Shown here piece after piece: positions 1 to 37,131 of a stretch of 37,131 nt of DNA. The notes under the pieces are model-generated. The model was not told where the DNA came from. It worked only from the letters and a program-made list of their open reading frames with translations, and ran no database searches. The first letter of the stretch is position 1. The number at the start of each line of letters is the position of its first letter. A program made the position numbers and the translations under genes. Source of the DNA: an uncultured Blautia sp. (GTDB taxonomy: Bacteria > Bacillota > Clostridia > Lachnospirales > Lachnospiraceae); contig CAKRYE010000020.1 in assembly GCA_934426285.1 (NCBI GenBank), positions 1 to 37,131 on the forward strand, given 5' to 3'.

Positions 1-563
1 TCTTCTTCAAGGCTTAATCCAAAGTGTCCCATTCTATGTTTCAGATGTTCATAGAACCACTCTGCATCCGATTTATAGAAGAACTCTTTAATGTCTGCAT
101 CTAATACATAGCTTGTTGGTTTTCTCTCCAACATCAGGTTTAATTTTCGGGTTGCTTTATGACATCCCCTGTTGGGTCAGAATCCCATCATTTCATCATA
201 GAATATGGGTTCAAACACCGCTTCCAGTATTCTGCGCAGGGCTTCCTGCACCAGCTTATCTTCATAACAATAAATACTGAGCGGTCGCATCTTTCCATTA
301 TCCTTTGGTATTTCCACCATTCTTGCCGGTTTCGGCTTATAGGACTTCTTCTTTAGACGTTCTATAAGAGCGTTTATGTTTTCTTCCAGACTTCTCCCGT
401 ATTCCTCTTTGGTAATCCCATCAATTCCTACAGCTTTCGTTCCATCCATCTGGGTATGGCAGCTCTTAAGCATTTCCTTATTAATCAAATGTCCTAAAGA
501 CGTAAATACCATATCAGGATTTTCCTTTGATAATTGTGATATTCTCGCCAATTTCGTTTCCAT
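1..563 (-). pseudogene. group II intron reverse transcriptase/maturase, broken and cut by window edge
   Basis: The minus-strand reading frame starts METKLARISQ and has the N-terminal hallmarks of a bacterial group II intron-encoded protein: KAVGIDGITKEEY, MRPLSIYCYEDKLVQEAL and the end of an FRPNRGCH motif. The Arg of that motif is replaced by a TGA stop at 177-179, consistent with a single CGA to TGA change. The same frame then continues without stops to the window edge (NRGCHKATRKLNLMLERKP, then DADIKEFF). Right after DADIKEFF, near 75-83, the protein jumps to YKSDAEWFYEHLKHRMGHFG. In intact relatives that segment lies downstream of the catalytic YADD box, so the middle of the RT domain including YADD appears deleted. 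This is inferred from remembered family layout. The gene is almost certainly inactive, and any maturase or endonuclease domain lies outside the window. Confidence 0.85.
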
Positions 564-1083
564 TAGTACCTCTATCTCTGTGTATAGCTAATGTTTCCTC
601 TTTGATATAGTTTCGCAGGCCAGAACTGTGAGGAACAGTTCTCTCTCGACTTCCCTCTGGTATTTATTTTGTTCATACCTTCATCAGTACTATTCGGGCC
701 TCCGACTACCTGCATTTCTTTTGCCATCCTTCTTTTGGTTGTCAGGCATACTTTCTGTTTACACACTACAGAAGAAAATGCAGGTTCTCTCCAGTTGATA
801 TATATTCCCTGTATAACATGAATAGTTCCAACCAACACCGCAGAGGTATGTAAAATCTCACCATAACGATAAATACATATGTTGTCTTCCATCCAGACCA
901 CGATGTCGACCCTCTGGTGACTTTGGGATTTCGGTGCTCAATAGCTATCCCTGTTATCTTGCTGTCTACGCTTAACCTGCAACGTTACCGCAACAGACTC
1001 AAGACTCGCTTCAAATGCTGTGGTTAACAGCTTATTTGATGGGGCTTCCACCCACCGGACTATATACCCTTAGCTGGACGCAC
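564..1083 (-). mobile_element. 5' RNA portion of the group II intron
   Basis: This 520-base stretch precedes the intron-encoded protein on the minus strand and has no convincing protein. At 1083 the minus strand begins GTGCGTCCAGCTAAGGG, which matches the conserved GUGYG 5' end of group II introns. The following sequence (GGTATATAGTCCGGTGGGTGGAAG) resembles the start of domain I. The long frame at 572-901 has no known domain and is read as a shadow of structured intron RNA. Domains V and VI would lie left of the window. The exact boundary at 1083 is an inference from the consensus. Confidence 0.65.
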
Positions 1084-1220
1084 GGTCTGACCCCAATGTG
1101 CTGCGTGAATTTGTCTAACTCATCACTGAAGTAACGAGAATGCGATGTGCAGTTATTCAAAGCAGAAAAATACGGAAGAATCTGCCGCATCGTAATATTC
1201 ATCACTAATTCTTTCATCAT
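1084..1220 (-). pseudogene. degenerate ORF fragment interrupted by the group II intron
   Basis: On the minus strand this reads MMKELVMNITMRQILPYFSA and continues to TQHIG, where the intron 5' end interrupts it. I do not recognise the protein family. The same N-terminal motif (NIT-RQ-LP---S) can be translated from the plus strand at 5854-5956, and partly at 2883-2950 and 4579-4615. It is therefore a repeated, decaying gene fragment, most plausibly of a transposase or other mobile gene. Start-like ATGs are present but there is no clear ribosome binding site. Confidence 0.5.
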
Positions 1221-1250
1221 CTATTATATATTTTTTTATAATTAATTAAA

Positions 1251-2807
1251 CTACTTCACCCCCAAACTATTTTTTGCTACTAGATGTTTAATAATATCAG
1301 TTGAATCCTTAAAAATATTAGTTCTATGATATAAACATAAATACATTAGGTTTGGTAATATTGCACATATTATTCCTTTTACAATTACCTCAGAAACCCC
1401 AGACATATTAATACAATTACATATTCCATAGGTAATTAAACCTACACCTACTGTAACTAAACCATATTTTATATGTACTAAATAAAACGAACATGGGGAT
1501 TTTTTAAAATATAATTTAAACAATATTGAAGTTCCACTTACAAAATTGATAAAAATAATTGTTAAAATTGTAGCTATCAATATACCAGAAATTCCCCAAT
1601 AATAACCCAATATCAAGTTTAAACCTAAATTTCCTATTGTCTCTAAAATATACCATATTCTACACTCATGGTATAACCCTCTTGCCTCTAAATAAACCCC
1701 TTTGGTATATGTCATTGAAATAACATAAAAATAAATACAAAAGAGTAACATATCTAAAGTTGATAAAAGTAAGTCAGCATTACCTCGCATCCATACCTTC
1801 ATAAATGGTTGATATAGACAACTCATACAAATAGTACACCATCCAACAACCCACATAAACATAAATGTAAACCTTTTACAATCATAATAATTTTTATCTA
1901 CATTTTCCCTCACTAAGCTGTTGCCAATACTCGCTTGAATAGCACGAACAATTATTCCCATTATTCCATAAACTGCCGCATAAATATAGAAATAATTATC
2001 ATAAATTGCCACTGCTATTAATCCCATAAAAGAAGACAACACAATATTATCAATAGAATTCCTTGCAATATCACAAACCCTATTAACCAAAGATGCTTTA
2101 ACTTGTTTCACAAATTCATCCTTAACCTCTTCTGAGATGATACCTTTAGGAACTATTTGTGGAAATACACGTCTTGATGCCTTCTCAAGCAATACATTAT
2201 TTATAATAGTACATAACGGCAAAACTATTACATAACAATAATAACTTTTAAACAAAAACAATAATACTAATTGGGTAAATCGACTCACTATTAAAGTTAC
2301 TGTGTAAATATTACTAACAATGTCATCTCTTTGCATCGCCACTAATAATGTGCTCTTGTACGCAAATAGCATATATGATACAGAAGTATTAATAAGATAA
2401 ATTAAAAAAAGTATATATATATTTATAGTATTGGGATAACCTCCAGAAATTAAATTAGGAACAAATGGCATTAATATCAAACCAGTTACCAATATAACTA
2501 TACCCATAGCAAAATATACTTTTTTAAGAAAGGCCATAATTGAGCAAACTGAAGAAGTATCATTTTCTGCTATTGGTTTATACAAAATAAATGTTACCGC
2601 AGAAGAAAAACCTAATTCAGATAAATTTAGCACTTGTAAGATAGAAGAAAATAGCCCAGATAATCCCTGATATTCAGCACCTAAAATATATAATATAACT
2701 GTTCTTACAGCAAATGTTAAAATAATATTAACAATTTGTTTTAACATACCACTCACTAAATTTCTTTTCGAATTTTTAAGTCTTGATTTATATGTTGTAC
2801 TATTCAT
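1251..2807 (-). CDS. wzx: Wzx-type polysaccharide flippase (MATE/PST superfamily)
   Basis: The 518-residue product is very hydrophobic, with roughly 12-14 predicted membrane helices. The length and N-terminal layout (KNSKRNLVSGMLKQIVNIIL, then ILGAEYQGLSGLFSSIL) are those of Gram-positive PST-family lipid-linked oligosaccharide flippases. Its expected role is to move undecaprenyl-linked repeat units across the membrane for the polymerase encoded at 4680-5819. It is the last recognisable gene of the minus-strand polysaccharide operon and sits next to the intron and IS-like debris. The ribosome binding site is weak (AAGG about 12 bases upstream of ATG). The coding sequence is very AT-rich, typical of exchanged serotype genes. 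Confidence 0.9.
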   Translation of the reverse strand: MNSTTYKSRLKNSKRNLVSGMLKQIVNIILTFAVRTVILYILGAEYQGLSGLFSSILQVLNLSELGFSSAVTFILYKPIAENDTSSVCSIMAFLKKVYFAMGIVILVTGLILMPFVPNLISGGYPNTINIYILFLIYLINTSVSYMLFAYKSTLLVAMQRDDIVSNIYTVTLIVSRFTQLVLLFLFKSYYCYVIVLPLCTIINNVLLEKASRRVFPQIVPKGIISEEVKDEFVKQVKASLVNRVCDIARNSIDNIVLSSFMGLIAVAIYDNYFYIYAAVYGIMGIIVRAIQASIGNSLVRENVDKNYYDCKRFTFMFMWVVGWCTICMSCLYQPFMKVWMRGNADLLLSTLDMLLFCIYFYVISMTYTKGVYLEARGLYHECRIWYILETIGNLGLNLILGYYWGISGILIATILTIIFINFVSGTSILFKLYFKKSPCSFYLVHIKYGLVTVGVGLITYGICNCINMSGVSEVIVKGIICAILPNLMYLCLYHRTNIFKDSTDIIKHLVAKNSLGVK

Positions 2808-2882
2808 TCAATATCTTTACCTTATTAACTACTATTAAGAAGTTCTTCCTTTCCACAAAATTTCAAACCTACCGAAATAAAA

Positions 2883-2950
2883 AGGTTCTTCCACGAATAT
2901 CTATATTTCATGATTTGCCAAAAGCAGAATAACCATATTTCTCAGTAATA
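2883..2950 (+). repeat. decayed ORF-fragment repeat, copy 1
   Basis: The sequence GGTTCTTCCACGAATATCTA through TTTCATGATTTGCCAAAA and AGAATAACCATATTTCTCAG is closely matched at 5889-5950. Read on the plus strand it gives VLPRISIFHDLPKAE, stop, PYFSV, aligning with the translated copies at 5854-5956 and (on the minus strand) 1084-1220. It lies in the 280-base gap between wzx and manC, which otherwise holds nothing I can name. Confidence 0.65.
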
Positions 2951-3086
2951 AGCACTACACTATTTTAAAGTTTGAACTTTATATGTGATAAAATACTACT
3001 GTCATGCTGCCCTCTATTCTTCTTATTGTTCACTCTACAATGTCTCTACGATATTATTTTCCTAGAATAAATGAGAATTACCCCTT

Positions 3087-4400
3087 TCATTTAAGAGGAA
3101 ATTTACATTTATCATCAATACTTATTTCCTTGCCAAGTTGTACTTCGATAATCATTAAATCAGTTTTCGCAAATATTGTATGTCGACATCCTGCCTTCAT
3201 TGTTATTACATCCCCAGGAAGAACATTTTTCTCTATTCCATCCAGAACACTTTTTCCCTCTCCACTAACAATAACCCATACCTCATCACGACGTGAATGA
3301 CTATGATAATTCATCCCATCACCCGCTTTAATGTTTACCTTAATTGTTAAACTATCACTACTTGTGTCAATAACCCTAAAATTCCCCCATGATTTTTCAG
3401 CAAATCTTGCCTCACTTTTAAATAATTCCGTATATTTTTTTATATTAACTGATTTCTCTTTATCTGATACTAATATACCATCAGGGCTTGCAGAAATCAC
3501 AACATTATTCAGTCCCATGACAATAATGGGTATATCTAATTCATTTATAATATTTACTCCTTCACATGTATCATCTTTTATAGCTTCACCAATAACAGAA
3601 TCCTCCATTACTTCTGTAAGTGTATTCCAAGTTCCTAAATCTTTCCACTCTCCAGCAAATCTCATCACTTGGATTTTATCTTCTTTTTCAACAACCGCAT
3701 AGTCAAAAGATATTTTAGGTTGTACTTTATATTTACTAAACAAATCTGTATAATCTGTATAGTTTATAAGTTCGTGAGATTTTTGAATTAAATAACGCAA
3801 TTTAAATGCAAAAACGCCACTGTTCCATAACGCACCTTGTTCAATGTATTTCTTCGCTGTATCTTCTGTAGGTTTTTCTCTAAAAAATCTAACATTGCTT
3901 ATATTTAAATCATCTATTGGAATAATATAACCATATTTTTCCGAAGGATATGTAGGCTCTATTCCCATAAGGACAAGATTCGACTCATCTTTTTTCACCT
4001 GAAAAGAAAGTTTTTTCAAAGCAACAAAATAATCTTCATTCACATATGGATCAACAGGACACACAATCACTGGTTCATCTAAATCAATTCCTTTTACATC
4101 TTTTAAATACGCTGCCGCTAACGCTATTGCTGGAAAAGTATCTCTCCTACATGGTTCAACTGAAATACCAACTTTATTTCCAAGTTGATTATGTATTACA
4201 GAAACCTGCGTTTTACTAGTTGCAATTGTAATAGTTGCATTTTTATCCACTTTTTTTATTTGTCGATACATTCTCTGCACCATAGACTCATAAGTACCAT
4301 CTTCATTTTTAAATATTTTAACGAATTGTTTTGAACGAATATCATTTGAAAGTGGCCATAACCTCTTCCCTGATCCTCCCGACAATAATATTATGTTCAT
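3087..4400 (-). CDS. manC: mannose-1-phosphate guanylyltransferase with C-terminal cupin (ManC type)
   Basis: The 437-residue protein opens with the nucleotidyltransferase signature LSGGSGKRLWPLS followed by RSKQFVKIF, and contains the FxEKP segment (RFFREKP) and the NSGVFAF loop. These define GDP-mannose pyrophosphorylases of the ManC/CpsB class. The last 110 or so residues (ARFAEKSWGNFRV, YHSHSRRDEVWVIVSGEG, PGDVITMKAGCRH) form a cupin like the phosphomannose isomerase half of bifunctional ManC/AlgA proteins. It would make GDP-mannose from mannose-1-phosphate and GTP in the cytoplasm, feeding Gmd (7286-8329) and Per (6178-7281). An AGGAG sequence lies 12 bases before the ATG. Whether the cupin retains isomerase activity cannot be told from sequence alone. 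Confidence 0.93.
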   Translation of the reverse strand: MNIILLSGGSGKRLWPLSNDIRSKQFVKIFKNEDGTYESMVQRMYRQIKKVDKNATITIATSKTQVSVIHNQLGNKVGISVEPCRRDTFPAIALAAAYLKDVKGIDLDEPVIVCPVDPYVNEDYFVALKKLSFQVKKDESNLVLMGIEPTYPSEKYGYIIPIDDLNISNVRFFREKPTEDTAKKYIEQGALWNSGVFAFKLRYLIQKSHELINYTDYTDLFSKYKVQPKISFDYAVVEKEDKIQVMRFAGEWKDLGTWNTLTEVMEDSVIGEAIKDDTCEGVNIINELDIPIIVMGLNNVVISASPDGILVSDKEKSVNIKKYTELFKSEARFAEKSWGNFRVIDTSSDSLTIKVNIKAGDGMNYHSHSRRDEVWVIVSGEGKSVLDGIEKNVLPGDVITMKAGCRHTIFAKTDLMIIEVQLGKEISIDDKCKFPLK

Positions 4401-4578
4401 AGTATTTTCTATCTCCTAATTATCATGCAGTATTTTGCATATTATACGCTAAGACTTCACATACCTAAAATAGGATTCATGCCTTATTAATGTGGGAAAT
4501 TTTAGTTATATATACTCTTCATAAAAATCTCACTAAACTTCCTCAAAAATCAAAAAGAAATCCTCTATACCCTAACCC

Positions 4579-4615
4579 TTGGTTTTTCCACAAGCATCCA
4601 TATTTTTTATAAAGG
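4579..4615 (+). repeat. decayed ORF-fragment repeat, copy 2 (partial)
   Basis: TTGGTTTTTCCACAAGCATCCATATTTTTTATAAA is a diverged match to the core of the copies at 2883 and 5889 (GGTTCTTCC-C-AATATC-ATATTT). Its plus-strand translation VFPQASIFFIKAK aligns with VLPQISIFHDLTK of copy 3. It lies in the 279-base gap upstream of manC. The identification is weaker than for the other copies because the match is short. Confidence 0.4.
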
Positions 4616-4679
4616 CAAAGAGTAACATGCATCAGGAATTCTCATTTTGACAATGACTTATGCCAAATTTTAATTTAAT

Positions 4680-5819
4680 TTATTCAAACAAATTAACAAA
4701 ACGATACGCAAATCCATAAGATAAACTTCGTCTTGATATTATAAACAATGCATAAAACAAAACCAAAACTATTACAATTGCTTCTTTTATTTTTCTATTT
4801 CTATAATCATCTTTAATATAGCTTTTAAAAAAATATCCCCACATTAACAACCTTGGTAAATAATAATACATTGTAAGTCTATAGGCTCCCAATATTATTA
4901 CAGGAATTATTAATACTAAACTATAAATACCTGCTAGTATAGCTATGTTTTCTCTAAAATCATTTTTTTTTCTAAAATACAACATATATAACGCAAGAAA
5001 TCCAGATAATAATATAGACCAATTTCCCAATAATGTTGGTGTCATATCTTGGCCTGACATATAATATGAATATCTTGTATTAAAAAAATATTTCCTTGCA
5101 AACAAACATATAATATATGTTACAATTAATGCAATTATCAAAACAAATACACTTTGAGCAAAATTTATCTTCCTAGTCCGCCCAATCAACCAATACATCA
5201 TAATAAAAGGAATATTCACAATTAGAGTGGTTTGAAAAAAAGTGCCAATTATTGTTAAAACAAGTGCCTTTTTAAATTTATTATTTTTCAAAGCGCCAAA
5301 AGAAAATAAAATAAAAGTACCCCCCATAGCACTTCTCATAATATTCATATCATAAAAAAACTGTGTAGATGCTAATACCAAAAAAGTCAAGAAACAATCA
5401 TTATTCCAAAATTGTTTTATAAAAAAAGTGTAACCAGCTGCAATAAAAATACTAGCAAAAAAGAAATACACAGTATAATTGTCCGTAATATGTCTAACTA
5501 TATAATTAAATAATTTATATAATGGCTCTAAATCAACATTCCACATATTATTGTAACTAATTGCAGCTTGAAAAGTTTTAACATAATAGTCTGTATCTGC
5601 TCCATAAGAAATATCTTTAAATGTATAAAGAAACACAAGCATTATATATATAAGAAAATAGTATATATTAATACTCATCTTATGTTTTCTAGTTACTACT
5701 ATAGTTTTCGTATTACTACATAATGCCTTTTTATTCAAAAGACATAACATCACTCCCACTGCTAGTATAATAATAAATGTCGCACTATCCCAATATTGAC
5801 CAAATTCAAAAAATTTCAC
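4680..5819 (-). CDS. wzy: Wzy/EpsG-like polysaccharide polymerase
   Basis: The 379-residue protein is almost entirely hydrophobic, with about ten membrane helices. The motif DISYGADTDYYVKTFQ in the first extracytoplasmic loop and the later FFYDMNIMRSAMGG segment are typical of EpsG-family polymerases. It would polymerise flipped repeat units outside the membrane. The chosen start is the GTG at 5819, preceded by GAGGAG with a nine-base spacer; an ATG six bases upstream is out of frame. It sits between manC and per in the AT-rich cassette. Polymerases diverge strongly, so the assignment rests on topology, the loop motif and the neighbourhood. The gene symbol is a role name. Confidence 0.8.
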   Translation of the reverse strand: MKFFEFGQYWDSATFIIILAVGVMLCLLNKKALCSNTKTIVVTRKHKMSINIYYFLIYIMLVFLYTFKDISYGADTDYYVKTFQAAISYNNMWNVDLEPLYKLFNYIVRHITDNYTVYFFFASIFIAAGYTFFIKQFWNNDCFLTFLVLASTQFFYDMNIMRSAMGGTFILFSFGALKNNKFKKALVLTIIGTFFQTTLIVNIPFIMMYWLIGRTRKINFAQSVFVLIIALIVTYIICLFARKYFFNTRYSYYMSGQDMTPTLLGNWSILLSGFLALYMLYFRKKNDFRENIAILAGIYSLVLIIPVIILGAYRLTMYYYLPRLLMWGYFFKSYIKDDYRNRKIKEAIVIVLVLFYALFIISRRSLSYGFAYRFVNLFE

Positions 5820-5853
5820 TTCATTTCACTCCTCATATTTAACTAATCATACA

Positions 5854-5956
5854 AAAGCACTTATTAGATTGAATATTACGATACGGCAGGTTCTTCCGCA
5901 AATATCCATATTTCATGATTTAACCAAAATAGAATACCCCTATTTCTCAGTATTTT
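5854..5956 (+). repeat. decayed ORF-fragment repeat, copy 3 (longest intergenic copy)
   Basis: The plus strand reads KALIRLNITIRQVLPQISIF and continues HDLTKIEYPYFSVF, aligning with MKELVMNITMRQILPYFSAL on the minus strand at 1084-1220. At DNA level, GAATATTACGATACGGCAGGTTCTTCCG differs from that fragment at only a few positions. It is a remnant of the same unidentified gene in the opposite orientation to the operon. Confidence 0.65.
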
Positions 5957-6177
5957 CTGCTTTTCATTAAACTTCAAAACGAGAAAATGCGAAATAATTA
6001 AAGAACTCCGGAATAATCACCAAACTTTGAAGTGTAAACTGATGATATATATATCACAAAGTTTCAATTGTCTACTTGTTCGCAAAATACAAACAACCAA
6101 GATTTCTAAATCGGTTTCCAACTGATAGAACGACTTAAATTCTATAAATAAAATAGTAGCAATTCAAACATTTAAAA
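5957..6177. other. AT-rich intergenic stretch with nested dyad symmetry
   Basis: No coding sequence is visible between the repeat copy and the end of per. At 6022-6064 there is an inverted repeat AAACTTTG...CAAAGTTT enclosing a perfect 14-base palindrome TGATATATATATCA (6043-6056). It could be the end of a lost insertion sequence, a weak terminator or a protein-binding site. Nothing in the sequence decides between these. Confidence 0.35.
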
Positions 6178-7281
6178 TCACTCTGTTATTGCCTTTCTCA
6201 AACAATCAACTATATATTTCACATGATTTTCTGTAATCTGTGAATGGGTTGGAAGATTAATTCCCCTTTTACTAATTTGTTCTGCATTTTTGCAATTTAA
6301 CATAGGATTATAATATGGCGGCATTACATGCATTGGATAAAAAACAGGTCTCATTTCGATATTTTGTTTTTCCATATAGTCCATAACTTCATCCCTACTC
6401 TTTTTTATTTTATTTGAAAGTACAATCGTATACATCCAATATGAATGTACAGCATTTTTAGGTATTCTTTGTTCTACAACCCCCTCTACACCCTTTAGGT
6501 ATTTTTTATAAAGGCTTGCCACCCTAATTCTCTCACTCATATGCCACTCAATTTTTTCTAACTGTCCTAAACCAACTGCAGCTTGCATATTTGTCATTCT
6601 ATAATTGTATGCAAGTTCAAGGTGCCAATATTTCTTTTTTAAATCAACTCCCTGCGATCTTAAAAACTTCATTCTTTTATACAATTTTTCGTCATTAGTT
6701 ACAAGCATACCACCTTCTCCAGAAGTGATAATTTTATTCCCAAAAAAGCTAAAAGAACCAATTGTACCAATAGAACCAACTCGTTTTTCATTCCACATTG
6801 CTCCATGAGCTTCAGCAGCATCTTCAATAACTGGTATTTTATACTTTTTAGAAATTTTCATTATTTCTGTCATATTTGCAGGTAAACCGTAAAGATGAAC
6901 CGGTATTATTGCTTTAGTTTTTTTCGTAATAGCCCTTTCAATTTCAGAAGGGTCAATGTTCCAAGTATCAAATTCACTATCAACAAAAACAGGTATTGCT
7001 CCACAATATCTTACCGCATTAGCGGTTGCTATGTAAGTTAATGTAGGCATAATAACTTCATCTCCTGGTCCTATTCCCAATGCAAGAAGTGCTAGATGTA
7101 ACGTCACTGTACCATTACTACATGCTAATGCATATTTTACTCCACAAAATTCCGCAAATTTTTTTTGAAATTCATCAATAAAGCGTCCATTAGCAGATAC
7201 CCAACCTGTGTCAATACATTCATTAAGATATTTCTTTTCATTGCCATTAAATATCGGCATTGCAATAGATATTCTTTCCAT
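6178..7281 (-). CDS. per: GDP-perosamine synthase (DegT/DnrJ/EryC1/StrS aminotransferase)
   Basis: This PLP-dependent sugar aminotransferase (367 residues from MERISIAMP) aligns along its length with Per/RfbE enzymes as I remember them: CSNGTVTLHLALLALGI, GDEVIMPTLTYIA, IPVHLYGLP, SFSFFGNKIITSGEGGM, YNYRMTN and RPVFYPMHVMPP. The Lys of FFGNK is the PLP-binding residue. It would aminate GDP-4-keto-6-deoxymannose, the Gmd product, to GDP-perosamine. The start at 7281 is preferred because AGGAG lies ten bases upstream. An ATG at 7299 would overlap gmd and lacks a ribosome binding site. A related use of UDP-4-keto-6-deoxy-GlcNAc made by the CapD homologue cannot be excluded, but gmd lies immediately upstream. 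Confidence 0.9.
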   Translation of the reverse strand: MERISIAMPIFNGNEKKYLNECIDTGWVSANGRFIDEFQKKFAEFCGVKYALACSNGTVTLHLALLALGIGPGDEVIMPTLTYIATANAVRYCGAIPVFVDSEFDTWNIDPSEIERAITKKTKAIIPVHLYGLPANMTEIMKISKKYKIPVIEDAAEAHGAMWNEKRVGSIGTIGSFSFFGNKIITSGEGGMLVTNDEKLYKRMKFLRSQGVDLKKKYWHLELAYNYRMTNMQAAVGLGQLEKIEWHMSERIRVASLYKKYLKGVEGVVEQRIPKNAVHSYWMYTIVLSNKIKKSRDEVMDYMEKQNIEMRPVFYPMHVMPPYYNPMLNCKNAEQISKRGINLPTHSQITENHVKYIVDCLRKAITE

Positions 7282-7285
7282 TTTG

Positions 7286-8329
7286 CTAAATCTCCTCATA
7301 AACGTTTTTTTCTTTTTTTGCTAATTCTCTATCATGTTTTGCCATAATATTAACAAGCTCTTCATAACTTGTTTCCTGAGGATTCCATCCAAGAATATTC
7401 TTTGCCTTTGTAGGATCTCCCAAAAGATTATCTACATCAGTTGGACGAAACCAATGAGGATTTACGCAAACTAACATTTTTCCAGTTTTTACATCATATC
7501 CTTTCTCATTTATACCAGTACCTTTCCAATATATTTTTATGCCATTTACTGCAAATGCTTTTTCTGTAAAGTCTCTAACAGTATGTTGTTCACCAGTTGC
7601 TATAACAAAATCATCCGGTGTGTTTTGTTGCAAAATCAACCACATGCATTTAACATAATCCTTAGCATAACCCCAATCCCGAAGGGAATTTAAATTTCCT
7701 AATTCTAAATGATCCTGAAGTCCCTCCGCAATACGTCCAGCAGCTAAAGTAATTTTTCTTGTCACAAAATTTTCACCACGCCGCTCAGATTCATGATTAA
7801 AAAGAATCCCATTAGCTGCAAACATATTATATGCCTTTCTGTATTCCTTTATTATCCAGAATCCATATTGCTTAGCAATTGCATACGGACTATATGGATG
7901 AAACGGGGTAGTTTCTTTTTGTGGAATTTCTTCTACTTTCCCATAAAGTTCCGAAGTAGAAGCTTGATATATTTTCGTTTTATTACATAAACCAAGAATA
8001 CGGCATGACTCTAAAATGCGCAAAACACCAAGTGCATCAACATCACCAGAATACTCCGGTACATCAAAAGATACCTGTACATGACTCTGTGCTGCTAGAT
8101 TATAAATTTCATTCGGTTGAACGATTGAAATAATACGCACCAGAGAACTACTATCAGCTAAATCTCCTTCATGCAAAATAATTTTATTCATGATATGATC
8201 AATTCTAAAAGTGTTTGGACTAGATGATCGTCGTACAATACCATGCACTTCATACCCTTTTTCTAATAAAAATTCTGCTAAATATGAACCATCCTGTCCT
8301 GTTATTCCCGTAATTAATGCCTTTTTCAT
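7286..8329 (-). CDS. gmd: GDP-mannose 4,6-dehydratase
   Basis: The 347-residue extended SDR starts [20 protein letters not shown], the Gmd Rossmann signature. It contains the catalytic SELYG segment, the [11 protein letters not shown]xxxK motif and [19 protein letters not shown], which is characteristic of GDP-mannose dehydratases. It converts GDP-mannose to GDP-4-keto-6-deoxymannose, the substrate of the following per gene, four bases away. The start at 8329 is chosen because AAAGGAG lies just upstream; an ATG eight codons earlier would overlap the upstream glycosyltransferase. No GDP-fucose synthase (WcaG) is present in the window, which points to perosamine rather than fucose. Confidence 0.96.
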
Positions 8330-8339
8330 TTTTTCTCCT

Positions 8340-9500
8340 TTACTTAGTGCCAATTATTAAGTCAAGTAATTTATCCATATCTTTGTTTTGTCTAAAGTAC
8401 AATTGCTCTAATCTGTCAAAAATTTTTCTTGTATCTATTTTATTTTCAACTGCTTGCATAATTCTATTTTCCATTTCCATAACATCATATGGATTACACC
8501 AATATACAGTATCTTTGTATATCTCAGGCAATGAACAAACCGAAGAAACCACGCACGTTTTTCCATACTTCATTGCTTCCATTGGAACATTTCCAAATCC
8601 CTCATTAAGTGTCGGATAAAAAAGAATATCACATTTTCTATATGCTTTTTCCAATTCCTCACTTGATACATATTCATAAAAAATAAAATGTTCTTTATTT
8701 TTAATAGAATCACGTATTCTTTTTGGTGCATTTCCATACACTCTCACTGAATAACCACTTAAATATTGTTTAGAGAACAATTCATCAATAGCTTTTAATC
8801 CACGGTAACTGTTTTTAATCCATCTATCCGCACTAATGAGCATAATATATTTATCTTCATTATCATATTGATTGCAAAAGCTAGTAATTTTCTGAGTAAT
8901 CGGATAAAAAACTTCAATTTTTTTATTTTTTATTATGTTAGGATAATTAATTCGTATCGAATATGCAGAATGAATTGAATCTGTTATTATTACATCAAAA
9001 TTATTGATAGTATTTTCATATACTGAATAATATTTTTCAAAAAGTGGCTTTTTTAATATTTTTTTTACTATTTCTTTCAATAATCCTTTTCCACGATAAT
9101 ACTTTAGAAGATATTTATCTGTTTGTTTTTCCACTGAACGCAAACCATGTAAAGTTCCTATACTAATAACATTTTGTGGAAAATTAAATTTATCATAATG
9201 ATAGGGCAAGCCAGAAAAAAATCTTACATCTCCATTTTGAGCGAACTCATTTACCCAATTAATAATTTCTGATAAACTGCAGACATTTTTTATACAAAAA
9301 TTTTTCTCTTTTATTGTACGTAATATCCAATCATCTAAAAATTTATTTGTTTCGTAACAAACAATTATCATTTCATTTGCTTTATTATAATATTTATCAG
9401 AAAATGCTCTAAATATAGTCTTAATATATTCTCCTCCACCATGATATATCGTTTTTCCAATTGGCTGAGCACTATATAAATCAATAACAATATATTTCAT
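8340..9500 (-). CDS. glycosyltransferase family 4
   Basis: The 386-residue protein has the GT-B C-terminal signature of GT4 enzymes: [15 protein letters not shown], then [21 protein letters not shown] (the E-x7-E pair) and [19 protein letters not shown]. It should transfer a sugar from a nucleotide donor to the lipid-linked repeat unit on the cytoplasmic face. Donor and linkage cannot be read from sequence; GDP-mannose or GDP-perosamine are reasonable given the neighbours. An AGGTGG ribosome binding site precedes the ATG. The gene ends ten bases before gmd begins, so the two are likely translated from one transcript. Confidence 0.88.
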
Positions 9501-9561
9501 AATACCACCTGTGTTTTCAATAAACTAATCTAATATTTTTGTTCATAACCTCTCTATATCT

Positions 9562-9590
9562 AATAAAAACAGTCATTTATATACGACTGT
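9562..9590 (-). terminator. possible weak intrinsic terminator inside the polysaccharide operon
   Basis: On the minus strand ACAGTC and GACTGT form a 6-bp stem with a 10-base loop, followed by TTTTTATT. It lies in the 293-base non-coding gap (9501-9793) between the two GT4 genes, which otherwise shows nothing beyond AT-rich sequence. An internal terminator is the kind of signal a LoaP antiterminator would suppress. The stem is short, so this is tentative. Confidence 0.4.
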
Positions 9591-9793
9591 CATTACTCAA
9601 TTTTGAGTTGATATCCTTAACTTTTTATTTAATAATTATCAGTATATAAAGTAATTTATACATAGCATTACACAATACAATTTTCCTTAACGTATATGCA
9701 AAAGTACTCTTTAAAATAAATCAAATAATAATATCAAATCAACTAAAACCAAATCATTTTCTCGAACTTCAAAATATTCAATTCTACCCGATT

Positions 9794-10981
9794 CTAATAT
9801 GACAACTCTTTAAGTTTTTTATAAAACGCATTTCTTCTTTTTTGCAAAATAGTATTTTCATATTCAAATGCTTTACTATAATTTATTCTACTCATTTTTT
9901 CTAATTCTCTAGGGTTCTTTTTCAATTCAAGAATACGTTTAGCAAACCCATCAACATCAAATGGATCAAACATATTTTCTCTAGTCAAAAGCTCTGGAAT
10001 ACCATTTACAGGTGTTGATATACACGGAAGTCCTGTCGCCATAGCCTCAATTAAAACTCTAGGAAGACCCTCCGCTTGTGACGGAAATAGAAACAAATCA
10101 CTCTTTAATAATTCAGAACGCAAATCTTTCTTATTTGAAAACAATCCTAGAAATCTAACATTATCACTTATATTCAAATCTTTCGCCATGTTTTCATAAT
10201 ATGGTCTTCTGTCTCCATCTCCAATACACTTTAAAGTAACATCCACATTCATGCTTTTTAATTTAGCAATAACATTAAGCAATGTAGTATGCCCTTTTAT
10301 GTCAGAATTAATTGCGCTTGCAATATGTATAATATTTATTGGCCTTTTTTCAATATTTGAATAAACTCTAGGTTTACCAAAAAAATCTTTATCTAGCTTT
10401 ATAGATGAGTAATATGAATCAAAATGTTTTTTATCTGTACCATACTTTATTGAATATGAAGGATACTCTTTTTCTAAAAAATTTTGTGTAACATACGATA
10501 CTCCATTAGCAATTAAGCATTCTTTCTTAAGTTTCCGTGTTAAAACATATGTTGCTAATTTATTACTCTTATATGCATCTCTGGGATCTACAATTACTTC
10601 TATTGCATAAGGACGATTTGTTTTTTTAAACTCATCTAATAACATAAAAGTAGGCAAAGATGGCAGCCTAAATATTCCACAATTTTCCTTTTTAATCACT
10701 CTCCTAATTATCTTTTTTAAGCGAAAATAATTTATAGCATAAGCTTTAGCCCCACGAATAAATGGTAATTCTGTAAAAGTAATTCCAGGACCATCTGCCT
10801 TAATATAAATTGATTTGTCAATGTTCTCCATTTGCTGTACTCTTGCAACAACATTAACTTTATCAAAAACTTCTAAATATCTCTTCCAAAAATCATATCC
10901 ATGAACTGCAGTTCTACACCAATATGTATTTGTATTTTTCTCTTTAACAATATGAGCATCAGACATTACTAATACTTCCAT
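9794..10981 (-). CDS. glycosyltransferase family 4
   Basis: The 395-residue protein has a GT-B fold layout with an N-terminal acceptor domain and a C-terminal donor-binding domain. The latter carries NIIHIASAINSDIKGHTTLL, LKCIGDGDRRPYYE and SQAEGLPRVLIEAMATGLP with the E-x7-E motif, then PVNGIPELL. It is a second cytoplasmic enzyme of repeat-unit assembly. The donor is unknown. A GAGGTGA sequence precedes the ATG. It follows the acetyltransferase gene by 24 bases, and a long AT-rich gap with a possible terminator separates it from the next glycosyltransferase gene. Confidence 0.88.
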   Translation of the reverse strand: MEVLVMSDAHIVKEKNTNTYWCRTAVHGYDFWKRYLEVFDKVNVVARVQQMENIDKSIYIKADGPGITFTELPFIRGAKAYAINYFRLKKIIRRVIKKENCGIFRLPSLPTFMLLDEFKKTNRPYAIEVIVDPRDAYKSNKLATYVLTRKLKKECLIANGVSYVTQNFLEKEYPSYSIKYGTDKKHFDSYYSSIKLDKDFFGKPRVYSNIEKRPINIIHIASAINSDIKGHTTLLNVIAKLKSMNVDVTLKCIGDGDRRPYYENMAKDLNISDNVRFLGLFSNKKDLRSELLKSDLFLFPSQAEGLPRVLIEAMATGLPCISTPVNGIPELLTRENMFDPFDVDGFAKRILELKKNPRELEKMSRINYSKAFEYENTILQKRRNAFYKKLKELSY

Positions 10982-11005
10982 AATTCACCTCAATAATTCA
11001 CTTCC

Positions 11006-11584
11006 TTAATTCATTTTCACCCATTTGCTATGAGCACCATCCCACTGTTTAACAATTCTGTTACAACCTACCACCATTGAATTTTCCGGAATTTTTTTAC
11101 TAACAACACTATTTGCTCCTATAATGCAACCATCGCCAATTTCAGTTCCAGCTAAAATTACAACATTTTCTCCTATCCAAACGCGATTTCCGATTATTAC
11201 CGTACCTTCAATTAGATTCCTATCATTCGGATTAGTTTTGGGTGAATCCTGAGTTTCACCAATATATTGTCCATGATTTGTATCACTTATAAAACATTTA
11301 GATGCAATTAACACATTTTCACCTATTTTTACAAATCTATGTGCTACGATATGCACCATATCTCCCATTTCACAATTATCACCTATATACAAACTTTTTC
11401 TTTTTCCATTTAAATCCCATCTGCAAAACCTTCCTGTAGTAAGATTTCTACCACCACTAATTGATTTTTTTCCTCGAATATATATAGGTCTCCTTACAAA
11501 TCTCGATTCTCGCATTGTAATTTTAGTCATAAACAAATAATACGCATTTTTTATAACTTCTGACGCAGAATATATGTTTTTCAT
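11006..11584 (-). CDS. left-handed beta-helix (hexapeptide-repeat) acetyltransferase
   Basis: The 192-residue protein has hexapeptide repeats (IGDNCEMGDMVHI, IGENVLIASKCFI, IGNRVWIGENVVILAGTEIG, IGANSVV) and the SDTNHG loop seen in WcaF/WbbJ-like acetyl-CoA-dependent enzymes. It may N-acetylate perosamine or O-acetylate another sugar of the repeat unit; sequence alone does not decide. The ATG at 11584 overlaps the stop of the upstream epimerase gene as ATGA and has AAGGA nine bases upstream. An alternative ATG at 11593 is only a base from that AAGGA and is less likely. Its position directly after the epimerase indicates translational coupling. Confidence 0.82.
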   Translation of the reverse strand: MKNIYSASEVIKNAYYLFMTKITMRESRFVRRPIYIRGKKSISGGRNLTTGRFCRWDLNGKRKSLYIGDNCEMGDMVHIVAHRFVKIGENVLIASKCFISDTNHGQYIGETQDSPKTNPNDRNLIEGTVIIGNRVWIGENVVILAGTEIGDGCIIGANSVVSKKIPENSMVVGCNRIVKQWDGAHSKWVKMN

Positions 11585-12420
11585 ATCAAGCATTCCTTCA
11601 TTTTTTCGATCATTTGTATCTTACAATCATCTCCCCAAATTGCTTTTGAATCATAAGGTCTATCTGGAAAAGCACCATAATTCAGTTTCATATCAAATCC
11701 ATTTTCTTTTATAAATCGTTCTACTCTATCAGAAATTTTTTCAGGACGACCACAACAAATATTTATAATTCCATTAATTTCAGATTGTTCCACAGTATCC
11801 GCAACATATTTACAAAAAAGATCATAATCAAGAAAATCAAATTGATTTACTCCCCATGTAAATGGAAATACTTTTTGTCCCTTGTTTGCAGCTTGTACTA
11901 TCTTTGAAAAAACAGAACATCCATCTTCTGTATTTCCAACAATATAAAAAGCACGAAGCCATTGAAATTCAATATTTTTATTTTGACACTCCAATTCAAT
12001 AATTTGCCTTAAAGTGTTTTTACTTATGCCATACAAACTTTGCGGATTGCAGGGGGTGCTTTCATTAATACTACCTTCATAAAAACCTATCTCATGCATA
12101 CTACCCATAATAGCAATTTTTTTCACTCCATCACTAATCATTCTTGATAAAAATCCCACATGCTTAGAAAGATCATTTATATGCCTTTTTGACCCATGTA
12201 CAAATCCGTCTCTCCATGCCATATGTAATACAACTTCTGGTTTCCCATAATATTCATATGGATTTTCTAACGAAAATATATCTCCACATATAATTTCAGC
12301 TCTTTTATCAATAAAATTATCTTTTAAGTCTGTAGCAACAACATTTTCACCATCATCTAACAATCTTTTAACAACACCCTTGCCTAAATATCCATTTGCA
12401 CCTGTAACTAAAATTTTCAT
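11581..12420 (-). CDS. NAD-dependent epimerase/dehydratase (extended SDR)
   Basis: The 279-residue protein begins MKILVTGANGYLGKGVVKRL, the GxxGxxG Rossmann motif, and has an IMGSMHEIGFYE segment followed by YGISK, the YxxxK catalytic pair. It belongs to the nucleotide-sugar epimerase/dehydratase family but is shorter than GalE, and I cannot name its substrate. GGGAG precedes the ATG at a good distance. It lies 17 bases after the fusion glycosyltransferase gene and overlaps the next gene, so it is part of the same translational chain. Confidence 0.82.
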   Translation of the reverse strand: MKILVTGANGYLGKGVVKRLLDDGENVVATDLKDNFIDKRAEIICGDIFSLENPYEYYGKPEVVLHMAWRDGFVHGSKRHINDLSKHVGFLSRMISDGVKKIAIMGSMHEIGFYEGSINESTPCNPQSLYGISKNTLRQIIELECQNKNIEFQWLRAFYIVGNTEDGCSVFSKIVQAANKGQKVFPFTWGVNQFDFLDYDLFCKYVADTVEQSEINGIINICCGRPEKISDRVERFIKENGFDMKLNYGAFPDRPYDSKAIWGDDCKIQMIEKMKECLI

Positions 12421-12437
12421 AACTTACTCCCTCTCTA

Positions 12438-14306
12438 TCAGCTTAATACTTCTAAAATCCAGTTATAAAGCGAATATTTTGTATATATCCGAGTTTCCAA
12501 TGGTATATATTGTAATTCTATAAATTCTTTATCAATTTGGATATCATTTCTATCAATTACTTTAATATTATTTGGATTATAAAAATCATATTTTAAAATT
12601 GATTTATTTGTCGTAATTAACTTTTTATTCATCCCTATCATTTCAATTGTTCTTATTGTTAATCCTGTTTGTTTGGGATGCTGAATATCCAAAACAATTT
12701 TTGATTTATCAATAATTTCAGCAACCTCTTCACTACTCATTTTTTCAAATTTGAAATCATTAATATTTGTATGTAAAAATTCCTTTTTGGTCGCTTTATA
12801 AAAATAATAAACAAATTTGCTTTGTAAATAGCAAAAGAAATAACTATTCAACTTCTCCCGATGAAAAATGTCACGTACTTGGTTAATAATTGTAATTCGA
12901 TCTGAATGAATCGTTCCAATAAAGCTTACATCATATTTTAATTTGTCTTTTTTTTCGGTTTTGCAAAATTCATCCGAATAAAATAACGGTCTGAACTTAA
13001 GTTCTTTATATTTTTTACAATCTTCCATGTCAAAAGAATGTAAGGTATCAAAATACTTAAACTTCTTAGTCACTCCTGGTATATTATCTATAGAATCCCA
13101 TAAATATAGGCAAAGTTTTGCATTAGGGTACTTCTCTTTAAGCTTTTTAAGAATGCTTTTAGGAGTCATATCACATTTGATAATCAAAATATAATCATAA
13201 TTCTTTTCTAGATTATCATTAATAATTTTTTCATAGTAATTCAGACTCTTTCTTAAAAAAATATTAGGACTAATTTTTAAAAGGGCTCTACTCATCGCAT
13301 TTGTTACAGAACGAACATCGTACATATCAACAAACGCCCCCATCTCTTCCATCTTTCTAACAATTTTATATTCATATCCAAAAAAAGCTGGTGAAAAAAA
13401 GAGTATCTTTTTGCAAGCAATATCATTAACCTGTTTATTGTTAATATTATATTGATTCATTTTCATTTCTCTTATTCCGCCTTCAATCACATTAGCATCT
13501 CCTCCAAGAACACCTAAACTGTTAAGAAATACTTTACTATCTATTTTAAAATCAATATTTCTACAATATTCACCATCAAGCTTTGCTTTTTCTGGAATCT
13601 CTAATTCATCCCTTCCATTAATCTGTGCCCATCCAGTCAGCCCTGGTTTTACATCATTCGCGCCATATTTATCACGTTCAGCAGTAAGTACATCCTGATT
13701 CCAAAGCCCTGGTCTTGGCCCAATAACACTCATATTCCCAATAAAGATATCCCAAATTTGTGGCAATTCATCTAAACTATGAGATCGAATAAACTTTCCA
13801 ACTTTTGTAATATATTGTTCTGGATTATCAAGCATATGGGTTGGCACATCATGCGGTGTGCTCATTTTCATACTTCTGAATTTATGCAATTTGAAATACT
13901 TTTTATTTTGACCAAGGCGTTTCTGAGTAAAAAATATTGGTCCCGGATCATCAATAAAAATAGCAATAGAAATCCCAATAAATACTGGTGACAGTACCAC
14001 CAACCCACAAAAAGATAACACTACATCTAAAAACCTTTTTACATATTTTGCATAAAAGCTAGGATGATAATCACTATCACCAATTGCTTCAAGATGCCCC
14101 CTCACTCCGTCAGCATTTTCAGCATCATTTTCATCTTTAACAAAAATAACTTTTTTCCCCTCCATCGGATTCTGTTCAGAAGGTTCATTCCGATATACGG
14201 AATCACCTTTCTTTACTTTTGCCCATATCTTCATTCCTGTAAACACAGTCCCCAACATCACTGCTGTAGCTCCTGCAATCTTTTTTATCTTTCGATTTCC
14301 AGACAT
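12438..14306 (-). CDS. phosphoglycosyl transferase fused to an RfaS/CgeB-like glycosyltransferase domain
   Basis: Residues 1-95 form a short N-terminal segment with one hydrophobic stretch. Residues about 85-280 are a monotopic bacterial sugar transferase: KRFLDVVLSFCGLVVLSP, DDPGPIFFTQKRLGQ, FKLHKFRSMK, the catalytic Asp-Glu in SLDELPQIWDIF, and NMSVIGPRPG. That enzyme loads the first sugar phosphate onto undecaprenyl phosphate. Such proteins normally end near GGIREM. Here the frame continues for about 330 residues beginning KKILFFSPAFFGYEYKIVRK, with a GT-B-like C-terminal half (SFIGTIHSDR, VLDIQHPKQTGLTIRTIEMIG) recalling LPS core RfaS/CgeB-like proteins. One protein may both prime the lipid and add a sugar. 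No in-frame start with a ribosome binding site is obvious at the junction. Confidence 0.82.
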   Translation of the reverse strand: MSGNRKIKKIAGATAVMLGTVFTGMKIWAKVKKGDSVYRNEPSEQNPMEGKKVIFVKDENDAENADGVRGHLEAIGDSDYHPSFYAKYVKRFLDVVLSFCGLVVLSPVFIGISIAIFIDDPGPIFFTQKRLGQNKKYFKLHKFRSMKMSTPHDVPTHMLDNPEQYITKVGKFIRSHSLDELPQIWDIFIGNMSVIGPRPGLWNQDVLTAERDKYGANDVKPGLTGWAQINGRDELEIPEKAKLDGEYCRNIDFKIDSKVFLNSLGVLGGDANVIEGGIREMKMNQYNINNKQVNDIACKKILFFSPAFFGYEYKIVRKMEEMGAFVDMYDVRSVTNAMSRALLKISPNIFLRKSLNYYEKIINDNLEKNYDYILIIKCDMTPKSILKKLKEKYPNAKLCLYLWDSIDNIPGVTKKFKYFDTLHSFDMEDCKKYKELKFRPLFYSDEFCKTEKKDKLKYDVSFIGTIHSDRITIINQVRDIFHREKLNSYFFCYLQSKFVYYFYKATKKEFLHTNINDFKFEKMSSEEVAEIIDKSKIVLDIQHPKQTGLTIRTIEMIGMNKKLITTNKSILKYDFYNPNNIKVIDRNDIQIDKEFIELQYIPLETRIYTKYSLYNWILEVLS

Positions 14307-14402
14307 TAATGCTTACTCCTTACTATTATGCTTTCACATTTTTAGTGTCCGAGGACAACTTTTTACTTTAAACCTTCTATTTTTCAACAAAAACTCCTGT
14401 TT

Positions 14403-16466
14403 TTATTTGTTTACCGCTTTCTCATAAAGCTCCCTATACGTCTCCCCATGCAACCTCAAATCCTCTTCCGCCGCATGATAAGTCGGCACGATCTCTTCCA
14501 CATACCTCCTGATCCCCGGATCATTCCCATAAGCCACCACAGCCAGTCTCTCCAATTGTCGCAGAAACTCATCCGTATCAAACGGAATCGGCTTCCCAAT
14601 ATGGATCAATTCATTCTCCGTCTTAGTCAGTCCCTCTTCCGCCATCAACTTTTCTTCATACAGCTTCTCCCCTGGCCTTAACCCGGTATATTCCACCTTA
14701 ATATCCACATCCGGTGTCATCCCCGACATCTTAATCAGGTTCCGTGCCAGTGTATCAATCTTCACCGGCGCTCCCATATCCAGCACAAAGATTTCTCCGC
14801 CCTTTGCATAAGTTCCCGCCTGAAGCACCAGACTCACAGCCTCCGGAATGGTCATAAAGTACCGGATAATATCCGGATGGGTAACGGTTACAGGGCCGCC
14901 CTTTGCGATCTGTTTCTTAAACAGCGGGATTACAGACCCGTTGCTTCCCAGTACATTTCCAAACCGCACTGCCACAAACTCAGTTTTAAGCTTCCGTTCC
15001 CCTTTTTCCTCAGGAAACTCCCTAGTAACTGCCGCTTCCTTCAGTACTTCCTCACTGTCCTCATAGTGGCTTCCCAGTAGCGGAAGCTTATCTATCTGTC
15101 CTGTTCTGCTGATTTTATCCATAGTCTGGATAACCATCTCGCAGAGACGCTTGCTGGCTCCCATAATGTTGGTAGGATTCACAGCCTTATCTGTACTGAT
15201 CAGCACAAAACGCTGACATCCATTTTTCAGGGCTGCATGTGCTGTCTTATAAGTTCCCATCACATTGTTCTTAATAGCTTCACAGGGGCTGGTCTCCATA
15301 AGGGGTACATGCTTATGTGCAGCTGCATGATAAACAATGTCCGGTTTATAGGTTTCAAATACATCATTGATCTTTCTGGTATCACGGACAGAACCGATCA
15401 GTACCACCAGATCCAGGTTCGGGTATTTGGAGCGGAGTTCCTGCTCAATGTCGTATGCATTGTTCTCATATACATCGAAGATCACCAGCCTCCTCGGTGC
15501 ATGAGCTGCGATCTGGCGGCAGAGCTCGCTTCCGATAGATCCGCCTCCACCGGTCACCAGGATAGTTTTTCCGCTGATATAACGGAAAATCTCATCCATG
15601 TTTACCTTGATAGGGTCTCTTCCCAGAAGATCCTCCACTGCCACATCCTTCATCTTGCTGAGAGATACTTCTCCTGTGACAAACTGATAGACACCTGGCA
15701 GGATCTTCATCTCGCATTTGGTCTCTTTGCAGATATTTAAGATGTCCCTTTTCTCTGCAGCACTTGCACTTGGAATAGCAAGAAGGATCTGGTCGATCTT
15801 GTATTTCTTTGCATTTAAAAGGATCTCATCCCTGCCTCCTACAATAGGTACGCTCTCCATATAGCGGCCCCATTTGTTGGGATTGTCGTCAATAATGCAG
15901 TAGACCTTTCCCTTTGGTTCTTTTGCACGTTCAATATCACGGAGAATAATCTGCCCTGCCTGGCCTGCACCGATCAGCATGATATGATGCAGCGGCCCTT
16001 CCTCTTCTTTCTGTCTCCGTGTCCTCTCCAGAAGGATAAACCGATAAGAAAAACGGATCCCTACGATCAGGCAGAACTGGATGATGGTTCCAAATAAGTA
16101 ATAGGACATTGGCATCTGCTGTATGGCAAGGGTGATCCCAACTGCCTGAAACAGAAATGTAATCACTGTAGAGATGCCAACCCTGATAAGCTCACTGTAG
16201 CTTGCAAAGCGCCATACACTGTTGTACAGGCGCAGCATCCAGAACACAAAAACAGAGAATACCGTATACCATGGTGTAAACTTCAGATAGGCAGACAAAT
16301 ATTCTCCGGGTATTGCTGAATATGTACAATCAAAACGAAACCACAGACCAAGAAAATAGGCTGCATTTACAGCGATCACATCATAAATGACCAGATAAAG
16401 GGAAATCACCTGCCAATGCTCCAGTTTTCTTCTCTTACAATTTTTCTTTTGATTCATAAATGTCAT
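14403..16466 (-). CDS. membrane nucleotide-sugar 4,6-dehydratase (CapD/PglF family)
   Basis: The 687-residue protein has four N-terminal membrane helices, a CoA-binding-like Rossmann domain (MLIGAGQAGQIILRDI) and a catalytic SDR domain from about residue 300 (ILVTGGGGSIGSELCRQIA, YHAAAHKHVPLMETSP, STDKAVNPTNIMGASKR). In this family Met replaces the usual catalytic Tyr before Lys, as seen here. It should convert UDP-GlcNAc to a UDP-4-keto-6-deoxy sugar at the membrane, probably for the first sugar of the repeat unit. The gene is much GC-richer than the following cassette, so it is likely conserved backbone. The ATG at 16466 overlaps the stop of a four-codon mini-ORF and lacks its own strong ribosome binding site. 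Confidence 0.9.
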   Translation of the reverse strand: MTFMNQKKNCKRRKLEHWQVISLYLVIYDVIAVNAAYFLGLWFRFDCTYSAIPGEYLSAYLKFTPWYTVFSVFVFWMLRLYNSVWRFASYSELIRVGISTVITFLFQAVGITLAIQQMPMSYYLFGTIIQFCLIVGIRFSYRFILLERTRRQKEEEGPLHHIMLIGAGQAGQIILRDIERAKEPKGKVYCIIDDNPNKWGRYMESVPIVGGRDEILLNAKKYKIDQILLAIPSASAAEKRDILNICKETKCEMKILPGVYQFVTGEVSLSKMKDVAVEDLLGRDPIKVNMDEIFRYISGKTILVTGGGGSIGSELCRQIAAHAPRRLVIFDVYENNAYDIEQELRSKYPNLDLVVLIGSVRDTRKINDVFETYKPDIVYHAAAHKHVPLMETSPCEAIKNNVMGTYKTAHAALKNGCQRFVLISTDKAVNPTNIMGASKRLCEMVIQTMDKISRTGQIDKLPLLGSHYEDSEEVLKEAAVTREFPEEKGERKLKTEFVAVRFGNVLGSNGSVIPLFKKQIAKGGPVTVTHPDIIRYFMTIPEAVSLVLQAGTYAKGGEIFVLDMGAPVKIDTLARNLIKMSGMTPDVDIKVEYTGLRPGEKLYEEKLMAEEGLTKTENELIHIGKPIPFDTDEFLRQLERLAVVAYGNDPGIRRYVEEIVPTYHAAEEDLRLHGETYRELYEKAVNK

Positions 16467-16507
16467 TTCTTAATCATACGGACAGCTTCACTCTGCCCTT
16501 TCCTCCT
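16463..16507 (-). other. chain of two overlapping mini-ORFs leading into capD
   Basis: A perfect AGGAGG (16502-16507) lies too far from the capD ATG to serve it, but it sits ten bases before GTG AAG CTG TCC GTA TGA (16474-16491). That stop overlaps ATG ATT AAG AAA TGA (16463-16477), whose stop in turn overlaps the capD ATG at 16464-16466. The arrangement would let ribosomes loaded at the strong site reinitiate stepwise into capD. It is a sequence observation; the peptides are probably not functional themselves. Confidence 0.35.
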
Positions 16508-16557
16508 AAATAAATCTTTTTCCTTCTTCAATTAAAAATTAAAATAATCTCTTGTTA

Positions 16558-17052
16558 TTAATCCTTAGTCAAAATCTCCAGCCCGCCATACATCTGAAGA
16601 TATCCCTCTCCTGCCGGCACTTCCAACCTTGCCAGTCTTTTATGCCTGTCAATTTTCCGTATCAGTTCTTCCTTGCCCTGCAACGGCCCCTGGGTAACAC
16701 AGGTCTGCCCCTGTCGGATATGCCCTTTTGACAGTGACATATGCTTTTCCTCCCCAAAGAGCTGCGCAAACAGTCCTTTCTGTTCCGAGGACAAGCGAAT
16801 CATACGGCTGTCAGGACATTTATCATGAAGTTCCTGTTCCAAAGTGTCCGGATCTTCGCTTTCCAGAAAGATAATATCCGGAAATGCAATCCCCTGTTCC
16901 ACATGCCACTGCCCCTGATACCGTTTCATCCGGTCATAGGTAGGCACGAAGGCGTCCTCCAATGCACGGGCAGAGAGGCTTTGTCTGCAGATTCTGGCAA
17001 ATTCTGTCGGGTTTTGTTCTCCACAGTCGCATAAGTACCAGATGACGATCAC
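16558..17052 (-). CDS. loaP: LoaP-type NusG paralogue, processive antiterminator
   Basis: The 164-residue protein has a NusG N-terminal domain (VIWYLCDCGEQNPTEFARIC, ARALEDAFVPTYDRMKRYQG, FPDIIFLESEDPDTLEQEL) and a short KOW-like end (GKEELIRKIDRHKRLARLEV). LoaP proteins are encoded at the head of long polysaccharide and antibiotic operons in Firmicutes, bind a leader RNA hairpin and let RNA polymerase read through terminators. Its place here, first in an approximately 16-kb minus-strand operon, fits exactly. The only plausible start is the GTG at 17052, with AAGGA directly abutting it, an unusually short spacing. It is transcribed from the promoter at 17142-17170, whose leader contains the 29-base palindrome at 17076-17104. 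Confidence 0.85.
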   Translation of the reverse strand: MIVIWYLCDCGEQNPTEFARICRQSLSARALEDAFVPTYDRMKRYQGQWHVEQGIAFPDIIFLESEDPDTLEQELHDKCPDSRMIRLSSEQKGLFAQLFGEEKHMSLSKGHIRQGQTCVTQGPLQGKEELIRKIDRHKRLARLEVPAGEGYLQMYGGLEILTKD

Positions 17053-17075
17053 TCCTTTTTCGCAGATTTCGACAG

Positions 17076-17104
17076 GATTCGTAGAGTATTTTACTCTACG
17101 AATC
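17076..17104. repeat. left inverted recombination site (palindrome)
   Basis: GATTCGTAGAGTA-TTT-TACTCTACGAATC is a perfect palindrome with 13-base arms and a 3-base centre. Bases 17077-17102 match the reverse complement of 18604-18629 at 25 of 26 positions, so the two sites are inverted with respect to each other. Paired arms around a short asymmetric centre resemble a tyrosine recombinase core site. The site lies in the transcribed leader of loaP, so the RNA would also fold into a strong hairpin there. Confidence 0.8.
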
Positions 17105-17141
17105 TGGTTTCAGACTTTTCCAGTCCCTTTCAACTCTCTTT

Positions 17142-17170
17142 ATTTTATATACAGTAGCACAATTTGTCAA
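17142..17170 (-). promoter_or_regulatory. sigma-A promoter driving loaP and the polysaccharide operon
   Basis: On the minus strand there is a perfect TTGACA (17165-17170), a 17-base spacer and TAAAAT (17142-17147). Transcription would start near 17135 and run through the left inverted repeat into loaP. It lies inside the segment bounded by the inverted sites, so inversion would disconnect it from the operon and point it at the end of the diguanylate cyclase gene. Confidence 0.75.
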
Positions 17171-17396
17171 TATTTCTGTGACGAATCTGTGAAATTCTTC
17201 TGTTTATGACAAAGTTTTTTAACAAACAAAGGGAGTTTTTATATGGTTTTTAATCTATCTATACAAAAATCATGACCAAAGTGGGCTGACTTGGGTGCTA
17301 TTTGCCGTTGCAATTATGGTCAGACAGCGGTCGGGCAACTATATTTAGACTTGTCGGACAGTTATGTTCCTATATTTTATCGAAAGGAGTTACATC
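17171..17396 (+). other. upstream region of the recombinase gene
   Basis: No protein of convincing size is present. A ten-codon frame with a good ribosome binding site (AAAGGGAG, then ATG at 17243, stop at 17273-17275, MVFNLSIQKS) could be a leader peptide. TTGTCG (N16) TATTTT at about 17351-17378 is a weak candidate promoter for the recombinase. Neither is strongly supported. Confidence 0.3.
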
Positions 17397-18539
17397 ATGT
17401 CAAGAAAAGGAGAAAATATTTACAAACGTAAAGATGGCCGCTGGGAGGGCCGTTATATCAAAGCCAGGACTCCCCAGGGAAAAGCCGTCTACGGCTCTGT
17501 ATATGCTTCCACCTATAATGAGGTGCGCAAAAAAAGAAGTCAGGCAGTGGCAGACCTTGTTACAGATCCTTCGGTGCCGGATATAGTTCCTCTGCAGCCC
17601 CAGTCTTTTGCCAAGGTTTCCGGAGATTGGCTGGTATCCATACAGCCAAAAATCAAAGAATCTTCCTATATGAAGTATACTAATCTGCTCAATTCCTACC
17701 TGCTGCCTGAATTATCCCAGATCCTTATCTCAGAACTTACCTCCAATAAAATTCAAAAATGCTGTGACCATCTTCTCACCCAGGGCGGAGCTGCCAGAGA
17801 AGGGCTTTCCGCCAAAACCGTATCTGATATTCTGTCCCTGCTGAGAAATATTCTGCGCTTTGCCCAGGTGCAGGGTATGAGGCCGGCTGCCACAGGAAGG
17901 GAAATCGCAATCCGCCAGATTTCTCCGGATACGGTTGTACTGTCACGGTCTTCCCAGGAGATTCTGTGCAGATATCTTTATTCTCATATGAATGAGCGCA
18001 ATTTGGGAATTCTGATCTGTCTTTTTACCGGACTGCGTATTGGTGAGATCTGTGCGCTGCAGTGGGAGGATATTTCCCTGACAGAGGGTTTTATCTATGT
18101 CCATCAGACTATGCAGCGGCTTCAGACCAATGCTTCCGGGAACACCAAAACTACGGTAAGGATCTCTACTCCCAAAAGCAAGTGCTCTATACGGACCATT
18201 CCTCTGCCGGAAAGTCTGGGGCAGCTGATCTCCAGGGAATTTCCGGACAGGCAGGGGTTTGTGTTAGCCTGCGGAGAGGAGAAATATGTGGAACCCAGGG
18301 TCATGCAGAATTATTTCCGTTATGTACAGGAGCAGTGTGGTCTGGAGCCCGTAAATTTCCACGCGCTGCGCCATACCTTTGCTACCTGCTGTGTGGAGGT
18401 TGGATTTGATGTAAAAAGCTTAAGTGAGATTCTGGGACATGCCAATGTAAATATTACCATGAATCGTTATGTTCATCCTTCCATGGAATTAAAACACCAG
18501 AACATGCAGAAGCTCTCCGGCCTTTTTGCCGTCAATTAA
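17397..18539 (+). CDS. tyrosine recombinase, probable invertase of the flanking segment
   Basis: The 380-residue protein has an AP2-like N-terminal DNA-binding segment (RKGENIYKRKDGRWEGRY), a SAM-like core-binding domain and a phage-integrase catalytic domain. The catalytic set is visible: Arg in TGLRIGEICALQW, His-x-x-Arg in HALRHTFATCC, His in LGHANVNIT and Tyr in MNRYVHP. The start at 17397 has AAAGGAG seven bases upstream; the frame is open 11 codons further up but without a ribosome binding site. No excisionase, relaxase or cargo accompanies it. It is enclosed by two inverted palindromic sites and points away from loaP. This fits a self-contained DNA inversion switch better than an integrative element. 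Confidence 0.9.
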   Translation: MSRKGENIYKRKDGRWEGRYIKARTPQGKAVYGSVYASTYNEVRKKRSQAVADLVTDPSVPDIVPLQPQSFAKVSGDWLVSIQPKIKESSYMKYTNLLNSYLLPELSQILISELTSNKIQKCCDHLLTQGGAAREGLSAKTVSDILSLLRNILRFAQVQGMRPAATGREIAIRQISPDTVVLSRSSQEILCRYLYSHMNERNLGILICLFTGLRIGEICALQWEDISLTEGFIYVHQTMQRLQTNASGNTKTTVRISTPKSKCSIRTIPLPESLGQLISREFPDRQGFVLACGEEKYVEPRVMQNYFRYVQEQCGLEPVNFHALRHTFATCCVEVGFDVKSLSEILGHANVNITMNRYVHPSMELKHQNMQKLSGLFAVN

Positions 18540-18560
18540 TTTTGGTCAAAAGCCGTTAAA

Positions 18561-18605
18561 AGCCCCCGGAATTCCCTGTTTATGGGAGTCCCGGGGGCCT
18601 TTTTT
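18561..18605 (+). terminator. intrinsic terminator of the recombinase gene
   Basis: AGCCCCCGGAATTCCC and GGGAGTCCCGGGGGCCT form a long GC-rich stem, with TTTTTT at 18600-18605. It begins 22 bases after the recombinase stop and its T-run touches the right inverted site. Because it lies inside the putative invertible segment, flipping would place it between the recombinase and loaP. Confidence 0.85.
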
Positions 18606-18629
18606 CGTAGAGTAAAATACTCCACGAAT
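18604..18629. repeat. right inverted recombination site
   Basis: TTCGTAGAGTA-AAA-TACTCCACGAA is the reverse complement of the left site, with one mismatch in 26 bases. The central AAA here versus TTT on the left gives the sites direction and shows they are inverted. Confidence 0.8.
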
Positions 18630-18660
18630 TTTCAGCACATTTTGGACTATATTCTAATAA

Positions 18661-18708
18661 AAGAAACAGCAGTTTACAGGCTATCTTGTCTGTTCACTAC
18701 TGTTTCTT
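18661..18708. terminator. hairpin terminator at the end of the cyclase operon
   Basis: AAGAAACAGCAGT and ACTACTGTTTCTT pair at 12 of 13 positions. On the minus strand the hairpin is followed by TTTCTTTTATT, as expected for an intrinsic terminator downstream of the diguanylate cyclase. The plus side also has T-rich sequence, so it may act in both directions. Confidence 0.6.
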
Positions 18709-18754
18709 CTTTTGTGTATTTTTATTCAATTTTTTCTTTGGTTTGTTTCTATGT

Positions 18755-20209
18755 TCAGCTTTTCACCCGGAAGTCTCCCTTACCGTTCTGTTTCACTTCA
18801 TACAGTGCTGCGTCTGCGCTTCGGCACAGGGATACAAAGTCTTCGCCCTGGTCTGGGTAGGCGGCGCCGCCGGCGCTGACGGAAAGCTCTGCCACTTCTC
18901 CTGTGGACAGGGTAAGCGGGGTGAGCCAGCTCTGGAATTCCTCCATATAGGCATAGGTCTCCTCCTGGGTGGCACCTTTCAGACAGACTACAAATTCATC
19001 GCCTCCGTAGCGGCCCAGGATACTATCTTTCGGGAAGCATTTCTTCATAATGCGGGCACAGTGTTTCAGGCAAAGATCTCCGTTGTTGTGGCCATAGGTG
19101 TCATTGTAGATTTTGAAGTTGTCGATATCTATAAATATGAAGTAACCGGTTGCCTTTTTCTTTAGCTCCTCTTCCACTGCGTTCTGGAGGGCACGGCGGT
19201 TCAGAATTTCTGTAAGGGGATCTGTGGCAGACAGGCCCATGTAAACCTTTTTGTCCTTTTTCTCCAATAACAGGATAGACAGCATGTAGATCAGGGTAAT
19301 GGCTACCAGAATGCAGCCAAAGGTTCCTCCCAGCCAGGAAAACTGCTGGGTAATGTCGGAGATGTCTTTGTTTGCCAACTCTACGATCACGTACCAGCCT
19401 GGCATACTGGTAATGCTCCTGTAGGAGATGGTGGATTCCACACCCCGGATGGTGGCTGAGAACCTGCCGTCTGTTTTGCCGGAGCGCATGTCTCTGACCC
19501 ATTGGTTATAGGAATATCCGTCATTGTACTGAAAATATCTCTGCTGGAGCAACAGGTTGTTCCAGCTTCCCTCAAAGCTCTCAGTGCTGGAATTGCTAAT
19601 ACAAGTGACAAAATTCTCAGAGTCTGCCTTTAGCAGGTGGACACTGATCTTATCGCGCAAAAGATCGTATACACCGAACTGTCTCAAATTCTCAATTTTC
19701 ACAGAAACATAAATGGTGTGCAGCCAGGAGGAATCCGGCACAGGGACAAAGGTGGTGACGATCATGCTTCCTGTTTCGCTGGACTGGTAGGGGTCGGAGT
19801 AAAAAAACTCCTCCGCCTCCATAGCCTGTTTGTCCAGCCCTTCCTGGCGGATATCTGCAGCTGCATATTTACTTCCGTAGATCTCCCCATTCTCTCCGAT
19901 CAGACCAATGCCGCAGAATACCCTACTGTCCAGGTTTTTCTCCATGCGGGCAAGAACCTGAGACGGGGTTTTGTCTTCCATTGCCTGGGCTACCTTTACA
20001 TTGTCCCGGGCATAGTTCTGGAGATATTCCATGGAATCATTCATTTTCTCTGCATAAAGTCCGGTGATCAGTTCCAGGTGCTGGGTATTGTAGTCCCGGG
20101 CCATCCGGCTCAGCTGAAAATAAGCCAGGAGGATAATGAGCAGACAGAGACACAGATATACGGCAAGATATAGCTTTCTTTTTTTGGTGTTCTTTCTTCT
20201 ATCACTCAT
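18755..20209 (-). CDS. membrane diguanylate cyclase with extracytoplasmic sensor domain
   Basis: The protein of about 484 residues has an N-terminal membrane helix (KLYLAVYLCLCLLIILLAYF), an extracytoplasmic sensor of about 250 residues resembling a dCache domain, a second helix (GCILVAITLIYMLSILLL) and a C-terminal GGDEF domain. The active site GRYGGDEFVV is intact, so it should make c-di-GMP from two GTP. An RxxD inhibitory site is not present at the usual position before GGDEF, suggesting weak product feedback. Its start overlaps the end of the sugar-binding lipoprotein gene. ATG at 20209 is preferred because GGAG is ten bases away; an ATG at 20218 is only one base from it. The pairing suggests the lipoprotein reports a ligand to the cyclase. 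Confidence 0.9.
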   Translation of the reverse strand: MSDRRKNTKKRKLYLAVYLCLCLLIILLAYFQLSRMARDYNTQHLELITGLYAEKMNDSMEYLQNYARDNVKVAQAMEDKTPSQVLARMEKNLDSRVFCGIGLIGENGEIYGSKYAAADIRQEGLDKQAMEAEEFFYSDPYQSSETGSMIVTTFVPVPDSSWLHTIYVSVKIENLRQFGVYDLLRDKISVHLLKADSENFVTCISNSSTESFEGSWNNLLLQQRYFQYNDGYSYNQWVRDMRSGKTDGRFSATIRGVESTISYRSITSMPGWYVIVELANKDISDITQQFSWLGGTFGCILVAITLIYMLSILLLEKKDKKVYMGLSATDPLTEILNRRALQNAVEEELKKKATGYFIFIDIDNFKIYNDTYGHNNGDLCLKHCARIMKKCFPKDSILGRYGGDEFVVCLKGATQEETYAYMEEFQSWLTPLTLSTGEVAELSVSAGGAAYPDQGEDFVSLCRSADAALYEVKQNGKGDFRVKS

Positions 20210-21329
20210 TCTGCTCATTCTCCAAAAGATAATCTCTGTCCACCAGCAGCACTCCGGTATCTATATATTTTTGTTCCACCTTTTCTCCCCGGATCTGCCG
20301 GTCCAGGGAAAGCATTCCCTTATATGCCATCTGGTCCTGTTTCTGCAGAAGGGTGATTCCATGATAATCGGGATCCCGGATCAGACTGGCAGTCTCCTCT
20401 GCCAGATCAAAGCCTGCCATTACAATATCTTTTCTGGCTGCTCTCATCAGGACTGCTGCAATGCCTTTGGTGGAGGTGTTGTTACAGCCATACAGCCCCT
20501 TGATATGACTGTTATTTCTAAGAAGCTCTGACACATTTGCCTGGGCATTCTCCATATCGCCTCCATTCAGGCGGATATCCTGGTTGATCGTCCATTTCTC
20601 AGGTGCATAGTTTGCCCAGTATTCTAGGAAACCTGAGACACGGTTGACCATGGCCTGGGAGGAGTCGGAGGACAGAAGAATTCCTACCTCCAGAGGATCC
20701 TGGTCTGTGTTTCCCTGCTCTGAAAGCATGGCCAGCATTTCTCTGGCTGCTATCTGGCCTGCTTCCATATTTCCGGTCATGTAGCAGGTGTCGTAGGCAT
20801 CACTGTTAATAGAGGAATCGATGAGCACCAGGGAAATATTCTGGTTTTTGATCTCCTGGCAGCTTTCCACCAGAGTATTAGAGTTGGCAGGTGCCAGAAG
20901 GATTCCGTCCGCCCCCTGCTGTTTGGCCTCTTCTATGAGGGAGATTTGTCCGGACACATCTGTCTCATTGTCAATGCCGCCCAGATATACAGCCTCATCT
21001 ATCTGTTCTGCTGCCTCTGTGACTCCCTGAATCACCTTTTTCCAGTAGTCACCGTGGTAATTTTTCAGAATCACGTATATTTTCTCCTGGCTGCCCTCAT
21101 TGGCGATGCAGGTGTAGTCAACCACTGCGGATTCATCGGTGCCTGCAACTGTCTGGGTCGCGGTATCCTGTCCTGAATTGCCGGGCATGCCGGGCAGTGC
21201 GCAGCCGCTCAGTATTACCATTCCTGCAAACAGTCCTGCAGCCACAGGCAGAAATGCCTTTTTTATTCTTCGATTGTATATCTTTTGATTCTGTATTCTT
21301 TGGTTTTGTTTCCATTGTTTCTGGTCCAT
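20202..21329 (-). CDS. sugar-binding lipoprotein, periplasmic-binding-protein type 1 family
   Basis: The 375-residue product begins MDQKQWKQ and has a basic region, a hydrophobic segment and the lipobox VILSGCALPG, so it should be lipid-anchored outside the membrane. The mature part is a ribose/galactose-type binding protein (IYVILKNYHGDYWKKVIQGV, GADGILLAPANSNTLV, SLVLIDSSINSDAYDTCYMTG). GGAG lies eight bases before the ATG at 21329; the frame is open for 26 more codons without a better start. No ABC transporter ATPase or permease gene is adjacent. The partner is the overlapping diguanylate cyclase, so a sensing rather than uptake role is inferred. Confidence 0.85.
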   Translation of the reverse strand: MDQKQWKQNQRIQNQKIYNRRIKKAFLPVAAGLFAGMVILSGCALPGMPGNSGQDTATQTVAGTDESAVVDYTCIANEGSQEKIYVILKNYHGDYWKKVIQGVTEAAEQIDEAVYLGGIDNETDVSGQISLIEEAKQQGADGILLAPANSNTLVESCQEIKNQNISLVLIDSSINSDAYDTCYMTGNMEAGQIAAREMLAMLSEQGNTDQDPLEVGILLSSDSSQAMVNRVSGFLEYWANYAPEKWTINQDIRLNGGDMENAQANVSELLRNNSHIKGLYGCNNTSTKGIAAVLMRAARKDIVMAGFDLAEETASLIRDPDYHGITLLQKQDQMAYKGMLSLDRQIRGEKVEQKYIDTGVLLVDRDYLLENEQNE

Positions 21330-21378
21330 ATAGGGTCTCCAACATATGATTGTACTGTTTTTACATCCTTTAGTATAA

Positions 21379-21407
21379 AGTATAAGCGCAAAATCACAGC
21401 CTTGCAA
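21379..21407 (-). promoter_or_regulatory. promoter of the sugar-binding protein/cyclase operon
   Basis: On the minus strand TTGCAA (21402-21407), a 17-base spacer and TATACT (21379-21384) lie about 50 bases before the lipoprotein start codon. This is close to the sigma-A consensus. Confidence 0.65.
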
Positions 21408-21456
21408 GTGTATATATTTTCTTTTGTGGGTATTATTTTTTTATGGATATTTCGGA

Positions 21457-21505
21457 TCAAGCGAATATTCGCAATTGAAGCAAGGGACTTACTTGATTCG
21501 GTTAA
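21457..21505 (-). repeat. interspersed GAATCAAGTAAGTC repeat, copy A
   Basis: Read on the minus strand, TTTAACCGAATCAAGTAAGT, then CCCTTGCTTCAATTGCGAATATTCGCTTGA, matches the plus-strand copies at 25048-25086 and 25263-25312 with few differences. It contains the palindrome GCGAATATTCGC. It is inverted relative to the other copies and lies about 3.8 kb from them. The function is unknown. Confidence 0.7.
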
Positions 21506-21567
21506 AAAACCTCCCGGACGGAAAGCAGCGGTTTGGGGGCTGCTGTTTTCCGTTCGGAAGGTTTTTC
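21504..21567. terminator. strong, possibly bidirectional intrinsic terminator
   Basis: AAAAAACCTCCCGGACGGAA and AAGCAGC pair with GCTGCTG and TTTTCCGTTCGGAAGGTTTTT to make a long stem with T-runs on both strands. It would end minus-strand transcription of the amylase unit and shield the sugar-binding protein operon. Confidence 0.75.
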
Positions 21568-21583
21568 TGTCTTCTATGCGATC

Positions 21584-21748
21584 CTAGTACATCGTTTCGT
21601 AAATAACTATACCAATCGCGTAGGATGCGGATTCGAGTGTGCAGGTCTAAAAACGCAGGCGTAGCGGGCTACGCTGAGGCTTTTAGACCTGTGCAATCGG
21701 ATTCGCAGACAAGTGAGTGGTATAGTTATTTCGAAAACGATGTACTAG
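21584..21748. repeat. 165-base near-perfect hairpin element (MITE-like)
   Basis: The outer 31-base arms (21584-21614 and 21718-21748) match at 28 positions and begin CTAGTACATCGTTT. A second nested pairing (GCAGGTCTAAAA with TTTTAGACCTGTGC, then GCGTAGC with GCTACGC) closes nearly the whole element onto a tiny loop. It appears inserted in a small frame downstream of the amylase gene. The symmetry and CTAG ends suggest a non-autonomous mobile repeat, but a structured RNA cannot be excluded. Confidence 0.7.
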
Positions 21749-21821
21749 CCTGTATTTCTGCGATCTGCTTCTGCATGTCGCTGTACATCTGTAAAAGCAC
21801 GGAAGTCTTATCTGATTCCAT
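21726..21821 (-). pseudogene. small ORF probably truncated by the hairpin element
   Basis: Five bases after the amylase stop, ATG begins MESDKTSVLLQMYSDMQKQI and then AEIQ. After that the frame enters the hairpin element and ends ASTSFSK at a stop within its arm. If the element (21584-21748) is removed, the frame continues from AEIQ into DRIEDRKTFRTENSS, in keeping with insertion into a coiled-coil-like small protein. No clear ribosome binding site is present, and the original gene is unidentified. Confidence 0.4.
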
Positions 21822-21826
21822 TTTGC

Positions 21827-23548
21827 TTACCGGAAGCTCTTCAGCCAGTTGACCAGGGAATCGTGCCAGATGTTGTCTGCCACTGTTTTTCTCATCTGGT
21901 CGGTAACAGGACCATTGTTAGCCATTTTTCCCAGGATTGCTGTTTGAAGTTCCTCCACAGTCATTTCTTCCGGGGATTTATTGGAAACTGTTTTTACAGG
22001 TTCATTGGGAGCTTCCTGGAAATTTTCTGTATCGTTACTTTCTGAAGATGTATTCTCAGGTTGTACTTCTGCAGTCTCACAGGTACATGCAGTTTCTGCC
22101 GCATTCTCCTGTGCGATGTCGGAATCAGAAGCTATCTCTGTTGTCTCAAAAGCAGTCTGACCTTCAGGTTTTTCTTCCTCTGCCTGCACTTCCACCGGCT
22201 TATATTCTGCAGCTGCATTTACAGGTACCCAGATTTCTCCGAAATTGCCGTGGACTGTTACATTGATCCGTCCATCCTGCACTTTGGCATGCTGTCCTGT
22301 AAGTGCGCCTATATATTCGGAAGTATTTCCGGCAGGTACATTCATGGAGGCATCATTGTCATCATTATTTACAGTGACGATTACAGAAACACCATCCAGG
22401 TCTCTGGCAAAGGCATACTGACGGTTGGTAAGCTGAAGCTCTGTGTAGCTGCCATAGCTTAATGCCGGTGTCTGCTGTCTGATTTTTCCAAGAGCAGCGA
22501 TCAGTGCAGTACAGGGATTCTTCTCCACTGCATCTGCATAATCTGCCAGGTTCAGTGCCGGACGCAGGCTGGCATCGGAAAACTGCTCCTTGCGGCCGTC
22601 AATGGCAAATTCTGATCCATAATAAATGCTGGGGATTCCCGGCAGTGTATACAGAAGGATATGCACCGGAGCAAAATGTGCTTTGTTTGTCAGCTTTGTG
22701 TGGATTCTCTCTACATCATGGTTATCTACAAAATTGTAGAGATCCAGGTTTCCCATATTAAGCAGATATTTCACTGTATGGGCAATTTCAAAATAGTTGT
22801 GGTCATTGTGTCCGCTGTACAAAGCCTTGTGCAGGGCATAGTTGGTCACGCTGTGCAAGGTTTCCCCATTGACCCAACGGCTGTAGTCCCCGTGGATCAC
22901 CTCTCCCATAAGCCAGAAATCTGCTTTGACCTCAGAGGCTGTCCTGCGCAGTGCTTTCATAAAATCAAAGTCCAGTACATCTGCTGCATCCAGACGGATT
23001 CCGTCCACATCAAACTCAGATACCCAGAAACGGACTACATCACAGATATAGTTCTGTACCTCCGGATTTCTCTGGTTTAATTTTGCCAGAAGGTTGTACC
23101 CTCCCCAGTTCTCATAGGAAAATCCATCATTATATTCCGTATTTCCGCAGAAGTTCACATTGCAGTACCAGTTCACATATCTGGAATTCTCTCTGTTCTG
23201 CTGTATATCTTTGAATGCAAAGAAATCACGTCCTGTATGATTGAACACACCGTCAAAGATCACCCGGATTCCCTTCTCATGACAGGCAGCCACAAAATTC
23301 TTCAGATCTTCATTGGTTCCCAGTCTGGAATCCAGTTTCCTGTAATCAGTAGTCTCATAGCCATGTCCCACACTCTCAAATAAAGGACCGATGTAGAGTG
23401 CCGTGCATCCGATTTCCTTAATATGGTCGATCCAGGGAAGTAAGGTATTCAGTCGATGGACAGGAGTGCCATAGTCGTTCTCCTTGGGCGCTCCGGTCAG
23501 TCCCAGTGGATAAATATGATAAAAAATTGCCTCGTTATACCAGCTCAT
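21827..23548 (-). CDS. intracellular alpha-amylase family protein (GH13) with acidic C-terminal extension
   Basis: The first 430 or so of 573 residues form a GH13 barrel. The conserved regions are visible: DGVFNHTG, DVDGIRLDAADVL with the nucleophile Asp, FWLMGEVIHGD with the acid/base Glu, and FVDNHDVERI with the transition-state Asp. There is no signal peptide, so it likely hydrolyses maltodextrins or cyclodextrins in the cytoplasm. After a small beta domain the C-terminal 130 or so residues are a low-complexity Glu/Thr-rich linker ending in a short conserved-looking helical segment (MTVEELQTAILGKMANNGPV, ending WLKSFR). That tail is unusual for the family. AGAGGTG precedes the ATG. Confidence 0.9.
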   Translation of the reverse strand: MSWYNEAIFYHIYPLGLTGAPKENDYGTPVHRLNTLLPWIDHIKEIGCTALYIGPLFESVGHGYETTDYRKLDSRLGTNEDLKNFVAACHEKGIRVIFDGVFNHTGRDFFAFKDIQQNRENSRYVNWYCNVNFCGNTEYNDGFSYENWGGYNLLAKLNQRNPEVQNYICDVVRFWVSEFDVDGIRLDAADVLDFDFMKALRRTASEVKADFWLMGEVIHGDYSRWVNGETLHSVTNYALHKALYSGHNDHNYFEIAHTVKYLLNMGNLDLYNFVDNHDVERIHTKLTNKAHFAPVHILLYTLPGIPSIYYGSEFAIDGRKEQFSDASLRPALNLADYADAVEKNPCTALIAALGKIRQQTPALSYGSYTELQLTNRQYAFARDLDGVSVIVTVNNDDNDASMNVPAGNTSEYIGALTGQHAKVQDGRINVTVHGNFGEIWVPVNAAAEYKPVEVQAEEEKPEGQTAFETTEIASDSDIAQENAAETACTCETAEVQPENTSSESNDTENFQEAPNEPVKTVSNKSPEEMTVEELQTAILGKMANNGPVTDQMRKTVADNIWHDSLVNWLKSFR

Positions 23549-23762
23549 ATATTTTACACCTCTGTTTTTATATTTGCGATGATCCCGGACAGTTCAAGAA
23601 TGCCTGTCAGACAGTAACGCATCTGTCATTTATAATAGCAGATTATCTGCCAAAATTCTACCCTAAATAATTTTGTATTACCGGGAATGGAGCAAGTGGT
23701 ATGAGCAGTATTGCTTATTCCTATTACTCAATATTTCAGGAATACACAAATTTCTCTGGTCG

Positions 23763-23771
23763 TGCTATAAT
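23763..23771 (+). promoter_or_regulatory. extended -10 promoter upstream of the acidic protein gene
   Basis: TGCTATAAT is an extended -10 element with a perfect TATAAT (23766-23771); no good -35 is visible. Transcription would begin near 23778, so the 144-base palindromic element that follows would be in the 5' untranslated region. The rest of the gap 23549-23760 shows nothing further. Confidence 0.55.
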
Positions 23772-23786
23772 AGTGGGGAAGGTTTA

Positions 23787-23930
23787 AGTTACTGTTCACT
23801 CCGTTCACAGTAACTTAGCCAAAATTCATTCCATATTGCCTGTGGCAATGGAATTTTGGCTTGTATGTCTCGGGATTTTGGCATATTCATGCCAAAACAC
23901 CTCGCGGGATAGTGGTGTGTGAACAGTAAC
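23787..23930. mobile_element. 144-base MITE-like palindromic element with 7-base direct repeats
   Basis: The ends are GTTACTGTTCAC (23788-23799) and GTGAACAGTAAC (23919-23930), perfect inverted repeats. The direct repeat AGGTTTA flanks it at 23780-23786 and 23931-23937, as a target-site duplication would. Inside are further hairpins: GCCAAAATTCATTCCATATT with its partner GGAATTTTGGC, and TTTTGGCATATTCATGCCAAAA. It has no coding capacity and would be a non-autonomous element mobilised in trans. Confidence 0.7.
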
Positions 23931-23954
23931 AGGTTTACTTTGGAGGAATTGATT

Positions 23955-24497
23955 ATGAGACATATAGATGAATTGCAGATTGCAGGCACAGCCATTCTGC
24001 TGTGTGCAGCCATGTTTGGAGTTTCGGCAGTTGCGCCAAAGGACAGTAAAGTGTCCAAGGGTGTCACCACCTTTACAGAAGCTCCGGAAACAGCTGCCGA
24101 GGCGGAAGCACAGGCCCAGGCTGAGGCCGAAGAAAACGGCTTTCCTATTTATACCCAGGAAAGCAATTATGATGATTCCGGCAGCACTGACTGGGATTAT
24201 GACAGCGGATCCTACGAGGAAGATCAAGGAAATAATAATGATAACCAGGATAGTTCCGGAGATAGTTCTACAGATGGCTCCGGAGATGGTTCTGCAGACC
24301 AGGATTCTTCCGGTAACGGAGATGGTTCTGACAGCAGTGACAGTTCTGATAGCAGCGATAATTCTGATACTACAGATAATACCGGTGACGGGGATCAGAT
24401 TGATTACCCGGATGAGTCCACAAATACCTCAGGGGATGACACCTCTGATGATTTCTCCTACCAGGATACTACCCCTTCTGATCCGGGTCAGGAATAA
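23955..24497 (+). CDS. small secreted or membrane-anchored Ser/Asp-rich acidic protein
   Basis: The 180-residue product has an N-terminal hydrophobic helix (IAGTAILLCAAMFGVSAVAP), then an Ala/Glu segment (ETAAEAEAQAQAEAEENG), then about 110 residues dominated by Ser, Asp, Gly and Asn (DGSDSSDSSDSSDNSD). It has no recognisable domain. The composition recalls SD-repeat stalks of surface proteins, but there is no LPxTG anchor. The start at 23955 has GGAGG eight bases upstream; the frame also runs through the MITE end but without a better start. Function unknown. Confidence 0.7.
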   Translation: MRHIDELQIAGTAILLCAAMFGVSAVAPKDSKVSKGVTTFTEAPETAAEAEAQAQAEAEENGFPIYTQESNYDDSGSTDWDYDSGSYEEDQGNNNDNQDSSGDSSTDGSGDGSADQDSSGNGDGSDSSDSSDSSDNSDTTDNTGDGDQIDYPDESTNTSGDDTSDDFSYQDTTPSDPGQE

Positions 24498-24529
24498 ACT
24501 TCTGATATATGTCCGTCAGGGGATTCTGG

Positions 24530-25009
24530 TCAGAATCCCTCCTGGCGACGCACTTTCCACAGGTTGGCCCGCTTTTTCGCTGCTTCAAATTCGATCTGCT
24601 GGGTAACTCCCTCAATGATCAGTCCCGGTACTTCTACCGGATGTTGTTTCTCATCTGTACCTACCATAGTGAAATATGCACGGTTGATCATGGTACGGGT
24701 TCCGCCCAGATCCTCTTTATAAGTATCAATCCGCACTTCCATGGAGGATCGTCCTACATGTGTGAGCCGTCCGATCAGTACGATGGTATCATTTACCTGG
24801 GCTCCGGCTTTGAAATACATATTATCTACCGCTACTGTCACTACGTTCATCTCTGCGTGACGTTTGGCTACAATACCTGCAGTCTCATCGATCCAAGCCA
24901 GCAGCTGTCCACCGAAAAGGTAGCCTGCTGCATTGAGACATTTTGGCATAAGTAAGTGGGATTGTTCGGTCAACGAGTCCTCAACCCGTTTCATTTTACG
25001 TTCTGACAT
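24530..25009 (-). CDS. acyl-CoA thioesterase (hotdog fold, YciA/BFIT-like)
   Basis: The 159-residue protein has the hotdog thioesterase signature: LNAAGYLFGGQLLAWIDETAG (the Asp lies on the central helix), then TVAVDNMYFKAGAQVNDTI and VGRSSMEVRIDTYKED. It should hydrolyse acyl-CoA esters in the cytoplasm. The chosen ATG at 25009 has AAAGGAG upstream with a rather long 14-base spacer. The frame extends another 28 codons into an interspersed repeat (25048-25086) and that part is not considered coding. It converges on the acidic protein gene, with 32 bases between the stops. Confidence 0.88.
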   Translation of the reverse strand: MSERKMKRVEDSLTEQSHLLMPKCLNAAGYLFGGQLLAWIDETAGIVAKRHAEMNVVTVAVDNMYFKAGAQVNDTIVLIGRLTHVGRSSMEVRIDTYKEDLGGTRTMINRAYFTMVGTDEKQHPVEVPGLIIEGVTQQIEFEAAKKRANLWKVRRQEGF

Positions 25010-25047
25010 ATTGATTCTTTGCACTCCTTTGTGATTATACAAATACA

Positions 25048-25086
25048 TTTTAACCGAATCAGGTAAGTCCCCTGCTTCAATTACGA
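25048..25086 (+). repeat. interspersed GAATCAAGTAAGTC repeat, copy B
   Basis: TTTAACCGAATCAGGTAAGT, then CCCCTGCTTCAATTACGAA, is a direct relative of copy C at 25263 and an inverted relative of copy A at 21457-21505. It sits just upstream of the thioesterase start on the opposite strand. Confidence 0.7.
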
Positions 25087-25262
25087 AAAGCAATAAGCGG
25101 TTATTCGGTTATAAACAAGCAGCGTATCCGCTTGACTATGTAATTACTTTATTTATATATCTACCATTTGGCATATTAATTATATATACAACGCCAGTCA
25201 TTTTCAACCGGATTTCACGAAACCTGTAAATTATCTTTGTAAATCAGGACGTTATCCAAAGG

Positions 25263-25352
25263 TTTAACCGAATCAAGTAAGTCTCCTACTTCAATTGCGA
25301 ATATCCGCTTGACGAGTAAAACTTACCTGATTCGAGTCAAGTGGATATTCGC
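25263..25352 (+). repeat. interspersed repeat, copy C, with long hairpin
   Basis: TTTAACCGAATCAAGTAAGT, then CTCCTACTTCAATTGCGAAT, begins the repeat. Its end folds into a hairpin: GCGAATATCCGCTTGAC (25297-25313) pairs with GTCAAGTGGATATTCGC (25336-25352) at 16 of 17 positions. The loop carries ACTTACCTGATTCG, the reverse of the repeat's own start. A partial relative (GATTCGGTTACGAGCAGGCA) occurs at 27132. The gap 25087-25262 has nothing else I can identify. Confidence 0.65.
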
Positions 25353-25406
25353 AATCCGCTTCGCTACTTGCTCATAACCGAATAACTGCTCCGCAGTTTC
25401 GGTTGA

Positions 25407-25430
25407 AATTGTATTCAAAAAAATACAATT
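25407..25430. terminator. short AT hairpin upstream of citrate synthase
   Basis: AATTGTATT and AATACAATT form a 9-base stem around CAAAAA just before the citrate synthase promoter. It may be a weak terminator or a regulator site. The AT-only stem makes strong termination unlikely. Confidence 0.35.
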
Positions 25431-25436
25431 GTTCTA

Positions 25437-25465
25437 TTGCCTTTCTCACTGCGTTACGGTAAAAT
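25437..25465 (+). promoter_or_regulatory. promoter of the citrate synthase gene
   Basis: TTGCCT (25437-25442), a 17-base spacer and TAAAAT (25460-25465) lie 40 bases before the start codon. This is a good sigma-A match. Confidence 0.65.
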
Positions 25466-25504
25466 GCTAGATTAAGAATATGTACATATATGAGGAGAGA
25501 TATT

Positions 25505-26884
25505 ATGGAAAAGCATGAAATGATGAGTCTGGAGGATTCCAGACAGCTTAGGGACAAGATGAGATTCTTTGAGCATGAGCTTTTGGGAAATCATCATATT
25601 GATCCTAATTTATATGTAGAATACGATGTAAAAAGAGGTCTGCGTGATTCTGCAGGTAAGGGTGTCCTTACCGGTCTGACTGAGATTTCTGATGTAAACG
25701 GTTATAAGCTGGTCAATGGACGCCGGATTCCTGCAGACGGACAGCTTTTTTACCAGGGCATCAATGTACAGGATATTATCAATGGTCTGAACGGCAGACG
25801 TTACGGCTTTGAAGAGGTTATTTATCTGCTGATCTTCGGCAAGCTTCCCAACAGGGATGAGTTGGCCAGATTTTTCGATGTTATGGGAAACATGGAGGAG
25901 CTGGGCGGTCGTTTTGTCCGTGACGTGGTTATGAAGGGTACTAATGCCAATATTATGAATGCCATGCAGCGCTGTGTACTGGCTCTGTACACCTACGACG
26001 ACAATCCGGAGGATATTTCTCCTGAAAATGTACTGCGTCAGTCTCTGGAGCTGATTGCCAAGCTTCCTGAGATTGCTGTTTATTCCTATCATGCATACCG
26101 TCACTTCCGTAAGGATGAGACTCTGTTTATCCGCAATCCGCAGAGAGGTCTTTCCCTGGCTGAGAATATTCTGCTGATGCTGCGTCCGGATGGCCAGTAT
26201 ACAGAGCTGGAGGCTAAGGTTCTGGATATTGCACTGATTCTCCATGCTGAGCATGGTGGTGGTAATAACTCCACCTTTACTACTCATGTGGTAACCTCCT
26301 CAGGTACGGATACCTACTCTTCCACTGCTGCTTCCATTGGTTCCCTGAAGGGTCCCCGTCACGGCGGTGCCAACCTGAAGGTTCAGAATATGTTTGCTGA
26401 CCTGAAGGCTCACGTACAGGACTGGGAGAATGAGGATGAGCTGGCTGATTATCTCCAGAAGATTCTGAATAAAGAAGCCTTTGACCATGCAGGACTGATC
26501 TATGGTATGGGTCATGCAGTCTATACTCTCTCTGACCCCCGTGAAGTGATCCTGAAGCGTTTTGCCAAGGCTTTGGCTGATGAGAAGGGCATGACTGAGG
26601 AATTCGAGCTCTACAACAGGGTTGAGGGGCTGGCAGGCAAACTTATTATGGAACACAGAAAAATATTTAAAAATGTGTGCGCAAACGTGGACTTCTACAG
26701 TGGCTTTGTTTACAGTATGCTGGGAATCCCTCAGGAGCTGTTCACACCAATTTTTGCCATCGCACGTATGCCTGGCTGGAGCGCCCACAGACTTGAGGAG
26801 CTTATAAGCGCTAACAAGATCATCCGTCCTGCTTATAAATATGTAGGAGAACATACAGACTTTATACCATTTGAGGAAAGATAA
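25505..26884 (+). CDS. citrate synthase
   Basis: The 459-residue protein has the citrate synthase active-site residues: His in LHAEHGGGNNSTFT, His in YGMGHAVYTLSDPR and Asp in NVDFYSGFVYSMLG, plus GPRHGGAN. It condenses oxaloacetate and acetyl-CoA, feeding 2-oxoglutarate and glutamate synthesis in an anaerobe with an incomplete cycle. The start at 25505 has GAGGAG eight bases upstream. It seems to be a single-gene unit; aconitase and isocitrate dehydrogenase genes are not in the window. Confidence 0.96.
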   Translation: MEKHEMMSLEDSRQLRDKMRFFEHELLGNHHIDPNLYVEYDVKRGLRDSAGKGVLTGLTEISDVNGYKLVNGRRIPADGQLFYQGINVQDIINGLNGRRYGFEEVIYLLIFGKLPNRDELARFFDVMGNMEELGGRFVRDVVMKGTNANIMNAMQRCVLALYTYDDNPEDISPENVLRQSLELIAKLPEIAVYSYHAYRHFRKDETLFIRNPQRGLSLAENILLMLRPDGQYTELEAKVLDIALILHAEHGGGNNSTFTTHVVTSSGTDTYSSTAASIGSLKGPRHGGANLKVQNMFADLKAHVQDWENEDELADYLQKILNKEAFDHAGLIYGMGHAVYTLSDPREVILKRFAKALADEKGMTEEFELYNRVEGLAGKLIMEHRKIFKNVCANVDFYSGFVYSMLGIPQELFTPIFAIARMPGWSAHRLEELISANKIIRPAYKYVGEHTDFIPFEER

Positions 26885-26909
26885 CTATTCTCTTTCAAAT
26901 CTGGGGCTT

Positions 26910-26943
26910 AGAGCGTGTTTGAAAAATCATTCACACACGCTCT
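26910..26943. repeat. AGAGCGTGT...ACACGCTCT hairpin after citrate synthase
   Basis: A 9-base perfect stem with a 16-base loop lies 26 bases past the stop codon. It is followed by A-rich rather than T-rich sequence on the plus strand, so it is not a standard plus-strand terminator. It may be a processing hairpin or a dispersed palindrome. Confidence 0.45.
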
Positions 26944-27003
26944 AGGAAAAAAAAGACCTATATTATATAAGAAAGCGATCTGATTTTATTCATTACCAAA
27001 GAG

Positions 27004-27056
27004 ATAAATGCAAACAATTATGAGCATGGACATGTTTATAATGTGTTTGCATTTAT
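27004..27056 (+). promoter_or_regulatory. promoter region enclosed by a 13-base inverted repeat
   Basis: ATAAATGCAAACA (27004-27016) and TGTTTGCATTTAT (27044-27056) are perfect inverted repeats surrounding TATAAT (27037-27042), upstream of the CubicO gene. No good -35 is visible. The symmetry suggests an operator at the promoter, though a hairpin in RNA is also possible. The remaining sequence to 27198 holds only a partial interspersed repeat near 27132. Confidence 0.45.
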
Positions 27057-27198
27057 TGTTTTGTAAGGGTATAATTTTAGGATAACAGATCAGAAAGAAT
27101 TCCGGTTTCTTCTGGCAAATTGTAAAACAGTGATTCGGTTACGAGCAGGCAACAAAACGTATCTTTTTATCCATTTGATTTTATACAGGAGGGACACT

Positions 27199-29034
27199 AT
27201 GAGTAAGGAACAGATTGCAGTTGCAGAATTAATTTTTAATATTATTCTGGGCAAGACAGGTAGCGGGCGTGTAAATTATTTTCCTCAGAAACAGGACTTT
27301 CCTTTTGATGCCCCTTATGAACAGCCCTTTGAGCGGGCAACTCCGGAGAGCCAGGGAATTTCCTCTGAGTATCTTGCAGCCCTGATCCGGGAACTGTATC
27401 ATGCAAAAGGCACGGAAATGCATCACTTCATGGCTCTCCGCCACGGAAAGGTGATCTGCGAATGTAATTTTGCGCCTTATCCCGGAGGCATGTGGCACAT
27501 TACCCATTCTATGTGCAAAAGCATCACCGGAATGGCTGTGGGACTGCTGATCCAGGAGGGAAAGCTTCGTCTGGATGAAAATATTTATGATATTTTTCCT
27601 GACAAGGTCAATTCCCTGCTGAAAATTTTCCGGCCTGTGATCACAGTGGAAAATCTCCTGACCATGTCCAGCGGGATCACCTTTAATGAATCAGGTATTG
27701 TATCCGGAAATGACTGGGTAGCCAGCTACCTGAATTCTACAGTAAACGGAACTACCGGCCAGATTTTTCAGTATAACAGCCTGAACACCTATATGCTATC
27801 CGCCATTATCACAAAGCGCACAGGGGAAACTCTGACCGAATATCTGAAGCCACGGCTTTTTCAGCCTCTGGGAATCACAAAATATTTCTGGGAAACCTGT
27901 CCTGCCGGGATCACAAAAGGTGGCTGGGGACTTTTCCTCTGTGCAGAGGATATGGCCAAGCTTGGACAGCTTTATCTCCAGAAGGGGAAATGGAAGGGAG
28001 AACAGATCATTCCGGAGAGCTGGGTGGAGGCTTCCACCCAAAAGCGCTGGGAAACTCCTGATGATACCTATGGTTATGGTTACCAGCTGTGGATGGAGCA
28101 GCGTCCCGGAAGCTTCGAGTTTAACGGAATGCTGGGACAGAATGTGGTAATCTATCCGGATATGGATATGGTATTGGTAACTAACGCAGGAAATAATGAA
28201 TTATTCCAGGACTGCATTATGCTAAATATTATCCGAAAATATTTTCCGACGGAATATACTCCTGCTGATACGCTTCCTGAGAACCCGGCTGCTGCCCTGC
28301 TGCTGAAGCGGTTGTGCGGAGAACTGGAGCAGGGAATGGAGCTGACCCGCCCTATCCTGCGTGGCGGCTGGAAAAAGCGTCAACTGCGCAGAAATAACAG
28401 CTGCTGCGAAAAAGCCCACTCTCCTGCTTTCTTCGAGAAATTCAGGCAGGAGCTCCATGGTCGAACCTATGAAATGCGCCAGCAGAGCATTGGCCTGTTT
28501 CCGCTGTTTATGCAGGTCTTCCATAATAATATGACAGACGGCATCCGGAAGATTTCTTTCTCCTGTGAATCTGGAATTTTCTCTGTGTCTTTTCTGGAAG
28601 GGGAAGAGATCCATACTCTGCCAGTAGGCTTCCGCCAGGCTGCCCTGGGCACAGTTTCCATACACGGAGAAAATTATCTTGTACGCACACTGGGAGAATT
28701 TACTAGAAATGAAAATCAGATCCCTGTACTGAAGCTGGAGATCACCTTTGTGGAGGAATGCGTGAAACGGCTCTTGTCTGTATTTTTCCATAGTGAAAAG
28801 GAAATCGAGCTTCGGTGGAAAGAAACTCCTGGCAAGGGGATGATCCTGGAAGGCCTAAGCTCTATCACTGAAGAGCTGGCTGCCAAGCTGCCCAACAGCA
28901 CTCTCCTGGGGGAAAACGCCAGAGATCTGGCAATCAGGCTCATGGAACAGACCATTGAGCCGGTTTGTTGGGGGGATTTGGAGATGGAGAATTATAGGGA
29001 TGTGCAGGAAGATGATGTTATTGCTAAAAAATAG
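27199..29034 (+). CDS. CubicO-like serine hydrolase (beta-lactamase class C family)
   Basis: The 611-residue protein has a beta-lactamase-fold domain at about residues 35-370: the SxxK nucleophile in THSMCKSITGM, the Tyr motif in FQYNSLNTYML and the WGLFLCAEDMAKLGQLYL segment typical of CubicO/esterase members. The C-terminal 240 or so residues (KISFSCESGIFSVSFLEGEE) are not part of the catalytic fold and I do not recognise them. No signal peptide is seen, so it is probably cytoplasmic and an esterase or peptidase rather than a resistance enzyme. The start at 27199 has GGAGG six bases upstream; an upstream GTG in frame lies in repeat sequence. Confidence 0.87.
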   Translation: MSKEQIAVAELIFNIILGKTGSGRVNYFPQKQDFPFDAPYEQPFERATPESQGISSEYLAALIRELYHAKGTEMHHFMALRHGKVICECNFAPYPGGMWHITHSMCKSITGMAVGLLIQEGKLRLDENIYDIFPDKVNSLLKIFRPVITVENLLTMSSGITFNESGIVSGNDWVASYLNSTVNGTTGQIFQYNSLNTYMLSAIITKRTGETLTEYLKPRLFQPLGITKYFWETCPAGITKGGWGLFLCAEDMAKLGQLYLQKGKWKGEQIIPESWVEASTQKRWETPDDTYGYGYQLWMEQRPGSFEFNGMLGQNVVIYPDMDMVLVTNAGNNELFQDCIMLNIIRKYFPTEYTPADTLPENPAAALLLKRLCGELEQGMELTRPILRGGWKKRQLRRNNSCCEKAHSPAFFEKFRQELHGRTYEMRQQSIGLFPLFMQVFHNNMTDGIRKISFSCESGIFSVSFLEGEEIHTLPVGFRQAALGTVSIHGENYLVRTLGEFTRNENQIPVLKLEITFVEECVKRLLSVFFHSEKEIELRWKETPGKGMILEGLSSITEELAAKLPNSTLLGENARDLAIRLMEQTIEPVCWGDLEMENYRDVQEDDVIAKK

Positions 29035-29109
29035 TAGTTAGCTTCAGAATGACATCATATGATAGATAAAGTTTTTAAAAATAGAAAAATACATTAATAT
29101 ATATTCAAA

Positions 29110-29153
29110 AAATATCGCCTCTTTTCATGTATATGAATGTAGAGGCGATATTT
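29110..29153. terminator. bidirectional terminator between convergent genes
   Basis: AAATATCGCCTCT and AGAGGCGATATTT form a perfect 13-base stem with an 18-base loop, with A/T-rich sequence on both sides. It lies between the convergent CubicO and M56 genes and can serve both. Confidence 0.75.
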
Positions 29154-29234
29154 ATTTAGTTGACCATTATTCATTGTACGTCTTTAATGAACATATTTAA
29201 AATAAAGTAATTGTAATCTTTAATAATATAATTA

Positions 29235-30506
29235 TTATTTATGCGGGCAAACTGCATATGTTACTGTATTATGATATTTAGCATTTGCTAAATATCCACA
29301 TCTAGTACATCTTTGACAAGTATATACTTTTACCGTACACCCACCAGAACTATTTTTCTTATGATTATTTAAATATCCATTAACCATATTATGCTTACAT
29401 AAAACTTTGGATGAATTACTATTTATTACTGGAGTCTGTTCTCCTGTCTCTGATATAAAGACGGAATCAGATTTAGAAAAATCAAATTTCAAATGATCTT
29501 CACCTACAAAATTAAAATTAGAATCGTCAGAATCATCCGCAGTCATAATAATACTAACATCATGATCCGACCACTGTAACGGCTCATACGCCAACACCGT
29601 CCCTGCGCTTGCTGCAATAGTCAATGCAGATACCATTGCAATAATCCCTTTTCTCATCCATCCGTTTTTTCTTTTCTTCATCATGTAGTTAATCCTCCTC
29701 TTGATCATTTTTCCCTCACTGGAAAAGTTATTTTTCCATACAACCGGAAGTTTCTCCCGGACTGGGGTCGTAGTTACCAGCAGCATGGCATAGGTTTTTA
29801 CTATATCCTTTGAATAGCCAAGCACTGCTGCATCATCACAGACAGCTTCTGCAGTGATCCGATAAAGGAACAGCAACAGATATGCCGCCGGATTCATCCA
29901 ATGGATGCAAAGAACGATCAGACATAAAAGTTTTACCAGATTGTCACGATTTTTCAGATGGGTATATTCGTGCTGATATACCATAGAAAAATTCTCAAGC
30001 TCTGTAAAGCTTTCAGGTATTATGATTTTCTGACGGAAGAATCCCACTGTACAGGGACCGCAGCTTCCATCAGGCACAACATAATAAACCAGCTCCATTT
30101 CCGGCTCATCTACATAGTAGAAAACGGATCGATTGATTTTCCTAACGATTTTACGATATTTTATAAGCTGATACAGGGCAAAGAGAATCACAATGCCAGC
30201 CCACAGCAGAACGATAACGGAAACCCATCTAGGAAACCACACATACTCATCCCCATGTCCAGGCAAAAAATCCATAGAATGGGACAGATAAAGCTGTGTC
30301 TCTTCACCGAAAACAGGTTCCGGCAGAATATCCATAGGTAACAGAAATCTCACCAACTGTACCGGAACCAGGAAAAAGAATACTCCGGCCAACAGTAGTT
30401 TCCTGCCCCAAAGGAAATTATAGGAATCCCTCTGGATCAGAAATAATAGAAAACAAAGCAATACAGGAATGCTTCCTGCAATTGACATACATACAATTAA
30501 ATCCAA
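29235..30506 (-). CDS. BlaR1/MecR1-like M56 zinc metallopeptidase with Cys-rich tail
   Basis: The 423-residue protein has four membrane helices and the M56 zinc motif in VYQHEYTHLKNRDNLVKLL, with the downstream AEAVCDDAAVLGYSK segment. After the last helix (GIIAMVSALTIAASAGTVLA) the exposed part is short and ends with six Cys residues (GGCTVKVYTCQRCTRCGYL, then CPHK), a possible metal-binding tail instead of a penicillin-binding domain. The DNA for this tail (29235-29580) is markedly more AT-rich than the rest of the gene. No BlaI/MecI repressor is adjacent, and the upstream gene encodes a small membrane protein. The start is TTG at 30506; an ATG at 30488 is an alternative and neither has a strong ribosome binding site. 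Confidence 0.82.
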   Translation of the reverse strand: MDLIVCMSIAGSIPVLLCFLLFLIQRDSYNFLWGRKLLLAGVFFFLVPVQLVRFLLPMDILPEPVFGEETQLYLSHSMDFLPGHGDEYVWFPRWVSVIVLLWAGIVILFALYQLIKYRKIVRKINRSVFYYVDEPEMELVYYVVPDGSCGPCTVGFFRQKIIIPESFTELENFSMVYQHEYTHLKNRDNLVKLLCLIVLCIHWMNPAAYLLLFLYRITAEAVCDDAAVLGYSKDIVKTYAMLLVTTTPVREKLPVVWKNNFSSEGKMIKRRINYMMKKRKNGWMRKGIIAMVSALTIAASAGTVLAYEPLQWSDHDVSIIMTADDSDDSNFNFVGEDHLKFDFSKSDSVFISETGEQTPVINSNSSKVLCKHNMVNGYLNNHKKNSSGGCTVKVYTCQRCTRCGYLANAKYHNTVTYAVCPHK

Positions 30507-30517
30507 AACAGTTCACA

Positions 30518-30925
30518 TCATTTCTCTTTAATGTATTTGATCAGGGAGTCCTTCTCCTCCTCTGTAAGCTTCTGATCAGAGTTCAGGGCACTGACCAGCA
30601 TAGACAAGTCCGTAGGCACAGCTTTGTGGGCAAAAGGATGTCTCTGTATATTTTCCCTTTTGGGGGATGTGGGAGAAAGGCTTTCCAGAGCTTTTCTTTC
30701 TCCTTCAGCTTTCCTCTGCAGCTGCTCATAGAGCCAGCGGTTTCTCAGTCCCAGGAACAGCATAGCTCCCGGATATAATACTGAAACTGCTGCCGCACAG
30801 ATCATATAACCTGTCAGCGCTTTTACATTATCTACAGGCGGTTCACTGATGAAATTAATAAATAAGCAACCTGCAGAAAATATGGTAAACAAAACCCAGC
30901 AAAGGGTCTGTATTTTTTTCTTCAT
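30518..30925 (-). CDS. small two-helix membrane protein of unknown function
   Basis: The 135-residue protein has two hydrophobic segments (IQTLCWVLFTIFSAGCLFI and ALTGYMICAAAVSVLYPGAM), a charged linker and an acidic/basic C-terminal helix (LTEEEKDSLIKYIKEK) loosely like SHOCT-type tails. AGGAGAT lies just before the ATG. It ends 11 bases before the M56 gene, so the two are surely co-transcribed. It may modulate the peptidase, but there is no direct evidence. Confidence 0.65.
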   Translation of the reverse strand: MKKKIQTLCWVLFTIFSAGCLFINFISEPPVDNVKALTGYMICAAAVSVLYPGAMLFLGLRNRWLYEQLQRKAEGERKALESLSPTSPKRENIQRHPFAHKAVPTDLSMLVSALNSDQKLTEEEKDSLIKYIKEK

Positions 30926-31023
30926 TTTTATCTCCTGAATTTATATCTCTCAATTCGTGGTGATCCATTCAGAGCTATCTGCCATTTTCTCAGGTAAGAA
31001 GCTCTGATTTATGAACTGAACTT

Positions 31024-31052
31024 AGTCTACCATAATTTGACATTTTTCACAA
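31024..31052 (-). promoter_or_regulatory. possible promoter of the M56 operon
   Basis: On the minus strand TTGTGA (31047-31052), a 17-base spacer and TAGACT (31024-31029) lie about 100 bases before the start of the small membrane protein gene. The hexamers match consensus only moderately. Confidence 0.35.
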
Positions 31053-31120
31053 CCGCATTTCCCAAATTTGTCCGTAAACTTGTCGACATTCTTCGAGACT
31101 TTTCGCAAGGGCAATAGGTT

Positions 31121-31147
31121 AAAAGAAGCAGGGGCAACCCCTGCTTC
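31121..31147 (-). terminator. intrinsic terminator of the flavin redox operon
   Basis: On the minus strand GAAGCAGGGG-TTG-CCCCTGCTTC forms a 10-base GC-rich stem followed by TTTT. It begins seven bases after the stop of the metal-binding protein gene and closes the operon. Confidence 0.85.
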
Positions 31148-31153
31148 CTGAAA

Positions 31154-31414
31154 TCACTTATGCAGAAAGGAAAAAATCCCTTTCTTTTTTTCATATGGTT
31201 CTGATGTGATGCCTTTTACCTCATAGCCGGTTGCGTTGATGGCTGCCTTTAGTGCAGCTTCCTCAAGGGGCTGCTGGGAGAGGATCACGGTTTCTCCCTT
31301 TCCATGGGAGGATGTGACCTTATCTACCTGGCAGACCTTCCGTACTGCATCATTTACATGAGATTCACACATTCCACACATCATTCCATCTACCTGTACT
31401 GTTGTTTTTATCAT
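31154..31414 (-). CDS. CopZ-like heavy-metal-associated domain protein
   Basis: The 86-residue protein is a single HMA domain with the metal-binding CxxC in VDGMMCGMCESHV and the usual beta-alpha-beta pattern ending in AINATGYEV, followed by a basic tail. It would bind copper or another soft metal in the cytoplasm. AGGAGG precedes the ATG. No copper ATPase or CsoR gene is nearby. It is instead the last gene of the flavin redox operon, 23 bases after the triple FMN_bind gene, so its link to that system is unexplained. Confidence 0.88.
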   Translation of the reverse strand: MIKTTVQVDGMMCGMCESHVNDAVRKVCQVDKVTSSHGKGETVILSQQPLEEAALKAAINATGYEVKGITSEPYEKKKGIFSFLHK

Positions 31415-31437
31415 AATAAGGTTCCTCCTATCTGGCG

Positions 31438-32877
31438 CTATCTGGCGGCCTGTGCAAGGGCCTTACGGATTGCATTCAGAATTCCTTCTGAGGAATAGGT
31501 GGCTCCGGATGCGGCATCGATTCCCTCCCAGGACTGATTTGCAGTCACCTGAGGCAGGATGGTATTCCAGGCATAATCAAAATATTCCGGGGAATCCCCG
31601 TTGCTCTGCTCTATGGAAACAATCTGCCCTCCCGAGATGGTCACAGTAACATTGACCATTCCCTCATAGCCATAACTGGATGCTGTATAGGTTCCGTCTA
31701 CATATCTGCCTTCAGGCTCCGGCACCGCTGTTGCTTCCGGTGTAAGGCTTGGTTCCGGTGTAGGGCTTGGCTCCGGCGTCAGACTTGCCTCCGGAGTGGG
31801 AGTTACTGTAGGTGTGGGAGCTGCTGTAGGTGTTGGAGTTATTTCCGGTGTGACCGTTGGCTTTACTTCTCCCTTTTTCGCCTGCTTCAGGATGTCTCTG
31901 AAAGCCTCCAGGATTCCTTTGGAAGAATAGGTAGCTCCGCTGACAGTATCAATCCCCTCTGCAGCCTGTTTTTCCAGAATCTCTCCCTCCAGCCTGTCCC
32001 AGGCCTTTTGAAAGAATGCAGGTGTATCTGTATTTTCCACCTTCAGGGAAGTGATCACTCCTTTTTTGATCTTTGCAGTGAGAGTGATAGTTCCGCTGTA
32101 GCCTTTGCCTGTACCTGTGTAGGTGCCATCCTTATAAATCTGCTCTTCCCCTGGTTTTGGGGTTGGAACCGGTTTTTTGGTAGGCTTTGGAGTTGGCGTA
32201 GATGTAGGGGCGGGAGTGACCGTTGCCTGGTTTCCTGAGGGAATTGCCTGAGACAAGGCATTCTGCACTGCCTGGATAATTCCGTTTGAGGAATAGGTAG
32301 CTCCGCTGACAGCATCCACATTAGGGGTCTGGCCTGACAGGATTTTGTTGATCACTCCCTTGGCATTGGCAAAATATGCCGGAGTCTCAGAAGAAGCATC
32401 CAGGATATTGATTGCTGTGATCTTGTGCCCGGAAACTGTAACCTGTACGGTAACAGTGCCGCCAAAGCCTGTGCCTGAGCCTGTATAAGTACCGTCCACA
32501 TATCCATCTGCCGGAACTGTAGTGGTAGGTGTGGTGGTTGTCCCTGCTCCCCCTGCTGATGCACTGCCATTTGCAGCAGCTCCGGAAGTGGTATTCTTTT
32601 TGGTGCCGGTTTTGATTTTACTTGCTTTCTTTGTCTTTTTTAATTTCTTTTCTGATGAAGTTTTTTCCTTTTGGGAGGAAGCATTTGTGTTTGCCTCCTC
32701 CTCTGTGGTTCCTGTCTGAATCAGTTCCTTAATCTCTTTGGCAGACATAACACTGTTATCAGAGACTGCTGCTGTTTCTACAGGGCTTTTTTCTGCCTGA
32801 TAACAGGTGATACAAACTGCGGCAAAAACTGCTGCTGCCGGAAGAAGCTTCAGCCAGGATTTATCATTCTTGTTCAT
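31438..32877 (-). CDS. secreted triple FMN_bind domain protein
   Basis: The 479-residue protein has an N-terminal hydrophobic anchor (LLPAAAVFAAVCITCY), a Ser/Thr/Lys-rich spacer and three FMN_bind domains at about residues 125-215, 245-335 and 390-478. They are separated by Pro-Thr-Glu linkers (PTPTPEPS-type repeats). Each domain starts with (K/V)DGTYT and contains the flavinylation motif SGATYSS, where the Thr is covalently loaded with FMN by ApbE. The apbE gene is two genes upstream in the same operon. It is expected to carry electrons outside the membrane. It starts three bases after the preceding stop, implying translational coupling. The electron partner is unknown. Confidence 0.9.
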   Translation of the reverse strand: MNKNDKSWLKLLPAAAVFAAVCITCYQAEKSPVETAAVSDNSVMSAKEIKELIQTGTTEEEANTNASSQKEKTSSEKKLKKTKKASKIKTGTKKNTTSGAAANGSASAGGAGTTTTPTTTVPADGYVDGTYTGSGTGFGGTVTVQVTVSGHKITAINILDASSETPAYFANAKGVINKILSGQTPNVDAVSGATYSSNGIIQAVQNALSQAIPSGNQATVTPAPTSTPTPKPTKKPVPTPKPGEEQIYKDGTYTGTGKGYSGTITLTAKIKKGVITSLKVENTDTPAFFQKAWDRLEGEILEKQAAEGIDTVSGATYSSKGILEAFRDILKQAKKGEVKPTVTPEITPTPTAAPTPTVTPTPEASLTPEPSPTPEPSLTPEATAVPEPEGRYVDGTYTASSYGYEGMVNVTVTISGGQIVSIEQSNGDSPEYFDYAWNTILPQVTANQSWEGIDAASGATYSSEGILNAIRKALAQAAR

Positions 32878-32880
32878 AGA

Positions 32881-34770
32881 TTATTTCACAGTTACTTTAA
32901 ATGTTTTGGATACGCCATTGCAGGTTACTGTGATCTTGGCTGTACCCTTTTTGATACCTTTTACTGTTCCGTTGGAAGATACAGTCGCAATTTTTTTGTT
33001 GCTGGATTTGTATGTGATCTTTCCGGATGGAGTTGCCTTTGCTGTAATCTTAGTTGTTTTTCCAACTTTTACAGATGCAGATGTTTTACTCAGTGTAAGA
33101 GTCGGATTTTTAACTGTTACTGTGTAGGTTGCTTTTAAAGATCCGCTCTTTGCAGTGATGGTTACCTTTCCTGCTGCCTTTGCTGTTACCTTTCCTGTCT
33201 TCTTATCTACAGTTGCAATTTTTGTATTACTGGAGGTGTAGACAGGCGCCTTTACCTTTCCGGTTACTGTAGCTGTCTGTGCTTTTTTCTGGCCCTTGTA
33301 CAGAGTTACCTTTGGTTTTGCAAAAGTAAGAGTATCCTTTACCTCAGCCTTTACCAGTGCCTGTACTGCTGCATTCAGATGAGTGGTGGCCTCGTCAGCC
33401 TCTGCCTGAGTTGGATTTTCCTTTGCAAGAAGCTCCTTGGCTTCCTCCAGTTCTAACTGCATTGCTTTCCAGGAATCTGCTGTATAATCTGCCTCTTTTA
33501 ATGCAGATGCCTGCTCTACTGCTGCTTTTAATGCTGTTGTGTCAGCAGCTCCTGCTTCCGGTTTTACAATGTTTGCATCTGTTGCATTAACTTCAAATAC
33601 AGTATCTGCATATCCCATTGCATATACAGTCAGCTTCCACTTACCTGTACCGTCTGTTCCCTTTGGCAGCTGGCAGCGGTAGGAATCTGTCAGGCCAAGC
33701 TGGATTCCCATTGCCTTGTGCATCCAATTGTCTGCTGCAAACTTTGTTCCGTAGGATGCCAGAACCTTATCACCATTTCCATAATAATCCCATCTTACAG
33801 CATACATTTTAGCGCCAAGAGCTCCATATCCGTCACCGGTAATATCTACTCTTAAGAATTCACCGTAGCTTCCGCTTGCTTCTTTTACTGTTGCGGTAAC
33901 ATTGGATGCTGTCTGGAGTGCCTGATCTTTAAGTCCGGAAGCAGTACCGTTTGTTCTTGCCTTGAATGTAAATGTTCCATCGGAACCTTTTACAGCTTCT
34001 TTTAAGCCATTGGTGTCAGCAGTTACATCTGCAGCTGCACTGTAGGATTTTAAGTTATTTTCCCCGAATCCACCGGTAACTGTACTTCCGTCCTCCACTA
34101 CCTTGAACTGAGATTTGAAAGCTTCATAATCTGCTGCTTTTACTGCAACAGGTACATATTTCAGACCTACGATGGTATAGTGGTCAAACTCCACAACACT
34201 TCCGTCTGCCTTTGTGATCTGTCCTCTCTCCGGCTGGTTCAGCTTTACTGTGGTTCCGTCAGTAAGTACTGCATCATTTGCTGAGGTCCAGTAGGAAATC
34301 TCATAGGAGCCGCCGTTTTTATCATACATGATTGCTTCACACTGGTAGCTGCCTCTGTGCAGGCCATGGTTTACAGTGGCTCTGGTTACTGTGTCGAAAC
34401 CGCCTTTGTCAAGTTCATCATGGCTGTCTTTTGTTGCATTGGAAGCTGTGTTTGTAGCATTGTAAACTCCCTCAGATGCCCAGTACTGCTCCCAGGTCAG
34501 GCCAGCATAAACATACTTGTAGCCTTCCTCTGCTGTTGCTGCAAATTCATCCTCTGCAGCCTGCTGTTCATCTACAAAAGGTGTTTCCTCTTCCCCTGAG
34601 AAATCATCTCCTGCCATTTCCTCATCTGTTGCAAAATCATCTGCCTGTACCTGAGTTTCTGTAACAGTATCAGCTGTAAAATCCGCAGCCATAACCGGTA
34701 ATCCGGAAACCATCATTGCTGCACTTAAAATTGCAGGTGCTGCCATCTTAATTAAATTCCCTTTGCGCAT
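32881..34770 (-). CDS. secreted Tp47-like, FIVAR and Ig-like (Big_2) multidomain protein
   Basis: The 629-residue protein has a signal peptide ending VMAADFT and an acidic linker. A region at about residues 75-400 (YAGLTWEQYWASEGVY, GGFDTVTRATVNHGLHRGSY) resembles the C domain of treponemal lipoprotein Tp47, as far as I can recall that family. A FIVAR-like helical repeat (about 410-477) and two Big_2 Ig-like domains follow (TSSNTKIATVDKKTGKVTAK and KSSNKKIATVSSNGTVKGIK). It is therefore an exported, probably wall-associated protein. AGGAGG lies nine bases before the ATG. It sits between apbE and the triple FMN_bind gene, suggesting a redox or cofactor-related job. There is no LPxTG or second membrane helix. 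Confidence 0.75.
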   Translation of the reverse strand: MRKGNLIKMAAPAILSAAMMVSGLPVMAADFTADTVTETQVQADDFATDEEMAGDDFSGEEETPFVDEQQAAEDEFAATAEEGYKYVYAGLTWEQYWASEGVYNATNTASNATKDSHDELDKGGFDTVTRATVNHGLHRGSYQCEAIMYDKNGGSYEISYWTSANDAVLTDGTTVKLNQPERGQITKADGSVVEFDHYTIVGLKYVPVAVKAADYEAFKSQFKVVEDGSTVTGGFGENNLKSYSAAADVTADTNGLKEAVKGSDGTFTFKARTNGTASGLKDQALQTASNVTATVKEASGSYGEFLRVDITGDGYGALGAKMYAVRWDYYGNGDKVLASYGTKFAADNWMHKAMGIQLGLTDSYRCQLPKGTDGTGKWKLTVYAMGYADTVFEVNATDANIVKPEAGAADTTALKAAVEQASALKEADYTADSWKAMQLELEEAKELLAKENPTQAEADEATTHLNAAVQALVKAEVKDTLTFAKPKVTLYKGQKKAQTATVTGKVKAPVYTSSNTKIATVDKKTGKVTAKAAGKVTITAKSGSLKATYTVTVKNPTLTLSKTSASVKVGKTTKITAKATPSGKITYKSSNKKIATVSSNGTVKGIKKGTAKITVTCNGVSKTFKVTVK

Positions 34771-34812
34771 ACCTAAAATCCTCCTGAATATAATTTAAAA
34801 TATGAGATAATC

Positions 34813-35847
34813 TTATTCGCTTATGGAATAAGTATCTTTCAGTAATTGAAATCTTTCTTTCATGCCTTCTGTGAGCCAGACATGTCCGGAATCATCTACG
34901 AACAGCCCATCTGCATGGTATTTTTCCAGAAGCTTTTCTCCTTTTTCCTTTCCCAGTACAAAGCATGCTGTGGAAAGTCCGTCTGCGTCCAGTCCATTGT
35001 CACATACCACAGTTACAGAGGTAAGACCGCTTCTGGCTGGATAGCCTGTGGAAGGATCCAGTATGTGATGATAGCGGACCCCGTCTTCTATAAAATATTT
35101 CTCATAATCTCCGGAAGTGGAGAGAAATTCCGTGCCCTTTAAAGCTACTACTCCAAGGTAGTCCCCTTCTGTATCCCTGGGGTCTGTGACAGCTACCTGC
35201 CAGGAAGAGCCATCAGGCTTTGAACCATAGCTCATTACACTGCTGCCGCCCAGATTCAGGATCATACCGGAAACCTCTTTCTGCTTTTCCAGAATCTGTT
35301 CTGCCGCATCACAGCCAATTCCTTTACCAGCTGCCCCAAGATCCAGCGTCATGCCGGCGGGCAGGGTAACCTTATTTCCATCCAGAGTAATTTTTTTATA
35401 TCCTACATTCTTAAGCAGGGCGTTCAGTTCCTTTTCCTCAGGAATATGAGGATTTTCTCCATCAATATCCCAGAGGCGGATTATTTTTCCCATAGTGGGA
35501 TCCATAGCACCCTCCGAAGCCTCAGAAAGCTTTAATACCTGTTTCAGATAAGCTGCCGTTTCCTTGGAAACTGTCACTGTACTGCCGGCATTCTGGTTGA
35601 TCTGATAAATCTGTGAGCTTTCCTCTGTCCAGGAGATCAAGTTCTCTTCCACATTTTTTAATGCTGTGATTACATCTGCTGTAATATCCTCACCTGTTGT
35701 GTAAAGAGTCTCTGAAACTACAGTATCCATTGCAAAATCTGTTTTGGTGTAGGTATTGATTTCAGAGGCTCCCCACAGGGACTGGGAGGTACAAGAGAGA
35801 GAGGTTATCACCATCAGTCCCAGTACAAAAGAATGTCTGTATGTCAT
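34813..35847 (-). CDS. apbE: FAD:protein FMN transferase ApbE
   Basis: The 344-residue protein has an N-terminal export signal (SFVLGLMVITSLSC) and the ApbE motifs in order: FAMDTVV, EGAMDPTMGKI, LDLGAAGKGIGCD, STSGDYEKYF, HHILDPSTGYPARSG and DADGLSTACFVLG. It uses FAD and Mg to attach FMN to a Thr of FMN_bind domains outside the membrane. Its targets are probably the SGAT motifs of the triple FMN_bind protein (31438-32877) and of the partial one at the window edge. It is the first gene of the redox operon behind the promoter at 35899-35927. A non-canonical lipobox (SLSC) leaves lipid anchoring open. Confidence 0.95.
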   Translation of the reverse strand: MTYRHSFVLGLMVITSLSCTSQSLWGASEINTYTKTDFAMDTVVSETLYTTGEDITADVITALKNVEENLISWTEESSQIYQINQNAGSTVTVSKETAAYLKQVLKLSEASEGAMDPTMGKIIRLWDIDGENPHIPEEKELNALLKNVGYKKITLDGNKVTLPAGMTLDLGAAGKGIGCDAAEQILEKQKEVSGMILNLGGSSVMSYGSKPDGSSWQVAVTDPRDTEGDYLGVVALKGTEFLSTSGDYEKYFIEDGVRYHHILDPSTGYPARSGLTSVTVVCDNGLDADGLSTACFVLGKEKGEKLLEKYHADGLFVDDSGHVWLTEGMKERFQLLKDTYSISE

Positions 35848-35898
35848 ATATTTTCAAATCCTTAATCTGTTTTTTGTTATTCTCAGCTAACTCTATAG

Positions 35899-35927
35899 AC
35901 TATAGCACTGTATTTTTTCTGTGTCTA
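35899..35927 (-). promoter_or_regulatory. promoter of the apbE operon
   Basis: On the minus strand TAGACA (35922-35927), a 17-base spacer and TATAGT (35899-35904) with a TG one base upstream form a good extended sigma-A promoter about 52 bases before apbE. Confidence 0.65.
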
Positions 35928-36019
35928 CCCAATCAGTTAGTGCTTACTAATCAAAAATTCTCAATAACCTGAATATTGAAACATTTTATCAATAATGAAA
36001 TCTTTTGATTTATAATCTG

Positions 36020-36796
36020 TTATTTTATTGTATTGGTATCTCCCATATGGATGTTCTGCCTCGGGCAGGCTGCTGTGCAGGCATGACAGCAGATGCATTC
36101 CCCTGAATGGGAGGTATCACCGTCAATATCCAGGTGTGCAGGACATCTTTTTTTGCAGAGTGTACATTTAGGGGCACAATTCGTACGGTTTCGTTTAAAA
36201 AGTGTTCCCGGAAGGATGGGCATCATTGCAAATACTGCTCCCATAGGACAAAGAAACTGGCAGAAAAAGCGTTCCTGTGTACACATTCCCATCATGATCA
36301 GGATCAGCAGAACTGTTCCCACAAGATAAGCAGATTTCGGCAGCTTTCCTGCAGTAACCATGGAAAATACATCCCAGGGACTCATTCCCTGAAGTCCTGA
36401 ATAAAAACCGGTCACACAGGAAAGAAGCAGAAATGCCAGTATCAGGTATTTTACCTTCTGAAGTCTGTGTACCCATTTTTCCGGGTATCCCTGTCTTTTC
36501 TTTTTGCCGAAAAACTTTGCACGGACAAATACCGTAAGTTCATACAGAGCATCACCCAAAGTTCCAAATGCACAGGCATAACCGCAAAAATGACGTCCAA
36601 ACAGAATGGTAAGGATCAAAAGCAGAGCTGTGATATTCAAAAAAGAGTTCCAGGTTACTGTCTGCTGCCCTCCTATTGCCAGAAAAACAGATTTAATCCC
36701 TGCAAATGCAGTAGAGAAAAGAGAAGGAGCTGCAATAAAAAATATAAGCTGTATGGCGGCGCGGATCAGACGCACCTTTTGTTGTCTTTTTTTCAT
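36020..36796 (-). CDS. NapH/NosR-like 4Fe-4S membrane protein
   Basis: The 258-residue protein has about five membrane helices, the Cys pairs GRHFCGYACAFG and FFCQFLCPMGA at the membrane face, and two C-terminal 4Fe-4S motifs (CAPKCTLCKKRCP and CICCHACTAACP). This is the layout of NapH, NosR and related membrane electron carriers. It would pass electrons across the membrane to the flavinylated proteins. The ATG overlaps the stop of the upstream FMN_bind gene as ATGA, so the two are translationally coupled. The downstream apbE has its own promoter after a 172-base gap. Confidence 0.88.
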   Translation of the reverse strand: MKKRQQKVRLIRAAIQLIFFIAAPSLFSTAFAGIKSVFLAIGGQQTVTWNSFLNITALLLILTILFGRHFCGYACAFGTLGDALYELTVFVRAKFFGKKKRQGYPEKWVHRLQKVKYLILAFLLLSCVTGFYSGLQGMSPWDVFSMVTAGKLPKSAYLVGTVLLILIMMGMCTQERFFCQFLCPMGAVFAMMPILPGTLFKRNRTNCAPKCTLCKKRCPAHLDIDGDTSHSGECICCHACTAACPRQNIHMGDTNTIK

Positions 36797-37131
36797 GGAT
36801 TTTCCGCCTTTGACAATGCATCGTTGACTGCTTCCAGGATACCGGTGGAGCTAAAGGTTGCCCCTGAGATGGTATCAACATCTGTGCTCTGTTCGCTGAT
36901 GATGCTGTTTATGACATTCTCGCCCTGTGACAGGTAAGCACTGTCCTCACCCGGTGCACTGACTACACTGACTGCTGTAATGGTATCGTCTTCCAGGGTT
37001 ACCTGAACAGTGATGGTTCCACCGTATCCGGTTCCTGAACCTTCGTAGGTACCGTTCTTATATACATTGTCAGAGTCATCGGCTTCTTCAGAATCTGCCT
37101 GGTCTGTATTTTCCTTATTATCTGTAGAATC
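36793..37131 (-). CDS. FMN_bind domain protein, cut by the window edge
   Basis: The minus-strand frame from the window edge encodes 112 residues: an acidic linker (DNKENTDQADSEEADDSD), then a complete FMN_bind domain starting YKNGTYEGSGTGYGG and carrying DTISGATFSS, then a stop overlapping the next start codon. The Thr of SGAT is the expected ApbE flavinylation site. The N-terminus, and possibly more FMN_bind domains, lie outside the window. It couples directly to the NapH-like gene. Confidence 0.88.
   Translation of the reverse strand, partial: DSTDNKENTDQADSEEADDSDNVYKNGTYEGSGTGYGGTITVQVTLEDDTITAVSVVSAPGEDSAYLSQGENVINSIISEQSTDVDTISGATFSSTGILEAVNDALSKAENP

What the first reader, a model, noticed from the sequence alone, without database searches (positions are those of the whole stretch)
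17076..18629. Self-encoded invertible promoter controlling LoaP and the whole capsule operon
Two 26-base sites in inverted orientation (25/26 identical, central TTT against AAA) enclose a tyrosine recombinase gene. A TTGACA-N17-TAAAAT promoter inside the segment points out through the left site into loaP. Flipping would remove the promoter from about 16 kb of polysaccharide genes. The switch would act on the antiterminator gene at the head of the operon, so one inversion would change both initiation and elongation. The sites and promoter are seen directly. Inversion is inferred from the general behaviour of recombinase-associated invertons.
Basis: partly seen in the sequence, partly recalled or inferred. 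Interest (0 to 1): 0.92.

Follow-up and report, generated by a model that had tools for sequence, protein, structure and literature searches.

The report
Self-flipping capsule gene switch
A gut bacterium carries a piece of DNA that holds both a promoter and the enzyme that appears to flip it, placed so that flipping would turn a whole surface-sugar gene cluster on or off, and related gut bacteria carry the same switch in both positions.

Summary
Observation confirmed. Two 26-bp sites (17077-17102, 18604-18629; 25/26) flank a tyrosine recombinase, with TTGACA-N17-TAAAAT pointing out through the left site into a LoaP-like gene heading about 16 kb of polysaccharide genes. Relatives argue strongly that the segment inverts. 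(1) In two genomes of the Blautia genus (L106, L107) it lies in opposite orientation between collinear flanks. (2) LoaP proteins P0122 and P0143 begin with the translated inverted junction. (3) In 41 of 41 strict site pairs around related recombinases the central 3 nt are inverted-identical (permutation mean 2.1), though they differ between loci. (4) The outward promoter is conserved across 64 cassettes (p 4e-11). Such site pairs, 12 of them 190-400-bp mini-switches without a recombinase inside, precede all 16 genes of one LoaP clade, up to four per genome. So the window is the self-encoded form of a broader Lachnospiraceae switch, resembling Bacteroides UpxY invertible promoters with other parts. 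Inversion in this strain and its effect on capsule expression are inferred. New variant of a known kind.

The parts
17077..17102 (.). left recombination site, palindromic TTCGTAGAGTA-TTT-TACTCTACGAA plus one base; lies in the loaP leader
18604..18629 (.). right recombination site, inverted copy, 25/26 identical, centre AAA
17103..18603 (.). segment proposed to invert, 1501 bp
   Evidence: inversion inferred from relatives
17142..17170 (-). outward promoter TTGACA-N17-TAAAAT, 39 nt inside the left site, reading into loaP (ON in this assembly)
17397..18539 (+). tyrosine recombinase, 380 aa (ORF can be read from 17364); R214, H322, R325, H348, Y358 invariant among 18 aligned rows
18562..18605 (+). 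intrinsic terminator of the recombinase gene, directly inside the right site; it would face loaP after inversion
   Evidence: the consensus scan did not list it
16558..17043 (-). loaP-like antiterminator gene; probable start codon ATC at 17043 (an in-frame GTG lies at 17052)
18656..18713 (.). strong two-way hairpin outside the right site that could end the promoter's transcript in the flipped state and the GGDEF gene's transcript
14403..16466 (-). polysaccharide biosynthesis protein (PF02719), first gene after loaP
12438..14306 (-). initiating sugar transferase fused to a WaaS/CpsH-type glycosyltransferase
1251..12420 (-). rest of the polysaccharide genes: epimerase, hexapeptide transferase, two glycosyltransferases, GDP-mannose dehydratase, DegT aminotransferase, EpsG, sugar nucleotidyltransferase, and a protein without a Pfam match (1251-2807)

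Best explanation
This is a self-contained phase-variation switch. The recombinase encoded inside the segment recognises the palindromic site at each end and exchanges strands across a core of about 7 bp, which inverts the 1.5-kb segment. In the orientation seen (ON) the segment's promoter reads through the left site into loaP and on into the polysaccharide operon. In the flipped state (OFF) the recombinase gene's own terminator faces loaP, and the promoter points at a hairpin on the far side. The outcome would be a mixed population in which LoaP and capsule are made only in ON cells. The anatomy, the conserved promoter, the terminator sequences and the opposite orientations among relatives are shown. 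Inversion by this recombinase, the ON/OFF effect and the operon-wide range are inferred.
For: Opposite orientation between collinear flanks in L106 and L107. P0122 matches the predicted flipped junction at 23 of 24 residues upstream of loaP, and P0143 shares it. Central 3 nt inverted-identical in 41 of 41 strict cassette pairs and 12 of 12 mini-switch pairs. 0 mismatches at site positions 10-16 within 41 pairs, although positions 11-15 are among the most variable between loci. Outward promoter: 55 of 64 score at least 10 against 13 of 64 inward, p 4e-11. A terminator-like hairpin lies beside the right site in W, L106, L107 and L108 (read by eye; W folded). Among 115 full-length relatives in the capped list, 19 sit on contigs only 200-400 nt longer than the gene and 1 on a contig 0-200 nt longer, as if assemblies break at the cassette ends (indirect, no control family was run).
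Against: No reads or second assembly of this strain. P0122 (91% identical to the window's LoaP) and P0143 come from related strains, not this one. 30 of 94 distinct related recombinase genes had no flanking repeat by the looser test and 33 of 88 had neither site by the strict one; some flanks are cut short. L107 has an internally deleted recombinase and a stop inside loaP, and G461 keeps only the sites, so some copies are dead. The switch is patchy: DNA matches at E 1e-30 in 4 of 64 genus genomes and 6 of 397 family genomes. No transcription data. The UNCG hairpin was not found.
Confidence: 0.87

Rival explanations
1. The segment is a small mobile element with terminal inverted repeats and its own integrase that happened to land upstream of loaP; the opposite orientations are separate insertions.
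For: The closest solved structures by sequence are chains named Int protein, 6en0 and 6emy. The remnant in G461 is 93-97% identical in its pieces while core genes are 78-81%, so the locus seems to have moved between species.
Against: Flanks on both sides are collinear in L106 and L107. All 16 loaP genes of one clade have a site ahead of them (L106's diverged pair found by repeat search), and 12 of these are pairs with no recombinase inside. Spacers match within a pair and differ between loci.
Confidence: 0.05
2. The switch once worked but is frozen in this strain, in the ON state.
For: Decayed copies exist: L107 has an internally deleted recombinase and a stop inside loaP, G461 lost loaP, promoter and recombinase, and database recombinase P0037 loses the family sequence partway, as after a frameshift.
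Against: In the window the recombinase is full length with the invariant residues of the family and the sites are 25/26.
Confidence: 0.12
3. The palindrome is mainly an RNA hairpin in the loaP leader (an antitermination or stability element), not a recombination site.
For: The leader folds into a 13-bp hairpin at the site; the leader's z-score is -3.3.
Against: The second copy lies beyond the recombinase terminator. The loop differs between loci but matches the partner site in 41 of 41 strict pairs. Related sites flank recombinases in loci where no LoaP was found.
Confidence: 0.03

Closest known systems
Bacteroides invertible promoters of capsule loci headed by UpxY antiterminators
   Same: An invertible promoter sits ahead of a NusG-type antiterminator gene linked to capsule production. 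PMC11892184 (passages, and sections 6 and 8 in full) reports UpxY genes enriched as regulatable genes near Bacteroidota invertons.
   Different: Other phylum, LoaP instead of UpxY, another site sequence (the Bacteroides sites were not compared here), a sigma-A type promoter, and here the recombinase lies inside the segment. That B. fragilis uses the distant serine recombinase Mpi is recalled.
Inverton group 139 with invertase group 35 in Clostridia (PMC11892184)
   Same: 33 invertons, 32 from Clostridia, linked to a tyrosine recombinase group; one listed example has 26-bp repeats and a 205-bp interior, the geometry of the mini-switches here. Orientation shifts were seen across culture passages. 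Probably the same site family (inference).
   Different: Its motif is not in the text I saw and the supplement could not be read. LoaP is not named in the passages seen, nor are cassettes that hold the recombinase.
LoaP of Bacillus velezensis (PMC12691694, passages read)
   Same: A NusG paralogue linked to long operons. All 15 rows scanned, the window's included, match NCBIfam LoaP (6 also match UpxY and 6 NusG).
   Different: The window protein scores below the family cut-off and its clade is separate from the LoaPs of the sample that have no site (Bacillus LoaP was not in that tree). No UNCG hairpin was found.
Salmonella Hin flagellar switch (recalled)
   Same: The recombinase gene lies inside the inverted segment with an outward promoter.
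   Different: Hin is a serine recombinase that uses an enhancer and controls flagellin.
Eggerthella lenta capsule inversions (PMC13174815, passages read)
   Same: Inversion changes the position of capsule genes relative to loaP.
   Different: Megabase-scale inversions with a 16-bp repeat at the flanks and no recombinase found next to the breakpoints.

Membership tests
invertible promoter (inverton) | inverted repeat pair around a promoter that points at a gene outside | tested here: met
invertible promoter (inverton) | both orientations exist in nature | tested here: met
   related loci and proteins; not this strain
invertible promoter (inverton) | inversion seen by reads or PCR in one population | not testable with these tools
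   no genome or reads held
tyrosine recombinase | Phage_integrase domain with conserved R, H, R, H, Y | tested here: met
   (invariant R214, H322, R325, H348, Y358 in 18 rows; that these are the catalytic residues is recalled)
LoaP antiterminator | NCBIfam NF033641 score at or above its cut-off of 125 | tested here: not met
   76.4 bits; it is still the only NCBIfam family matched at E 0.001
LoaP antiterminator | gene at the head of a long biosynthetic operon | tested here: met
   that the genes form one transcript is inferred from their order
LoaP antiterminator | UNCG hairpin in the target leader | tested here: not met
   0 found with a stem of at least 5 pairs on the operon strand, 0.24 expected; other geometries not tried
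Bacteroides UpxY/Mpi system | UpxY protein and serine recombinase Mpi | tested here: not met
   the window protein matches NF033641 only; the recombinase is of tyrosine type
mobile element with terminal repeats | multiple unrelated insertion sites and target duplication | tested here: inconclusive
   collinear flanks in L106/L107; near-identical remnant in G461 with different surroundings; target duplications not looked for

The most novel reading that the evidence does not exclude
A whole subfamily of LoaP antiterminators in Lachnospiraceae is dedicated to phase variation. Every sampled gene of the clade has the same kind of palindromic recombination site ahead of it. Several such capsule operons sit in one genome, each with its own 3-base spacer, which may act as an address that lets one recombinase family flip each promoter without joining loci to each other. 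About half of these genes appear to start at AUC or AUU, which would keep LoaP low and make the switch sharp. The window carries the form that encodes its own recombinase.
Probability: 0.5. Interest if true: 0.85.

Novelty: new variant of a known kind. Interest (0 to 1): 0.74.

Why it matters
Phase-variable capsule in Bacteroides is tied to phage resistance and gut colonisation and rests on invertible promoters ahead of UpxY (general knowledge, and passages of PMC11892184 and PMC13174815). If the same design, promoter inversion at the gene of a NusG-type antiterminator that heads a capsule operon, arose with other parts in Lachnospiraceae, that is convergent evolution of a two-level switch in two major gut groups. 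The palindromic site gives a handle to find these switches in any assembly, and loci in both orientations make it directly testable whether LoaP drives capsule operons of commensal Clostridia.

Tried and rejected
The plasmid collection had no match to 16500-20300 in near mode. A UNCG hairpin search was negative. The promoter taken alone is not beyond chance. The GTG at 17052 is doubted as the start because it abuts the ribosome-binding site, while L107 and L108 have ATG where the window has ATC. The loaP starts of L106 and L107 were read by eye, because the script left them unresolved. Different spacers at the loci of one genome could be chance and were not tested. Papers: one search found 0 papers with both LoaP and invertible promoter; one search found 1 with LoaP and phase variation (the E. 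lenta preprint); searches found 0; some searches gave listings with nothing on LoaP under an invertible promoter, most seen as titles and abstract starts only. The library is open access; subscription papers are mostly missing.

Full report
Observation. The window holds two 26-nt inverted sites at 17077-17102 and 18604-18629, 25 of 26 identical, 1501 nt apart. No other copy with up to 3 mismatches exists in the window, and shuffles give none. Each site is a near-perfect palindrome, TTCGTAGAGTA-NNN-TACTCTACGAA, so in essence the central TTT/AAA gives direction. Between them lie a full-length tyrosine recombinase on the + strand (Phage_integrase E 3e-25), an outward promoter TTGACA-N17-TAAAAT on the - strand and the recombinase's terminator next to the right site (fold z -4.2). 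To the left is a LoaP-like gene (NF033641, 76.4 bits; cut-off 125) followed by polysaccharide genes down to about 1251. Core genes are 78-82% identical to the best genomes held in the genus of G001, the genome of a Blautia glucerasea record, so the source is probably a Blautia or a near neighbour; no own genome is held.

Does it invert? Among the 64 genomes held for that genus, 4 had DNA matches to the switch at E 1e-30. L107 (G423) has the window's orientation, L106 (G462) and L108 (G413) the opposite, and L105 (G461) is a remnant that keeps both sites but has lost loaP, promoter and recombinase. L106 and L107 align collinearly on both flanks (71% on the loaP side; 69% over 144 nt, E 1.8e-14, on the far side), while the segment between the sites aligns in reverse. 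This is what one inversion at the sites would leave. For L108 only the loaP side was aligned collinearly. L107 itself is decayed: its recombinase is internally deleted and its loaP holds a stop. L106's sites have diverged from the motif (none at 6 mismatches) but are a visible repeat pair.

A second line comes from the protein database. Flipping the window's own segment in a script predicts that loaP becomes readable from MGVPGAFFRRVKYSTNPVEICEKG. Protein P0122 (188 aa, a cluster of 795 member sequences) begins MGVLGAFFRRVKYSTNPVEICEKG, 23 of 24 identical, and P0143 begins MEFLGAFFRRVKYSTNPVEICEKG. These N-termini read as the terminator end plus the site, so loaP in those strains lies next to the recombinase's far end. 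How many of the 795 members share this start is not known, and their DNA was not seen.

A third line is evolution of the sites. Of 94 distinct related recombinase genes in the fetched loci, 64 had a flanking inverted repeat by the looser test. With a strict motif, of 88 with enough flank 41 had both sites, 14 had one and 33 neither; shuffled flanks gave 3 hits in 880. In all 41 pairs (the window's included) the central 3 nt match in inverted orientation, against a permutation mean of 2.1 and a maximum of 10 in 2000, with 24 different spacers between loci. Site positions 10-16 show no within-pair mismatch in 41 pairs, although positions 11-15 are among the most variable between loci; 74 of 77 within-pair mismatches fall outside positions 9-17. 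A core of about 7 bp that must match its partner but may drift between loci is the expected mark of strand exchange by a tyrosine recombinase (general knowledge). The cassettes are related, so they are not fully independent. Among 115 full-length relatives from the capped list, 19 lie on contigs 200-400 nt longer than the gene and only 1 on a contig 0-200 nt longer; 54 cassettes with sites exceed the gene by 278-460 nt (5th to 95th percentile). This fits assemblies that break at the sites; it is indirect, and no control family was run.

Promoter. In 64 distinct cassettes the best sigma-A type match just inside the 5' site points outward with a mean score of 11.2, against 9.1 inward and 9.1 in shuffles; 55 against 13 score at least 10; Wilcoxon p 4e-11 and 1e-11. 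The distance to the site is mostly 20-50 nt. Neighbours of these cassettes are varied. Of 43 right-hand neighbours passed to Pfam (the longer ones), 4 match NusG, 4 signal peptidase S26, 2 LRR surface proteins, 2 LytTR regulators, 1 SpaA and 1 Wzz; 29 left-hand ones gave a mixed set. Some of these ORFs are probably not genes.

LoaP. Nine distinct loci have a LoaP-like gene beside a cassette that holds the recombinase: 3 in the window's orientation (window, L026, L107) and 6 the other way (L019, L054, L083, L098, L106, L108), judged by gene direction. L016 (L177) has the recombinase outside its site pair and L029 no repeat found. I then searched 397 family genomes with a LoaP profile, at most 8 candidates scored per genome (41 genomes with a match, 71 places), and fetched 31 of those 71 places, nearly all from the top of the list, and 9 of the 18 places. 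In 12 of these 40 loci a pair of the sites lies directly upstream of loaP, with 191-396 nt between them and no recombinase inside; 28 of 40 have none within 260 nt. All 12 pairs have inverted-identical spacers. The better promoter match points to loaP in 3 (L167, L170, L172), away in 6 (L168, L169, L171, L173, L174, L175) and is unclear in 3 (L166, L177, L185). One genome, G343, has four such loci with four different spacers. A recombinase of the same broad family sits near L170, L175 and L177. In a tree of 50 LoaP-like proteins the window protein and 15 other site-linked ones form one clade (support 100/100); all 16 of its members have sites, while 29 of the other 34 have none and 5 have sites. 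The profile was built partly from proteins whose annotated N-termini look like the translated site, so the sample leans towards this clade. Downstream genes are of polysaccharide type: 12 initiating sugar transferases and 7 DegT aminotransferases among 59 proteins from 15 loci.

How it most likely works. ON: promoter, site hairpin, loaP, operon. OFF: recombinase terminator facing loaP, promoter facing a hairpin at 18656-18713 (z -5.3 on the + strand). The recombinase gene flips together with its own upstream region, so it should be expressed in either state and the segment can flip back (inference). That LoaP then helps polymerase through the operon is inferred from Bacillus LoaP (PMC12691694, passages); the UNCG hairpin needed there was not found here, so this divergent LoaP may use another signal.

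What is known. UpxY genes behind invertible promoters in Bacteroidota are established, and the Clostridia inverton group 139 with its tyrosine recombinase may be the same site family (PMC11892184, passages, sections 6 and 8). LoaP with megabase inversions is reported in Eggerthella lenta (PMC13174815, passages). No paper in the open library holds both LoaP and invertible promoter, and the other searches listed none that joins the two. I therefore call it a new variant of a known kind.

Noticed in passing
window 17041-17043; L166, L168, L170, L171, L173, L174, L177, L185: In the site-linked LoaP clade 9 of 16 genes have ATC or ATT where the others have ATG (L171 less sure, as its next codon is not TGG), shortly after a ribosome-binding-like stretch; 0 of 24 resolved genes among the 28 fetched ones without a site do, 4 being unresolved (Fisher p 4e-5, relatedness not corrected). 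They look like genuine near-cognate start codons.
   Followed up: partly
proteins P0147, P0153, P0159, P0173, P0174, P0191, P0195, P0209, P0212, P0217: Database LoaP proteins begin with (F)RRVxYST-like residues just before the conserved start, which look like the recombination site translated (as in L166 and L172): annotated N-termini are probably wrong and hint at a site upstream of many loaP genes. Their DNA was not seen.
   Followed up: partly
L168-L173, L175, L177, L185: A second, weaker NusG-type gene follows loaP in these nine mini-switch loci (8 of 59 downstream proteins match Pfam NusG), recalling the upxY-upxZ pair in layout (recalled); none is seen after loaP in the window.
   Followed up: no
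L105 (G461): Remnant of the switch 93-97% identical to the window in its pieces while core genes are 78-81%: the locus seems to have moved between species.
   Followed up: partly
G343 contig C67, L223: A contig begins just before another site with yet another spacer, in sequence that looks like the inside of a mini-switch, as if the assembly broke there.
   Followed up: no
window 177-1048: Group II intron RNA end (RF02005, 824-1048) with a truncated maturase reading frame at the far end of the operon.
   Followed up: no
window 17403-17374: A second TTGACA-N18-TAAAAT match on the - strand overlaps the recombinase start and also points to loaP.
   Followed up: no
L089, 504-528: An IMG/VR record carries the same palindromic site with another spacer upstream of a related recombinase.
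   Followed up: partly
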